From the NCBI GenBank assembly GCA_005503335.1, contig SCMQ01000011.1, positions 1 through 64,000 of the forward strand: a stretch of DNA of 64,000 nt. The letters are read 5' to 3'. This DNA is from Comamonadaceae bacterium 2FH (GTDB taxonomy: Bacteria; Pseudomonadota; Gammaproteobacteria; Burkholderiales; Burkholderiaceae_C). Positions 1 through 64,000 of the stretch are shown piece by piece. The stretch's first letter is position 1; every line of letters starts with the position of its first letter. The notes under the pieces were generated by a model. That model saw nothing but the letters and a program-made list of their open reading frames with translations. It did not search any database and was not told the DNA's origin. A program made the position numbers and the translations under genes.

Positions 1-560
1 ACCCCTACCCCCTTCCCCGCCCGCGCCTGCGCCGTCCGCAACAGGTCCAGGTTCTGGGCAACCTGTCGATTGGCAGGATCCAACTCTCTCGCACGAAGCA
101 AGGCGGTCTCCGCTTCGTCCAGGCGGCCTGCGCGCAGCAGTGCATAGCCTGCGTTGTTGTGCAAGTGGGCCGCTTGGGGCGCCACCGCCATGGCTTCGTT
201 GAACAGCCTCAGCGCATCATCGAGTCGCCCCTCCTGGGCGTGGATGACGGCCATGGCATTGAGCGCGCCCCCATGGCGCGACTCCAGCGCCAAGACCAGG
301 GTGTAGTGCATTCGCGCCTCCGCGAGGTGGCCTGCCCCGTGCGCAGCACGGCCCATGAGGAAGGCGCCCTCTGCGCTTGGCGCCGCAGACTGGCGTGCCG
401 CTGCCGGCACGGCTGCGACCTTGACCGGCAAGACTTGCTGCACAGGGCCGGCGGTGCCACGTACTGCTGCGGATGGTGGCTGGCCCGTACCAAGTTGAGC
501 GCAGCCGAGCAGCGAGCTAAGTGTCGAAATAGCAGTGAACGTAGTCCAGTTTCGCGTCAT
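1..560 (-). CDS. tadD: TadD-like TPR lipoprotein of the Flp pilus locus (3' end outside window)
   Basis: The product begins with a short signal sequence ending in the lipobox LLGC (Cys at residue 20), so it should be a lipoprotein. The visible 186 residues then hold tetratricopeptide-like helices (for example LNAMAVIHAQEGRLDDALRL and the HNNAGYALLRAGRLDEAE stretch). In Tad systems TadD is a TPR lipoprotein that helps assemble or localise the secretin. It starts 19 bases after the tadC stop and is the last visible gene of the leftward tad operon. The reading frame is open to the window edge, so the C-terminus is not seen. The TadD name rests on TPR plus lipobox plus position. Confidence 0.8.
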   Translation of the reverse strand, partial: MTRNWTTFTAISTLSSLLGCAQLGTGQPPSAAVRGTAGPVQQVLPVKVAAVPAAARQSAAPSAEGAFLMGRAAHGAGHLAEARMHYTLVLALESRHGGALNAMAVIHAQEGRLDDALRLFNEAMAVAPQAAHLHNNAGYALLRAGRLDEAETALLRARELDPANRQVAQNLDLLRTAQARAGKGVG

Positions 561-579
561 GGCTGTTCTCCTCGAATAA

Positions 580-1527
580 TCAGCGCCCACCCATTGCCGG
601 CAGCAGGACGCGGTAAATGCTGATCCAGGCGGGACCGAGCAACACCAGCAGCAGCGATGGAAAGATGAAAAAAATCAGCGGGAATAACAGCTTCAACGGT
701 ATCTTGGCTGCCAGCTCCTCGGCTCGTAGCTGGCGATGGACGCGCATGGTGTCGGCCTGTACCCTGAGGGCCTGCGCGATGTTGGTACCAAAGCGGTCCG
801 CTTGTACCAGCATGGTGACAAAACCCGCAACGTCATCGACTCCAGTCCGCAGCGCCAGATTGCGCAAGGCGTGCTCACGCTTGACCCCCATGCGAAGCTC
901 CAACGCGACCAGACCGAGTTCGTCGGAAAGGGCTTGGCTGCGCATGCCGATCTCGCTGGCCGCGCGGTTCATGGCGGCATCGAGACCCAACCCGGCCTCG
1001 ACGCAAACCAGCATCATGTCCAGAGCGTCGGGTAAAGATTCCCTCAATTCACGCTGTCGCTGCTCCGTGATGCGGGACAGTACGACATTGGGCAGGTAAT
1101 AGCCGAAGCCTGCGAGCAAGACCAGTAAAAAAACATTGCGGTTTGTCGTCAACTGCGGCCCTAGCCCCAAAGACAAGGCCAGGATGGCTGGCAGCGCTAG
1201 AGCCAGCACCGTCTTGGCACCGAAGAAAATTGCTGGCCAATGGCCATCGCGCAGACCGGCCTGCATGAAGCGCACGCGCAGGCTTGAGGCCTCCCATCCG
1301 TCTTTGGGCGACGACAATTTGGCCATGGGGCCAGCGACCTGTGCGACCCTGGCCAACCACTCCCGCCCGACAGCAGGACGATCTTCCTCGACTTTGCTGT
1401 CCCCCTGATCCAAGCGATCGACGCGATCCCTGACTGCCGCCCGGCGATTGACCCACAGTGTGACACCCAACGTGACACCAGCGACCGAGAGGAAGACCAG
1501 GGCAAGTATCAAAGTTTGCGCGTTCAT
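580..1527 (-). CDS. tadC: TadC, inner-membrane platform protein of the Flp pilus
   Basis: A 315-residue protein with an N-terminal membrane helix (residues about 5-25), a central cytoplasmic T2SSF/GspF-type domain (motif ESLPDALDMMLVCVEAGLGL) and hydrophobic segments near residues 105-150 and at the C-terminus (PLIFFIFPSLLLVLLGP). TadB and TadC are taken to form the inner-membrane platform on which the ATPase TadA acts to polymerise Flp pilin. The gene begins 9 bases after the tadB stop, so the two are co-transcribed. Length and motif order fit the family well. No oddities seen. Confidence 0.93.
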   Translation of the reverse strand: MNAQTLILALVFLSVAGVTLGVTLWVNRRAAVRDRVDRLDQGDSKVEEDRPAVGREWLARVAQVAGPMAKLSSPKDGWEASSLRVRFMQAGLRDGHWPAIFFGAKTVLALALPAILALSLGLGPQLTTNRNVFLLVLLAGFGYYLPNVVLSRITEQRQRELRESLPDALDMMLVCVEAGLGLDAAMNRAASEIGMRSQALSDELGLVALELRMGVKREHALRNLALRTGVDDVAGFVTMLVQADRFGTNIAQALRVQADTMRVHRQLRAEELAAKIPLKLLFPLIFFIFPSLLLVLLGPAWISIYRVLLPAMGGR

Positions 1528-1536
1528 GGCGACACC

Positions 1537-2511
1537 TCACACGCGAATCTCGATGATGCGCCACATGGCGATGATGCCAATGACAATCATGATCAAGGCA
1601 CCGATCACCATCTTGATACCCATCGGATCCGTGTACAACGCCGACAGGTACTTCGGGTTCATAGTCTGAACCGCAGCGGCCACGACAAAGGGCAATAGGG
1701 TCAGTATCCAGGCCGAGAGCTTGCCCTCCGCCGCGAGTACTTGCACCTTAGCCAGCAGCTTGAACCGCTCACGTATCAGCCGCGCCAAGTTGTCGAGCAA
1801 CTCAGCCAAGTTGCCGCCCGTCTCGCGCTGTATGAGCACCGCCATGACGAAATAGCGCAGGTCTGACGCAGGAACCCGTTTCGCCAAGTCATTCAACGCG
1901 TTTTCGGTGGAAATACCGAAGCTGATTTCGTCGAACACCGTCTTGAACTCGCCCGCAATCGGCTCGGGCCCCTCCTCTCCGACCATACCCAGTGCCGAAA
2001 GAAAGGAATGGCCGGCGCGCAGTGCACGAGCAATGAGATCCAAAGCGTCGGGCAATTGCGCCTCCATCAGATGCATCCGTCGCTCGCGCTTCACGAGAAG
2101 GTGCAGCAACGGCGCAATTGCCAGTCCAAGAGCCAAGAGCAGCATGAAAAACCAATGCCATCTCAGCAAAGCGGCCGTGATCAAACCAGCTATTGCAGCC
2201 ATCGCGCATGTCACAAGGACATGGGAAACCGTGTTCCGCGAGCCCGCCTGAAGCAATAAGCGGTCAAGTTGATGCAACTGCGGCAACTGAACCAGCACGC
2301 TGTGCAGACCGGGTGTACTGCTCATGACCCGTTCCTTGACCAGCTTGATGTCTCCAGGGTCGTGGCCACCCGCGGAAATCGCCCTAAGACGCTGCTCGAT
2401 GCGCTTCACCTCGGGGCTCTTGTTGTCATTCCAGAGGACGTAGGAGCCCTCCAGCAGCAGCACCACGGCAACGAAGCCGAGGACCACGAATAGCAACATT
2501 CCGGTGTTCAT
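1537..2511 (-). CDS. tadB: TadB, inner-membrane platform protein of the Flp pilus
   Basis: A 324-residue protein with an N-terminal transmembrane helix, two central helices (about residues 98-140), the T2SSF domain motif QLPDALDLIARALRAGHS and two C-terminal helices ending GALIMIVIGIIAMWRIIEIR. It is the paralogue and partner of TadC in the pilus platform. The ATG follows the tadA stop by only 4 bases, consistent with translational coupling inside the tad operon. The adjacent pair of T2SSF proteins behind a CpaF-type ATPase is the standard Tad arrangement, so the assignment is secure. Confidence 0.93.
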   Translation of the reverse strand: MNTGMLLFVVLGFVAVVLLLEGSYVLWNDNKSPEVKRIEQRLRAISAGGHDPGDIKLVKERVMSSTPGLHSVLVQLPQLHQLDRLLLQAGSRNTVSHVLVTCAMAAIAGLITAALLRWHWFFMLLLALGLAIAPLLHLLVKRERRMHLMEAQLPDALDLIARALRAGHSFLSALGMVGEEGPEPIAGEFKTVFDEISFGISTENALNDLAKRVPASDLRYFVMAVLIQRETGGNLAELLDNLARLIRERFKLLAKVQVLAAEGKLSAWILTLLPFVVAAAVQTMNPKYLSALYTDPMGIKMVIGALIMIVIGIIAMWRIIEIRV

Positions 2512-2515
2512 GGCA

Positions 2516-3880
<1,365 letters not shown>

Positions 3881-3932
3881 GATGCACTCCTCCCCCGGCC
3901 ACTGCCGGGATCCAACATTGCATTCCGAGGTT

Positions 3933-5126
3933 TCACGACGAGCCCCTCAAGCCGGGGACGCCAAGACTGCGGAACCAGCCCTTGGTCCCCGCCGGTTTGA
4001 CAGAAACCGGTGAGAGTTCCTGGGCCCATTCCCGCAGGTCACGGGCCACCGGATCGCGCGCCGACAGCATGATCAACGGCACACCCTCGTTCACCGAGGA
4101 GCTGACGGTCTCGTAGCTGTTCGGAACCGAGCGGGACACCTTGAGCTGGGTCACGCGCTCCAGTTCTTCCAGGCGAACCTGGCCACCCTTTTCGTAGCGG
4201 TTGACTACCAGGCGCAGCTTGTCCAGGCCATAGCCATACTCCTGCAACACGGTGATCACGCGCTTGGCGTTCTGGATCGAGGGCAGCGACAGCTGCAGCG
4301 TCAAGTAGATCTTGTCGGCCATGTCCAGCGCCTTGACCGTGGCAGCGTCCAGCATGCGGCTGGCGTCGAGAACGATGAAGTCGTACTGGCTCCGTGCCAG
4401 CGTCAGGATGCTTTCCAATGCATCGGGCGTTACAGCCTCCACCTGCTTGGGCCAGGGCGGTGCCGCCAACACATGCAGGTTGTCGCGCGCCTTGAGCACG
4501 CTGGTGTCGAGCAGTGAAGCGTCCATGCGGTAGGTCTGGCGTGCCAGGTCCACCACGCTGGACGTGGGCTGGTGCTCGGAGACGAAGAGTGCCGCATCGC
4601 CGAAGTACAGGTTCAGGTCCACCACCAGCACCCGTTTGCCCTGGGTCGACAAGGCATAGGCCAGGCTGGTGGCCAGAAACGTCGCGCCTGCGCCGCCCTT
4701 GACGGGCACGAAGGCCAGGATGGCGCCGTGGACATCAGGCTTTTGCGAGTGCTTGGCCAAACGCTCTCTTACATAGTCCAGCGCGTACTGAACGGTGGAC
4801 GCGCCCATGGGGGCCGCGAGGATGTCACGCACACCCGCACGCATGGCTTGGCGCAGTAATTCCGCAGAACTGTCCGGGCTCACCAGCACCACGTGCGATC
4901 CGGTCGCATGCAGTGTCGCGGCCTGTATTTGCTCGAGTGCCACATGGTCCGACACCGGAAAGTCCAGCAACGCCAAGTCCGGCAGTTCCTTCTGCAGCAC
5001 CGTGGCCAAGGTACGCGTGGTGCCGATGTGGGCACTGAACTCCACGTCCTGCATGCGAGGTATCTGCGCCAGCAATGCGTCGCGTTGCGCCGAGTCACTG
5101 CAGATGAAAGAAATTCTGAGGGTCAT
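3933..5126 (-). CDS. tadZ: TadZ/CpaE, pilus-localising MinD/ParA-like protein
   Basis: A 397-residue protein with an N-terminal receiver-like domain (residues 1-125; TLATVLQKELPDLALLDFPV) fused to a MinD/ParA-type ATPase-like domain. The P-loop region reads VKGGAGATFLATS (142-154): the classic GKT is replaced by GAT, so this is the atypical Walker A usual for TadZ proteins. Family members mark the pole and recruit the Tad machinery. ATG at 5126 is chosen; an upstream in-frame TTG (5132) would add two residues. It starts 10 bases after the tadE stop. Confidence 0.92.
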   Translation of the reverse strand: MTLRISFICSDSAQRDALLAQIPRMQDVEFSAHIGTTRTLATVLQKELPDLALLDFPVSDHVALEQIQAATLHATGSHVVLVSPDSSAELLRQAMRAGVRDILAAPMGASTVQYALDYVRERLAKHSQKPDVHGAILAFVPVKGGAGATFLATSLAYALSTQGKRVLVVDLNLYFGDAALFVSEHQPTSSVVDLARQTYRMDASLLDTSVLKARDNLHVLAAPPWPKQVEAVTPDALESILTLARSQYDFIVLDASRMLDAATVKALDMADKIYLTLQLSLPSIQNAKRVITVLQEYGYGLDKLRLVVNRYEKGGQVRLEELERVTQLKVSRSVPNSYETVSSSVNEGVPLIMLSARDPVARDLREWAQELSPVSVKPAGTKGWFRSLGVPGLRGSS

Positions 5127-5136
5127 AAACAATCAA

Positions 5137-5703
5137 TCAGGGCCTGAAACCCAGGCTCTCGGCCGGCATACGAACCGTAGACAACGGAATTTTCAGGCCT
5201 GCCAAGTCGGCGTCGAAAAGGCTGACCAGCGGGACAAATGACACGAGCTGGTCTGACTGGCAACTGCTTCCCGTACTAAGACAGACCTCCACGAATCGGA
5301 TGCAAGAGCTGGTGCGCTCGGAATCGAGGCAGGCGGAGATATTGTCACCCGGGCTCACCGGCATCGGACTCGCCACATTTCCTGCAGCGTTCAGATAGCG
5401 TATGACTACATGAGCATTCGTCACCTCTGGCGCAGCCGGTAGCGAACCGGCGTTGGATCGAAAAACGGCCGAATACTTGATTTTGTCGGTCTCGGTTGAC
5501 AGCGAGAAATCGGTGACAACCGCTTGACGTGCCGCATTGCGGGTCACCTCCTGTACCGTATTCCACAGAAACAGTAATCGTCCAAACTCGATCGCCCCCA
5601 GAAGCATTACAAGGAATGGCAGCAGCACCAAGGCAAATTCAACGGCGGCGACACCGCGCCATGACTTTTTCATCCTCCTCGCAGGTAAATGGGGCGAACG
5701 CAT
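5137..5703 (-). CDS. tadE: TadE-type pseudopilin
   Basis: A 188-residue minor pilin-like protein. After a basic leader (KKSWRG) comes the TadE motif VAAVEFALVLLPFLVMLL, with Glu at +5 of the presumed TadV cleavage site after Gly, then a Cys-containing periplasmic domain. TadE and TadF are processed by TadV and help initiate the pilus. ATG at 5703 follows a GAGG ribosome site; a later ATG at 5673 is directly preceded by AGGAGG with no spacing and is less likely. It starts 8 bases after the neighbouring pseudopilin gene ends. The gene appears less GC-rich than the window's housekeeping genes. Confidence 0.88.
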   Translation of the reverse strand: MRSPHLPARRMKKSWRGVAAVEFALVLLPFLVMLLGAIEFGRLLFLWNTVQEVTRNAARQAVVTDFSLSTETDKIKYSAVFRSNAGSLPAAPEVTNAHVVIRYLNAAGNVASPMPVSPGDNISACLDSERTSSCIRFVEVCLSTGSSCQSDQLVSFVPLVSLFDADLAGLKIPLSTVRMPAESLGFRP

Positions 5704-5711
5704 GATCAACC

Positions 5712-6212
5712 TCAGTTCATGTAGCGCATGGTGGTGTGAGGGGCTATGCCTACAGTGCCGTAGTCGATGACACCGCTTGCACTGACAAAAGGAAACCAGG
5801 CATCCAAGCTCAGGCTAAAGCCGCTGATCCTGACCCTCACGTTGTTGGGCGCAGTACCGTCTACGCAGGACACCGTGGAAAAGGTGCTGTTAAGGCACTC
5901 GACCACCACGTTACCTGTGACCAATGCTGGATTGACGTTAGCAGCGTTCGCGTTGCTGATTACCATGTCGCGTGCAGCAATGACTCCCGCACTGTTGACC
6001 GTGCCGACCGGCCAGGTGGAAAGCAGCCGCGCGCCATCCCGGGTGGCCTTGGTCAATGCATCGGCATACCAGAAGGCACGGCCGAAGGCGATGGTCCCGG
6101 CAACGATCAGCAAGAGCACGAAGATCACGAAGGCCAGTTCCACAGCTGCAGCACCGCGCTGGCGATGCATCCGCTGAGTTGATGGGAGATTTCTCGTACT
6201 CATGGCGATCAT
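5712..6212 (-). CDS. TadE/TadF-like pseudopilin
   Basis: A 166-residue second pseudopilin with leader RQRG followed by AAAVELAFVIFVLLLIVAG, again with the conserved Glu at +5, and a periplasmic domain with one Cys pair. Its position between TadG and TadE suggests the TadF role, but sequence alone does not separate TadE from TadF. The start overlaps the tadG stop as ATGA at 6209-6212, implying translational coupling; a second ATG three codons later (6203) is an alternative start. Neither has a strong ribosome site, which favours coupling. Confidence 0.85.
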   Translation of the reverse strand: MIAMSTRNLPSTQRMHRQRGAAAVELAFVIFVLLLIVAGTIAFGRAFWYADALTKATRDGARLLSTWPVGTVNSAGVIAARDMVISNANAANVNPALVTGNVVVECLNSTFSTVSCVDGTAPNNVRVRISGFSLSLDAWFPFVSASGVIDYGTVGIAPHTTMRYMN

Positions 6213-7696
6213 CTGTACAGCTTGATGTCGGCGACCGGGACGGGATCGATCAACCCGGCAAACTCCACATACAGCTTCTTTGGGGAGTTGACAGCGGGAA
6301 CCTGCATGAAGAATTTTCCAATGCCCAATACCGGAATGGCCATGCAGGCGCCCGTGCCAGTGATCAGCGGGCAATTCGCGATCGCCAGATTCAGGACTCG
6401 CCGATTGGCAAGCCCTGGGTTGCCGGTCGGCGCGGTGGTATGGGAGGGGTCTTGATAGGGCGAACCCGTTGCCGGGACCGGGAAATTCGCATTGGTTGCC
6501 GGGGCACCGCCCGGTGTCGAATAGAGGGTCGCCCAATCTCCAGTCGCGTAACTGGTACCGGGTATGAAGCTGGTTGTGTCATCCGGATCGACCACGCCGC
6601 GCACCGCACGGCTATAGGACCACAGCACACCGTATTGTTCTGGAAGCGGCACGGCAGGCGGCAGGCTCGGGTTGATTATGTGTTGAGTCGCGGGCGCAGA
6701 CGCAGGTGTCATCCAGTCCGCCGCGGGGAGGGGGGGGCTCGGACATAAGTCGCCCTCCTTGCAAGCAAAATTTTGAATATTGATATCGGGCGGCGCTTGG
6801 GCCGGTATGCACACCGAAGCGCCACCGTAGACATTGAACCGGGAGTTCAACGCCGCCTGAATTTTTCCCCACGAATAACCAGTGTTACCCCAGACGGTTC
6901 CTGGTGTGGTGGTCAGAATGGCCGAGGAACCACCGCAAACGAACGGCGCCGTGATGTTGGCGCTCGAGTTGGCCGGGTCGCAGGGGTTGGGATGGATGTC
7001 AACCGGGTCCAGCAGGTAGGTGTCGGCCGGCGAGCCCAACGGGCCCAGATTGAAAAGGTCATAACTGACCCCGCGCCTGAAGCCAAACTGCGCCAGCTCG
7101 CGCGACCCGTCAGGAAAGGTGGGACCGATCAGCTCTCCCTTCGCTGTGCTGATGGCGCAGATGCCTATGGGGGTGATGTCGTTGATGAACCGCCCCGCCA
7201 CGGCCCGACCGTACGTGGTAGTGGCAGCGGTGCCAGTGTCGCCGGAAGCCGTGGGAATCATGGCAAAAAAAGTCGGAAGGTTGCCAGACGGAATATCGAC
7301 CTTGATGAAGGTCTTGTTGGAAGCCTCGCCATCGGTATCGACGGTGCTGGCGGCGACCATGCACACATCGTCGGGACAATGCCCGACGCTGATGTCGGCG
7401 ATGGTGATGGTCACGGGTGTCGAAAACTTGAAATCGTTCTGCGCCGCCATGGCGATGGCGAAACTCACGGCACTGGTCACGCCGGCGGCGGTCTGGTTCA
7501 GCTGCTTCGCGCCGGCCAGTGCCGCCGCGTCTGCCGCGTTCTGCAGCTCCGTGCGGACCACGTAGGTGCGTCCCAGGTCCACCACCAAGGCCAGGAAGCC
7601 AAAAAGCACGAAGATGGAGAGTCCAAGGACGATGGCCACGGCGCCGCGTTGCCGCCGGGCCCTGACACCTGTTCGAAAAATTGACTGAACTCTCAT
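6209..7696 (-). CDS. tadG: TadG-like pilus assembly protein
   Basis: A 495-residue protein opening with the Tad/TadG N-terminal segment: RRQRGAVAIVLGLSIFVLFG followed by LALVVDLGRTYVV and LQNAADAAALAGAKQLN. That is one membrane helix followed by the conserved NAADAAALA block. The long periplasmic part carries several Cys residues, a Pro-rich stretch near PPLPAADWMTP, and no recognisable von Willebrand domain that I can see. TadG proteins are envelope components of the machine. ATG at 7696 has GGAG upstream; the frame is open further upstream (to 7747) without a good start. It ends in a 4-base overlap with the next pseudopilin gene. Confidence 0.88.
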   Translation of the reverse strand: MRVQSIFRTGVRARRQRGAVAIVLGLSIFVLFGFLALVVDLGRTYVVRTELQNAADAAALAGAKQLNQTAAGVTSAVSFAIAMAAQNDFKFSTPVTITIADISVGHCPDDVCMVAASTVDTDGEASNKTFIKVDIPSGNLPTFFAMIPTASGDTGTAATTTYGRAVAGRFINDITPIGICAISTAKGELIGPTFPDGSRELAQFGFRRGVSYDLFNLGPLGSPADTYLLDPVDIHPNPCDPANSSANITAPFVCGGSSAILTTTPGTVWGNTGYSWGKIQAALNSRFNVYGGASVCIPAQAPPDINIQNFACKEGDLCPSPPLPAADWMTPASAPATQHIINPSLPPAVPLPEQYGVLWSYSRAVRGVVDPDDTTSFIPGTSYATGDWATLYSTPGGAPATNANFPVPATGSPYQDPSHTTAPTGNPGLANRRVLNLAIANCPLITGTGACMAIPVLGIGKFFMQVPAVNSPKKLYVEFAGLIDPVPVADIKLYR

Positions 7697-7730
7697 GATT
7701 GCCGCTCCACTGGCATCGGGTGCCGCTTCG

Positions 7731-8021
7731 TTAGAGGCTGCCCCCAATATTCAGGATCTCGAAGGTCTTGGGCGGCGACTTGAACGAATCCTGATACCGC
7801 TCCATCGCCGCCGAGCCGGCTTGGCCGTCGATGCCCTTGACCGGATCACGGTTGGCCGAGGCTTGCGGGTTCAGCGTTTGCGCAGCGCGCGCCGCGCGCA
7901 CGGCCTCGCCGAAATGGCTGTCCGCCACGGGCGTCGTGCTGGCACAGCCCGCGAACAGGGCCATCGTCCCCAGGAGGGGCAGTACCCGTCCGCGTTGGGC
8001 AAAGAATTGAGCAAGTGACAT
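7731..8021 (-). CDS. small lipoprotein of the tad locus, function unknown
   Basis: A 96-residue protein with a signal peptide ending in lipobox FAGC (LLGTMALFAGCASTTPVAD), so probably a lipoprotein. The mature part is short, charged and Ala/Gln-rich, ending SFKSPPKTFEILNIGGSL. It starts 12 bases after the rcpA stop with a good AAGGAG site, so it belongs to the operon. Its place beside the secretin recalls small outer-membrane partners such as CpaD/RcpB, but it is much shorter and I see no clear homology. A secretin pilotin or accessory role is inference only. Confidence 0.75.
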   Translation of the reverse strand: MSLAQFFAQRGRVLPLLGTMALFAGCASTTPVADSHFGEAVRAARAAQTLNPQASANRDPVKGIDGQAGSAAMERYQDSFKSPPKTFEILNIGGSL

Positions 8022-8033
8022 GATGAGCTCTCC

Positions 8034-9608
8034 TTACTTGACTTCCATGCCGCCGGCCGCGGGCGCCGCAGCGGGGGTGACGGGTGCATTGCGCTTGTCA
8101 GCCGGTATCTCCTCGTGGCCCGAGCCTTCCAGCTTGTTGCCCAGGTAGAACTCGCTGCGGTTAGGAGGCATGTAGCTGTCGGTGGGCAGGATGTAGTTGG
8201 GCTCGAGCGGCTTGACCAGGCGAGGCGTGATCACGAACATGAGTTCGCTGCGGTCGCCTTGGAACTCATTGCTGCGAAACAGCGCACCCAGCACCGGCAC
8301 CTCACCCAGGCCCGGCACGCGCTCCACCGCCTGCTTGACGTTGTTCTTGATCAGGCCAGCGATGGCCAGGCTTTGCCCGTCCATCAGCTGCACCGAGGTC
8401 TGGACCTTGCGCGTCGTGAAGCTGGGCAGCACGGACGTGACCCCCCCCACCGTGGTGAAGGGCGAGCCGGTCTGCGAGAGCTCGGACACCTCGGGGGCGA
8501 CCTTGAGGTGGATGCGCCCGCCCTCGAGCACCGTTGGCGTGAATTTCACCCCCACGCCGAATTCCTTTTCCTCCAGCGTGATGGTCGTCCCGCCTGTGGT
8601 CTCGTTGCTGCGCGCGACGGGGATGAAGATCTTGCCACCCGCCAGGAAGCTGGCCTCCTGCCCGCTGATGGCCACGATGTTGGGTTCGGCCAGGACCTTG
8701 ACCAGGCCGTCGTTTTTCTCGGCGTCGATCGCGATGCCATTGCCGTTGGTGCTCTTGATCGCCGAGAGCAGTCCCGAGCCACCGGACAGCAGTTCCGACA
8801 GGATGCCGAAGGTCCAGTTGCCGTTGGTGCGCGAGGCGCTGAAGCGGGCGCCCAGCCTGTCAATCAAGGTCTTGGAGACCTCGGCCACGGTCACCTCCAG
8901 CATCACCTGCTGGGCCTCGGCGATCTGCAACAGGTTCACCACTTTGCCACCGGCTGCACCGCCGGCCCCACCACGCCCCCCTCCGATAGACGTGCCGGGC
9001 GCGACTCGCGTGCTGCCCGCGACCACCGGGAGCGCCATGCTCCGGTTGACATCACGCACAAAGGCGTTGGCGATGTCCTCCGCATAACGAGCCTTGACGG
9101 CGCTGGACACCACACCCGTCAGGATCACCGAGTCGGCCGCCGGCCGCACCTTGATGCCCTTCTCCTCCGGCATCAGCTCGTTGATCTTTCTCTCCATGCG
9201 CTGGTAGTCGATGTTGACGTTGAGGTCCACCGCCGTCGCGCCCGAACCCTTGCGCCAGATGATCATGTTGGTCGAGCCATAGGTCTTGCCCAGCAGGTAG
9301 AGCTCGGTAGGGCTGATCAAGGTGACGTCGGCGATGCTGGGGTCGCCCAGCGAGATGCGCTCTGCCGGCGACGGCAGGCGCAAAAGCGTGGATTTGCCGA
9401 TGATGAGGTCCATCGACGGCCCGACGGTGGAAAAGTCGATTCCGCTGGGCACCCTGGCTGGTGCCGAACCGGCCGGCGCAGGGCGACTGGTGGTCACGCC
9501 CTTGGTCACAGCCGGCGTCTGCGCCTGTCCGGAAGCCGTTGCCAGCAAGGCCACCAGGGCGAACCCCAGGCCAGCAGCCAGGGGCGTATGGGCAGTGTTC
9601 TTCTTCAT
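8034..9608 (-). CDS. rcpA: RcpA/CpaC, outer-membrane secretin of the Flp pilus
   Basis: A 524-residue protein with a signal peptide (residues 1-29, ending SGQAQ), an N-terminal pilus-secretin domain (SLGDPSIADVTLISPTELYL), a BON-like segment around residues 140-190, and the type II/III secretion secretin core. The core signature RVPGLGEVPVLGALFRSNEF is followed by SELMFVITPRLV. A Gly-rich linker (GGGRGGAGGAAGGK) lies near residue 215. It forms the outer-membrane channel for the pilus. A strong GGAGG site precedes the ATG. It follows rcpC by 10 bases. Confidence 0.94.
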   Translation of the reverse strand: MKKNTAHTPLAAGLGFALVALLATASGQAQTPAVTKGVTTSRPAPAGSAPARVPSGIDFSTVGPSMDLIIGKSTLLRLPSPAERISLGDPSIADVTLISPTELYLLGKTYGSTNMIIWRKGSGATAVDLNVNIDYQRMERKINELMPEEKGIKVRPAADSVILTGVVSSAVKARYAEDIANAFVRDVNRSMALPVVAGSTRVAPGTSIGGGRGGAGGAAGGKVVNLLQIAEAQQVMLEVTVAEVSKTLIDRLGARFSASRTNGNWTFGILSELLSGGSGLLSAIKSTNGNGIAIDAEKNDGLVKVLAEPNIVAISGQEASFLAGGKIFIPVARSNETTGGTTITLEEKEFGVGVKFTPTVLEGGRIHLKVAPEVSELSQTGSPFTTVGGVTSVLPSFTTRKVQTSVQLMDGQSLAIAGLIKNNVKQAVERVPGLGEVPVLGALFRSNEFQGDRSELMFVITPRLVKPLEPNYILPTDSYMPPNRSEFYLGNKLEGSGHEEIPADKRNAPVTPAAAPAAGGMEVK

Positions 9609-9618
9609 GGGGGCCTCC

Positions 9619-10467
9619 TCAGAAATCGGAATTGGCTTTTTGGATGCCGCGAATCATTTCGACGCGTTCCGACGGCTCCGCGACGGGCGCGCGTACAGTG
9701 CGTTTGACGGGCCTTGGCGCGGCCCTGGCCACGACCGCCTTGGCCGCGGACGCGACTGGCGTGGGCTCCTGAGCCAGCAGGTCTTCCTGGCGCGCGCCAG
9801 CAGTCGTGGCATCCTTGAGGTCAACTTGGTTGCGTAGTACCAGCGACAACGTCCCAATATTACGTGCCAAGTCGATCTTCTCGGCCTGCTCGGGCGTGAC
9901 CTCGAGCGTGACGGCGTTCACCACCTTGGGTTTGGTCTCGTCGCGGTTGGCCTCCTGCGCCACGGCCAACACCAGGATGCGTTCGAGCACGATCTTGGAG
10001 ATGGTTCCAGACCGGCCGCCTGAACGGTTCTCCTGGACGTTGACCAACAGGTCCACGTAGCTGCCCGGCACCAGGAAGCCAGCCACGCCAACCACTTCAT
10101 TGACGCGGACGGTCATGGCGCGGTTACCCTCCTTGATGATGGAATCCAGCCCACCCTTGGTTCCCACTGCGGCGAGCTTGGGCTCCAGGACAGGTTCACC
10201 CTTGAATATCGAAGTTCGCACCACGCGGCCCTCAAGTTTTTTCGCCTCACGGTACGCCCCCACGGGTTCCGAGCCCGTGGGCCAGGCAATCTCTTGCAAC
10301 ATGCTGGGCTGAAGGGGCTGGCCCAGATCTAGGTCGCGGGTAGCCACGACAACCGTGGTGTTGCCACTGGCCGCCTGCTCGCCGAGCCAGCGGGCGGCCA
10401 GCAGCACGGCTGCCACACCGGTCAAGATAGACAACAACAGCATGATGAGGGCGCGTCTGCTTTTCAT
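9619..10467 (-). CDS. rcpC: RcpC/CpaB, Flp pilus assembly protein
   Basis: A 282-residue periplasmic protein anchored by an N-terminal helix (ALIMLLLSILTGVAAVLLAA). An SAF-like domain follows (VVVATRDLDLGQPLQPSML), then the CpaB core with VPGSYVDLLVNV and a C-terminal ATTAGARQEDLLAQE linker with basic tail. CpaB/RcpC proteins act beside the secretin. It lies 15 bases after the AAA+ ATPase gene and 10 before rcpA, the usual rcpC-rcpA order. The ATG at 10467 is preceded by GGAGA. Confidence 0.92.
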   Translation of the reverse strand: MKSRRALIMLLLSILTGVAAVLLAARWLGEQAASGNTTVVVATRDLDLGQPLQPSMLQEIAWPTGSEPVGAYREAKKLEGRVVRTSIFKGEPVLEPKLAAVGTKGGLDSIIKEGNRAMTVRVNEVVGVAGFLVPGSYVDLLVNVQENRSGGRSGTISKIVLERILVLAVAQEANRDETKPKVVNAVTLEVTPEQAEKIDLARNIGTLSLVLRNQVDLKDATTAGARQEDLLAQEPTPVASAAKAVVARAAPRPVKRTVRAPVAEPSERVEMIRGIQKANSDF

Positions 10468-10482
10468 GATGATCTCCTCTCC

Positions 10483-11826
10483 TCAATTCAGAGACTGTAC
10501 GGCTTCGGCAGACGCGGTGTCGTCCCCGCCGCCAAAATAAAGTTCCCAGGCCCATTCGATCAGCTCCGGCGTCATGCGCGGGGGCTCATCGAGGTAGCAC
10601 GCGCGGTCGGCGATCTTGCCGATGACGTCATGCGGTATGCAAGGGAAGTAGGAGCGGCCATGGCGTGGATGCAAGCCATCCACCAAATGGTCGATAGATG
10701 CTGCATCCGGCGGCACGCCGGCCCGGGCGCAGGCCTGGGTCACGACCTCGCGGTATTGCTCCGGGGAAAGTTCGGGCACATGGATCTTGTAGCCCAGGCG
10801 CCGCGCAAAGGCCGGGTCGACCAACTGTTCGGGCGACAGGTTGGACGAGAACACGACCTTCACGTCGAACGGCAGCTCGAACTTGATGCCACTGTGCAGG
10901 CCCAGGTAGTCCACCTTGCGGTCCAGCGGAACGATCCAGCGGTTCATGAGTTCGCGCGGCGCGACGCGCTGGCGGCCCAGGTCATCGATGACAAAGATAC
11001 CGTTGTTGGCCTTCATCTGCGGTGGCGCCACATGCACGCGCGTATGCGGGTCGTATTGCAGGTCCAGCATGGCCAAGGTCAGTTCCCCGCCTGCCACCAC
11101 CACCGGACGTTGCACCCGGACCCAGCGGCCGTCGGCCTCGCCCTCCAGCGCCAGGCTGCGGCCATTGTTCGCAGCTTCCGACACCGCGCGATGCACCGTT
11201 GGGTCGTAGAGCTGAACCACTTCACCTTCCACATAGAGCGCATGCGGCACGCGGATCGTGCCGTGCAGCGTCTTCACGAGGTGCTCGGCCAGGTAGGTCT
11301 TGCCCGAGCCGCTCTCGCCGTACAGGTACATGGCCTTGCCGGAGTTCATGGAGCCGCCCAGCGCAGGCAGCAGGGCCTCGTCGATCACCAGGTCACCCAG
11401 AGCCTCACGCAGATCGGCCACGCGCACGAAGGCAGCCTCACGGGCCTGGCGATGAATCTCGGTCACGTATTCAGACAAAGTGACCGGTGCAGGCCCCACA
11501 TACTGGCATTTCTCCATGGCCAGACGCGCTTGGCGATGACCGGTATCGGTCAGCGCATAACTCACGTCGCCATCCAGACTGCCACGGCGCGGCACTTCGA
11601 CCAATTGCAGGCTGCGCATCTTGATCAGCAGCGCGTCCGTAACCGCCCCGTTCACGCCCAGCAATTGCTTCATGGCCGCCAGCCGGAGCTCGCCTCGACG
11701 GGACAGGTGGCGCAGCGCCAACTCGGTCATGAAGCTGTCGGGCAAGCCCCCTGGCTCTGCGCCAGTCTTTTCACCGACGGACTGCGCGGCAGGGGCCGTG
11801 GTGTCGAGGGAATCCAGGTTCAGCAT
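10483..11826 (-). CDS. AAA+ ATPase with N-terminal winged-helix-like region, tad-associated
   Basis: A 447-residue protein of unassigned role. Residues about 30-100 look like a winged-helix fold (HLSRRGELRLAAMKQLLG...YALTDTGHRQARLAMEKC). The AAA+ core has Walker A GESGSGKT (170-177), Walker B IFVIDDL (277-283), a sensor-like VVFSSNLSP, and ARRLGYKI as a likely arginine-finger region. It is not the pilus motor; TadA is separate. It sits between the prepilin peptidase and rcpC in the same operon. Start 11826 has GGAGG; an upstream ATG (11868) would overlap tadV. A remodelling or regulatory role in pilus biogenesis is inference. Confidence 0.85.
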   Translation of the reverse strand: MLNLDSLDTTAPAAQSVGEKTGAEPGGLPDSFMTELALRHLSRRGELRLAAMKQLLGVNGAVTDALLIKMRSLQLVEVPRRGSLDGDVSYALTDTGHRQARLAMEKCQYVGPAPVTLSEYVTEIHRQAREAAFVRVADLREALGDLVIDEALLPALGGSMNSGKAMYLYGESGSGKTYLAEHLVKTLHGTIRVPHALYVEGEVVQLYDPTVHRAVSEAANNGRSLALEGEADGRWVRVQRPVVVAGGELTLAMLDLQYDPHTRVHVAPPQMKANNGIFVIDDLGRQRVAPRELMNRWIVPLDRKVDYLGLHSGIKFELPFDVKVVFSSNLSPEQLVDPAFARRLGYKIHVPELSPEQYREVVTQACARAGVPPDAASIDHLVDGLHPRHGRSYFPCIPHDVIGKIADRACYLDEPPRMTPELIEWAWELYFGGGDDTASAEAVQSLN

Positions 11827-11842
11827 GTTGCCCTCCTGCGCT

Positions 11843-12442
11843 TCAGAAACGGAACAACGGTGAGCCACCCAGCCACAGCCAGCTGCCGTAGGCCAGCAGA
11901 CCCGTCACCATGGCGAGCGCATAAGGCATGCGGTCCACGGAATGCTTGGCCGCGTCGAATTGGCGTGGGCCTCCGTGCAAGACAGGTGACAGTACGAGCA
12001 TGACATTGGCCATGACGTGCCTTGTCGTGCCCCCCAAAAGCATGCGCGCGACAGAGAGCACGCCCCCCATCAGGAGGATGACTACAGCGACATTGAGCGT
12101 GTCGGCGGGACCGGCAAAGCTGCCGATGCCGGCCATGAGCTTGACGTCGCCCGCACCCATGGCACGTAGCGCGTAAAGCGGAAGGAACAGGGTCAGACCT
12201 GTCAGGGCGCCAGCCAGCACCCCTTTGGCGCCGAGTGCACCCGGCCGGTCGCTGAACAGTCCGCCGGCATCGTTGACCGGACCCAAGACATGAGTCAGCA
12301 GGCCCGCGCACAGCGTCAGAAGTATGAGCTTGTTGGGAATGCAGCGCCGGCGCAGATCCGTCAGCAGCGCTGCGAGCATGATCAGCGCAAGGGCCGAGAG
12401 GCTCCAGAACTGCCAAACCGCAGGAGAGACATCAAACTTCAT
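11843..12442 (-). CDS. tadV: TadV/CpaA prepilin peptidase
   Basis: A 199-residue polytopic aspartyl protease (A24 family) that cleaves the leader of Flp pilins and pseudopilins. The two catalytic aspartates are visible: D29 in LLTDLRRRCIPN and D99 in the GxGD-type motif GAGDVKLMAGIG. Six or so membrane helices span the protein. It lacks the N-terminal methylase domain of PilD-type enzymes, as expected for TadV. A GGGAGG ribosome site precedes the ATG. Its likely substrates are the two Flp genes just upstream plus the two TadE/F proteins downstream. Confidence 0.93.
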   Translation of the reverse strand: MKFDVSPAVWQFWSLSALALIMLAALLTDLRRRCIPNKLILLTLCAGLLTHVLGPVNDAGGLFSDRPGALGAKGVLAGALTGLTLFLPLYALRAMGAGDVKLMAGIGSFAGPADTLNVAVVILLMGGVLSVARMLLGGTTRHVMANVMLVLSPVLHGGPRQFDAAKHSVDRMPYALAMVTGLLAYGSWLWLGGSPLFRF

Positions 12443-12555
12443 CCCTACCTCCCTTCGCTGACCAATTCGAGAATGCTTGCGAAATCGCCTACTCGTACCA
12501 GCCAGCGCCGTTCCGCTATCTGCGCATCATGTCGATCCGCTTAGACAGAGTGGTT

Positions 12556-12762
12556 TCAGTTTCCAAGCACCGACTCAATCGCAGCGCTCAGTTTCGCTGC
12601 CCATGCCGTCCAGGAGTCACCGTTCGCGCCACCAGCGGCAGAAACGCCGGCAACAATGGCAATGGCAATCAAGGACGCAAGCAGTGCATACTCAATCGAA
12701 GTGACGCCCCGCTGGGCAGCTCTTCGCGATACGGCAACTGCTCTGCCAAGGCGGGGCTTCAT
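12556..12762 (-). CDS. second Flp-type pilin
   Basis: A 68-residue Flp/Fap pilin paralogue. A basic leader ending AAQRG precedes VTSIEYALLASLIAIAIVAG, with Glu-Tyr at +5/+6 of the predicted TadV cleavage site after Gly. A Trp-containing C-terminus (DSWTAWAAKLSAAIESVLGN) differs from the first pilin. GGAGAG lies 4 bases before ATG 12762; the frame is open further upstream but without support. It is 84 bases downstream of the first flp gene. It could be an alternative major pilin or a minor one; sequence does not decide. Confidence 0.88.
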   Translation of the reverse strand: MKPRLGRAVAVSRRAAQRGVTSIEYALLASLIAIAIVAGVSAAGGANGDSWTAWAAKLSAAIESVLGN

Positions 12763-12846
12763 GACACTCTCCGTTGTAACTGACAGATATTCCGGCAAGC
12801 AATAATTTGGGCTCATCATTGCTTGCCTCATATCAGCTGTCAATCG

Positions 12847-13020
12847 TCATGAGAGAGCGTTAGCAACTTCCTGGAACGTGTTGTTCAGGTCTTGGCCAAC
12901 GAGCGAGACAGCGGCGATGATGACGATGGCGATCAACGCCGCGATCAGGCCGTACTCGATCGCGGTCACGCCCTCTTCGTCGCGCAGGAAGCGGCGCGTC
13001 GCCAGAATGATTTTTTCCAT
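12847..13020 (-). CDS. flp: Flp major pilin
   Basis: A 57-residue Flp prepilin: leader MEKIILATRRFLRDEEG, cleavage expected after Gly17, then the Flp motif VTAIEYGLIAALIAIVIIAA and a short tail QDLNNTFQEVANALS. As the first gene of the locus and the closest to the Flp consensus, it is the likely major subunit. AGGAG lies upstream of ATG 13020. An in-frame upstream start at 13050 would add a non-pilin leader and is rejected. The 250 bases before it should hold the operon promoter. Confidence 0.93.
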   Translation of the reverse strand: MEKIILATRRFLRDEEGVTAIEYGLIAALIAIVIIAAVSLVGQDLNNTFQEVANALS

Positions 13021-13270
13021 GATGCAACTCCTGAGTTCCAAGTGAAACATCCCTCGCTCCCCATGAGCGACAGATGGCTTTGCCGTAGCCTCTGAAAACC
13101 ACCGACGCCCCCCGACTGGGATGCCAGCAACTTCCTCTGTCTACGGTTTCATTCTGTTCGGCGAGGCCTGTGTTGCCTATACCTCAAACTGGGTATTCGA
13201 AGCGAAGTAAAGGCCGCCCGCGCTGTCCGCACGAGGAAGGATTGATTCAGGGCAAAGGACGCACTTCGTA
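13021..13270 (-). promoter_or_regulatory. leader and promoter region of flp, with palindrome at 13179-13196
   Basis: This gap separates the flp start (13020) from the end of the histidine kinase gene (13271). It contains an inverted repeat, ATACC...GGTAT with 8 bases between arms, at 13179-13196. Read as two heptamers (TACCTCA, AA, CTGGGTA) it resembles the 7-2-7 layout used by NarL/LuxR-type regulators, each half one base off the TACYYMT rule. It lies about 160 bases before the flp ATG. I could not fix a convincing -35/-10 pair. Control by the neighbouring response regulator is inference. Confidence 0.4.
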
Positions 13271-14566
13271 CTACATGCCACGCGAGGCCTGCGCCAGCGG
13301 CACGCAAAGCTCGAGGCGCGTGCCCTCACCGGGCGGACTTTCGATCTGCAGATGCCCCCCGATGAGAGCAGCACGCCGTTGCATGCCCAGAAGGCCTTTA
13401 CCGTTCGCCGCCGCGGCCTCGTCGGCGCCACCCCGACCGTTGTCCCGGACTTCCAGGCAAAGGCTTTGCGTCGCGCCGTCGACGCGGCACGCCACCTCGA
13501 CGCGGCTGGCGCCGGAGTGGCGCATCACGTTGGACAGCGCCTCCTGGGCAATGCGCAGCACTTGGCCTGCGGTCTCGCCGCGCAGGCTCTCCAGCGCGTC
13601 ATTGAACTCCACGTTCCACACCATGGTGATGCCCAGCTTGTCCAGCGAGTGCTGCACGCGGTAGCGCAGCCTGGCCAGCACGTCGGTGACGCTGTCCTGG
13701 GTACCGTCGATCGAATCGACCATGATCTTGAGGTCGACCAGGCAGTTTTCCAGCGCCAGCGCCAGCGCCTGCTGTTGCGGGTTGTGGCTGTCGAGCGAGG
13801 AGAGGATGTTCACCAGCTGCGAGCCCACGCCGTCGTGCAGGTCCTGCGCGATGCGGTGACGCTCGTGGCTCACGGCCTCGGCCGCGTCATTCGCATTTGC
13901 GGGCTTGTCGGCCAGGGCCGCCTGGCCCTGGCCGCGCGCCTGCGCGGTCCCGGCCCGCCCGGTCACGAACAACCACATGACCATCAGGTACAGCGCGTAG
14001 AAGTGGTGCCGCAGGGGCACGCCCAGCATGTGCCCTTCGGCCTGCAGAAGATCGCTGATGCAGATGCCCAGGCCGATGATGCCCGCGCCCACGACCATCG
14101 AATGCCTTTGCATGTGCCCCCAGAAGGCACGCACGAGCACCACGCCGGTGAGCGCCGCGGCGCCCGCGCCGTTCGCGAGCTTCCATACCAGGTAGGCCTG
14201 ATCGCGGCCCGGGCCCGCCACTGCGCCGTAATACCAGCCCAGCGCCGCGACGCCGATTGCGCCCTGCAGCCACCAGATGGCGTGCAGCTTGCGGTCGTGC
14301 GCCATGGCGCTGACCAGCAGGAAATAGCTGACGGCCGCCACCAGGCCCTGGTAGCCCAGGTGGGTGAGCAGCACGGCGTCTGCGCCTGGCAGCAGCAAGC
14401 CGGTCTCGGGCGAGAGCAGCAGGTGGACGATCCAGAACGTGGCGGCCCAGGCCAAGGCCTTGTCGACCAGGCTGCGGCTCTTGTGCCAGCCCCACAGGGA
14501 CCAGGTGAGCAGCAGCACCGCCTGCACAGCGGCGATTGCCGTGATCAGCAAGTAAGGCCAACGCAT
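13271..14566 (-). CDS. NarX/DegS-type sensor histidine kinase
   Basis: A 431-residue membrane kinase. Residues 1-205 form about seven hydrophobic helices with no large periplasmic loop, so the signal is probably sensed in or near the membrane. Next comes a HisKA_3 dimerisation domain with the phospho-acceptor His244 in RIAQDLHDGVGSQL, then a HATPase_c domain (N box ALSNVMRHSGAS, G boxes DNGRGGADE and GKGLLGMQRRA). It is encoded 63 bases downstream of its likely partner, the LuxR-type regulator, and upstream of flp, suggesting control of Flp pili. Confidence 0.9.
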   Translation of the reverse strand: MRWPYLLITAIAAVQAVLLLTWSLWGWHKSRSLVDKALAWAATFWIVHLLLSPETGLLLPGADAVLLTHLGYQGLVAAVSYFLLVSAMAHDRKLHAIWWLQGAIGVAALGWYYGAVAGPGRDQAYLVWKLANGAGAAALTGVVLVRAFWGHMQRHSMVVGAGIIGLGICISDLLQAEGHMLGVPLRHHFYALYLMVMWLFVTGRAGTAQARGQGQAALADKPANANDAAEAVSHERHRIAQDLHDGVGSQLVNILSSLDSHNPQQQALALALENCLVDLKIMVDSIDGTQDSVTDVLARLRYRVQHSLDKLGITMVWNVEFNDALESLRGETAGQVLRIAQEALSNVMRHSGASRVEVACRVDGATQSLCLEVRDNGRGGADEAAAANGKGLLGMQRRAALIGGHLQIESPPGEGTRLELCVPLAQASRGM

Positions 14567-14629
14567 GGCCTTAGCTTAGCGCGTGAATGCGCGCCGATTC
14601 CACCCTTGGACCAAAAGAAGCGGCAAACC

Positions 14630-15418
14630 TCAAAGCAAGCCGTGGTGCGCCGCAAAATTGACCGCCTGGGCGCGGGTGCGCACGTGCAGCTTGCGGTAGA
14701 TGTTCTTGATGTGGGTGTTGACCGTCATGCAGCTGATGTTGAGCCGCTCGCCGATCTCGGCGCTGGTGTAGCCCACGGCGACGATCTTGAGGATTTCCTT
14801 CTCGCGCTCGGACAGCGGCTCGGCCTCTTCGGCGCCGGGCTCCGGAAGTTGGACACTCGGCCCGTGCTCGAGCTTGCGCAGCAGGCGCCGCGCCATGCTG
14901 GGCGTGATCGAGGCCCCGCCGTTGACGACCTGCAGCACCGCCTGGGGGAAGTTGCCGAACCAGGAGTTCTTGACCAGGTAGCCCGTGGCGCCGAGCTCGA
15001 AGGCGCGCAGCGCGTGCTGCTCGTCCTCCAGCGCCGAGATCACCACGGCCTCGGCGTCGGGGCGGGCGCTTTTCATGTGCTCGATGAGCTCGAAGCCCCA
15101 GCCGTCGCCAAGGTTCAGATCCACCATCAGCACGTCGAATTCATGCCGATCGATCATTCGGCGCCCCTCGTGCACGCTGGCGGCCTGGGCCACCAGGAGG
15201 ATGCGCGGGTCGACCAGCAACTCCTGGGAGATCACCATGCGCATGTGGGGATCGTCGTCGACGAGCAACACCTGCGCCGGTTTGCCGGGCTGGCCTGCAA
15301 AATGCTCAGGCCACAGGGAAGGCACGCTCTCGCGCGAGGAAAACCGCGTGGACGACCACAGATCGGTCATGCCTGCGGCTGCGGCGAACCTGTGCCGTGT
15401 CGGACTGCTTTCATTCAT
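14630..15418 (-). CDS. LuxR/NarL-family response regulator
   Basis: A 262-residue two-domain regulator. After an unusual 45-residue polar N-terminal extension comes the receiver domain (VLLVDDDPHMRMV; phospho-acceptor Asp100 in LMVDLNLGDG; conserved Lys in YLVKNSW). A linker and the LuxR-type HTH follow (LSEREKEILKIVAVGYTSAE and TVNTHIKNIYRKLHV). ATG 15418 is preceded by GGAGAGGGAAG. The next gene is the cognate-looking histidine kinase. Likely targets are its own promoter and the flp operon; neither is shown by sequence alone. Confidence 0.9.
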   Translation of the reverse strand: MNESSPTRHRFAAAAGMTDLWSSTRFSSRESVPSLWPEHFAGQPGKPAQVLLVDDDPHMRMVISQELLVDPRILLVAQAASVHEGRRMIDRHEFDVLMVDLNLGDGWGFELIEHMKSARPDAEAVVISALEDEQHALRAFELGATGYLVKNSWFGNFPQAVLQVVNGGASITPSMARRLLRKLEHGPSVQLPEPGAEEAEPLSEREKEILKIVAVGYTSAEIGERLNISCMTVNTHIKNIYRKLHVRTRAQAVNFAAHHGLL

Positions 15419-15494
15419 CTTCCCTCTCCTGCTCGGTGTTTTTACCTTGCGGCCCAGGCCAGATGTATCCGACCCACCACCTTTTGATACGATT

Positions 15495-15523
15495 CTTACA
15501 CAGAAAACCCGTACCAATTTCAA
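15495..15523 (-). promoter_or_regulatory. possible sigma-70 promoter of the response regulator gene
   Basis: On the minus strand TTGAAA (15518-15523) and TGTAAG (15495-15500) are 17 bases apart, in an AT-rich stretch that contrasts with the GC-rich genes. This would give a leader of about 70 bases before the start codon at 15418. The -10 matches the consensus at four of six positions, so this is only a candidate. Confidence 0.35.
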
Positions 15524-15545
15524 AGGGAAAAACGCCGTATAGGAA

Positions 15546-15612
15546 CGTAAGTTACGAGAAACCGGGAAGCCTCGCTACGTACTTTAGGACTAATTACATT
15601 TTGTTACGTAAC
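15546..15612. promoter_or_regulatory. cluster of TACGTA-like palindromes upstream of the response regulator
   Basis: Three symmetric sites lie within 67 bases: CGTAAGTTACG (15546-15556), TACGTA (15576-15581) and GTTACGTAAC (15603-15612). The DNA here is AT-rich and non-coding. Repeated related palindromes upstream of a regulator gene suggest operators, either for its own product or for another factor. No family consensus that I know matches exactly. Confidence 0.4.
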
Positions 15613-15677
15613 TTGGGCCACATTGCTCGCAATTCGGCACATGTCGCCTCGATAGCATTTGTAAATTTGGTACCTGC

Positions 15678-15717
15678 GGGGCTCATCTCCTGGCGCCTTT
15701 TGGCGCCGGATAGCCCC
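15678..15717 (-). terminator. hairpin after the toxin-antitoxin/SDR-tail region
   Basis: A nested hairpin has outer arms GGGGCT (15678-15683) and AGCCCC (15712-15717) and an inner stem GGCGCC-TTTT-GGCGCC (15692-15707). It lies 38 bases beyond the stop codon of the detached SDR tail, where leftward transcripts should end, but no T-tract follows. It may end leftward transcription or stabilise the transcript's 3' end. The rest of 15419-15755 shows no coding sequence. Confidence 0.4.
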
Positions 15718-15755
15718 AGGCCGGCGCCTCCGCCAGGGGCAAGCCCTGCCGCCGT

Positions 15756-15902
15756 TCAACCCGCCCGCAGGGCCGCACGCAGCTGCTCACCGATCTCGGG
15801 CTTGGCGGCGAACGGGTCGGGTGGGTTGCGTTGCTGCAGGATGGCCTCCATGCGGCTTTGCACGTTGCCCAGCGCCTGCGGGTGGCTGTAGATGTAGAGA
15901 CG
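15756..15902 (-). pseudogene. detached 3' tail of an SDR gene (duplicate of the end of the gene at 16752)
   Basis: Positions 15760-15902 match 16756-16898 without a gap, with 7 mismatches in 143 bases. In the SDR frame this tail encodes 47 residues ending AALRAG and its own TGA stop at 15756-15758. Four of the six changed codons are silent (two amino-acid changes, Phe to Leu and Gln to Arg), so the copies look like diverged functional alleles rather than a recent slip. No start codon or upstream SDR sequence is present; the antitoxin gene ends 16 bases away. Confidence 0.88.
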
Positions 15903-15918
15903 TGCCCGCAAAGGGGCG

Positions 15919-16293
15919 TCATCCCAACGTGGCGACCAGTTCGATTTGGGGCGCGACCGACCGGATGACTTTTTGAATGCCGTGGCCTGGATTGGCCTGC
16001 CGTTGCGACACGATCAACCCCACCTTCTCCAGCAGTCCAACATCTTTGGTGATGGCAGAGCGATTGCGATGCAGTCTGTGCGACAACTCGTTGATGGTCT
16101 TGGGCTCGTGCATCACCTCCATCATCAAGCGGCGACGAGCCTCGGATAGCACGGTAAACATCCGTTGAGGGTCTTCGAACGAGAGTGTCACTCTCCCTTC
16201 AAACGTTCCACCCTTGTCGGCCTTGCGTGCGGCATCCTTCGCTCGCGAAAAAAACCCCGCGACATCGCCCGTACGGATGACAACTTTGGTCAT
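15919..16293 (-). CDS. HTH antitoxin/regulator paired with the TumE-like toxin
   Basis: A 124-residue protein with a winged-helix HTH at about residues 45-105 (RMFTVLSEARRRLMMEVM, TINELSHRLHRNRSAITKDV, LLEKVGLIV), of the HVO_A0114-like DNA-binding type often found with DUF6516 proteins. The basic N-terminus contains RAKDAARKADKGG. Its ATG overlaps the toxin stop as ATGA (16290-16293) behind a GAGGAAAGAAG site, so the two are made together. It should neutralise the partner and repress the operon; that role is inferred from context. An earlier ATG (16332) lies inside the toxin gene and is not preferred. Confidence 0.8.
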   Translation of the reverse strand: MTKVVIRTGDVAGFFSRAKDAARKADKGGTFEGRVTLSFEDPQRMFTVLSEARRRLMMEVMHEPKTINELSHRLHRNRSAITKDVGLLEKVGLIVSQRQANPGHGIQKVIRSVAPQIELVATLG

Positions 16294-16622
16294 GGCTTCT
16301 TTCCTCGTGTTGCTTTGACAATCTCCTGCCATTCCAGCTGGAATCTTTCCAGCGTGGCCTCGTAGCTCAGGAACTCGACCGCATCGATCTGACCCATGTA
16401 ATGCCTGTGGTGGTAGCCATGGGCATTGTCAAAGCCGAGAACCCGGCCGTTATCGCCTTGGTAGATCTCGTGGTTGATGTAGGCCAGGTTGTACCTGGTG
16501 ACCACCGTGCTCCCATTTTCAATGTAACCCCACACCTCATAGCTCAGGAGTCCGCCACCAGATTTGTGCTTGAGTTCGAAACGTTCCTGCTCGAGCAGAA
16601 TTTCCTTGCGTGTTTTTGCCAT
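16290..16622 (-). CDS. TumE/DUF6516-family toxin-like protein
   Basis: A 110-residue cytoplasmic protein. The distinctive block GFDNAHGYHHRHYMG (about residues 63-77) with an Asp and clustered His residues is typical of DUF6516/TumE proteins. It follows a beta-rich half (LLSYEVWGYIENGSTVVTRY) and precedes a C-terminal helix (ATLERFQLEWQEIVKATRG). TumE proteins are annotated as toxins of type II-like pairs. Here the toxin gene precedes the HTH gene. ATG 16622 is chosen; an upstream ATG at 16655 would add 11 residues. The pair appears lower in GC than its flanks and sits between direct repeats, suggesting acquisition. Confidence 0.8.
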   Translation of the reverse strand: MAKTRKEILLEQERFELKHKSGGGLLSYEVWGYIENGSTVVTRYNLAYINHEIYQGDNGRVLGFDNAHGYHHRHYMGQIDAVEFLSYEATLERFQLEWQEIVKATRGKKP

Positions 16623-16655
16623 TCTTCTGTCTTCAGGTGTGCTCAATGGTAGCAC

Positions 16656-16751
16656 ATCTGCTATGACGTGTCAGTGCGCAGCCTTTCAAGTACGCCAGCT
16701 GGCGGGAAAGGCTGTGCGCAATGACGAAAGATCAGATTGCCCACTTGCCCG
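16656..16751 (-). promoter_or_regulatory. short gap holding the likely toxin-antitoxin promoter
   Basis: These 96 bases lie between the stop of the intact SDR gene (16752) and the toxin start. The only leftward promoter for the pair, if it is not read through from the SDR gene, must be here or within the SDR tail. I see no clear -35/-10 pair or strong palindrome. Confidence 0.25.
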
Positions 16752-17657
16752 TTAGCCCGCCCGCAGGGCCGCACGCAGCTGCTCGCCGATCTCGGGCTTG
16801 GCGGCGAATGGGTCGGGTGGGTTCTGCTGCTGCAGTATGGCCTCCATGCGGCTTTGCACGTTGCCCAGCGCCTGCGGGTGGCTGTAGATGTAGAAACGGT
16901 CGGCGGAGGCGGCGTCGAACACCGCCTGGGCCACTTCCGGTGCCGTGACCTTGCCGCTGCCCACGGCCTTGTCGCTCATGGCCTGGCCGATCAGCTGGCT
17001 CGCCGTGGGCGGGCCGCCCACCAGGTCAGCCGGGCGGTTGCGCTCGCTCTGGCTGATGCCGGTGGGCACGAAGTAGGGGCACAACACGCTGGCGCCGACC
17101 TGGTCGGACACCAGGCGCAGGTCCTGGTAGAGGGTTTCGCTCAGCGCCACCACGGCGTGCTTGCTGACGTTGTAGATGCCCATGTTGGGAGGGGTCAGCA
17201 GCCCGGCCATGCTGGCCGTGTTGACGATGTGGCCCTGGTAGGCTGGGTCGCGGCGGGCCGCCTCGAGCATCATGGGCGCGAACAGGCGCACGCCGTGGAT
17301 CACGCCCCAGAGGTTGACGCCGAGCACCCAGTCCCAGTCCCGAACCGAGCTTTCCCAGACCAGGCCGCCCGCGGCCACGCCGGCGTTGTTGAAGACCAAG
17401 TGCGGCGCGCCGAAGCGCTCTTGCACGGCCTGGGCCAGCGCTTCCATCTGCGCCGCGTCGGATACGTCGACCCGGCGGGCGAGCACCTGGGCGCCGGCGG
17501 CCTGCAGCTCGGCCGCGGCCCGGTCCAGGGCATCCTGCTGCACGTCGACCAGCACCAGCTTCATGCCCAGCCGGGCGCCTATGCGCGCGCATTCGAGGCC
17601 GAAGCCTGAGCCGGCGCCGGTGAGCACGGCGGTCTTGGCTTGGAAGTCGGAAATCAT
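16752..17657 (-). CDS. short-chain dehydrogenase/reductase (SDR)
   Basis: A 301-residue NAD(P)-dependent oxidoreductase. Visible are the nucleotide-binding motif TGAGSGFGLE (residues about 11-20), the NNAG motif, and the Ser-Tyr-Lys site (NTASMAGLL, then YNVSKHAVVALSE). The C-terminal 47 residues are duplicated at 15756-15902. Substrate is unknown; as the distal gene of the acyl-CoA cluster it may oxidise a hydroxyacyl or alcohol intermediate. ATG 17657 is the start nearest the SDR fold; the frame is open upstream to 17759 but through a repeat. Confidence 0.88.
   Translation of the reverse strand: MISDFQAKTAVLTGAGSGFGLECARIGARLGMKLVLVDVQQDALDRAAAELQAAGAQVLARRVDVSDAAQMEALAQAVQERFGAPHLVFNNAGVAAGGLVWESSVRDWDWVLGVNLWGVIHGVRLFAPMMLEAARRDPAYQGHIVNTASMAGLLTPPNMGIYNVSKHAVVALSETLYQDLRLVSDQVGASVLCPYFVPTGISQSERNRPADLVGGPPTASQLIGQAMSDKAVGSGKVTAPEVAQAVFDAASADRFYIYSHPQALGNVQSRMEAILQQQNPPDPFAAKPEIGEQLRAALRAG
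16756..16898. repeat. 143-bp direct repeat, partner of 15760-15902
   Basis: This copy is the 3' end of the intact SDR gene, including all of its last 47 codons except the final base of the last sense codon and the stop. It pairs with 15760-15902 at a constant offset of 996 bases and about 95% identity. The two copies bracket the toxin-antitoxin pair like the ends of an integrated unit. Confidence 0.92.
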
Positions 17658-17724
17658 GGCTTGTGTACTTTCAAGTGGTCGTGAAAAACTCAACAGGCAG
17701 GCGGTCGCTTTTGCATTCGCCACC

Positions 17725-17794
17725 GTCATCGCGAGCCCCGCAGGGGCGTGGCCATCCACGGTGGATTGCCGCGGCGCTGCGCGCCTCGCAATGA
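17725..17794. repeat. 70-bp palindromic intergenic element
   Basis: The ends GTCATCGCGAG and CTCGCAATGAC are inverted repeats with one mismatch, and the interior holds further pairing (CCCCGCAGGGG, GCGGCGCTGCGCGC). It lies between the SDR gene and the AidB-like gene. Elements with this GTCATTGCGAGG end are, from memory, widely dispersed in bacterial genomes as REP-like repeats. It could fold in RNA and separate expression of the two genes. Confidence 0.65.
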
Positions 17795-17804
17795 CGCAAT
17801 GCCA

Positions 17805-19451
17805 TCAGCGCGGCATGGCCCGCTGCAGCAGCAGGCCCACGTTGGTGCCGGCGCCCAGGCAGCCGAAGCTCGAACCGCCCTGCCCGGCCAGGCGCGCTTC
17901 GCAGAAGGCGCTGAACACCGGCGTCGGCACGCTCTGCGCGAGCAGCGCGGCCTGCAGCGCGAGCGCGAGGTCCTGCGCGAGGCGGCGCGCCCCGCGTTCG
18001 TCCTGGGTTGGTGCCAGGCGCGCAGGCAGGCTGGCCGCCAGCACGTCGAGCGCAGGGTGCTGGCCTCTGGCCGCCGCCAGTTCCTGCGCCACGGCCGCCA
18101 CCGCGGCCTGGCCGTCGGCACCGCGCAGGGCGCGCAGCAGATCCAGGGCCATGATGTTGCCGGCACCTTCCCAGATCGAGTTGACCGGCATCTCGCGGTA
18201 GATGCGCGCCATGACGCCGGCACCCCCCTCCTCCACATAGCCGTTGCCGCCCAGGCATTCCATGGCCTCCTGGGCGAAGGCGCTGCCGCGCTTGCAGATC
18301 CAGAACTTGGTCACCGGCGTGAGCAGGCGCGCCAGGGCTTGTTCGTGCGCGTCGTCGGGCTGATCGATGCAGCGCGCCAGGCGCAGCGCCAGCGCGGTGG
18401 CGGCCTCGCTCTCGAGCGCCAGGTCGGCCAGCACCTGGCGCATCAGCGGCTGGGCTATCAGCGGCTTGCCGAAGGCCTGGCGCTGGCGCGTGTGGTCCAG
18501 GGCCAGGCTCAGGGCCTGGCGCATGAGGCCGCTGGTGCCCAGGGCGCAGTCCAGCCGGGTGAGCGTGCCCATGGCCAGGATCTGCGGCACGCCGCGCCCC
18601 TCCTCGCCGACCAGCCAGGCGGTGGCGCTCTCGAACTCGACCTCGGAACTCGCGTTGGCGCGGTTGCCCAGCTTGTCCTTGAGGCGCTGGATGCGGATGT
18701 CGTTGCGGCTGCCGTCGGGCAGCACGCGCGGCAGGAACAGGCAGCTGAGACCACCCGGCGTGCGCGCCAGCACCAGGAAGGCGTCGCACATGGGCGCGGA
18801 GAAGAACCACTTGTGGCCGGTGACGACGAAGCGCGGGCCCCAGGCATCGCTGCCGTCGGGCTGGGCTTCGGTGGTGTTGGCGCGCAGGTCCGAGCCGCCC
18901 TGCTTTTCCGTCATGCCCATGCCCATGGTCAGGCCGGGCTTGTCGCGCCAGGGACGCAGCAGCGGGTCGTAGCTTCGGCTGGCAAGCAACGGCGCCCAGT
19001 CGGCGTGGATGGCCGCATTGCCGCGCAGCGCCGGCGTGGCGGCATAGGTCATGGAGATCGGGCAGAGGACGGCGGGCTCGAGCTCGGTGAACAGCATGAA
19101 GCCGGCGGCGCGCCGGACATGGGCATGCGCGCCCCCCGCCCAGGGCGTGCCGTGCAGCCCGGCCGCCACGGCGACCGACATCAGCGCGTGGTAGCTCGGG
19201 TGGAACTCGACCTCGTCGATGCGCCGGCCGAAGCGGTCGTGGCTGCGCAGCTGCGGCAGCTGGGCATTGGCCAGGCGCGCATGGGCCTGCATCTCGGCCG
19301 TGCCCAGGCGCTCGCCCAGCGCCTCGAGCTCGGAGAGGTCGAGCGCGGGCGCGTTGAACCTCAACGCGTCCTGCAGCGGCTGGTTGCCGCTGAACAGGTT
19401 GTAGGCGACCAGTGGTTCGGGCTGGTTGAAAACCTCGTGGGTGGCGTGCAT
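17805..19451 (-). CDS. AidB-like acyl-CoA dehydrogenase
   Basis: A 548-residue flavoprotein of the AidB branch of acyl-CoA dehydrogenases (E. coli AidB is about 540 residues). Seen are the N-terminal AidB region (NQPEPLVAYNLFSGNQPLQD), the FAD/substrate segment GMTEKQGGSDLRANTT, KWFFSAPMCDAFLVLART, and the C-terminal ECLGGNGYVEEGG. AidB is known as an alkylation-response protein with weak isovaleryl-CoA dehydrogenase activity and DNA binding. Here it sits in a beta-oxidation cluster, so a catabolic role is plausible. It begins 36 bases after the CurA-like gene. Confidence 0.88.
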   Translation of the reverse strand: MHATHEVFNQPEPLVAYNLFSGNQPLQDALRFNAPALDLSELEALGERLGTAEMQAHARLANAQLPQLRSHDRFGRRIDEVEFHPSYHALMSVAVAAGLHGTPWAGGAHAHVRRAAGFMLFTELEPAVLCPISMTYAATPALRGNAAIHADWAPLLASRSYDPLLRPWRDKPGLTMGMGMTEKQGGSDLRANTTEAQPDGSDAWGPRFVVTGHKWFFSAPMCDAFLVLARTPGGLSCLFLPRVLPDGSRNDIRIQRLKDKLGNRANASSEVEFESATAWLVGEEGRGVPQILAMGTLTRLDCALGTSGLMRQALSLALDHTRQRQAFGKPLIAQPLMRQVLADLALESEAATALALRLARCIDQPDDAHEQALARLLTPVTKFWICKRGSAFAQEAMECLGGNGYVEEGGAGVMARIYREMPVNSIWEGAGNIMALDLLRALRGADGQAAVAAVAQELAAARGQHPALDVLAASLPARLAPTQDERGARRLAQDLALALQAALLAQSVPTPVFSAFCEARLAGQGGSSFGCLGAGTNVGLLLQRAMPR

Positions 19452-19487
19452 GAGGCCCTCCGCGCGTCGCGACGTCGAGGCCTTCGA

Positions 19488-20504
19488 TTAAATCAGCTTG
19501 ACCAGCTGCTTGCCGAAGTTCTGGCCCTTGAGCAGGCCGATGAAGGCCTCGGGCGCCGAGGCTATGCCCTGCGAGACAGTCTCGCGCGGGCGCAGCTTGG
19601 CGGTGCCGACCAGGGTGCCGAGCTCGACCAGCGCCTCGGGCCAGACCTCCATGTGCTCGCTCACGATGAAGCCTTCCAGCTTGAGCCGGTTGGTCAGGAT
19701 CAGCGCGGGATGGGCCAGCGGCAGCGGCTGGCCGTCGTAGCCGGCGATCATGCCGCACAGCGCAATGCGGCCGAAGGCGTTCATGCGCAGCAGCACGGCG
19801 TCGAGCACCATGCCGCCGACGTTCTCGAAATAGCCGTCGATGCCGTTGGGGCAGGCCGCCTTCAGCGCCTTGGACAGCGAGGCCGCGTCCTTGTGCTCGC
19901 GGTAGTCTATGCAGGCGTCGAAGCCGAGCTCGTCCACCGCATATTTGCATTTCTCGGGGCCGCCGGCGATGCCGACGACGCGGCAGTCGCGCGCCTTGGC
20001 CAGGGCCGCGAAGGCGCTGCCCACTGCGCCGGTGGCGGCGCTGACCACCACGGTCTCTCCGGCCTTGGGCGCGATGATCTTGACCAGGCCGTACCAGGCC
20101 GTGACGCCGGGCATGCCCACCGCGCCCAGATAGTAGGACAGCGGCACATGGCTGGTGTCGACCTTGCGCAGCATGCCGGGCTGCCAGGCATCGACCACGC
20201 TGTATTCTTGCCAGCCGCCCATGCCGACCACCTTGTCGCCGGGCTGGAATTTCGGGTGTTTGGACTCGACCACCTCGCCGGCCGTGCCGCCTATCATGAC
20301 CTCGCCCAGCGGCTGGGGCTGGGCATAGCTCTTGCCGGCGTTCATGCGGCCGCGCATGTAGGGGTCCAGGCTCAGGAAGTGGTGGCGCACCAGCACCTGG
20401 CCGTCCTGCAACGGCGGCGTCTCGACGGTGAGGAGCTTGAAGTTGTCGACCGTGGCCTCGCCCACCGGGCGGTTGTCGAGCAGGATTTGTCGGTTTTGCG
20501 GCAT
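19488..20504 (-). CDS. CurA-like NADP-dependent medium-chain reductase
   Basis: A 338-residue zinc-free MDR-family enzyme like curcumin reductase CurA and leukotriene B4 dehydrogenase: N-terminal LSLDPYMRGRMN, GDKVVGMGGWQEY, the Rossmann motif VSAATGAVGSAFAALAK and the signature DGYFENVGGMVLDAVL. Such enzymes reduce the C=C bond of enones with NADPH. In this cluster it may handle unsaturated acyl or ketone intermediates; the substrate is not evident. GGAG precedes the ATG; it is 14 bases downstream of the thioesterase gene. Confidence 0.9.
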   Translation of the reverse strand: MPQNRQILLDNRPVGEATVDNFKLLTVETPPLQDGQVLVRHHFLSLDPYMRGRMNAGKSYAQPQPLGEVMIGGTAGEVVESKHPKFQPGDKVVGMGGWQEYSVVDAWQPGMLRKVDTSHVPLSYYLGAVGMPGVTAWYGLVKIIAPKAGETVVVSAATGAVGSAFAALAKARDCRVVGIAGGPEKCKYAVDELGFDACIDYREHKDAASLSKALKAACPNGIDGYFENVGGMVLDAVLLRMNAFGRIALCGMIAGYDGQPLPLAHPALILTNRLKLEGFIVSEHMEVWPEALVELGTLVGTAKLRPRETVSQGIASAPEAFIGLLKGQNFGKQLVKLI

Positions 20505-20518
20505 GGTGGTCTCCGTCG

Positions 20519-20929
20519 TCAGTCTGTGGAAATCGGTTGGCTCGCGGCATGCGGCACGTACTTGAAAGTGCCGGTGGCATGGGCGCAGGCCCGCCCCTCG
20601 GCGTCGATGATGGTGCCCTCGACGAAGGCCATGCTGCGCGTGCGGTGCATCAGCCGCCCCTTGCCGAGCAGGGGGCCGCGCGCGGGCTGCATGAAGCTGG
20701 TCTTCATCTCTATCGTGACCACGCCCATGTCGGGCTGGACGCTGCGCGCAGCCGTGGCCAGGATCACGTCGAGGAAGCTCATCAGCGCGCCGCCATGCGT
20801 CACCGAAAACGAGTTCAGGTGCTCGGGCGTCGGCGTGTAACGCATCTCCGAATGCCCTCCCTCGAAGCGCTCCAGCGTGAAGCCGAGGTGCTCGACGAAG
20901 GGGATGTGGGCGCCGAAGTCAAGACTCAT
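20519..20929 (-). CDS. PaaI-type hotdog thioesterase
   Basis: A 136-residue hotdog-fold protein with the family motif VTHGGALMSFLDVILATAAR (about residues 50-69) and the beta-strand block MGVVTIEMKTSFMQPARG. PaaI-like thioesterases hydrolyse acyl- or aryl-CoA and relieve trapped CoA. That fits its place among acyl-CoA genes. ATG 20929 is chosen because upstream sequence to 20998 is part of the dispersed repeat. Confidence 0.88.
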   Translation of the reverse strand: MSLDFGAHIPFVEHLGFTLERFEGGHSEMRYTPTPEHLNSFSVTHGGALMSFLDVILATAARSVQPDMGVVTIEMKTSFMQPARGPLLGKGRLMHRTRSMAFVEGTIIDAEGRACAHATGTFKYVPHAASQPISTD

Positions 20930-20943
20930 GCGGTTCTCCAGTC

Positions 20944-21020
20944 GCCGCCGGGCCGCCCCAAGGCGACTGGGGCCCCCTCGGGGGGCAGCGCAGTACACGA
21001 AGTGACAAGCGTGGGGGCCA
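20944..21020. repeat. GC-rich dispersed repeat, copy 1
   Basis: On the minus strand this reads GGCCCCCACGCTTG, then CACTTCGTGTACTGC, a hairpin GCCCCC-CGA-GGGGGC region, and CCTTGGGGCGGCCCGGCGG. Closely related copies lie at 27432-27505 and 28312-28383, all in the same orientation relative to the genes and all between genes of this cluster. From memory it is a common Comamonadaceae intergenic repeat. The hairpin may act on transcript stability or termination. Confidence 0.8.
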
Positions 21021-21028
21021 ACATCTTC

Positions 21029-21820
21029 TTAGCCTCCGGTCATGGCGCTGACACCGCCGTCCACCGCCAGCCACTGGCCCGTGATGTGCTTGCCGGCGTC
21101 CGAGGCATAGAGCAGGGTGAGGCCCTTGAGGTCCTCTTCGTCGCCCAGGCGGCGCAGCGGCGCGTGAGCGGCGAGCCTGTCCTCGCCCATGCGCTCCAGG
21201 GTGCCGGCGGTCATCTTGCTCGGGAAGAAGCCCGGGCAGATGGCGTTGACGTTGATGTTGTACTTGCCCCACTCGCAGGCCAGGGCGCGCGTGAAATTGA
21301 TCACCGCGGCCTTGGAGGTGTTGTAGGCGATGGTCTGCATGTCCGGCGGGTTGCCGCCCAGGCCCGCGATCGAGGCGATGTTGATGATGCGGCCAGCCTG
21401 GCGCGGGATCATGCTGTGCTTGGCGATGTGCTGGCTCAGGATGAAGTAACCGCGTACGTTGAGGTTCATGACCTTGTCCCAGGCGTCGACCGGGTGGTCC
21501 TCGGCCGGCGCGCCCCAGGCGGCGCCGGCGTTGTTGACCAGGATGTCCACCGGGCCCATGCGCTCCAGCGTCTGGTCGGCCAGGCGGCGGATGTCTTCCT
21601 CCTTGGCGCAGTCGGCCGCGATCCAGCGCGCGTCTATGCCTGCGGCCTGCAGGTCGGCCACCGCGGTCTCCAGGTCGTCGGCCTTGCGCGAGCTCAGCAT
21701 CACGCGGGCGCCGGCCTCGCCGAGCGCCTGCGCCATCTGCAGGCCCAGGCCGCGCGAGCCGCCGGTGACCAGGGCGTTCTTGCCCTGGAGGTCGAAGAGT
21801 TGCTGGACGGTACGGGTCAT
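21029..21820 (-). CDS. short-chain dehydrogenase/reductase, FabG-like
   Basis: A 263-residue SDR with TGGSRGLGLQ (nucleotide binding), LVNNAGAAWG, catalytic Ser in IINIASIAGLGG and YNTSKAAVINFTRALACEW, plus the FabG-like end GQWLAVDGGVSAMTGG. It is likely a 3-hydroxyacyl or alcohol dehydrogenase acting in the acyl-CoA pathway; the exact substrate is not visible. ATG 21820 has AGGAGA. It lies 37 bases after the small membrane protein gene, in the same leftward operon. Confidence 0.9.
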   Translation of the reverse strand: MTRTVQQLFDLQGKNALVTGGSRGLGLQMAQALGEAGARVMLSSRKADDLETAVADLQAAGIDARWIAADCAKEEDIRRLADQTLERMGPVDILVNNAGAAWGAPAEDHPVDAWDKVMNLNVRGYFILSQHIAKHSMIPRQAGRIINIASIAGLGGNPPDMQTIAYNTSKAAVINFTRALACEWGKYNINVNAICPGFFPSKMTAGTLERMGEDRLAAHAPLRRLGDEEDLKGLTLLYASDAGKHITGQWLAVDGGVSAMTGG

Positions 21821-21857
21821 GGGGTTGGTCTCCTGTTCATTGTGAATCGGTGCGGGT

Positions 21858-22060
21858 TCATCGGTCTTCCCTGAGTTTGGCACGCAGGTAGATCAGGGCG
21901 AAGCCGGCCGCGGCCACGAGGCCGCCGACGACAACGAGCGACCAGCCCAGGGGCTCGTCGACGCGCTGGACCGCGAGGCCGAGCACCAGGGTCAGCAGGC
22001 CGCCGTAGATCAGGACCCAGAGCAGGGCCTGCAAGCGCTTGATTGTGGAAGATGTGGCCA

Positions 22061-22061
<1 letters not shown>
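21858..22061 (-). CDS. small membrane protein, function unknown
   Basis: A 67-residue protein with two predicted membrane helices (LLWVLIYGGLLTLVLGLAV and WSLVVVGGLVAAAGFALIYL) separated by a short polar turn, with a basic C-terminus AKLREDR. Its ATG overlaps the stop of the acyl-CoA dehydrogenase gene by one base (TGATG), so it is translated with it. I do not recognise a family; tight coupling suggests a helper at the membrane for the dehydrogenase or its electron transfer, which is conjecture. Confidence 0.75.
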
Positions 22062-23914
<1,853 letters not shown>

Positions 23915-24001
23915 GGCAGGCAGGCAGGAGGACTCTGAGGCAAGGCGTTTTCGGGGGCGTCTCCTCCCTCGCACCTTTGGGGAGAGGGAGTGAAGGCTGC
24001 C

Positions 24002-25177
24002 TCAGAGCACTTCGAACACGCCGGCCGCGCCCATGCCGCCGCCTATGCACATGGTCACGCAGACGCGCTTGGCACCGCGCCGCTTGCCTTCGATCAGCGC
24101 ATGGCCGGTCAGGCGCTGGCCGCTGACGCCGTAGGGGTGGCCCAGGGCGATCGCGCCGCCGTTGACGTTCAGGCGATCGGCGGGGATGCCAAGCTTGTCG
24201 CGGCAGTACAGCACCTGCACGGCGAAGGCCTCGTTGAGCTCCCAGAGGTCGATGTCGGCTACCGTGAGTCCCAGGCGATGCAGCACCTTGGGCACGGCGA
24301 ACACCGGGCCTATGCCCATCTCGTCGGGCTCGCAGCCGGCCACGGCGAAACCGAGGAAGCGGCCCAGGGGCTTGAGGCCCTTGCGGCTGGCGTAGGCCTC
24401 GCTGACCACGGCGCAGGCGCCCGCGCCGTCGGAGAACTGGCTGGCGTTGCCGGCGGAGATCAGGCCGCCCGGCAGGGCCGGCTTGATGCCGGCGATGCCT
24501 TCCTTGGTCGTGCCCTCGCGCGTGCCTTCGTCCTTGCTGACGGTGACTTCGCGGGTGATCAGGCCCAGGGCCTTGTCGGCGATGCCGGCGGTCACGGTGA
24601 TAGGCGCGATCTCGGCGTCGAACCGGCCCCCCGCCTGGGCGGCGCAGGCCTTCTGCTGGCTGGCGGCGCCGTACTCGTCCATGGCGTCGCGGCCTATGCC
24701 GTAGCGCTTGGCCACCTGCTCGGCGGTCTGCAGCATGCTCCAGTAGATTTCCGGCTTGATTTTCATCAGCGCCGGGTCGGCGATCATGTGCATGTTCATC
24801 TCCTGCTGCACGCAGGAGATGCTTTCCACGCCGCCGGCCACGTAGACCTCGCCCTCGCCGGCGAGGATGCGCTGCGCGGCCAGCGCGATGGTCTGCAGGC
24901 CCGAGGAGCAGAAGCGGTTGACGGTCATGCCCGAGACCGTGACCGGACAGCCGGCCTTGAGCGCGATCTGGCGTGCGATGTTGCTGCCGGTCGCCCCTTC
25001 GGGGTTGGCGCAGCCCATGATCACGTCCTCGACCTCGGCGGCGTCTATGCCGGCGCGCTGGATCGCGTGCTGCACGGCATGGCCGCCCAGGGTGGCGCCA
25101 TGGGTCATGTTGAAAGCGCCTTTCCAGCTCTTGGCCAGCGGGGTGCGCGCGGTGGAGACAATCACGGCGGAAGTCAT
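24002..25177 (-). CDS. acetyl-CoA acyltransferase (thiolase)
   Basis: A 391-residue thiolase that cleaves 3-ketoacyl-CoA to acetyl-CoA and a shortened acyl-CoA. The acylated Cys90 lies in [13 protein letters not shown], the His in [16 protein letters not shown] and the C-terminal Cys in [23 protein letters not shown] is a small departure from the usual GHP(I/F)G(A/M)(S/T)G. It is 13 bases downstream of the bifunctional hydratase/dehydrogenase gene, giving the classic fadB-fadA order. Confidence 0.95.
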
Positions 25178-25190
25178 GGCGGTTTCCTTA

Positions 25191-27302
<2,112 letters not shown>

Positions 27303-27334
27303 GCGGTTGCTCCTCGAGATGTTGGTGAGATCGC

Positions 27335-27358
27335 AAAAAGAACGAGCGTTCTATTTTT
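27335..27358. promoter_or_regulatory. FadP/TetR-like operator before the beta-oxidation genes
   Basis: A palindrome AGAACG-AG-CGTTCT (27339-27352) is flanked by A5 and a T-rich run. The gene start is 33 bases downstream. It resembles the AACGnnCGTT-type sites reported for TetR-family fatty-acid regulators such as FadP in betaproteobacteria (recalled, not checked). It overlaps the expected transcription start, as a repressor site would. No TetR gene lies in the window. Confidence 0.55.
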
Positions 27359-27360
27359 GG

Positions 27361-27388
27361 ATTCTAGAGGCTTGGTGCTGCACTGCAA
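27361..27388 (-). promoter_or_regulatory. possible promoter of the beta-oxidation operon
   Basis: On the minus strand TTGCAG (27383-27388) and TAGAAT (27361-27366) are 16 bases apart. The -10 matches five of six consensus bases, the -35 only three. Transcription would begin near 27354, inside the palindromic operator. Confidence 0.45.
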
Positions 27389-27431
27389 TATGCGCCTGTC
27401 GCAAACGGGACCTGGCAGGAGATCAGGCCGG

Positions 27432-27505
27432 CGCCGGGCCGCCCCAAGCCGGCCTGGGCCCCCTCGGGGGGCAGCGAGGACACGGCAGTGCCGAGCGTGG
27501 GGGCC
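27432..27505. repeat. GC-rich dispersed repeat, copy 2
   Basis: This is the same element as at 20944-21020: on the minus strand GGCCCCCACGCTCGG, a short variable part, GCTGCCCCCCGAGGGGGCCC, then TTGGGGCGGCCCGGCG. It occupies most of the gap between livF and the beta-oxidation promoter, where its hairpin could terminate or attenuate the transporter transcript. Confidence 0.78.
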
Positions 27506-27509
27506 ATCC

Positions 27510-28205
27510 TCAGACCTCCAGCCACTCCTTGCGGATGTAGGCATCGGCGCGCAGGCTGGCCGGCGTGCCCTCGAACACGATGCTGCCATGCCCCATGACC
27601 AGCACGCGGTCGGAGATGCTCATGGCGATGGTGAGCTTCTGCTCTATCAGCAGCACCGAGACGCCGCGGCTTTTCAGCTTCTGCAGGTACTCGCCCACCA
27701 GTTCGACGATCTTGGGCGCCAGGCCTTCGGTGGGCTCGTCGATGATGATGAGGTCGGGGTCGCCCATCAGGGTGCGGCACAGCGTGAGCATCTGCTGCTC
27801 GCCGCCCGACATCACGCCGGCCTCGGTGTGCTGGCGCTCCTTCAGGCGAGGAAACATCTGGTACATGTCCTCGAAGCTCCAGCGGCTGCCCTTGCCCGAT
27901 CCCTTCTGACCCAGCAGCAGGTTCTGATGCACCGTCAGCCTGGGAAAGATGTCGCGGTTCTCGGGCACGTAGCCCAAGCCCAGATGGGCGATCTCGTAGG
28001 CCTTGCGGCCCCGGATCTCCTGCCCCTTCCACAGGACGCTGCCCTCGCATTCGACCAGGCCCATGATGGCCTTGGCCGTGGTCGAGCGCCCCGAGCCGTT
28101 GCGCCCCAAAAGCGCCACGATCTCGCCGGGCCGCACCTCGAAGCTCACGCCATGCAGCACATGGCTCTTGCCGTAATAGGCGTGAAGATTTTCTATCCGC
28201 AACAT
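27510..28205 (-). CDS. livF: LivF-type ABC transporter ATPase (Walker A Lys replaced by Arg)
   Basis: A 231-residue ATPase of the branched-chain-amino-acid/HAAT ABC family. The ABC signature region MSGGEQQMLTLCRTLMG and Walker B LIIIDEPTEGLAP are intact. Walker A reads GRNGSGRS (34-41): the usual Lys is Arg40 (codon CGC at 28086-28088), so phosphate contact may be weakened or the paired LivG may carry most hydrolysis. ATG 28205 is the natural start; the frame runs upstream to 28388 through repeat DNA. It forms the transporter with livG, livM, livH and the binding protein. Confidence 0.92.
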   Translation of the reverse strand: MLRIENLHAYYGKSHVLHGVSFEVRPGEIVALLGRNGSGRSTTAKAIMGLVECEGSVLWKGQEIRGRKAYEIAHLGLGYVPENRDIFPRLTVHQNLLLGQKGSGKGSRWSFEDMYQMFPRLKERQHTEAGVMSGGEQQMLTLCRTLMGDPDLIIIDEPTEGLAPKIVELVGEYLQKLKSRGVSVLLIEQKLTIAMSISDRVLVMGHGSIVFEGTPASLRADAYIRKEWLEV

Positions 28206-28383
28206 TTCAGAACTCCGCCGGGCCGCCCGGAGCCGTTGGTCTGCGAAGCGAACCAGGCGCAGGGCGGCAATGACGCTGCTTCGCTGTACAGCTGCGCGCA
28301 CCACGCTACGCAGCGCCGCCCCAAGGAGGGCTGGGCCCCCTTGGGGGGCAGTGAGTACACGAAGTGAGGAACGTGGGGGCTCA
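28206..28383. repeat. livG-livF spacer with dispersed repeat copy 3 and extra insert
   Basis: Positions 28312-28383 carry the third copy of the GC-rich repeat (minus strand CCCCCACGTTCC, CACTTCGTGTACTCACTG, CCCCCCAAGGGGGCCC). The end of the element, GGGCGGCCCGGCGG, reappears near 28211-28224 after about 85 bases of other sequence, as though this copy had been interrupted. No gene is seen. Two genes of one transporter are rarely separated by this much repeat DNA. Confidence 0.65.
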
Positions 28384-29175
28384 TGCACCCCCTCCTGCCT
28401 GAGCCTCGGCCACAGTCGAACCGAGATAGGCCTCCTGCACGCGCGCGTTGGCGCGCACCGCCTCGGGCGTGTCGAAGGCGATCACCTCGCCGTAGACCAC
28501 GACCGCGATCTTGTCGGCCAGGCCGAACACCACGCCCATGTCGTGCTCCACCGTCAGCAGGGTCTTGCCCTCGGTGACCTCGCGGATCAGGGCGATGAAG
28601 CGCGCGGTCTCGCTGCGGCTCATGCCGGCCGTGGGTTCGTCCAGCAGGATCACGCTGGCGCCGCCGGCGATGGTGATGCCGACCTCCAGCGCACGCTGCT
28701 CGGCGTAGGTCAGGTTCACGGCCAGCACATCGCGCTTTTTCTCGAGCCGGATCATCTGCAGGAACTTCTCGGCGCGCTCGTTCGCATCTTCCAGGCGCGA
28801 GAGGAACTTGAGGAAGCTGTAGCGGTAGCCCAGGCTCCAGAGCACGGCGCAGCGCAGGTTCTCGAACACGCTGAGCTTGCCGAAGATGTTGGTGATCTGG
28901 AAGCTGCGCGACAGGCCCAGGCGGTTGATCTCGTAGGGCTTTTTGCCGTCTATGCGCGTGCCGTGCAGCAGCACCTCGCCGCTCGTGGGTGCGAAGCGGC
29001 CGCTGATCAGGTTGAACAGCGTGGACTTGCCGGCGCCGTTGGGGCCGATGATGGCCACCCGCTCGCCCGGGCGCACGGCGAGCTCGGCGCCGCGGATGAT
29101 CTCGGTCTTGCCGAAGCTCTTGCGCAGCTCTTTCAGCTCGAGAGCGTAGCCGGCGTTGGGGTTGGCGTGGCTCAT
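28381..29175 (-). CDS. livG: LivG-type ABC transporter ATPase
   Basis: A 264-residue ATPase with intact Walker A GPNGAGKST (residues about 42-50), signature-like LTYAEQRALEVG and Walker B VILLDEPTAGMS followed by the His switch VEHDMGVVF. It pairs with LivF to power a LivH/LivM permease. Its ATG overlaps the livM stop by one base (TGATG), so it is coupled. The C-terminus overlaps the dispersed repeat by 3 bases. Confidence 0.94.
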   Translation of the reverse strand: MSHANPNAGYALELKELRKSFGKTEIIRGAELAVRPGERVAIIGPNGAGKSTLFNLISGRFAPTSGEVLLHGTRIDGKKPYEINRLGLSRSFQITNIFGKLSVFENLRCAVLWSLGYRYSFLKFLSRLEDANERAEKFLQMIRLEKKRDVLAVNLTYAEQRALEVGITIAGGASVILLDEPTAGMSRSETARFIALIREVTEGKTLLTVEHDMGVVFGLADKIAVVVYGEVIAFDTPEAVRANARVQEAYLGSTVAEAQAGGGA

Positions 29176-30560
29176 CAGGCGGTCTCCCTGCGCTTGATTT
29201 CCTTTTCGATCTCTTCCTGGATCTGGCCCCACTCGCGCCGGAACTGGCGCCGCGTGAGCTCGAACAGGCCGAGCCCGGTCAACGTGATGAAGGCGGCGCC
29301 GAACCAGCTGTCCAGGCCCTTGGGCTGCAGCGCCACGCCCATGAAGCGCAACGCATCGCCGCCCCCGGCGTCGAGCTGCAGGTGGTAGACCATCTCTATC
29401 ATGGCGCCGGCGCCGGCCAGCATGACCAGGCCCGTGAGCGCGAGCGCCAGGTAGCTGACCCACAGCCGGCGCAGCTTGCCGAAGGCCGCCACGCGCAGGT
29501 TCATCATGATCAGGCTGGCAATGCCGCCCGGCGCGTACATGACCATGAACAGGAACACCAGGCCCAGGTACAGCAGCCAGGCCTTGGTGAGCTCGGACAG
29601 CAGCACGAAGGCGATCACCATCAGCACGGCGCCGATGATGGGGCCGAAGAAGAAGGTCGCGCCGCCCAGGAAGGTGAACAGCAGGTAGCTGCCGGAGCGC
29701 GCCGCGCCGACCACTTCGGCCGTGACGATCTCGAACAGTATGCTGGCCAGGCCACCCGCCACGCCGGCGAAGAAGCCCGAGATGATGAAGGCCTGGTAGC
29801 GCACGCGCTGCGTGTTGTAGCCGATGAATTCCACGCGCTCGGGGTTGTCGCGCACCGCGTTGAGGATGCGGCCCAGCGGGGTCTGGGTGAAGGCGAACAT
29901 CAGCGCCACGCAGACGAAGGTGTAGGCCGCGATCAGGTAATAGACCTGCACCGCCGGGCCGAAGCCGATGCCCAGGACAGGCTGGCCCACCACGCGGTTG
30001 CTCGAGACGCCGGCCTCGCCGCCGAAGAACTCGGAGAACATCAGCGACATGGCGAACACCAGCTCGGCCATGCCCAGCGTGATCATCGCGAACGGCGTGC
30101 CGGACTTGCGCGTGGTCACGTAGCCCAGCAGCACGGCGAAGCCCAGGCCGGCCAGGCCGCCGACCAGGGGCACCAGGCTCACGGGCAGCGCCAGCGTGCC
30201 GGCGCCGACCGCGTTGAGCGCATGGATGGCCATGTAGGCGCCCAGGCCCGTGTAGACCGCATGGCCGAAGCTCAGCATGCCGCCCTGGCCCAGCAGGATG
30301 TTGTAGGACAGGCAGGCGATGATGGCGATGCCCATCTGCGACAGCATGGTCACCGAGAGGTTGCTGCTGAACAGCCGGGGCGCCACCAGCAGCAGCGCGG
30401 CGAAGACGCCCCAGATCAGCCAGCGGGCTACGTTGTAGGGCTTGAAACGGTAGTAGCGCTGGGTCATGGCAGCTTGGGGCCGGACCGCCCCCTGGACATC
30501 GGCATCGGCGTCGGCGCCGGGGGCCTGGAAGACCCCGGTGGTCGAGGAAGGAAGGTACAT
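29175..30560 (-). CDS. livM: LivM-type ABC transporter permease
   Basis: A 461-residue permease with about ten membrane helices and the LivM motif YNILLGQGGMLSFGHAVYTGLGAY. It is longer than usual because of a roughly 90-residue C-terminal part (IEMVYHLQLDAGGGDALRFM, then a basic tail). ATG 30560, 4 bases after livH with a GAGGG site, is chosen; an internal ATG at 30467 (MTQRYYRFKP) would remove a low-complexity 31-residue leader and is equally possible. It forms the membrane channel with LivH. Confidence 0.92.
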   Translation of the reverse strand: MYLPSSTTGVFQAPGADADADVQGAVRPQAAMTQRYYRFKPYNVARWLIWGVFAALLLVAPRLFSSNLSVTMLSQMGIAIIACLSYNILLGQGGMLSFGHAVYTGLGAYMAIHALNAVGAGTLALPVSLVPLVGGLAGLGFAVLLGYVTTRKSGTPFAMITLGMAELVFAMSLMFSEFFGGEAGVSSNRVVGQPVLGIGFGPAVQVYYLIAAYTFVCVALMFAFTQTPLGRILNAVRDNPERVEFIGYNTQRVRYQAFIISGFFAGVAGGLASILFEIVTAEVVGAARSGSYLLFTFLGGATFFFGPIIGAVLMVIAFVLLSELTKAWLLYLGLVFLFMVMYAPGGIASLIMMNLRVAAFGKLRRLWVSYLALALTGLVMLAGAGAMIEMVYHLQLDAGGGDALRFMGVALQPKGLDSWFGAAFITLTGLGLFELTRRQFRREWGQIQEEIEKEIKRRETA

Positions 30561-30563
30561 GGC

Positions 30564-31598
30564 TCAGCCCTCGCGCGTTCCAAGCAGGCCCTTGGGCCGG
30601 AAGATCAGGATCAGCACCAGGAACAGGTAGGGCAGTATGGGCGCCACCTGCGACAGCGTGAGCTTGAGCAGCGAGTTGCCGCGCAGCGCCTCGCTGAGCG
30701 TGATGCCCAGCTGCTGGGCCAGCGTGATCAGCGAGTAGTCGAAGGCCACGGCGAAGGTCTGGACCACGCCGATCAGCAGCGAGGCCAGGAAGGCGCCGGA
30801 CAGCGAGCCCATGCCGCCGACCACGACGACCACGAAGATGATGGAGCCCACGGTGGCGGCCATGGCCGGCTCGGTGACGAAGGTGCTGCCGCCGATCACC
30901 CCCGCCAGTCCCGCCAGGCCCGTGCCCGCGCCGAACACCAGCATGAACACGCGCGGCACGTTGTGGCCCAGGGCCTCGGCCATCTCGGGGTGGGTCAGCG
31001 CGGCCTGGATCACCAGGCCGATGCGCGTGCGCGTGAGCAGCAGCCACAGGCCCAGCAGCATCAGCAGGGCCGACAGCATCATGAAGCCGCGCGTGGCAGG
31101 GAACGGCGAGCAGACCACGCGCACCGCCGCATCGGCCGCGCGGCACAGCTCGGCCGGCGCCGCGCCCCAGACCAGGCTCAGTCCGTCCACCGCGTGGTGG
31201 ATCAGGGTGAAGGCCGGGCCCTGCAGCACCTGAGGCGGGCGGAATTCCACCGCCGTGCGCCCCCAGACCAGCTGCACCAGCTCCAGCGCAATGTAGGACA
31301 GGCCGAAGGTCACCAGCAGCTCGGGCACATGGCCGAAGCGGTGCACCTTGCGCAGCGCCATCCGCTCGAAGCCCGCGCCCAGGGCGCCCACGAGCAGCGG
31401 CGCGGCCAGCAGCGCCGGCCAGAAGCCGAGCCAGCCGGCCAGCGTGTAGCCGATGTAGGCGCCTAGCATGTAGAAGCTGGCGTGCGCGAAATTGAGCACG
31501 CCCATCATGCTGAAGATCAGCGTGAGCCCGGAGCTGAGCATGAACAGCAGCAAGCCGTAGCTCAGCCCGTTGAGCATGGAGATGATGAAGAACTCCAT
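30564..31598 (-). CDS. livH: LivH-type ABC transporter permease
   Basis: A 344-residue permease with about eight to nine membrane helices: N-terminal ISMLNGLSYGLLLFMLSSGL, then NFAHASFYMLGAYIGYTLAG, and the cytoplasmic loop TRIGLVIQAALTHPEMAEAL contacting the ATPase. The extended loop near residues 115-165 is longer than in E. coli LivH. With the binding protein upstream this is a complete HAAT-type importer; such systems carry branched amino acids but also amides, aromatic acids and other carboxylates. Confidence 0.93.
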   Translation of the reverse strand: MEFFIISMLNGLSYGLLLFMLSSGLTLIFSMMGVLNFAHASFYMLGAYIGYTLAGWLGFWPALLAAPLLVGALGAGFERMALRKVHRFGHVPELLVTFGLSYIALELVQLVWGRTAVEFRPPQVLQGPAFTLIHHAVDGLSLVWGAAPAELCRAADAAVRVVCSPFPATRGFMMLSALLMLLGLWLLLTRTRIGLVIQAALTHPEMAEALGHNVPRVFMLVFGAGTGLAGLAGVIGGSTFVTEPAMAATVGSIIFVVVVVGGMGSLSGAFLASLLIGVVQTFAVAFDYSLITLAQQLGITLSEALRGNSLLKLTLSQVAPILPYLFLVLILIFRPKGLLGTREG

Positions 31599-31629
31599 CG
31601 CGATTCGACTTTCCTTGTTTGGGTCGCAG

Positions 31630-31673
31630 CCGGCGCGGGAACGCGCCGGCCCGGGCGGCGGCGGCGCCGGGCC
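31630..31673 (-). other. intercistronic hairpins between binding protein gene and livH
   Basis: CCGGCGCG-GGAA-CGCGCCGG (31630-31649) is a perfect 8-bp stem, followed by GGCCCGG/CCGGGCC (31648-31673). No T-tract follows. Hairpins after a binding-protein gene often protect its transcript and lower expression of the downstream permeases; that is the likely role. Confidence 0.5.
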
Positions 31674-31732
31674 CGAACTTCACCGAGGATATGGGGGTGC
31701 GGGGCCCAGGGCGCGCCCGGTCCCCGCCTGCA

Positions 31733-32971
31733 TCAGCCCGCCGAGGGCCGCTTCATCTGGCAGCTGGTCGGCGTGCTGGCGATGTAGGCCGGGAACTCCT
31801 TGACCGGCGCCAGCGTCATGCCCGTGTTCTCGGGGCTGTAGGGGTACTTCTTGTCCGCCTTCTGCCACACCGTGAGGAACAGGCCCTGCTGCAGCTGGTG
31901 GTCGTTCCTGCGCATCTCGACCTCGCCGTTGAAGCCCTGGTACTTGAGGCCCTCCAGCGCCGCCGCGACCTTGAGCGGGTCGGTCGACCTGGCCTTGGCC
32001 ATGGCCTGGGCCAGCGCGCTGTAGACATGCGAGATCGAGCCGGTGAACTGGTCGTCGTTGAAGCGCTTCTTGAACTCGTCCTGCCACTTGGCCATCTGGC
32101 CGCCCATGTTGTAGTGCTGGTAGGCGATCTGGAACACCTTGCCCTCGCCGCCCTGGCCCAGCGCCGTGGGCGTACCGGTCACGCCGGTGTAGTAGGTGTA
32201 GAACTTGCCGTTGTAGCCGCCCTCGTTGGCGGCCTTGATCAGCAGCGCCAGGTCCGAGCCCCAGTTGCCGGTGATCACCGTGTCGGCCCCCGAGGCCTTG
32301 ATCTTGGCGATGTAGGGCGCGAAGTCGCGCACCTGGGCCAGCGGGTGCAGCTCCTCGCCGACGATCTGCACGTCGGGCCGCTTGCGCGCCAGGTTGTCCT
32401 TGGCGAACTTCGCCACCTGCTGGCCGTGCGAATAGTTCTGGTTGAACAGGTAGACCTTCTTGACGTCGGGCTGGTCCTTCATGAAGGTGGTCAGCGCCTC
32501 CATCTTCATCGAGGTGTCGGCGTCGAAGCGGAAATGCCAGTAGCTGCACTTGCTGTTGGTGAAGTCGGGGTCCACCGCGGCGTAGTTCAGGAACAGCACC
32601 TCCTTGCCGGGGTTGCGCTCGTTGTGCTTGTTCACCGCCTCGATCAGCGCGCCCGCGACCGAGGAGCCGTTGCCCTGCGTGACGTAGCGCACGCCCTGGT
32701 CCAGGGCGGCCTTGAGCGCGTTCAGGCTGTCGGCCGGGCTCAGCTTGTTGTCGAAGGCCACCAGCTCGAACTTGACGCCGGCCGGATTGCTCTTGCTGAT
32801 CGCGTCGGCGAAGAACTGGTGGCTGCGCATCTGGTTGATGCCCAGCGGGCCCATCAGCCCGGTCTGGGGATCGATCAGCGCCACCTTCACGGTCTCGCCC
32901 TTCTGGGCGAAGGCCGTGCCCAGGCTCAGCGCCATGCAGGCCACGGCCATGGACTTGAATGCGAATTTCAT
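31733..32971 (-). CDS. periplasmic binding protein of the Liv-type ABC transporter
   Basis: A 412-residue type 1 periplasmic binding protein with signal peptide (residues 1-23, ending GTAFAQ). Mature motifs include VALIDPQTGLMGPLGINQMR and YLFNQNYSHGQQVAKFAKDN. Length and motifs fit the Peripla_BP_6 family rather than specifically LivK. Its ligand is not evident; neighbours encoding an acyl-CoA ligase and beta-oxidation suggest a carboxylic acid rather than an amino acid. It is followed by hairpins and then livH. Confidence 0.9.
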   Translation of the reverse strand: MKFAFKSMAVACMALSLGTAFAQKGETVKVALIDPQTGLMGPLGINQMRSHQFFADAISKSNPAGVKFELVAFDNKLSPADSLNALKAALDQGVRYVTQGNGSSVAGALIEAVNKHNERNPGKEVLFLNYAAVDPDFTNSKCSYWHFRFDADTSMKMEALTTFMKDQPDVKKVYLFNQNYSHGQQVAKFAKDNLARKRPDVQIVGEELHPLAQVRDFAPYIAKIKASGADTVITGNWGSDLALLIKAANEGGYNGKFYTYYTGVTGTPTALGQGGEGKVFQIAYQHYNMGGQMAKWQDEFKKRFNDDQFTGSISHVYSALAQAMAKARSTDPLKVAAALEGLKYQGFNGEVEMRRNDHQLQQGLFLTVWQKADKKYPYSPENTGMTLAPVKEFPAYIASTPTSCQMKRPSAG

Positions 32972-33015
32972 CCTTTGGTCTCCTTGGGTCAAAGCGGGGT
33001 CAGCGTATCGCCTTC

Positions 33016-33086
33016 GAGCGCTGCGGCGCTCGGGGTAAGCCCGTAGGCGCTATCGCTTAGGTGACTGTGCCGCCGCAAGACGGCAC
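33016..33086 (-). other. hairpins between ligase and binding-protein genes
   Basis: GAGCGC-TGCG-GCGCTC (33016-33031) and GTGCCG...CGGCAC (33067-33086) lie in the 122-base gap after the ligase stop. Neither has a T-tract. They could partly terminate the ligase transcript or process it. Confidence 0.35.
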
Positions 33087-33093
33087 GCCGCAC

Positions 33094-34737
33094 TCACAGG
33101 CCGGGCAGGCGGTAGTCCTTGAGCTGCTCGCGCAGCCGGGTCTTGAGCATCTTGCCGGTGGCGCCCAGCGGGATGGCCTCGACGAACACCACGTCGTCGG
33201 GGATCTGCCACTTGGCGGTCTTGCCCTCGTAGAAGGCCAGCAACTCCTCGCGCGTGAGCTCGGCGTCGGGCTTCTTGACCACCGCGACGATAGGCCGCTC
33301 GTCCCACTTGGGGTGCCGCATGCCTATGCAGGCCGCCATCTGCACCGCCGGGTGGGCCATGGCGATGTTCTCCACCTCGATCGAGCTGATCCACTCGCCG
33401 CCGGACTTGATCACGTCCTTGCTGCGGTCGGTGATCTGCATGTAGCCGTCGGCGTCTATGGTGGCCACGTCGCCGGTCGGGAACCAGCCCACGCCCAGCT
33501 CGTCGCTCACCAGCGGGTCGCCGCCCTCGCCCTTGAAGTACTCGCGCACGATCCACGGCCCCTTGACCAGCAGGTCGCCATAGCTCTTGCCGTCCCAGGG
33601 CAGCTCGTGCCCGTCGTCGGCGACGATCTTCATGTCCACGCCGTAGATGGCCCGGCCCTGCTTGAGGCGGATCTTCATCTTCTCGGCCTCGGGCAGCGCC
33701 AGGTGCTTGTTCTTGAGCGTGCACAGCGTGCCCAGCGGGCTCATCTCGGTCATGCCCCAGGCGTGCAGCACCTCGACGCCGTACTCGTCGTTGAAGGCCG
33801 TGATCATGGCCGGCGGGCAGGCCGAGCCGCCGATCACCGTGCGCTTGAGCGTAGAGAACTTCAGGCCCGCGGGCTTCATGTGCGACAGCAGCATCTGCCA
33901 GACCGTGGGCACGCCGGCGGCGTAGCTCACCTGCTCGGCCTCGATCAGCTCGTAGACCGACTTGCCGTCCAGCGCCGGGCCGGGAAACACCAGCTTGCAG
34001 CCCGTCAGCGCGGCCGAGTAGGGGATGCCCCAGGCGTTGACGTGGAACATGGGCACCACGGGCAGCACTGCGTCGCGCGCCGACAGGCACATGACGTCGG
34101 GCAGCGCGGCGGCGTAGGCATGCAGGGTGGTCGAGCGGTGGCTGTACAGCGCGGCCTTGGGGTTGCCGGTGGTGCCGCTGGTGTAGCACATGCTCGAGGC
34201 GGTGTTCTCGTCGAAGCTCGGCCAGGCGTAGCGGCTGGGCTGGGAGCCTATCCAGGCCTCGTAGCTCACGAGGTTGGGGATGCCGCTGCCCTGCGGCAGC
34301 TTGTCGGCGTCGCACAGCGCCACCCAGTGCTTCACGCCGGCGCACTTGGCATGGACCGCCTGCACGATGGGCAGGAAGCTGAGGTCGAAGCACAGCACCT
34401 GGTCCTCCGCGTGGTTGACGATCCAGGCGATCTGCTCGGGGTGCAGGCGCGGATTGATGGTGTGCAGCACGCGGCCCGAGCCGCTGACGCCGAAGTACAG
34501 CTCCAGGTGCCGGTAGCCGTTCCAGGCCAGGGTGGCCACGCGGTCGCTGAAGGCCAGCTGCAGGGCGTCGAGCGCGTTGGCGACCTGGCGCGAGCGCGCC
34601 GCCACGTCGCGCCAGCGGTAGCGGTGGATGTCGCCCTCGACCCGTCGCGAGACCACCTCGGCGTCGCCATGGTGTTTGTCCGCGAAATCGATCAGCGACG
34701 AAATCAACAGCGGTTGGTTCTGCATCAAGCCCAGCAT
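33094..34737 (-). CDS. acyl-CoA ligase (AMP-binding, fatty-acid type)
   Basis: A 547-residue adenylate-forming enzyme. Seen are the P-loop-like motif [18 protein letters not shown], the A5 region [13 protein letters not shown], the A7/A8 region [20 protein letters not shown] and the catalytic Lys near the end ([16 protein letters not shown]). It joins CoA to a fatty or related acid at ATP cost, feeding the beta-oxidation genes. ATG 34737 is chosen as it is 8 bases after AAGGAG; ATG 34743 and GTG 34746 are alternatives. First gene of the leftward cluster, divergent from the Crp/Fnr gene. Confidence 0.9.
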
Positions 34738-34834
34738 GGCCATCACTCCTTGTCTCCAGTAGGTATCGTTCGCCCCTCATCGTAGCGCCGGGGGCCAGCC
34801 GCACTGTGCGGCAAGCCGCCGGCGCGCGCAACAC

Positions 34835-34852
34835 CTGTCGCCCAGGCGATAG
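34835..34852. promoter_or_regulatory. imperfect palindrome in the ligase-crp divergent region
   Basis: CTGTCGCC-CA-GGCGATAG is symmetric with one mismatch. It lies 51 bases before the Crp/Fnr ATG and about 97 bases before the ligase start, so it could be an operator shared by both genes. It does not match CRP or FNR consensus. The rest of 34738-34903 shows no clear promoter. Confidence 0.35.
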
Positions 34853-34903
34853 TTGCCGCGGCAGCGCGCACAATCCAGGGGTCGCGCCCTGCCCTGTCCG
34901 TCC

Positions 34904-35623
34904 ATGCTGCACAGTCCCTGCTCTCCCGCCGCCAACTTCCTGCAAAGCCAGCCCTGGCACGCCAGCCTGGCGCCCGAGGAGCAGCTGCGCGTCCTCGAGC
35001 GCCTGACGCTGGTCGAGGGGGGCAAGGGCGACTGCCTGCTGCCCTTGGGGGCGCAGGTCCAGGGCTGGTACGCCGTGCTGTCGGGCCTGGTCAAGCTGCA
35101 AAGCGCCTCGGCCGAAGGGCGGGTCCAGGCCTTCCTGGGCGTTCCCGCCGGCGAATGGTTCGGCGAGGGCTCGGCGCTCAAGGCCGAGCGCCGGCGCTAC
35201 GACGTGATCGCCCTGCGCGACACCACCCTGCTGTGCCTGCCGCTGCCGGTGTTCGAGGCACTGCGCCAGTCCAGCCTGGCCTTCAACCAGTACCTGGTGG
35301 CCCACCTGAACCGCCGCCTGGGCCAGGCCATGGCGCTGATCGAGGCCGAGCGGCTGCGCTCGGCCGAAGAACGCGTGGCGCTGTACCTGAGCCGGGTGTT
35401 CTGGCCGGGCGCGCGCCGCCTCAGCCTGTCGCAGGAGGAGCTGGGCCACCTGACCGGCCTGTCGCGCCAGACCGTCAACCGCGTGCTGGGCCAGATGGCG
35501 CGCCAGGGCCTGGTGTCGCTGAAGTTCGGCCGGGTGGATATCCTGGACGAGCCCGCGCTGCTGGGCCACGAGGCGGGCAAAAGCCCTGGCGCGCCCAAGC
35601 CTGTGGGCGGCCGGGGACAATAG
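34904..35623 (+). CDS. Crp/Fnr-family transcriptional regulator
   Basis: A 239-residue regulator with an N-terminal cyclic-nucleotide-binding-like beta-barrel ([20 protein letters not shown], then [11 protein letters not shown]), a dimerisation helix ([20 protein letters not shown]) and a C-terminal winged helix ([20 protein letters not shown]). The FNR cysteine cluster is absent (only two Cys occur), so oxygen sensing by FeS is unlikely. It is divergent from the acyl-CoA ligase and 4 bases before selO. It may regulate the catabolic cluster or its own operon. Confidence 0.88.
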
Positions 35624-35627
35624 ACAC

Positions 35628-37133
35628 ATGGACATGCCGGTGCAAGCCCCCCAAGACATCCCCTCCCAGGCAGACAGCGGGCTGCACTGGCGCAACCGCT
35701 TCGCCGCGCTGGGCCCGGCCTTCTACACGCGGCTCATGCCCCAGCCGTTGCCCGCGCCCCACTGGGTCGCGCGCAGCCAGGCCATGGCGCGCGAGCTGGG
35801 CCTGGCGCCGGAATGGCTGGATTCGCCGGCCGCGCTGGCCGTGTTCAGCGGCAACCAGGGCCTGGCCGGCAGCGAGCCGCTGGCCAGCGTCTACAGCGGC
35901 CACCAGTTCGGCGTGTGGGCCGGCCAGCTCGGCGACGGACGCGCCATCCTGCTGGGCGAGCTGCTGACGCCGGACGGCCGCGGCCTGGAGCTGCAACTCA
36001 AGGGCAGCGGGCGCACGCCCTACTCGCGCATGGGCGACGGGCGCGCCGTGCTGCGCTCCAGCATCCGCGAATTCCTCTGCAGCGAGGCCATGCACGCCCT
36101 GGGCATTCCGAGCAGCCGCGCACTCTGCGTGACCGGCTCGCCGGCGCCGGTGCGGCGCGAGGAGATCGAGACCGCGGCCGTGGTCACGCGCGTGGCGCCC
36201 AGCTTCATACGCTTCGGCCATTTCGAGCATTTTTCCTACAGCGGCCAGCACGAGCAGCTGAGGGCCCTGGCCGACTTCGTGATCGACGCCTTCTACCCCG
36301 ACTGCCGCGCCGGCAGCGGCTTCAAGGGCAACGCCTATGCCGCCCTGCTGGAAGCCGTCAGCGCACGCACGGCGGCCATGGTGGCGCAATGGCAGGCCGT
36401 GGGCTTCTGCCATGGCGTCATGAACACCGACAACATGAGCATCCTGGGCCTGACGATCGACTACGGCCCGTTCCAGTTCCTGGACGGCTTCGACCCCGGC
36501 CATATCTGCAACCACAGCGACCCGCAAGGCCGCTACGCCTACCACCGCCAGCCCAACATCGCCTACTGGAACCTGTTCTGTCTGGGCCAGGCCCTGCTGC
36601 CGCTGATCGAGGAGCAGGAACTCGCGCTGGCCGCACTCGAGCCCTACAAGGCGGTGTTTCCGCGCGAGCTCGACGCCCGCATGGGCGCGAAGCTCGGCCT
36701 GCAGGATGCCGCGCCGCAGGACCGCGAGCTCACCGAGTCCATCCTGCAGCTGATGGCCAAGGAGCGCGTGGACTACACGATTTTCTGGCGCCGGCTGTCG
36801 CGCCATGTGGCCGGCGAGCCGGTGGACGCCGTGCGCGACCTGTTCCTGGACCGCGCCGGCTTCGACGACTGGCTGGGCCGCTTCCGCGAGCGCTCGACGG
36901 GCCTGGCCTCAGCCGAGCAGTCCGCTCGCATGCTCGCCGTCAACCCCAAGTACGTGCTGCGCAACCACCTGGGCGAAGTCGCGATCCGGGCCGCGAAACT
37001 CGGCGACTTCTCCGAGGTCGAACGCCTGCTGGCCCTGCTGGAGCATCCGTTCGACGAACAGCCCGGCATGGACGCCTATGCCGGCTTCCCGCCCGACTGG
37101 GCATCCTCCATAGCAATCAGCTGCTCATCATGA
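35628..37133 (+). CDS. selO: SelO, protein adenylyltransferase (UPF0061/YdiU)
   Basis: A 501-residue pseudokinase-fold enzyme that transfers AMP to proteins involved in redox homeostasis in other bacteria. Conserved blocks include [65 protein letters not shown] and the SelO-type C-terminal end ISCSS, where the penultimate-region Cys replaces the selenocysteine of eukaryotic SelO. Length is normal. Its stop overlaps the msrB start as ATGA, tying it to methionine-sulfoxide repair. Confidence 0.95.
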
Positions 37134-37540
37134 CCCCTCCCATCCAGAAAACCGAGGCGGAATGGAAGGCCCTGCTGGCCGACAAGGGCGCCGAACCCGT
37201 GGCCTTCGAGGTCACCCGCCACGCCGCCACCGAGCGCCCCTTCACGGGCAAGTACGAGCGCCACTGGGCCGACGGCAGCTACCACTGCATCTGCTGTGGC
37301 GCCAAGCTGTTCGAGTCGGGCACCAAGTTCGACGCCGGCTGCGGCTGGCCCAGCTTCTCCCAGGCCGCCGTGGATGGCGCGATCGAGGAGCGCGTGGACC
37401 GCAGCCACGGTATGCTGAGAACCGAAACCCTGTGCGCCCACTGTGGCGCCCACCTGGGCCATGTGTTCGAGGACGGCCCGGCGCCGACCGGCCTGCGCTA
37501 CTGCATGAACTCGGCCTCGCTAGACTTCACGCCTCGCTAG
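37130..37540 (+). CDS. msrB: MsrB, peptide-methionine (R)-S-oxide reductase
   Basis: A 136-residue repair enzyme that reduces methionine-R-sulfoxide in proteins. Zinc ligands Cys53, Cys56 ([10 protein letters not shown]), Cys102 and Cys105 ([11 protein letters not shown]) and catalytic Cys125 ([13 protein letters not shown]) are all present. It overlaps selO by 4 bases. Its stop codon TAG is unusual: TA belongs to the genome and G is the first base of the inserted MITE; removing the element would give CGC TAA. Confidence 0.96.
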
Positions 37541-37807
37541 GGCCTGTTCACACTGTTTTTGCCAGATGCGTTGCGGATCAAAAAGGTCATGCGCAAGGCG
37601 CGAAACGCAGCCGGGGTCGGCCCCCGGCAAGGCTTCGCAACGCGGCGCATGGCCTTTTTGGCCGCAACCCGAAGGGAACGTGGTTAAAAGCGCGCCACTC
37701 GTTGTTGCACTCCTAGCCCAGGCGGCCAGCCTGGGCGTCGTCGCGCGCCTAGATTGGCGCACTTTTAACCACGTTCGCACTGGCAAAAACAGTGTGAACA
37801 GGCCCTA
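37538..37807. mobile_element. MITE-like element with 26-bp perfect inverted ends and TA duplication
   Basis: The ends GGGCCTGTTCACACTGTTTT (and six more bases, to 37565) and their exact reverse complement at 37780-37805 are flanked by TA on both sides (37538-37539, 37806-37807). The element proper is 37540-37805. Inside are two further inverted repeats: 37580-37594 with 37645-37659, and 37676-37697 with 37755-37776 (one mismatch each). No transposase is encoded. Ends and TA target fit IS630/Tc1-type mobilisation. It supplies the last base of the msrB stop. Confidence 0.88.
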
Positions 37808-37827
37808 ACCGGCCTTTCCGCCATCGC

Positions 37828-38391
37828 ATGAAAATCCTGCTCGACTTCTTTCCCATCCTGCTGTTCTTCGCAGCCTACAAGTTCTACGGCATCTACGTCG
37901 GCACCGGCGTGCTGATGGCCGCCACCGTGCTGCAGATGGCCACCATCTACGCCATCGACCGGCGCCTGCAGACCATGCACAAGATCACGCTGGCCCTGGT
38001 GCTGGTGTTCGGCGCGCTGACCCTGGCGCTGCACGACGAACGCTTCATCAAGTGGAAGCCCACCGTGCTCTACGCGGCCATGGCCGTGGCGCTGGCCTTT
38101 GCGCTCTGGGCGCTGAAGAAGAACTTCCTGCAGATCCTGCTGGGCAGCCAGCTCAGCCTGCCGCCGCGCGTGTGGCACCGCCTCAACCTGGCCTGGATCG
38201 CCTACTGCGCCTTCATGGCCGCGCTCAACGGCTATGTGGCGGCGCTCTACAGCACCGAGGACTGGGTCAACTTCAAGCTCTGGGGCTACGCCTTCCCGCT
38301 GGTCTTCATCCTGGGCCAGGGCATCTACATCTCGCGCTACCTGCAGGGCGAGGACTCCGCCGGCCGCCCGTCCGGCGGCTCGGGCCGTTGA
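37828..38391 (+). CDS. yciB: YciB/IspZ-family inner-membrane septation protein
   Basis: A 187-residue polytopic protein with five predicted helices. It starts [20 protein letters not shown] and has [20 protein letters not shown] and [19 protein letters not shown]. YciB proteins act at the inner membrane in envelope integrity and division. It precedes a bolA-family gene by 11 bases, the common Burkholderiales order msrB-yciB-bolA-ppiC. The MITE lies just upstream, so its promoter or read-through from msrB must cross the element. Confidence 0.92.
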
Positions 38392-38402
38392 AGGGGCGCG
38401 GC

Positions 38403-38663
38403 ATGGACAACCTGGCCTCCCGCATGGACGCGCGCCTGCGCGCCACCCTGCAGCCCACCGCCCTCGAGGTGATCGACGAAAGCCATGACCATGCCGGCCA
38501 CGCCGGGGCCGATGGCACGGGCTTCGGCACCCATTTCCGGGTGCGCATCGCCTCGCCGCTGTTCACTGGCCGCAACCGCGTGGCGCGTCATCGCCTTGTG
38601 TATGATGCGCTGCAAGATTTCATCGCCCAGGGCGTACACGCCATCGCGATCGAAGTGCTTTGA
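38403..38663 (+). CDS. BolA-family protein
   Basis: An 86-residue protein of the BolA fold, probably a partner of monothiol glutaredoxin in iron-sulfur traffic. Motifs: ALEVIDESHDHAGHAG, THFRVRIASPLFTGRNRVAR and HRLVYDAL, ending GVHAIAIEVL. The conserved His in VARHRLVYDAL is present. It lies between yciB and the parvulin gene. BolA versus IbaG/YrbA subtype cannot be fixed from this sequence alone. Confidence 0.92.
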   Translation: MDNLASRMDARLRATLQPTALEVIDESHDHAGHAGADGTGFGTHFRVRIASPLFTGRNRVARHRLVYDALQDFIAQGVHAIAIEVL

Positions 38664-38720
38664 GTGCGCTGCGGGCCCCTGCCCGGCGGCCGTTGAACCG
38701 AATCCATCGAGGAAACACCC

Positions 38721-39494
38721 ATGAAGAAACAGCTCCTGTTGGCCGCCCTGGCCGCAGCCATGGCGCTGCCCGTGGCGGCGCAGAACGTCGCCATCGTGAA
38801 CGGCAAGGCCGTGCCCAAGACCCGCATCGACGCGCTGGCGCAGCAGGTCGCGCGCTCGGGCCGTCCGGTCACCCCGGAACTGCAGGGCCAGCTCAAGGAA
38901 GAAGTGATCGCCCGTGAGATCTTCATGCAGGAGGCGCAAAAGCGCGGCCTGGACGCGAGCGAGGACTACAAGAACCAGCTCGAGCTGGCGCGCCAGACCA
39001 TACTGATCCGCGAGCTGTTCGCCGATTTCCAGAAGAACAACCCGGTCACCGACGCCGACATCAAGTCCGAGTACGACAAGTTCGTCGCGGCCAACGGCGG
39101 CAAGGAATATCGTGCCCGCCACATCCTGGTCGAGAAGGAAGACGAGGCCAAGGCCATCATCGCCCAGCTCAAGAAGGGCGGCAAGTTCGAGGACATCGCC
39201 AAGAAGTCCTCTAAGGACCCCGGCTCCGGCGCCAACGGCGGCGACCTGGACTGGGCCGGCGCCAGCAACTACGTGGCCGAGTTCTCGGCTGCCATGGTCA
39301 AGCTGAACAAGGGCCAGACCACCGACACCCCGGTCAAGAGCCAGTTCGGCTGGCACGTGATCCGCCTGGACGACGTGCGCGAGGCCCAGCTGCCCAAACT
39401 CGACGAGGTCAAGCCCCAGATCGCCCAGCAGTTGCAGCAGCAAAAGCTCGGCAAATACCAGGAAGACCTGCGCGCCAAGGCCAAGGTCGAGTAA
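38721..39494 (+). CDS. periplasmic parvulin-type peptidyl-prolyl isomerase (PpiC-like)
   Basis: A 257-residue exported protein with signal peptide (residues 1-20, ending PVAAQ), an N-terminal SurA-like helical chaperone region (VPKTRIDALAQQVARSGRPV) and a parvulin domain (ARHILVEKEDEAKAIIAQLK, FEDIAKKSSKDPGS, GGDLDW, TPVKSQFGWHVIRLDDVR). It should fold envelope proteins by proline isomerisation. GAGGAAA precedes the ATG and a hairpin terminator follows the stop. Confidence 0.94.
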   Translation: MKKQLLLAALAAAMALPVAAQNVAIVNGKAVPKTRIDALAQQVARSGRPVTPELQGQLKEEVIAREIFMQEAQKRGLDASEDYKNQLELARQTILIRELFADFQKNNPVTDADIKSEYDKFVAANGGKEYRARHILVEKEDEAKAIIAQLKKGGKFEDIAKKSSKDPGSGANGGDLDWAGASNYVAEFSAAMVKLNKGQTTDTPVKSQFGWHVIRLDDVREAQLPKLDEVKPQIAQQLQQQKLGKYQEDLRAKAKVE

Positions 39495-39513
39495 GCGACC
39501 GGTCACCCTACCG

Positions 39514-39537
39514 ACAACGCGGCTTAGGCCGCGTTGT
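39514..39537 (+). terminator. hairpin terminator after the parvulin gene
   Basis: ACAACGCGGC (39514-39523), loop TTAG, GCCGCGTTGT (39528-39537) is a perfect 10-bp stem followed by TCGTTTGG, a weak T-run. It lies 20 bases after the stop, a typical site for intrinsic termination. Confidence 0.7.
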
Positions 39538-39799
39538 TCGTTTGGGGCCCCGGATGACGAAGGCGCCGCAGGGTCCGCAGCGAACCGCCTGCGCCTCGAA
39601 ACAGAGGTAACAGATCGTCATCCCCGACCGGCCGCGCCGCCATGCTCATCGGCCCCCAAGCCGCATGGCGCCACGCTGTGCGGCGCATGCACGGCCTATC
39701 CGCAGCACGCCACAGGAACGCTTCGCCACAGGCCAGGGGAACCTTGCGCAGCCCGGGTAGCCGAACCAGAATCTCTGGCACAACATCGATCGAGCAGGG
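39538..39799. other. intergenic region before the AsmA gene
   Basis: 262 bases without a supported gene. A short inverted repeat (GGATGACGA near 39553 with TCGTCATCC near 39617) is present. The AsmA promoter should be here but I cannot place it. Confidence 0.4.
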
Positions 39800-41809
39800 A
39801 TGCTGAGACTCGCCAAATGGAGCGCCGTGCTGGCGCTGGTTCTGGGACTGCTGCTGGCGGCAGGCGCTCTGTTCATCGCCCGTTTCGACTGGAACCTGGC
39901 CCGCCCCTGGCTCAACGTCACGGTGTCCCAGGCCACGGGCCGGCCGTTTTCCGTCGAGGGCGAACTCTCGGTGCGCTGGCAGTGGCCGCAGCAGGGGCCG
40001 GAGACCGGCTGGCGGCGCTGGCTGCCGGCGCCCACGGTGACGGCGCGGCAGCTGGTGCTGGGCGATCCCCTCTCCGCGGCGCCGCCACTGGCACCGGCCT
40101 CCGCGCCGGCCATGGTCCGCGTCGAGCAGGTCCGCGCCCATGTCGCACTGCTGCCGCTGCTGCGCCGGCAAATCCTGGTCCGCGACCTGGTGCTGACCCG
40201 GCCCGAGTTGTGGCTGCGCCGCGCCAGCGACGGCCGCCACAACTGGAGCTTCGCCTTGCCCCCCGCCTCGGATGCCGATGCCGGCTGGCGCGTGCGGCTG
40301 CAGACCCTGGTCATAGGCGAGGGCCGGCTGGCGCTGGAAGACGCGCTCAAGGACCTGCACCTGCAGGCCCAGTTCGACACCCTGCCCCCGGCACCTGCGG
40401 GCTCGCCGGCCAGCGCCTACGGCCTGGCTTTCCGCTTCAGCGGCCGTCACGTCAAGGCCCCGTTGACAGGGTCGGGCCAGGCGGGCCATATCCTCTCGCT
40501 GGGCGCGGCACGGCTGCGTTTTCCGCTGTTGCTGCAGGCGCAGACCGGCAAGCTGCAGCTGCGCGCCGAGGGTGTGCTGCGCGAGCCGGCGGCACTGGCC
40601 GGCATGGACCTGCGCGTGGCGCTCAGCGGGCGCAGCATGGCCGACCTGTTCCCCCTGACCGGCCTGGTGCTGCCCGAGACGCCGCCGTTCCAGACCAGCG
40701 GCCGCCTGGTCGGCAGCCTCAAGCCCGAGCAGGCGGTGTGGGACTACCGCGACTTCAGCGGCCGGGTGGGCGACAGCGACCTGCACGGCAACCTGACCTA
40801 CACCTCGCGCAAGCCGCGCCCGCTGCTGGAAGGCACCATGTTCTCGCGCCGGCTGCGCCTGGCGGACCTGGGGCCGCTGATCGGAGCGAACAGCGAGACG
40901 GCGCGCCGGGCCAAGGTGCTGCCCAACGACGCCTTTGCCACTGCGCGCTGGAAGACCATGGACCTGGACCTGCGCTTCAGCGGCGAGCAGATCGTGCGCG
41001 ATGCCCGCCTGCCGCTCGAGCGGCTCAGCGTGCATGCGCGCCTGGAGGACGCCGTGCTGACGCTGGCGCCGCTGCGCTTCGGCATCGCCAGCGGGCAGCT
41101 GGACTCCGAGCTGCGGCTGGACGCGCGCAGCCAGCCGCTCAAGAGCAGCCTGCGCGGCGAGGTGCGCGCGCTCAAGCTGGCCGACCTGTTCCCCAAGGTG
41201 GCCCTGATGCAAAAGAGCTTCGGCCAGATGGACGGCGCGCTGGCGCTGCAGGCCACAGGCGACTCGGTGGCGCGCATGCTCGGCAGCAGCACGGGCGAGG
41301 TCAAGCTCTATGTGCGCGACGGCGTGCTGAGCAAGCAGCTGCTGGACCTGGCGGCGCTCAACCTGGGCAGCGTGCTGGTGAGCCGGCTGTTCGGCACCGA
41401 CCGCGAGGTCAAGCTGCGCTGCGCGGTGGCCGACCTGCCGGTGCGCGATGGCCTGGTGCAGATCCGCAACCTCAAGCTCAGCACCGACGAAGCCCTGGTG
41501 GACGTGACCGGCACGGCCAACCTGGCGACCGAGCAGCTGGACCTGCACATCCGCCCCGAGTCGCTGGGCCTGAAACTGCTGTCGCTGCGTACCCCGCTCT
41601 ACGCCCGTGGCAGCTTTGCCGATCCCCAGGTCGGCCTGGAAAAGGGGCCGCTGCTGCTGCGCGCGGGCGCCGCCGTGGCGCTGGCCGCGCTCTCGCCGGT
41701 GGCCATGGCCGCCCTGCCCGTCACCGTGCCGGGCGCCGAGGACGACGCGCAGTGCAAGCCACTGCTGGCGGCGGCGAAGCTCCGGCCTTCGTCCGCCGCC
41801 GGGCGTTAG
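39800..41809 (+). CDS. AsmA-family envelope protein
   Basis: A 669-residue protein with one N-terminal membrane anchor (LAKWSAVLALVLGLLLAAGA), then the AsmA/TamB-like beta-rich repeat architecture: LNVTVSQATGRPFSVEGELS near the start and VDVTGTANLATEQLDLHIRP near the end. AsmA-like proteins bridge the periplasm and are thought to move phospholipids to the outer membrane. The C-terminus has a hydrophobic Ala-rich segment near residue 635. ATG has a nearby GCAGGG. It stands alone, flanked by non-coding regions. Confidence 0.88.
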   Translation: MLRLAKWSAVLALVLGLLLAAGALFIARFDWNLARPWLNVTVSQATGRPFSVEGELSVRWQWPQQGPETGWRRWLPAPTVTARQLVLGDPLSAAPPLAPASAPAMVRVEQVRAHVALLPLLRRQILVRDLVLTRPELWLRRASDGRHNWSFALPPASDADAGWRVRLQTLVIGEGRLALEDALKDLHLQAQFDTLPPAPAGSPASAYGLAFRFSGRHVKAPLTGSGQAGHILSLGAARLRFPLLLQAQTGKLQLRAEGVLREPAALAGMDLRVALSGRSMADLFPLTGLVLPETPPFQTSGRLVGSLKPEQAVWDYRDFSGRVGDSDLHGNLTYTSRKPRPLLEGTMFSRRLRLADLGPLIGANSETARRAKVLPNDAFATARWKTMDLDLRFSGEQIVRDARLPLERLSVHARLEDAVLTLAPLRFGIASGQLDSELRLDARSQPLKSSLRGEVRALKLADLFPKVALMQKSFGQMDGALALQATGDSVARMLGSSTGEVKLYVRDGVLSKQLLDLAALNLGSVLVSRLFGTDREVKLRCAVADLPVRDGLVQIRNLKLSTDEALVDVTGTANLATEQLDLHIRPESLGLKLLSLRTPLYARGSFADPQVGLEKGPLLLRAGAAVALAALSPVAMAALPVTVPGAEDDAQCKPLLAAAKLRPSSAAGR

Positions 41810-41883
41810 GCCCTGAGCCTTTGCCCCAGGCAAGCCAAGGGCGTGAGCGGGGTGCAGGGCGCGGCGCGCGCCGAACCCAACCC

Positions 41884-42066
41884 TTGACGCTGATCAACGG
41901 CCACGACAAACTGGGCTTGCGTTTCGACTGCAAGCCCTGTGAAATGCACGTGGTGGGCAAGATCCGGCGCTCGGTGCTGAACCAGGCGCCTGCCGTGCCC
42001 ATGAAGTTCTACAAGACCCGGCCGGAGGCCTCGCCCTCCCGAGGCCGGCATGAAAGGAGTCTGGCC
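41884..42066 (+). other. coding-like segment in frame before the universal stress protein
   Basis: 61 codons from TTG 41884 run open and in frame into the usp start at 42067. The translation includes LTLINGHDKLGLRFDCKPCE and QAPAVPMKFYKTRPEAS, and third codon positions are mostly G or C, as in real genes here. There is no ribosome site before TTG 41884, while usp has a clear GGAG. It may be an N-terminal extension, a remnant, or an uncharacterised small protein lacking its own stop. The preceding 74 bases (41810-41883) show nothing. Confidence 0.4.
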
Positions 42067-42546
42067 ATGAAAATCCTGCTACCCGTGGACGGCTCCGAAC
42101 TTTCCCTGCACGAGGTGCGCTTCGCGCTGCGCCTGGTGGCCCAGGGCCTGCAGGCCAGCTTCCTGCTGGCCAACGCGCAGGAGCCGGCCAGCCTCTACGA
42201 AATCGTCAAGGCGCCCGACGCCGAGGTGCTGGAAAACGTGAGCCACGCCGCCGGCGAGCACCTGCTGGCGTCGGCCGAGGCGCTGCTGCACGACGCCGGC
42301 ATCGCCTACGAGCACGAGGTGGTCACGGGCGACCCGGCCCACGCCATGCTGGAGCTGATCGAGCGCCACGGCTGCGACATGGTGATCATGGGCACCCACG
42401 GCCTGGGCGTGCTGCGCACCGCCTTCCAAGGCTCGGTGGCGCAGATGCTGGTGCAGTCCTCGCCGGTCCCCGTGCTGCTGGTCAAGCCCCCCGAGGAAGC
42501 GTCCACCGAGGAAGAAGCGGAAGCCGGCGCCGACGAAGGCGCATGA
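42067..42546 (+). CDS. universal stress protein (UspA family)
   Basis: A 159-residue cytoplasmic stress protein: MKILLPVDGSELSLHEVRFA, then the nucleotide-binding motif GTHGLGVLRTAFQGSVAQ (the G-2X-G-9X-G(S/T) pattern, implying ATP binding) and VPVLLVKPPEE. The acidic C-terminal tail (EEASTEEEAEAGADEGA) is an addition. GGAG lies 7 bases before ATG. It opens the four-gene operon and overlaps the ATPase start as ATGA. Confidence 0.92.
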   Translation: MKILLPVDGSELSLHEVRFALRLVAQGLQASFLLANAQEPASLYEIVKAPDAEVLENVSHAAGEHLLASAEALLHDAGIAYEHEVVTGDPAHAMLELIERHGCDMVIMGTHGLGVLRTAFQGSVAQMLVQSSPVPVLLVKPPEEASTEEEAEAGADEGA

Positions 42547-45230
42547 GGGTCGGCAGCGACTGGCATCTGCGCGAGGCGCAAGAGCTGGCCAGCGAGCAAG
42601 GCGTCGATCCAGCCAGCGGCCTGCACGCCGACGAGGCCCTGCGCCGCGCCAGCCTGCATGGCCGCAACCTGCTGGCCACGCAGGCGCCGCGCAGCGCCTG
42701 GACCCTGCTGGCCGAGCAGTTCGGCGATTTCATGATCCTGGTGCTGATCGCCGCGGCCGTAGTCTCGGGCCTGGTCGGCGACCTGGTCGACACCCTGGTG
42801 ATCCTGGTGATCGTGCTCTTGAACGCACTGATCGGCTTCGTCCAGGCCTGGCGCGCGGACCGCGCGATGGCGGCGCTGCGCCAGCTGGCGGCCGCCCAGG
42901 CGACGGTGCTGCGCGGCGGCGAGCCGCATCTGGTGCCGGCCAGCAGCCTGGTGCCGGGCGACATCGTGCTGCTCGAGGCGGGCAACCAGGTGCCGGCCGA
43001 CCTGAGGCTGATCGAGATTTCCCAGCTCAAGGTCGACGAGTCGGCGCTGACCGGCGAGTCGGTCTCGGTGGAAAAGCGGAGCGCGGCGCTGGACCGCGGG
43101 GCCCATGCGCTGGGCGACCGGCTCAACATGGCCTTCAAGGGCACGACCGCCACGCACGGACGCGGCCGGGGCCTGGTGGTCGCCACCGGCATGGCGACCG
43201 AGCTGGGCAAGGTGGCACGCCTGATGGCGCAGGCCGAGGACCGCAGCACACCGCTGCAGCGCCGCCTGGCGGCCTTCGGCCAGCGCCTGGCCTGGGCGGT
43301 GCTGGCCATCTGCGCCGTGGTCTTCGTGGTCGGCGTGCTGCGCGGCGAGGCGCCGATGCTGATGATGCTGACCGCGATCAGCCTGGCGGTGGCGGCGATT
43401 CCGGAGGCGCTGCCGGCCGTGGTCACGGTGCTGCTGGCCCTGGGCGCGCGCCGCATGGTGACGCTCAATGCGCTGATCCGGCGCCTGCCCTCGGTCGAAA
43501 CCCTGGGCTCGGTGACCCACATCTGCTCCGACAAGACCGGCACCCTGACCCAGAACCGCATGCACGTGGAATGGCTGCTGGTCCAGGGCCGGCGCTGGAC
43601 GCCCGGCGATCCGCTGCCCGGCCCCGCCCATGGCGAGGCGCTGCGCGCCGCCGCGCTGTGCAACGACGCCCGGTGCCAAGCCGCGGCCGCCCATGGCGAA
43701 GGCAGCTGGCTGGGCGACCCGACCGAGACCGCCCTGGTGCTGGCGGCCCATGCAGGCGGGCTGGACAAGACGCAGCTCGAGCGCGACAACCCGCGCGTGC
43801 AGGAGCAGCCCTTCGACGCCGAGCGCAAGCGCATGACCACCTTCCACCGCGCGGCAACGGCGGCCGGCGGCGGTTTCGTGGCCTACACCAAGGGAGCGCC
43901 CGAGTCGGTGCTGCCGCGCTGCGTGGCGCAGTGGACGCCGCAGGGGCCGGTCGCGCTGGACCGCGCCGCGGCGCTGGAGACCGCCCAGGCCCTGGCGGCC
44001 CAGGGCCTGCGCGTGCTGGCTCTGGCCAGGCGCGACCATGGCCGGCTGCCCGACACCAACGCGCTCGAGACGGTGGAGGACGCGCTCGAGCTGCTGGGCC
44101 TGGTCGCCCTGATCGATCCGCCGCGGCCCGAGGCCGCCGCCGCGGTGCGCGACTGCATGGGCGCCGGCATCACGCCCGTCATGATCACCGGCGACCACCC
44201 GGCCACGGCGCGCGCCATCGCCCTGCGCCTGGGCATCGTGAGCCAGGCCGACGCCCCGGTGCTGACCGGCGCCGAGCTGGCCGGGCTCGACCAGGCGCTG
44301 CTGAGCGCCCGCGTGCTGCAGGTGCGCGTCTACGCGCGCGTCGACCCGGCGCAGAAGATACGCATCGTCGAGGCCCTGCAGGCGCATGGCCGCTTCGTCG
44401 CCATGACCGGTGACGGCGTCAACGACGCGCCGGCCCTCAAGCAGGCCGACATCGGCGTGGCCATGGGCCGCGGCGGCACCGACGTGGCGCGCGAGGCCGC
44501 CAGCCTGGTGCTGCTGGACGACAACTTCGCCACCATCGTGGCGGCCGTGCGCGAGGGCCGGCGCATCTACGACAACATCCGCAAGTTCGTGCGCTACACC
44601 ATGACCAGCAACTCGGGCGAGATCTGGACCATCTTCCTCGCCCCGCTGCTGGGCCTGCCGATCCCGCTGCTGCCCATCCACATCCTCTGGGTCAACCTGG
44701 TCACCGACGGCCTGCCGGGACTGGCCCTGGCGGCCGAGCCGGGCGAGCGCGGCCTGATGCAGAGGCCGCCACGGCCGCCCGGCGAGAGCCTGTTCGCCCA
44801 CGGCCTGTGGCAGCATGTGCTGGGGGTCGGCCTGCTGTTCGGCGGCCTGTGCCTGGCCGTGCAGGCCTGGGCCCTCGCTGGCGGCCACGCGCACTGGCAG
44901 ACCATGGTATTCACCGTGCTGACCCTGGGCCAGATGGCCCATGTGCTGGCGATCCGCTCGGAAACCGAGCCGCTGTGGCGCCTCGGCCTGGGCTCCAACC
45001 GGCCGCTGCTGGCCGCCGTGCTGCTGACCTTCGCGCTGCAGATGGCGACCATCTACGTGCCCCTGCTCAACCCCATCTTCAAGACCCAGCCGCTGTCCGC
45101 CGCGGAGCTGGCGATCTGCCTGGGCGCCGCCGCCCTGGTCTGGCTGGCGGTCGAACTCGAGAAGGCCTGGCGCCGGCAGCGCGCGCGGCCGCTCGAGGAT
45201 TTCGCCGCCGACGCGCCGCTGAAGCCATGA
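42543..45230 (+). CDS. P2A-type cation-transporting ATPase (Ca2+/Mn2+-like)
   Basis: An 895-residue P-type ATPase with cation-ATPase N-domain, TGES (170-173), phosphorylation site Asp330 in CSDKTGTLTQN and hinge TGDGVNDAPALKQADIG. Ion-site residues match SERCA: Glu288 in AAIPEALP (M4), Asn690 and Glu693 in SNSGE (M5), and Asn718, Thr721, Asp722 in VNLVTDG (M6). This favours Ca2+ or Mn2+ export rather than Na+/K+ or heavy metals. It lies between a usp and terC with 4-base overlaps on both sides. Confidence 0.92.
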   Translation: MRVGSDWHLREAQELASEQGVDPASGLHADEALRRASLHGRNLLATQAPRSAWTLLAEQFGDFMILVLIAAAVVSGLVGDLVDTLVILVIVLLNALIGFVQAWRADRAMAALRQLAAAQATVLRGGEPHLVPASSLVPGDIVLLEAGNQVPADLRLIEISQLKVDESALTGESVSVEKRSAALDRGAHALGDRLNMAFKGTTATHGRGRGLVVATGMATELGKVARLMAQAEDRSTPLQRRLAAFGQRLAWAVLAICAVVFVVGVLRGEAPMLMMLTAISLAVAAIPEALPAVVTVLLALGARRMVTLNALIRRLPSVETLGSVTHICSDKTGTLTQNRMHVEWLLVQGRRWTPGDPLPGPAHGEALRAAALCNDARCQAAAAHGEGSWLGDPTETALVLAAHAGGLDKTQLERDNPRVQEQPFDAERKRMTTFHRAATAAGGGFVAYTKGAPESVLPRCVAQWTPQGPVALDRAAALETAQALAAQGLRVLALARRDHGRLPDTNALETVEDALELLGLVALIDPPRPEAAAAVRDCMGAGITPVMITGDHPATARAIALRLGIVSQADAPVLTGAELAGLDQALLSARVLQVRVYARVDPAQKIRIVEALQAHGRFVAMTGDGVNDAPALKQADIGVAMGRGGTDVAREAASLVLLDDNFATIVAAVREGRRIYDNIRKFVRYTMTSNSGEIWTIFLAPLLGLPIPLLPIHILWVNLVTDGLPGLALAAEPGERGLMQRPPRPPGESLFAHGLWQHVLGVGLLFGGLCLAVQAWALAGGHAHWQTMVFTVLTLGQMAHVLAIRSETEPLWRLGLGSNRPLLAAVLLTFALQMATIYVPLLNPIFKTQPLSAAELAICLGAAALVWLAVELEKAWRRQRARPLEDFAADAPLKP

Positions 45231-46204
45231 ACCCGCTGAGCATCGGCGAACCCTGGATGTGGAGCGCCTTCATCGCCTTCCTGGTCGCGGTGCTGGCGCT
45301 GGACCTGTTCGTCTTCGGCGGGCGCCTCGCGCACCGCGTGTCCGTGCGCGAGGCGCTGGCCTGGGTCGGCGCCTGGCTGGCCCTGGCGCTGGGCTTCGCG
45401 GCCCTGCTGTGGTGGTACCTGGACCAAAGATTCGGCGCCGAGATCGCGCAGCGCAAGACGCTGGAGTTCCTGACCGGCTACCTGATCGAGCAGTCGCTGT
45501 CGATCGACAACATGTTCGTCTTCGTCATGATCTTCGGCTATTTCGCGGTGCCGCCGGAGTTGCAGCGCCGCGTGCTGCTGTACGGCGTGCTGGGCGCCAT
45601 CGTCATGCGCGCCGTGATGATCCTGGCCGGCGTCTGGCTGGTGCAGGAGTTCGCCTGGCTGCTCCATGTGTTCGGCGCCATCCTGGTCTTCACCGGCGTC
45701 AAGATGCTGATCTTCGCCAAGCGGGCCCCCGACCTGGAAAAGAACCCCCTGCTGCGCTGGCTGCGCGCCCGCTTGCGCATCACCGAGGGCTTTCGCGGCG
45801 AGCGCTTCTTCGTGCGCGAGAGCGGCCTGCGCTGGGCGACGCCTATGTTCCTGGTGCTGGTGCTGATCGAGGCCAGCGACCTGGTGTTCGCGATCGACAG
45901 CATTCCGGCCATCTTCGCCGTCACCACCGACCCCTTCATCGCCTTCACCTCCAACATTTTCGCCATCATGGGCCTGCGTGCGCTGTACTTCGTGCTCGCC
46001 GACATGGCGGGCCGCTTCTACCTGCTCAGGTACGGGCTGGCCATGGTGCTGGTGTTCATCGGCGGCAAGATGCTGGCCGGGCGCTGGGTCCACATGCCTA
46101 TCCAGTGGTCGCTGGCCATCGTCGGCGGCATCATCCTGGTGTCCGTGATATTGAGCCTCGCCCTGCCCAAGGGCAACCAGCACGTGACGGGGGAAGAACC
46201 ATGA
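45227..46204 (+). CDS. TerC/Alx-family membrane protein
   Basis: A 325-residue protein with about nine membrane helices. The family's acidic intramembrane motifs are present: LIEQSLSIDNMFVFVMIFGY and EASDLVFAIDSIPAIFAVTT. TerC-family proteins (Alx, MeeF/YkoY) are linked to Mn2+ export or to metal supply at the membrane; others relate to tellurite resistance. The ATG overlaps the ATPase stop and the stop overlaps the next usp start, both as ATGA, so a shared metal-handling task with the ATPase is likely. Confidence 0.92.
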   Translation: MNPLSIGEPWMWSAFIAFLVAVLALDLFVFGGRLAHRVSVREALAWVGAWLALALGFAALLWWYLDQRFGAEIAQRKTLEFLTGYLIEQSLSIDNMFVFVMIFGYFAVPPELQRRVLLYGVLGAIVMRAVMILAGVWLVQEFAWLLHVFGAILVFTGVKMLIFAKRAPDLEKNPLLRWLRARLRITEGFRGERFFVRESGLRWATPMFLVLVLIEASDLVFAIDSIPAIFAVTTDPFIAFTSNIFAIMGLRALYFVLADMAGRFYLLRYGLAMVLVFIGGKMLAGRWVHMPIQWSLAIVGGIILVSVILSLALPKGNQHVTGEEP

Positions 46205-46707
46205 AGCAGGCACAGCCACCGGCGACGCCGGCCCGGACCGAGCGCGACGGCGACGCGCGCCTGGTGGGCGTCGTCCTGGACGGCGCCAAACCCTTGCCGC
46301 CCCAGCCGGACGACACATGGCTGGTCGCCATCGACGGCTCCCAGCATTCGCTGCGCGCGGCCGCCCAGGCCGCCCAGCTGGCCAAGCGAGGCAGGCACTG
46401 CGCCATCCATCTGGTGCATGTGCAGCCCTGGCTCAGCAAGGAGGCGGCCGAGATCGAGTTGGCGCAGCGGGGCTGGGAGGCCACGGCCGAGGCCCGCGCG
46501 CTGCTCGACCGCAGCGGTATCGCCTGGCGCCTGCATGTGCTGATGGGCGACCCAGCCGAGCGCATCGCGGCGCTGGGCGCCGAACTCGGCTGCCGCGGCA
46601 TCGCGATCGGCAGCCAGGGGGTGGGCGCGACCGTGGGCCTGCTGCTGGGCTCGGTCGCCTACAAGCTGCTGCACCTGAGCCAGACGCCGGTGCTGCTGGT
46701 GCGCTGA
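46201..46707 (+). CDS. universal stress protein, second copy in the operon
   Basis: A 168-residue UspA-family protein with a 37-residue polar N-terminal extension (KQAQPPATPARTERDGDARL) before WLVAIDGSQHSLRAAAQAA. The ATP-binding pattern GSQGVGATVGLLLGSVAYKL is present, followed by TPVLLVR. It differs strongly from the first usp of the operon, so it is not a recent duplication. It ends the operon; the next gene is convergent, 26 bases away. Confidence 0.92.
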   Translation: MKQAQPPATPARTERDGDARLVGVVLDGAKPLPPQPDDTWLVAIDGSQHSLRAAAQAAQLAKRGRHCAIHLVHVQPWLSKEAAEIELAQRGWEATAEARALLDRSGIAWRLHVLMGDPAERIAALGAELGCRGIAIGSQGVGATVGLLLGSVAYKLLHLSQTPVLLVR

Positions 46708-46733
46708 GAGCTGGAGGCGCGGGGCAGCAGGCC

Positions 46734-47654
46734 CTAGTCTGGCGCCCGGTAAAGCAGCACCTTGAGGGAACGGTCGGCCGACACGTCGGCGAACACCGGC
46801 GGATTGGGCACGCGCTCCACGAACGACAGCTGCGGCGCCAGCGCCTGCATCTGGTCCTGCAGGAAGGCCATGCCCAGCTCGGGCGCGTTCAGGCACAGCA
46901 GCGCGTGGCCGCCGGGCGCCAGCAGGTCCGGCAGGCGGCGCATGAGGCGGGCGTAATCCTTGGTGGCGACGAAGCTGCCCTTCTGGTAGCTGGGCGGATC
47001 GAGGATGATCAGGCCGTAGGGGCCGCCGCGGCCGATCTTGCCCCAGGAGCTGAAGATGTCATGCGGCAGGAAGCTGGCACCGCCCGCGAGGCCATTGAGC
47101 TGGTGGTTCTGCTGCCCGATGGCCAGCGCGCCGTGGCTCATGTCCACATTGACCACCTGCGCGGCGCCCGCCTGCCGCGCCACCACCGAGAAGGCGCAGG
47201 TGTAGGCGAACAGGTTGAGCAGCTTGATCCCCGGGCGGTCCGCCACATGCTCGCGCACCCAGCGCCGCCCGCCCGCCATGTCCAGGAACAGGCCGTGGTT
47301 CTGCCCCTTGAGCACATGCACCCGAAAACGGGCGCCCTCCTCGGTCACCACGTGCGGCTCGGGCACGCCGCCCGCCATCAGCCGCGTCTCGGCGCGGCCC
47401 CCATGGCGGCACTGGTAGACCCAGTGGAGCGGCTGACCGGGAGCCAGTTGCTGCCAGCGGGCCGACAAGGCCGCACCAAGGGTGGCCAGTTCCTCGTCGC
47501 TGGCCGGTTGAAAGCTGGTCAGCAGCCAGACCGGGGGAAAGGCGTCCAGCACCCAGTGCTCGCAGCCGGGGTGGAGGCCGCCCCGGCCGTGGAACACGCG
47601 CTGGGCGTCGGCAGGAAGGACCATCGTCGCGATGGCGTTCAGCAAGGCTTGCAT
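46734..47654 (-). CDS. RlmI-like SAM-dependent methyltransferase
   Basis: A 306-residue class I methyltransferase of the COG1092/RlmI group: NLFAYTCAFSVVARQAGAAQ (SAM site), VNVDMSHGALAIGQQNHQLN and the catalytic motif LIILDPPSYQKGSF. Homologues methylate 23S rRNA cytosine; the enzyme here lacks the PUA domain of RlmI (about 396 residues), so its exact target is open. It is convergent with the usp operon, 26 bases apart, and begins 53 bases upstream of nothing but a short gap to the next leftward gene. Confidence 0.82.
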   Translation of the reverse strand: MQALLNAIATMVLPADAQRVFHGRGGLHPGCEHWVLDAFPPVWLLTSFQPASDEELATLGAALSARWQQLAPGQPLHWVYQCRHGGRAETRLMAGGVPEPHVVTEEGARFRVHVLKGQNHGLFLDMAGGRRWVREHVADRPGIKLLNLFAYTCAFSVVARQAGAAQVVNVDMSHGALAIGQQNHQLNGLAGGASFLPHDIFSSWGKIGRGGPYGLIILDPPSYQKGSFVATKDYARLMRRLPDLLAPGGHALLCLNAPELGMAFLQDQMQALAPQLSFVERVPNPPVFADVSADRSLKVLLYRAPD

Positions 47655-47708
47655 GGTGGAGAGCGTCCGCAGAAATCCAAAGGGCGTGCTGGGCCAGGGC
47701 CGATCGGT

Positions 47709-48185
47709 TCAACGCGGCCGCTCGAAGCCGCCCTCCACCCAGGCCTGCGCACTCGAACTGTTGAGCTTGAAGGCCTGAGACACCGCCACCCGGGCGATCT
47801 CCTCGCCGAACGCATCCTGCGCGCTCAGCGTGGCGGTGGCGCCCTCCTCGTCCGGCACGATGGCCAGCACCACCTCCAGGCGACGGCCGTCCACCGTCAC
47901 GCTGATGCGCTTGTTCAGCAACGCATGGAGCTGCTGCTCGTGGCGGCGCCGCACCTCGTTGGCCGTCTTGACCAGCGTGTGGAAGGCCGGCGCGTCGAGC
48001 GGCTTGGGGTTCTTCTTGTCGCGTCCCATGGTCCAGGGCCCCACCAGCGCAGGCTCGGATTCGCCGTGCAGCGTCATCGCCACGGCCCAGCCATCGTCGT
48101 CCTCGTTCTTGATCACGCGCGCGGTCCAGCGTTCGTCGCTCCACAGGCGCGCTTCCTGGATCGTCACGGGGCTGTCTTCTGTCAT
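47709..48185 (-). CDS. conserved protein of unknown function
   Basis: A 158-residue soluble protein I do not recognise. It has a regular mix of beta strands (WTARVIKNEDDDGWAVAMTL, ISVTVDGRRLEVVLAIVPDE) and helix (AFHTLVKTANEVRRRHEQQL) and no signal peptide or membrane segment. ATG 48185 is chosen; upstream the frame stays open only through non-coding-looking sequence. It reads in the same direction as purL and the methyltransferase but is separated by 134 and 54 bases, so an operon is not certain. Confidence 0.75.
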   Translation of the reverse strand: MTEDSPVTIQEARLWSDERWTARVIKNEDDDGWAVAMTLHGESEPALVGPWTMGRDKKNPKPLDAPAFHTLVKTANEVRRRHEQQLHALLNKRISVTVDGRRLEVVLAIVPDEEGATATLSAQDAFGEEIARVAVSQAFKLNSSSAQAWVEGGFERPR

Positions 48186-48319
48186 GGTTTTCCGGCGAAA
48201 AAGCCGCCAAGCATAGGGCATCGACAGACCACGCGCCGTCGCTCTTTGTTCGCAACGATCGATGGCGACGCTGCGGCCCGATGGCTGGCCGCAGGCCAGG
48301 GGCTGGTGCGGGGCGGCGG

Positions 48320-51300
48320 TCAGCCGACCCACTTGCGCGCGTTGCGCCAGATGCGCAGCCAGGGGCTGAAGGCATCCTGGTCGCCGCTGGTCCAGCTCAT
48401 CTGGATGTTGCGGAAGACGCGCTCGGGGTGCGGCATCATGGCGGTGAAGCGGCCGTCGGCCGTGGTCACGCCGGTCAGGCCGCCGGCGCTGCCGTTCGGG
48501 TTGAACGGGTAGGCCTCGGTGGGGGCGCCGGAGTTGTCCACGAAACGCATCGCCGCGACGGCCTTGGCCGCGTTGCCGCGGACCTTGAAGTTGGCATAGC
48601 CCTCGCCGTGCGCCACGGCAATCGGCAGCCGGCTGCCGGCCATGCCGGCGAAGAACAGGCTGGGCGATTCCAGCACCTCGACCATGGACAGGCGGGCCTC
48701 GAAGCGCTCGCTCTGGTTGGTCGTGAAGCGCGGCCAGTCCTGCGCGCCGGGAATGATGTCGGCCAACTCGGCGAACATCTGGCAGCCGTTGCACACACCC
48801 AGGGCAAAGGTGTCCGGGCGCGCAAAGAAGCCCTGGAACTGCTCGGACAGCAGCGGGTTGAAGGTGATGCTGCGCGCCCAGCCTATGCCGGCGCCCAGGG
48901 TGTCGCCGTAGCTGAAGCCGCCGCAGGCCACGATGCCTTTGAAATCCTGCAGCCTGGCGCGACCGGCCTGCAGGTCGGTCATGTGCACGTCGTAGGCGTC
49001 GAAGCCGGCCTCGGTGAAGGCGTAGGCCATCTCCACATGCGAGTTCACGCCCTGCTCGCGCAGCACGGCGACGCGGGGCCGGGACAGGTTCAGGAAGGGC
49101 GCTGCCAGGTCCTCGGCCGGGTCGAAGCTCAGCGCCAGGTGCAGGCCGGGGTCCGCTGGCGCGCCGGCGGCGGCGTGCTCGGCGTCGGCGCAGGCGGGGT
49201 TGTCGCGCTGCTGGCAGATCTTCCAGCTCACGCTGTCCCAGACCTGGTGCAGGTCCTCGAGCTTGGCGGCGAACACCTCCTTGGTGTCGCGCCAGACGCC
49301 GAGCTCGCCCTGGCCCTTGGCGATGGAAGAGGAGGCGGGTCGGGTCTTGCCGATGAAGTGGCTGTGCTTGGACAGGCCGTGCTCGCGCAGGGTCTGCATG
49401 ACGGCGTCGCGCTCGGCGGTCGCCACCTGCAGCACCACGCCGAGCTCCTCGCTGAACAAGGCCTTGAGCGTGAGCTCCTCGCGGCGCGCGCTGATCTGGC
49501 TGGCCCAGTTCTTGGCGTCGCCGTACTCGGCGCGGCTGTCGGAAATGCCGTCGCCTTCGGTGACCAGCAGGTCGACGTTGAGCGCCACGCCCACATGACC
49601 GGCGAAGGCCATCTCGGCCACCGCCGCCAGCAGGCCGCCGTCGCTGCGGTCGTGGTAGGCCAGGATCCGGCCCTGGGCGCGCAGCGCGTTGACCGCGTCG
49701 ACCAGCTTCACCAGGTCCTGGGCGTCGTCGAGGTCGGGCGCGGCGTCGCCGGCCTGGCCCAGCACCTGGCCCAGGATGCTGCCGCCCATGCGGTTCTGGC
49801 CCTTGCCCAGGTCGATCAGCAGCAGCGTGCTGTCTTCGCAGGCTGCGTCGAGCTGGGGCGTGAGCGTGCCCCGCACGTCGGCCAGCGTGGCGAAGGCGGT
49901 GACGATCAGGCTGACCGGCGAGGTGACCTTCTTCTGCTGGCCGTCGGCCTGCCCTTCAACCCGCCATTGGGTGCGCATGGACAGGCTGTCCTTGCCCACG
50001 GGAATCGAGACGCCCAGTGCGGGGCACAGTTCCATGCCCACGGCCTTGACGGTCTGGTAGAGCGCGGCGTCCTCGCCGGGCTCGCCGCAGGCGGCCATCC
50101 AGTTGGCCGAGAGCTTGACGCGCGGCAGGGCGATGGGCGCGGCCAGCAGGTTGGTGATGGCCTCGGCCACGGCCATGCGGCCCGAGGCCGGCGCGTCGAT
50201 CGCGGCCAGCGGCGTGCGCTCGCCCATGGCCATGGCCTCGCCGGCGAAGCCCTGGTAGTCGGCCAGGGTGACGGCGCAGTCGGCCACCGGCACCTGCCAG
50301 GGGCCCACCATCTGGTCGCGATGGGTCAGGCCGCCCACGGTGCGGTCGCCGATGGTGACCAGGAAGCGCTTGGAGGCCACCGTGGGGTGGCTCAGCACGT
50401 CGATCACGGCTTTTTGCAGGCTCACGCCGCTCAGGTCGATAGACTGGAACTCACGCGCCACGGTCTCGACATCGCGGTGCATCTTGGGCGGCTTGCCCAG
50501 CAGCACGTCCATGGGCATCTCTACCGGACTCTCATTGCCTTCGTCGGCCAGCAACAGGCGACGCTCTTCGGTGGCCACGCCGACCACGGCGAAGGGGCAG
50601 CGCTCGCGCTCGCAGAAGGCCTTGAACTGCGCCAGCGACTCGGGCGCTATGGCCAGCACGTAGCGCTCCTGGCTCTCGTTGCACCAGATCTCCTTGGGCG
50701 CCAGGCCCGACTCTTCCAGCGGCACGGCGCGCAGGTCGAAGCGCGCGCCACGGCCGGCGTCGTTGGTCAGCTCCGGGAAGGCGTTGGACAGGCCGCCCGC
50801 TCCCACGTCGTGTATGGCCAGGACGGGGTTGGCCTCGCCCTGGGCCCAGCAGTGGTTGATGACCTCCTGGGCGCGGCGCTCGATCTCGGGGTTGCCGCGC
50901 TGCACCGAGTCGAAGTCGAGCTCGGCCACATTGGTGCCGCTGGCCATGGAGCTGGCGGCGCCGCCGCCCATGCCGATGCGCATGCCGGGGCCGCCGAGCT
51001 GGATCAAGAGCGTGCCGGCGGGGAACGCTATCTTCTGGGTGAGGCGCGCGTCTATGGTGCCCAGGCCGCCGGCGATCATGATGGGCTTGTGGTAGCCGCG
51101 CTGCACGCCGCCCACGGGCAGCTCATACTCGCGGAAGTAGCCCAGCAGGTTGGGCCGGCCGAATTCGTTGTTGAAGGCCGCGCCGCCCAGCGGGCCCTCG
51201 GTCATGATCTGCAGCGGGCTGGCGATGTGCTCGGGCTTGCCGCCCGGCTGGTCGGACCAGCCGCCCCAGAGCTTGGACACGGTGAAGCCGGTCAGGCCGG

Positions 51301-52330
51301 CCTTGGGCTCGGAGCCGCGGCCGGTCGCGCCCTCGTCGCGGATCTCGCCGCCCGCGCCGGTGGAAGCACCCGGGAACGGCGAGATGGCCGTGGGGTGGTT
51401 GTGCGTCTCGACCTTCATCAGCACATGGTGGGTGACCCGGCTCTTCTGGTACTGCGCGGGGCTGTCCGCCTGCAGCGCTTCGAAGGGGGCGACGAAGCGC
51501 TCGACCTCGCTGCCCTCCATGACGGAGGCGTTGTCCGAATAGGCCACCACCGTGTGCTGGGGCGCCTGCTGGTGGGTGTGGCGGATCATGCCGAACAGGC
51601 TCTTGTCCTGCGGCACGCCATCGATCGTGAACTGGGCGTTGAAGATCTTGTGGCGGCAGTGCTCGCTGTTGGCCTGGGCGAACATCATCAGCTCGACGTC
51701 CGTGGGGTTGCGCCCCAGGCCCTGGAAGGCATTGACCAGGTAGTCGATCTCGTCCTCGGCCAGCGCCAGGCCCCATTGGGTGTTGGCCTGGAGCAGTGCC
51801 GCGCGACCGCCGCCGAGCAGATCCACATGGTCCATGGGCGCCGGCTGCAGCTCGGTGAACAGGCCGGCCGCCTCGGCGCGGTCGAACATCACGCTCTCGG
51901 TCATGCGGTCGTGCAGCAGCGCGGCCACGGCCTGCAGCTGCTCGGCCGAGAGGCTGGCCTTGCCCAGCAGCGGATCCTTGAGCGTGAGGCGGTACTCGGT
52001 GACGCGCTCGACGCGGTGGATGGCCAGGCCGCAGTTGTGGGCGATGTCGGTCGCCTTGGAGGCCCAGGGCGAGACCGTGCCGAAGCGCGGCGAGACCAGG
52101 ACCAGCAGCCCCTGTTCGGCGCCGGCGTAGGGCTCGCCGTAGCTCAGCAGCGCAGCCAGCTTGTCGCGCTCTGCCGGCGCCAGCGGCGCGTCGCAGGCCA
52201 CCAGGTGCACGAAGCGCGCCGCGATGCCGGCTATCCGCTCGTGGACGGCCTGCAGGCGCGGCAGGAGTTGCTGGACGCGAAAGTCGCTGAGGGCGTTGCC
52301 ACCTTCGAACTGGGTGATGTGCAGGGTCAC
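48320..52330 (-). CDS. purL: PurL, phosphoribosylformylglycinamidine synthase
   Basis: A 1336-residue single-chain FGAM synthase (step 4 of purine synthesis), length as in E. coli. Visible are the linker and ATP-binding motifs ([50 protein letters not shown]) and the C-terminal glutaminase with nucleophile Cys in [16 protein letters not shown] and catalytic His in [13 protein letters not shown] 52330 is chosen because [15 protein letters not shown] is the family start; the frame continues to 52408 without support. Confidence 0.96.
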
Positions 52331-52434
52331 GTTGCGGGCCTTGGGGATGGGGAGAGCGGATTGGCAAAAAACGCCCGCCGTCGCCGCTGACTGGGGCGAT
52401 TTGGGCAAACTGCGATTTTACCCGCCCGGCCAAC

Positions 52435-52452
52435 CCAGCCGCCTGCGGCTGG
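52435..52452. other. hairpin in the purL-map divergent region
   Basis: CCAGCCGC-CT-GCGGCTGG is a perfect 8-bp inverted repeat 27 bases before the map start. The 148-base divergent region (52331-52478) should hold both promoters; I see a possible -10 for purL (TAAAAT, 52415-52420) but no matching -35. Confidence 0.35.
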
Positions 52453-52478
52453 CCACCCTCGATGGGATAATGCCCGCC

Positions 52479-53282
52479 ATGACGACCACCTACAAAGACG
52501 CCGAGGGCATCGCCGGCATGCGCGTGGCCGGCCGGCTCGCCTCCGAAGTGCTGGACTACCTCACGCCCCATGTCAAACCGGGCGTGACCACCAACGAACT
52601 CGACCGCCTGGCGCACGACTACATCACCCAGGTGCAGGGCGCGATCCCGGCGCCGCTGAACTACCAGCCGCCGGGCTACATCCCCTACCCCAAGTCGATC
52701 TGCACCTCGCTGAACCACCAGGTCTGCCACGGCATTCCCAACGACAAGCCGCTGAAGAAGGGCGACAGCCTGAACATCGACGTCACCGTGATCAAGGACG
52801 GCTGGCACGGCGACACCAGCCGCATGTTCCTGGTCGGCGAGGCCTCGATCGCGGCGCGGCGCCTGGCCGCCATCACCTACGAGGCCATGTGGCACGGCAT
52901 CGTGCAGGTGCGCCCCGGTGCGCGCCTGGGCGACATCGGCTGGGCGATCCAGAAATTCGCCGAGGGCCAGGGCTACAGCGTGGTGCGCGAGTTCTGCGGC
53001 CATGGCATAGGCCGCGGCTTCCACGAGGAGCCGCAGGTGCTGCACTACGGCAAGCCCGGCACCCTGGCCGAGCTCAGCCCCGGCATGACCTTCACCATCG
53101 AGCCCATGATCAACGCCGGCAAGCGCGACATCAAGGAGATGGGCGACGGCTGGACCATCGTCACCAAGGACCATTCGCTGTCGGCCCAGTGGGAGCACAC
53201 CGTGCTGGTCACTGAAGACGGCTACGAGGTGCTGACCCTGTCCGTGGGCAGCCCGCCGCCGCCGGCCTTCGTGAACGCCTGA
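52479..53282 (+). CDS. map: methionine aminopeptidase, type I
   Basis: A 267-residue metalloenzyme that removes N-terminal Met from new proteins. The five metal ligands are visible: Asp101, Asp112 (WHGDTSRMF), His175 ([15 protein letters not shown]), Glu208 ([10 protein letters not shown]) and Glu239 ([12 protein letters not shown]). ATG 52479 is chosen; ATG 52470 three codons upstream is possible. It is divergent from purL and followed by glnD after 46 bases. Confidence 0.96.
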
Positions 53283-53328
53283 GCGGGCTCCAGCCGCTGC
53301 GGGCATGTTCCTTGCTGAGCCGCACGCC

Positions 53329-55950
53329 ATGACCGACCTGCCCGCGCTTCGCGACCAGTACCGCCGCGACAAGGCCCAGTTGCTGGAGCAGCTGGGCGCG
53401 GCCGGCGCCTCCACGCGCGGCCTGCGCGCGACCCTGCAGAAGCTCGCCGGCCTGGCCGATGGCCTGCTGCGTGAGCTCTGGCAGCAGGCCGGCCTGGGCG
53501 CGCCGCTGGCCCTGGCCGCCGTCGGCGGCTTCGGCCGCGGCGAGCTGTTCCCGCACTCCGACGTGGACGTGCTGCTGCTGCTGCCCGACGGCACGGCCGT
53601 CGACGCCGACCCGGCGCTCAAGGCGCGCATCGAGGCCTTCATCGGCGCCTGCTGGGATGCGGGCCTGGAGATAGGCTCCAGCGTGCGCACCCTGGGCGAC
53701 TGCCTGGCCGAGGCCGCCAAGGACGTGACGGTGCAGACCTCGCTGCTCGAGTCGCGCCTGATCACGGGCAACGCGGCGCTGTTCGAGGCCTTCCGCGCGC
53801 GCTTTCAGGCGGCGCTGGACCCGCGCGCCTTCTTCGTGGCCAAGACGCTGGAGATGCGCCAGCGCCACACCAAATTCGAGGACACGCCCTACGCGCTCGA
53901 GCCCAACTGCAAGGAGTCGCCCGGCGGCCTGCGCGACCTGCAAATCATCCTCTGGGTGGCCCGCGCCGCCGACTTGGGGCAAAGCTGGGACGAGCTCGCG
54001 CGCAAGGGCCTGGCCACGCCCTTCGAGGCGCGCCAGATCAAGCGCAACGAGGCGCTGCTGAGCCTGATCCGCGCCCGGCTGCACCTGATTGCCAGGCGCC
54101 GCGAGGACCGCCTGGTGTTCGACCTGCAGGCGTCGGTGGCCGAGTCCTTCGGCTACAGCTCGCGCACCACGCCCGAGGGCCGGCTGGCCATGCGCGCCAG
54201 CGAGGTGCTGATGCGCCGCTACTACTGGGCGGCCAAGGCGGTGAGCCAGCTCAACCAGATCCTGCTGCTCAACATCGAGGAGCGGCTGCAAAGCGAGCAG
54301 GGCGAGGCCACCCGCGAGCTGCGTCCGATCAACGAGCGCTTCTACGAGAAGGCCGGCATGATCGAGGTCGCCAGCGACGACCTCTACGAGAAGAACCCGC
54401 ACGCCATCCTCGAGACCTTCCTGCTCTACCAGACCACGGTGGGTATCAAGGGCCTGTCGGCGCGCACGCTGCGCGCGCTCTACAACGTGCGCGGCATCAT
54501 GGATCCTGCCTTCCGCCGCGACCCGGTCAACCGCCAGACCTTTCTGCGCATCCTGCAGCAGCCGCAGGGCATCACCCACGCCATGCGCCTGATGAACCAG
54601 ACCTCGGTGCTGGGGCGCTACCTCTGGGTGTTCCGACGCATCGTCGGCCAGATGCAGCACGACCTGTTCCACGTCTACACCGTGGACCAGCACATCCTGA
54701 TGGTGCTGCGCAACGTGCGGCGCTTCTTCATCGCCGAGCACGCCCACGAGTACCCGTTCTGCTCCCAGCTGGCCGCCGGCTGGGACAAGCCCTGGATCCT
54801 CTACACGGCGGCGCTGTTCCACGACATCGCCAAGGGCCGCGGCGGCGACCATTCCCAGCTCGGCGCGGCCGAGGTGCGGCGCTTTTGCCGCCAGCACGGC
54901 ATCGCGCGCGAGGACGCGCAGCTGATCGAGTTCCTGGTCGGCGAGCACCTGAGCATGAGCCGCATCGCCCAGAAGGAAGACCTGAGCGACCCCGGCGTGA
55001 TCGCAGCTTTCGCGCGCCGCGTCGGCGACGAGCGCCGCCTCACCGCGCTGTACCTGCTCACGGTGGCCGACATCCGCGGCACCAGCCCCAAGGTCTGGAA
55101 CGCCTGGAAGGGCAAGCTGCTGGAAGACCTGTACCGCTACACGCTGCGCGTGCTGGGCGGCCGCGCGCCCGACCCGCACGCCGACATCGAGGCGCGCAAG
55201 CGCGAAGCCCTGGTGCTGCTGGCCCTGCACGCCCTGCCCTTCGAGGCGCACAAGGCGCTGTGGGACACGCTGGACGTGGGCTACTTCATGCGCCACGACG
55301 CGGCCGACATCGCCTGGCACGCACGCCATCTCTCGCGCCACGTGCCGCGCCCCGGCCAGGCCGGCGCCGGCAAGACCATCGTGCGCGCCCGCATCTCGCC
55401 GGTCGGCGAGGGCCTGCAGGTGCTGGTCTACACGCCCGACCAGGCCGACCTGTTCGCGCGCATCTGCGGCTATTTCGAGCAGGCCGGCTTCAGCATCCTG
55501 GACGCCAAGATCCACACCGCCCACAACGGTTGGGCGCTGGACACCTTCCAGGTCGTCACGGCCATGCTGCCCGAGCATTACCGCGAGCTCATCACCATGG
55601 TCGAGACCGAGCTGGCCCAGACCATAGATGCCCGCGGCCCGCTGCCACCGCCGAGCCGCGGCCGCGTGTCGCGCCGCGTCAAGAGCTTCCCCATCACGCC
55701 GCGCGTTCAGCTCACCCCCGACGAAAAGGCCCAGCGCTGGCTGCTCAGCATCTCGGCCAGCGACCGCGTGGGCCTGCTCTACAGCATCGCGCGCGTGCTG
55801 GCCAGGCACCACATCAACCTGCAGCTGGCCAAGGTCACGACCCTGGGCGAGCGGGTCGAGGACACCTTCCTGATCGACGGGCCCGAGCTGCAGCAGAACA
55901 AGGCGCAGATCGAAATCGAGACGGAGCTGCTGGAAGCGCTGCAGGCTTGA
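53329..55950 (+). CDS. glnD: GlnD, PII uridylyltransferase/uridylyl-removing enzyme
   Basis: An 873-residue nitrogen sensor that uridylylates and deuridylylates PII. Order: nucleotidyltransferase ([20 protein letters not shown]), GlnD linker ([20 protein letters not shown]), HD hydrolase ([19 protein letters not shown]) and two C-terminal ACT domains ([40 protein letters not shown]). ATG 53329 is taken; ATG 53305 would add eight residues, and neither has a strong ribosome site. Convergent with def. Confidence 0.96.
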
Positions 55951-55994
55951 CGGCCGCGGCGCCCTGGCCGCCCCGTGGGCCCCGTCCCCGCGCG

Positions 55995-59742
<3,748 letters not shown>

Positions 59743-59768
59743 GCGTGTGTTGCCTCGTGTATCGGGTA

Positions 59769-62700
59769 TCAGGCCGCCTCGGCCATGCCGACGGCGGACT
59801 CCATGTCCACCGCCACGATGCGCGAGACGCCTTGCTCCTGCATGGTGACGCCGATCAGCTGCTCGGCCATCTCCATGGCGATCTTGTTGTGGCTGATGAA
59901 CAGGAACTGGGTTTCCTTGCTCATGCTGGCCACCAGCTTGGCGTAGCGTTCGGTGTTGGCGTCGTCCAGCGGCGCGTCGACCTCGTCGAGCAGGCAGAAC
60001 GGCGCCGGGTTGAGCTGGAAGATCGCGAACACCAGCGCGATCGCGGTCAGCGCCTTCTCGCCGCCCGACAGCAGGTGGATGGTCTGGTTCTTCTTGCCCG
60101 GCGGCTGGGCCATGACCTGCACGCCGGAGTCCAGTATCTCCTCGCCGGTCATCATGAGCTTGGCATTGCCGCCGCCGAACAGCTCGGGGAACATGCGGCC
60201 GAAATGCTCGTTGACGGTCTTGAAGGTGCCGGCCAGCAGCTCGCGCGTCTCGCCGTCGATCTTCTTGATCGCGTCCTCCAGCGTGGTCATGGCCTCGGTC
60301 AGGTCGGCCGACTGGGCGTCGAGGAAGGTCTTGCGCTCGCGCGCGCTGCTGAGCTCGTCCAGCGCCGCCAGGTTGACCGCGCCCAGGGCGGCGATCTCGC
60401 GGTGCAGGCGGTCGATCTCGCCCTGCAGGCCAGCCAGGCGCACCGCGCCCTCGGCCACCGAGCGGGCCACAGCCTCCAGGTCGGCCTGGTTGTCGGCGAG
60501 CAGCTGTGCGTACTGCTCCAGGCCCAGGCGCGCGGCCTGCTCCTTGAGCTGGAAGTCGGTGATGCGCTGGCGCATCGGGTCGAGCTCGCGCTCGAGCTTG
60601 AGGCGGCGCTCGTCGCTGGCGCGCAGCTTGGCCGTGAGATCGTCGTACTCGCTGCGGCGGGCGCCCAGGGTCTGCTCGCGCTCGTGCTTGAGCGAGAGCG
60701 CGCCCTGCAGCCCGGCCTGGGCCGCGGCGTCGGTCAGGCGGGCCAGCTCGTCGTGGGCGCGCTGCTCCTCGGCGGCCAGGCCCTGTGCCTGCTGGGCGGC
60801 GGTCTCGATGGCGCGAGAGAGCTCGGCGCGGCGCGCCTGCAGGCTGCGCTCGGCGAAGGTGGCCTCCTGGGCCTGACGCTCCAGGCTGCGCTGCTGCTCG
60901 CGGCATTCGGCCAGCTTGCGCTCGGCCTCGATCACGCGCTCGTCGAGCTGGGCATGGCGCTCCTGGCTGTCGGCCAGCTGCATGTCCAGCTCCTCGAAGC
61001 GTGCCTCGGCCGTCACGCGGCGCTCCTGCAGTGCATCGAGCTGGGCGTCGACCTCGGCCAGGTCGCCGGCAATCTGCTCGCTGCGCGCGCGGGTCTGCTC
61101 GGCCAGCTGGGTCAGGCGCAGGCTCTCCACCTGCAGCTCGTGCGCGCGCGCCTGCGACTCGCTGGCCTCGCGCCGCGCCGTGACCAGGCGTTGCGAGGCG
61201 TCAGCGTAGGCGGCCTCGGCGCGCACCAGCGCGGCACGCGCCTCCTCGCTGATCAGGGCCTGGGCGCGCAGTTGTTTCTCGAGGTTCTCGATCTCCTGGG
61301 CGCGTGCCAGCAGGCCGGCCTGCTCGGAGTCCTGGGCGTAAAAGCTCACGCCATGCGCGCTGACCGCGTGGCCCGAGCTCACGTAGATCAGCTCGCCGGG
61401 CTGCAGCTGGCCACGCTGGGCCAGCGCCTCCTCGAAGCTGGGGGCGGTGTAGCAGCCGCTGAGCCAGTCGCCCAGCAGGGCGCGCAGGCCGGCATCGTTC
61501 AGGCGCAGCAGGTCGGCCAGGCGCGGCAGCGCGCCGGCTTTCTCCGGCAAGGCCGCCTGGGGCGGGCTGTAGAAGACCAGCTTGGCCGGCGGCGCGTCGG
61601 CGGCGAAGGCGCGCACCATGTCCAGGCGCGAGACCTCGAGCGCGCCCAGGCGCTCGCGCAGCGCGGCCTCCAGCGCGTTCTCCCAGCCTTGCTCGATGTG
61701 GATGCGGCTCCACAGGCCTTGCAAGCTGTCCAGGCCATGCTTGGCCAGCCAGGGCCTGAGCTTGCCGTCGGTGCGCACCTTCTCCTGCAGCGCCTTGAGC
61801 GCCTCCATGCGCGCCGACAGGTCGGCCTGCCTGGCCGACTCCTGGTTCACGGCCTGCTGCAAGGCGCGGCGCACCTCGTCGAGCTGGGGCACCTGCTCCT
61901 GCAGCTCCTGCAGGCGGGCGTCGGCCACGGCCGCGCCCTCCTCGGCCGCCGAAAGCTGGCCCTGCAGGTTGGCCAGGCGCTGCGCGTCGGGCGCGGCCAG
62001 GGCATTGCGGTCCGCGCTCAGGCGCTCGCGGCGCTGGTCCAGCTGGCGCGACTGCTCCTCGATGTTGCGCTGGTCGGCCGCCAGCACCTGGATCTGCTGC
62101 TGCACCTGGGTCACGCTGGCGCGCTGCGCGTTGGCGCGCGCCTGGGCCTGGCGCAGCCCGTCCTCGAGGTCGGGCAGGGCCAGGGCCTGCTCCTCGACCT
62201 GGGCGGCCAGCAGCGCGGCCTTTTCCTCGGCCTCCATGGCCTGGGCGGCCAGGGTCTCGGTCTCGGCCAGGGCCTCGTCCTTGCGCGCCGCCCACTGCGC
62301 GGCCTGCTCCCTGAGCTGGGCCAGGCGCTGCTCGGCGCGCTGGCGGCCTTCCACCACGAAACGGATCTCGGCCTCCAGCCGGCCCACCTCGGCACTGGCC
62401 TCGTAGAGCTGGCCCTGGGCCTGGTTGACTTGGTCCCCCGCCGTGTAATGCGCCTGGCGTATGGTCTCGAGGTCGGCCTCGACATGGCGCAGATCGGCCA
62501 CGCGCGACTCGAGGTCGTTGACCGCTTTGTCGGCCTCGGCCTTGAGCTTGCCCTGGTCGGCCTCGGCCTCGGCGCGCTTGAGGAACCACAGCTGGTGCTG
62601 CCGGAGCGTGGCGTCGGCCTGCAGCTGGGTGTATTTCTGGGCCACCTCGGCCTGCTTTTCCAGCTTGTCGAGGTTGCTGTTGAGCTCGCGCAGGATGTCC

Positions 62701-63284
62701 TCGACCCGGGTCAGGTTCTCGCGCGTGTCGGACAGGCGGTTCTCGGTCTCGCGGCGCCGCTCCTTGTACTTGGAGACGCCCGCCGCTTCCTCGAGGAACA
62801 GGCGCAGCTCTTCCGGGCGCGACTCGATGATGCGGCTGATCGTGCCCTGGCCGATGATGGCGTAGGCGCGCGGGCCCAGGCCGGTGCCCAGGAACACGTC
62901 CTGCACGTCGCGCCGGCGCACCGGCTGGTTGTTGATGTAGTAGCTGCTGGTGCCGTCACGCGTGAGCACGCGCTTGACCGCGATCTCGGTGAACTGGCTC
63001 CACTGGCCGCCGGCGCGGTGGTCGGCGTTGTCGAACACCAGCTCCACGCTGGAGCGGCTGGCCGGCTTGCGGCTGGTGGTGCCGTTGAAGATCACGTCCT
63101 GCATGGACTCGCCGCGCAGCTCGGAGGCCTTGGACTCGCCCAGCACCCAGCGCACGGCGTCCATGATGTTGGACTTGCCGCAGCCGTTCGGCCCCACCAC
63201 ACCCACCAGCTGCCCCGGCAGCATGAAGTTGGTGGGCTCGGCGAAGGATTTGAACCCGGATAACTTGATGGAATTGAGACGCAC
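59769..63284 (-). CDS. smc: SMC chromosome segregation/condensin protein
   Basis: A 1171-residue SMC. N-terminal Walker A GPNGCGKSN (31-39), R-loop region and IIGQGTISRIIESRPEELRL; two long coiled coils (Glu/Gln/Ala-rich) around a hinge near residue 510-640; C-terminal signature LLSGGEKALTAIALVFAIFQ and Walker B FCLLDEVDAPLDDAN. It is the core of condensin. GTG 63284 (VRLNSIKLSGFKSFAEP) is the family start; upstream in-frame sequence to 63425 is rejected. Divergent from dapC. Confidence 0.96.
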   Translation of the reverse strand: MRLNSIKLSGFKSFAEPTNFMLPGQLVGVVGPNGCGKSNIMDAVRWVLGESKASELRGESMQDVIFNGTTSRKPASRSSVELVFDNADHRAGGQWSQFTEIAVKRVLTRDGTSSYYINNQPVRRRDVQDVFLGTGLGPRAYAIIGQGTISRIIESRPEELRLFLEEAAGVSKYKERRRETENRLSDTRENLTRVEDILRELNSNLDKLEKQAEVAQKYTQLQADATLRQHQLWFLKRAEAEADQGKLKAEADKAVNDLESRVADLRHVEADLETIRQAHYTAGDQVNQAQGQLYEASAEVGRLEAEIRFVVEGRQRAEQRLAQLREQAAQWAARKDEALAETETLAAQAMEAEEKAALLAAQVEEQALALPDLEDGLRQAQARANAQRASVTQVQQQIQVLAADQRNIEEQSRQLDQRRERLSADRNALAAPDAQRLANLQGQLSAAEEGAAVADARLQELQEQVPQLDEVRRALQQAVNQESARQADLSARMEALKALQEKVRTDGKLRPWLAKHGLDSLQGLWSRIHIEQGWENALEAALRERLGALEVSRLDMVRAFAADAPPAKLVFYSPPQAALPEKAGALPRLADLLRLNDAGLRALLGDWLSGCYTAPSFEEALAQRGQLQPGELIYVSSGHAVSAHGVSFYAQDSEQAGLLARAQEIENLEKQLRAQALISEEARAALVRAEAAYADASQRLVTARREASESQARAHELQVESLRLTQLAEQTRARSEQIAGDLAEVDAQLDALQERRVTAEARFEELDMQLADSQERHAQLDERVIEAERKLAECREQQRSLERQAQEATFAERSLQARRAELSRAIETAAQQAQGLAAEEQRAHDELARLTDAAAQAGLQGALSLKHEREQTLGARRSEYDDLTAKLRASDERRLKLERELDPMRQRITDFQLKEQAARLGLEQYAQLLADNQADLEAVARSVAEGAVRLAGLQGEIDRLHREIAALGAVNLAALDELSSARERKTFLDAQSADLTEAMTTLEDAIKKIDGETRELLAGTFKTVNEHFGRMFPELFGGGNAKLMMTGEEILDSGVQVMAQPPGKKNQTIHLLSGGEKALTAIALVFAIFQLNPAPFCLLDEVDAPLDDANTERYAKLVASMSKETQFLFISHNKIAMEMAEQLIGVTMQEQGVSRIVAVDMESAVGMAEAA

Positions 63285-63423
63285 GGCGAACTTGTATTCG
63301 AAGCAGCCCGCACCGGCTGGCGCGGGAGGACCTAGGGACCTGGGCGCGGCGAGGCCGGCGCCAGCGGGCAATGTTAACCGACCACCTCCGGTGGGCGGGT
63401 GACTATCCCGGATAATCCAGGGC
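63285..63423. promoter_or_regulatory. smc-dapC divergent promoter region
   Basis: 139 bases between the two divergent starts. Present are a hairpin CCACC-TCC-GGTGG (63382-63394), a palindrome TATCC-C-GGATA (63404-63414) 10 bases before the dapC ATG, and a GATAAT (63411-63416). The last is too close to the ATG for a usual leader. No -35 is convincing. Confidence 0.35.
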
Positions 63424-64000
63424 ATGAATCCCCTCCTGGCGACCCTGCAGCCCTATCCTTTCGAGCGGCTGCGAGAACTTTTTGCGTCCGTGACGCCGAA
63501 TCCGGCCTTTTCGCCCATCAGCCTGGGCATAGGCGAGCCCAAGCACGCCACGCCCTTGTTTCTGAAGCAGGCCCTGGCGGCTGCGCTAGACACCGGCCTG
63601 GCCGGCTACCCGGCCACCGGCGGCACGCCGGCCCTGCGCCAGGCCTGCGCCGGCTGGCTGCAGCGTCGCTACGGGGTCAGCCTAGACCCGGCAACGCAGA
63701 TCCTGCCCGTGAACGGCTCGCGCGAGGCCCTGTTCGCCTTCGCCCAGACCGTGGTCGACGCTACGCGCGAAGGGGCCACCGTGGTCTGCCCCAACCCCTT
63801 CTACCAGATCTACGAGGGCGCCACCCTGCTGGCCGGCGCCCGGCCCCACTACGCGCCCAGCGACCCGGCGCGCAACTTCGCCGTGGACTGGGACAGCGTG
63901 CCCGAGGCCGTCTGGGCGCGCACCCAGCTGCTTTATGTCTGCTCGCCGGGCAACCCGACCGGCGCCGTCATGCCGCTGCAGGAATGGCAACGCCTGTTCG
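63424..64000 (+). CDS. dapC: DapC, N-succinyldiaminopimelate aminotransferase (3' end outside window)
   Basis: The first 192 residues of a fold-type I PLP aminotransferase. Motifs: PFERLRELFASVTPNPAF, ISLGIGEPKHATPLFLKQAL, LPVNGSREALFAFAQTVVDA, CPNPFYQIYEGATLLAG and VCSPGNPTGAVMPLQEW. They fit DapC of the lysine/peptidoglycan diaminopimelate pathway, which is usual next to smc in this group. The PLP lysine lies beyond the window, so catalytic completeness cannot be seen. Confidence 0.9.
   Translation, partial: MNPLLATLQPYPFERLRELFASVTPNPAFSPISLGIGEPKHATPLFLKQALAAALDTGLAGYPATGGTPALRQACAGWLQRRYGVSLDPATQILPVNGSREALFAFAQTVVDATREGATVVCPNPFYQIYEGATLLAGARPHYAPSDPARNFAVDWDSVPEAVWARTQLLYVCSPGNPTGAVMPLQEWQRLF

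Follow-up and report, generated by a model that had tools for sequence, protein, structure and literature searches.

Little is known about what bacterial Ca2+ pumps and most universal stress proteins (Usp) do. According to the text available to us, CtpF of Mycobacterium tuberculosis is a Ca2+-exporting P-type ATPase under the low-oxygen regulator DosR (PMC9180918), and has been classed as P2A (PMC7525011). The locus analysed here resembles this system in its P2A ATPase, for which Ca2+ export is likewise predicted, and in its low-oxygen regulator (DosR there, predicted FNR here), but CtpF comes from another phylum and answers to another regulator. We take a Usp gene to adjoin ctpF, and we know of no TerC for CtpF. 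The accessible part of PMC9180918 does not place a Usp gene beside ctpF. In Herbaspirillum seropedicae, a related betaproteobacterium, uspA_1 and uspA_2 are described in the sections available as Fnr targets (FNR/Anr regulon) activated at low oxygen (PMC5934665), whereas the Usp genes studied here stand in an operon with two transporters; “ATPase” and “TerC” are absent from the available main text of that paper. The lxa locus of Burkholderia cenocepacia, a member of the same bacterial order, is also activated by low oxygen (as is predicted for our locus) and contains six Usp genes (PMC6127331, accessible text), but it spans about 50 gene numbers as against four genes here, and its available main text mentions neither “P-type ATPase” nor “cation” nor “TerC”. 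The TerC proteins Alx, MeeF and MeeY (PMC10550928, in the part available) belong to the same family as ours, which passes the Alx-type model; unlike them, our terC has no riboswitch match and belongs to a predicted operon that includes Usp genes and is preceded by an FNR box. In the open-licence papers searched, as far as their text was accessible, no usp-P2A-terC-usp set is described.

The window (the whole 64-kb stretch of DNA analysed) carries usp1, a P2A cation ATPase gene, an Alx-type terC and usp2 in this order on the + strand (42067-46707; Table 1). We consider it reasonably probable, on the sequence evidence set out below, that they form a single FNR-controlled, low-oxygen-induced operon exporting Ca2+ (ATPase) and a Mn2+-like metal (TerC), together with two ATP-binding Usp proteins. 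The gene coordinates bear out the order proposed in the earlier note, including an ATGA overlap at each of the three junctions, and all four reading frames are open. Since such -4 overlaps occur in 199 of 1343 same-strand neighbour pairs (gene calls, sampled loci), three in succession would arise by chance in about 0.3% of cases; the triple overlap is notable, yet not rare in an operon. The Shine-Dalgarno stretches, judged by eye, are strong for usp1 and usp2 and weak for terC, and the fixed protein ratio suggested earlier therefore does not follow. The upstream AsmA gene (39800-41809) was left out of the operon, because the remnant of a U32-peptidase gene and the FNR box separate it from usp1.

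Table 1. Coordinates of the operon and its upstream region in the window
Feature	Position	Strand	Description
3' stump of U32-peptidase gene	41822..42033	+	holds the operon's predicted promoter region; gene present in relatives
FNR-type box TTGACGCTGATCAA	41884..41897	+	within the U32 stump, 170 nt ahead of usp1
putative promoter TTGCGT-N17-TGAAAT	41917..41945	+	inferred from sequence and co-occurrence with the box in relatives
usp1	42067..42546	+	universal stress protein, 159 aa; PF00582, 90.9 bits
P2A-type cation (predicted Ca2+) ATPase gene	42543..45230	+	895 aa; four cation-ATPase Pfam domains and HAD hydrolase domain
terC	45227..46204	+	Alx-type TerC membrane protein, 325 aa; PF03741; TIGR03718, 400.8 bits
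usp2	46201..46707	+	universal stress protein, 168 aa; PF00582, 84.1 bits from residue 41

The region 41884-42033 matches the 3' ends of U32 genes at 55-73% identity (tblastn: L039-L043, L045-L047, L056, L067, L068), while 41822-41883 continues the stump in a different frame (by eye). The family was assigned on the U32 protein of locus L047 (PF01136), whose C-terminal 259 residues have no match at E<=1e-60 in the draft genome of our strain. The in-frame extension 41884-42066 ahead of usp1 was considered either as lengthening the Usp or as encoding a small protein of a new kind. It gave no Pfam match, and both readings were rejected because tblastn identifies this segment as the U32 stump. The FNR-type box is the sole match in the 64-kb window (expected number 0.04; a match arose in 4 of 100 shuffles), and the looser pattern TTGAN6TCAA occurs at least once in 15 of 100 window shuffles. 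A start predicted near 41952 would place the box at -61.5. The -10 hexamer of the putative promoter is weak, and a scan with the sigma-70 consensus reported no promoter at its position. That the predicted promoter persists in what is left of a decayed gene suggests that the switch itself is under selection. The FNR-type box upstream of usp1, lying in the U32 stump and linked to usp, exchanger or ATPase genes in relatives, is new here.

Across the 4.78-Mb genome we found 27 FNR-type boxes, against 4 for the reversed control. The genome encodes its own Fnr, scoring 237.2 against an NCBIfam cut-off of 228, and this protein carries the Cys cluster of canonical Fnr; both elements of an FNR regulon, the upstream box and the regulator, are thus present. 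Of the nine Usp genes of the genome, three are preceded by a box at a distance of at most 190 nt (0.013 expected within 250 nt). Among 73 U32 3' ends, that of the window included, the box occurs in 8 of 18 followed by usp, exchanger or ATPase genes and in 1 of 55 others; for the box together with TGTGAAAT the figures are 8/18 and 0/55 (p 3e-6). This box/-10 pattern was first noticed on 12 U32 ends including that of the window, all of them among the 73 tested, and without these 12 it is found in 2/6 versus 0/55 (p 0.008). Two loci that lacked a sequence anchor (L289, L309) and U32 ends present in duplicate do not enter the counts. The box is absent from 10 of the 18 ends, and a scan of 13 box-less loci (10 genomes) detected none anywhere in them; among the U32 genes that bear it, the box may be shared by descent. 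In regions upstream of P2A operon starts we counted 15 boxes in 42 kb, compared with 11 in the remaining 1378 kb (113 loci, among the matches listed), with 98 of these 113 loci having no box within 350 nt, again among the matches listed. Within 250 nt, no box precedes any of 100 terC or 15 exchanger genes in the sampled loci; for the terC module, control by FNR was thus not seen elsewhere. For the “stress-gated” module of the earlier note, FNR-driven switch-on at low oxygen is the better reading, given the box, the Fnr and the U32-end statistics.

The ATPase contains the phosphorylation motif DKTGT at D330, as expected of a P-type ATPase. Its site residues are E288 (M4), N690 and E693 (M5), N718, T721 and D722 (M6) and Q797 (M8). 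Alignment with SERCA1 shows N..E of M5 and NLVTD of M6 conserved, and M4 (VAAIPEALP) aligns with the Listeria Ca2+-ATPase LMCA1, so the SERCA Ca2+ residues earlier proposed for M4, M5 and M6 are kept; at M8, our protein has Gln797 where SERCA has Glu. LMCA1 is the nearest solved relative (E 6e-177), followed by SPCA1 and SERCA. In the alignment, the window ATPase has Glu (M5), Thr (M6) and Gln (M8) at places where LMCA1 has no Glu, no Thr and an Arg, respectively. The protein falls below the cut-offs for PMR1-type (686.6 < 798.3) and SERCA-type (650.9 < 703.4) pumps and is therefore filed as P2A of neither type.

The TerC protein exceeds the cut-off of TIGR03718 (246.4 bits), in agreement with the suggested family link to metal handling, and its residues E88/D94 and D218/D224 are invariant in a six-row alignment. 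In Escherichia coli, alx has a yybP-ykoY riboswitch upstream. The window has no Rfam match at gathering score, no such feature precedes terC, and Mn2+ riboswitch control was consequently rejected; a scan of 14 of the 80 named terC loci for a Mn2+ riboswitch was likewise negative, and the TIGR03718 family model does not need one. A relative of usp2 lies directly 3' of terC at 30 of these 80 loci, at 26 of them with an ATGA overlap (gene calls used in place of tblastn also gave 30/80, with L183 gained and L174 lost), and one genome (locus L125) encodes a TerC-Usp fusion. The TerC tree places the protein of the window, on a long branch, with four Pseudomonas proteins without usp2 (97/85), so it is uncertain how the terC-usp2 pair came about at this locus.

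Both Usp proteins have the PF00582 domain, preceded in Usp2 by about 40 residues, and the Usp ATP-binding pattern G2xG9xG(S/T), recognised by eye; the ATP-binding motifs reported earlier are thus found in each. The two had been called unrelated, which does not hold: they share the domain, and Usp2 is 34-37% identical to four relatives of Usp1. The association of Usp with transporters recurs beside the P2A ATPase and beside terC, each separately. For binding or gating of the transporters by Usp proteins, the TerC-Usp fusion is the sole hint.

A conserved four-gene system was rejected for the loci examined: terC is adjacent at 0 of 115 other P2A loci (among the matches listed), and no P2A ATPase adjoins terC in the 80 named terC loci (by gene calls, with some contigs ending close by), the nearest being two genes off (L191). 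The earlier note held that a module would be unlikely if the order were unique to this genome, and the lack of a second case in these loci goes part of the way towards that. The four-gene set looks local and appears to join two modules which recur apart. Among the matches listed, a Usp gene adjoins the P2A ATPase at 15 of 115 loci and a Na+/Ca2+-exchanger gene at 17. Within 900 nt of P2A there are 17 exchanger and 16 Usp matches in 202 kb, compared with 0 and 4, respectively, in 592 kb more than 2.5 kb away (115 loci, among the matches listed). Outside the order, this neighbour link is weak (Usp 0/18, exchanger 1/18 class-level loci). The relatives include 48 more distant P2A loci, among the matches listed; one fragment at the order level (G528), one at the class level (G589) and second, more distant P2A copies of the class genomes were left out.

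We give nearly an even chance to the view that the four genes are co-regulated and nothing else, i.e. that independent proteins share a low-oxygen promoter and the Usp proteins serve general survival without touching the transporters. Two further Usp genes of the genome have FNR boxes, 100 of 115 P2A loci (among the matches listed) have no Usp within 400 nt, and in L279, L280, L282, L293 and L323 a usp1-type gene comes after U32 while the stretch sampled gives no ATPase match, all of which fits this view; against it, Usp occurs beside P2A in two P2A clades at about 12-fold the level of the far flanks (among the matches listed), and usp2 overlaps terC through ATGA at 26 of 80 loci and is fused to it once. 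It is somewhat unlikely that the set is a chance assembly, in which terC-usp2 recently landed behind usp1-ATPase and would depend on read-through for its expression, without a shared function. Such an origin would agree with an order seen in one genome only, from a genus represented by that single genome in the collection used, and with the long TerC branch beside Pseudomonas. The open frames and three overlapping junctions argue otherwise, as does a different P2A clade, found at a distance of 2 to 5 genes from terC, alone or paired with usp2, in L182, L191 and L219, at nine genes in L155, and within one and the same stretch as these genes in L133.

As for the transported ion, P2A-group site residues are also found in pumps moving other ions, and our ATPase passes the general P-type model TIGR01494 alone, missing every ion-specific cut-off listed. 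Transport of another ion (e.g. Mn2+, Na+ or Mg2+) is nonetheless unlikely given the SERCA-like M5/M6 residues, and the nearest solved relatives and recurrent exchanger neighbours make a Ca2+ pump, as originally proposed, the most likely reading.

In the FNR-controlled operon that we favour, a drop in oxygen would lead Fnr to bind the box and, from about -61.5, to activate the promoter within the U32 remnant. The P2A ATPase would then export Ca2+, while TerC, judging by its family, would export a divalent metal such as Mn2+ or load it on exported proteins. The two Usp proteins, co-produced one per transporter, may act as survival or ATP-sensing partners under energy limitation. Comparison with relatives suggests that, in the interval between ppiC and purL, a terC-usp2 pair came to follow a usp1-ATPase unit immediately, and that the upstream U32-peptidase gene decayed save for its promoter-bearing 3' end.

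A more far-reaching proposal, which we regard as doubtful, makes each Usp a dedicated subunit: Usp1 would be the ATP-sensing subunit of the Ca2+ pump and Usp2 that of TerC, in an FNR-switched system of divalent-cation export whose throughput would track cellular ATP under oxygen limitation. Its traces would be the overlap of terC with usp2, the fusion of TerC to Usp and the recurrent pairing of Usp with P2A. In several lineages, genes for P2A pumps are preceded by an FNR-type box, and Usp is repeatedly paired with two different metal transporters; together these findings allow the role of a Usp protein to be tested directly on a named neighbour.

Four plus-strand genes, encoding in order a Usp protein (Usp1), a P2A cation ATPase, an Alx-type TerC protein and a second Usp protein (Usp2), overlap by ATGA at every junction, in the positions that the earlier note had assigned to them. 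That note took the overlaps as a sign that the proteins are probably made in fixed ratio. Among the gene calls of the fetched loci, -4 overlaps join 199 of 1343 same-strand pairs; the chance of three in succession is about 0.3%, which points to a single operon instead.

The solved chains nearest to the ATPase were those of LMCA1, followed by SPCA1 and SERCA. The SERCA-type residues reported previously are indeed retained: the M5-M6 region aligns with SERCA1 over 108 residues, and N..E (M5) and NLVTD (M6) are kept. LMCA1 differs from the window protein in having Ala for Glu693, Asn for Thr721 and Arg for Gln797; at the last of these places SERCA carries Glu. The protein passed the general P-type model and fell below the cut-offs of the curated PMR1- and SERCA-type models, for which reason we call it P2A, with Ca2+ as its predicted substrate.

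Features of the window
Feature	Position	Remarks
Tad/Flp pilus locus	1-13050	secretin, T2SSE ATPase, Flp pilin; lower G+C (about 0.62 vs about 0.70)
Crp/Fnr-family regulator	34904-35623	without Fnr cysteine cluster (by eye)
AsmA gene	39800-41809	
U32-peptidase stump	41822-42033	decayed gene reduced to promoter-bearing 3' end; adjoins AsmA gene
FNR-type box	41884-41897	TTGAYNNNNRTCAA; inside the stump
Putative -35 element	41917	TTGCGT; 17-nt spacer
Putative -10 element	41940	TGAAAT
Putative transcription start	near 41952	
usp1	42067-42546	+ strand
P2A ATPase gene	42543-45230	+ strand
terC	45227-46204	+ strand
usp2	46201-46707	+ strand

We compared 115 other P2A loci: 32 closely related ones, with 61-80% identity, drawn from 299 family genomes, 17 of 18 close matches from 250 genomes of the order, 18 of 19 from 293 genomes of the class, and 48 more distant family loci, only a part of those listed. 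Within 400 nt of the ATPase gene we found a Usp gene at 15 loci (4/32, 4/17, 0/18 and 7/48, respectively), a Na+/Ca2+-exchanger gene at 17 (7, 6, 1 and 3) and TerC at none, so that the usp-P2A-terC-usp order, whose conservation the earlier note had raised, did not recur at these loci. The 202 kb within 900 nt of these ATPases held 16 Usp and 17 exchanger matches, versus 4 and 0 in the 592 kb beyond 2.5 kb. The exchanger family was verified by PF01699 in L038 and L044, two of these loci, and the L044 protein scores below the cut-off of the calcium/sodium antiporter models. At L044 a usp-exchanger-ATPase unit is flanked by ppiC-like and purL-like genes (by eye), a place matching that of the window operon, between ppiC and purL (Pfam). 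The -4 overlap of usp1 and the ATPase gene is shared by L043 and L047.

The terC-usp2 pair is also recurrent. In the best 80 terC loci from a genome-contig scan with a six-row TerC alignment, usp2 directly follows terC in 30, with an ATGA overlap in 26. Judged by record title, all 30 are from Betaproteobacteria, except L175, named Gammaproteobacteria only, and none of the 33 Pseudomonas loci among the 80 has usp2 behind terC. A tree of TerC proteins places that of the window on a long branch, grouped with four from Pseudomonas (support 97/85). In the single-contig genome G293, TerC (51%) and Usp, both Pfam domains present, lie in one 505-residue frame (L125:5404-6918). This may be a fusion or, since an in-frame ATG stands at the joint, possibly the product of a lost stop codon. 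The exchanger-ATPase unit of G293 lies elsewhere, at L040. At L182, L191 and L219 only a few genes separate a more distant P2A ATPase from terC or the terC-usp2 pair, and at L133 such an ATPase shares one stretch with TerC. The ATPase and terC-usp2 modules thus exist apart in relatives, and the window joins the two. LysR regulators, NhaR-like by eye (at L121 by Pfam), occur in the terC stretches of L120-L123 and L133; that of L121 also has an S30AE-like protein just under the cut-off and a bicarbonate transporter, and at L122 a Crp/Fnr-type regulator overlaps terC.

The FNR-type box upstream of usp1 occurs once in the window (0.04 expected; matches in 4/100 shuffles) and 27 times in the genome, versus 4 for the reversed control. 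The genome encodes a canonical Fnr, and three of its nine Usp genes have a box no more than 190 nt upstream (0.013 expected within 250 nt). The predicted promoter geometry would put the box at -61.5; a promoter consensus scan did not report the TTGCGT/TGAAAT pair.

U32 relatives stand before usp, exchanger or ATPase genes in several genomes; the C-terminal part of the L047 U32 protein had no match in the draft genome that contains the window at E<=1e-60. Among 73 distinct U32 3' ends, the box together with TGTGAAAT was present in 8/18 with a usp, exchanger or ATPase match within 300 nt downstream versus 0/55 without such a target, one of which had the box alone. The codons involved are uncommon in target-less ends (TTG for Leu 4/55, TGT for Cys 1/55). 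The pattern was first noticed on 12 of the 73; without these it stands at 2/6 versus 0/55 (p 0.008).

In 113 loci, the 42 kb upstream of P2A operon starts contained 15 boxes and the remaining 1378 kb contained 11; 98/113 loci had none at this position. Gene by gene, a box lay within 250 nt upstream of 11/107 ATPase, 6/73 Usp and 14/1840 other genes, and of 0/15 exchanger and 0/100 terC genes; elsewhere the terC module shows no FNR-type control of its own. At L204 and L121 a box, TTGACTTGCATCAA, lies 78 nt upstream of a second Usp gene in the terC stretch.

The nearest known systems, as far as the available text of the sources goes, are the Fnr-controlled uspA genes of Herbaspirillum (PMC5934665), Accumulibacter uspA with predicted FNR control (PMC6446978), CtpF under DosR (PMC9180918), TerC linked to Mn (PMC10550928) and the lxa locus (PMC6127331); in that text the usp1-ATPase-terC-usp2 set was not found.

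We propose that Fnr would bind the box, that low oxygen would induce the operon, that its ATPase would export Ca2+ and that its TerC would export or deliver Mn2+ or a similar ion. That Usp1 and Usp2 act on their neighbours is a guess.
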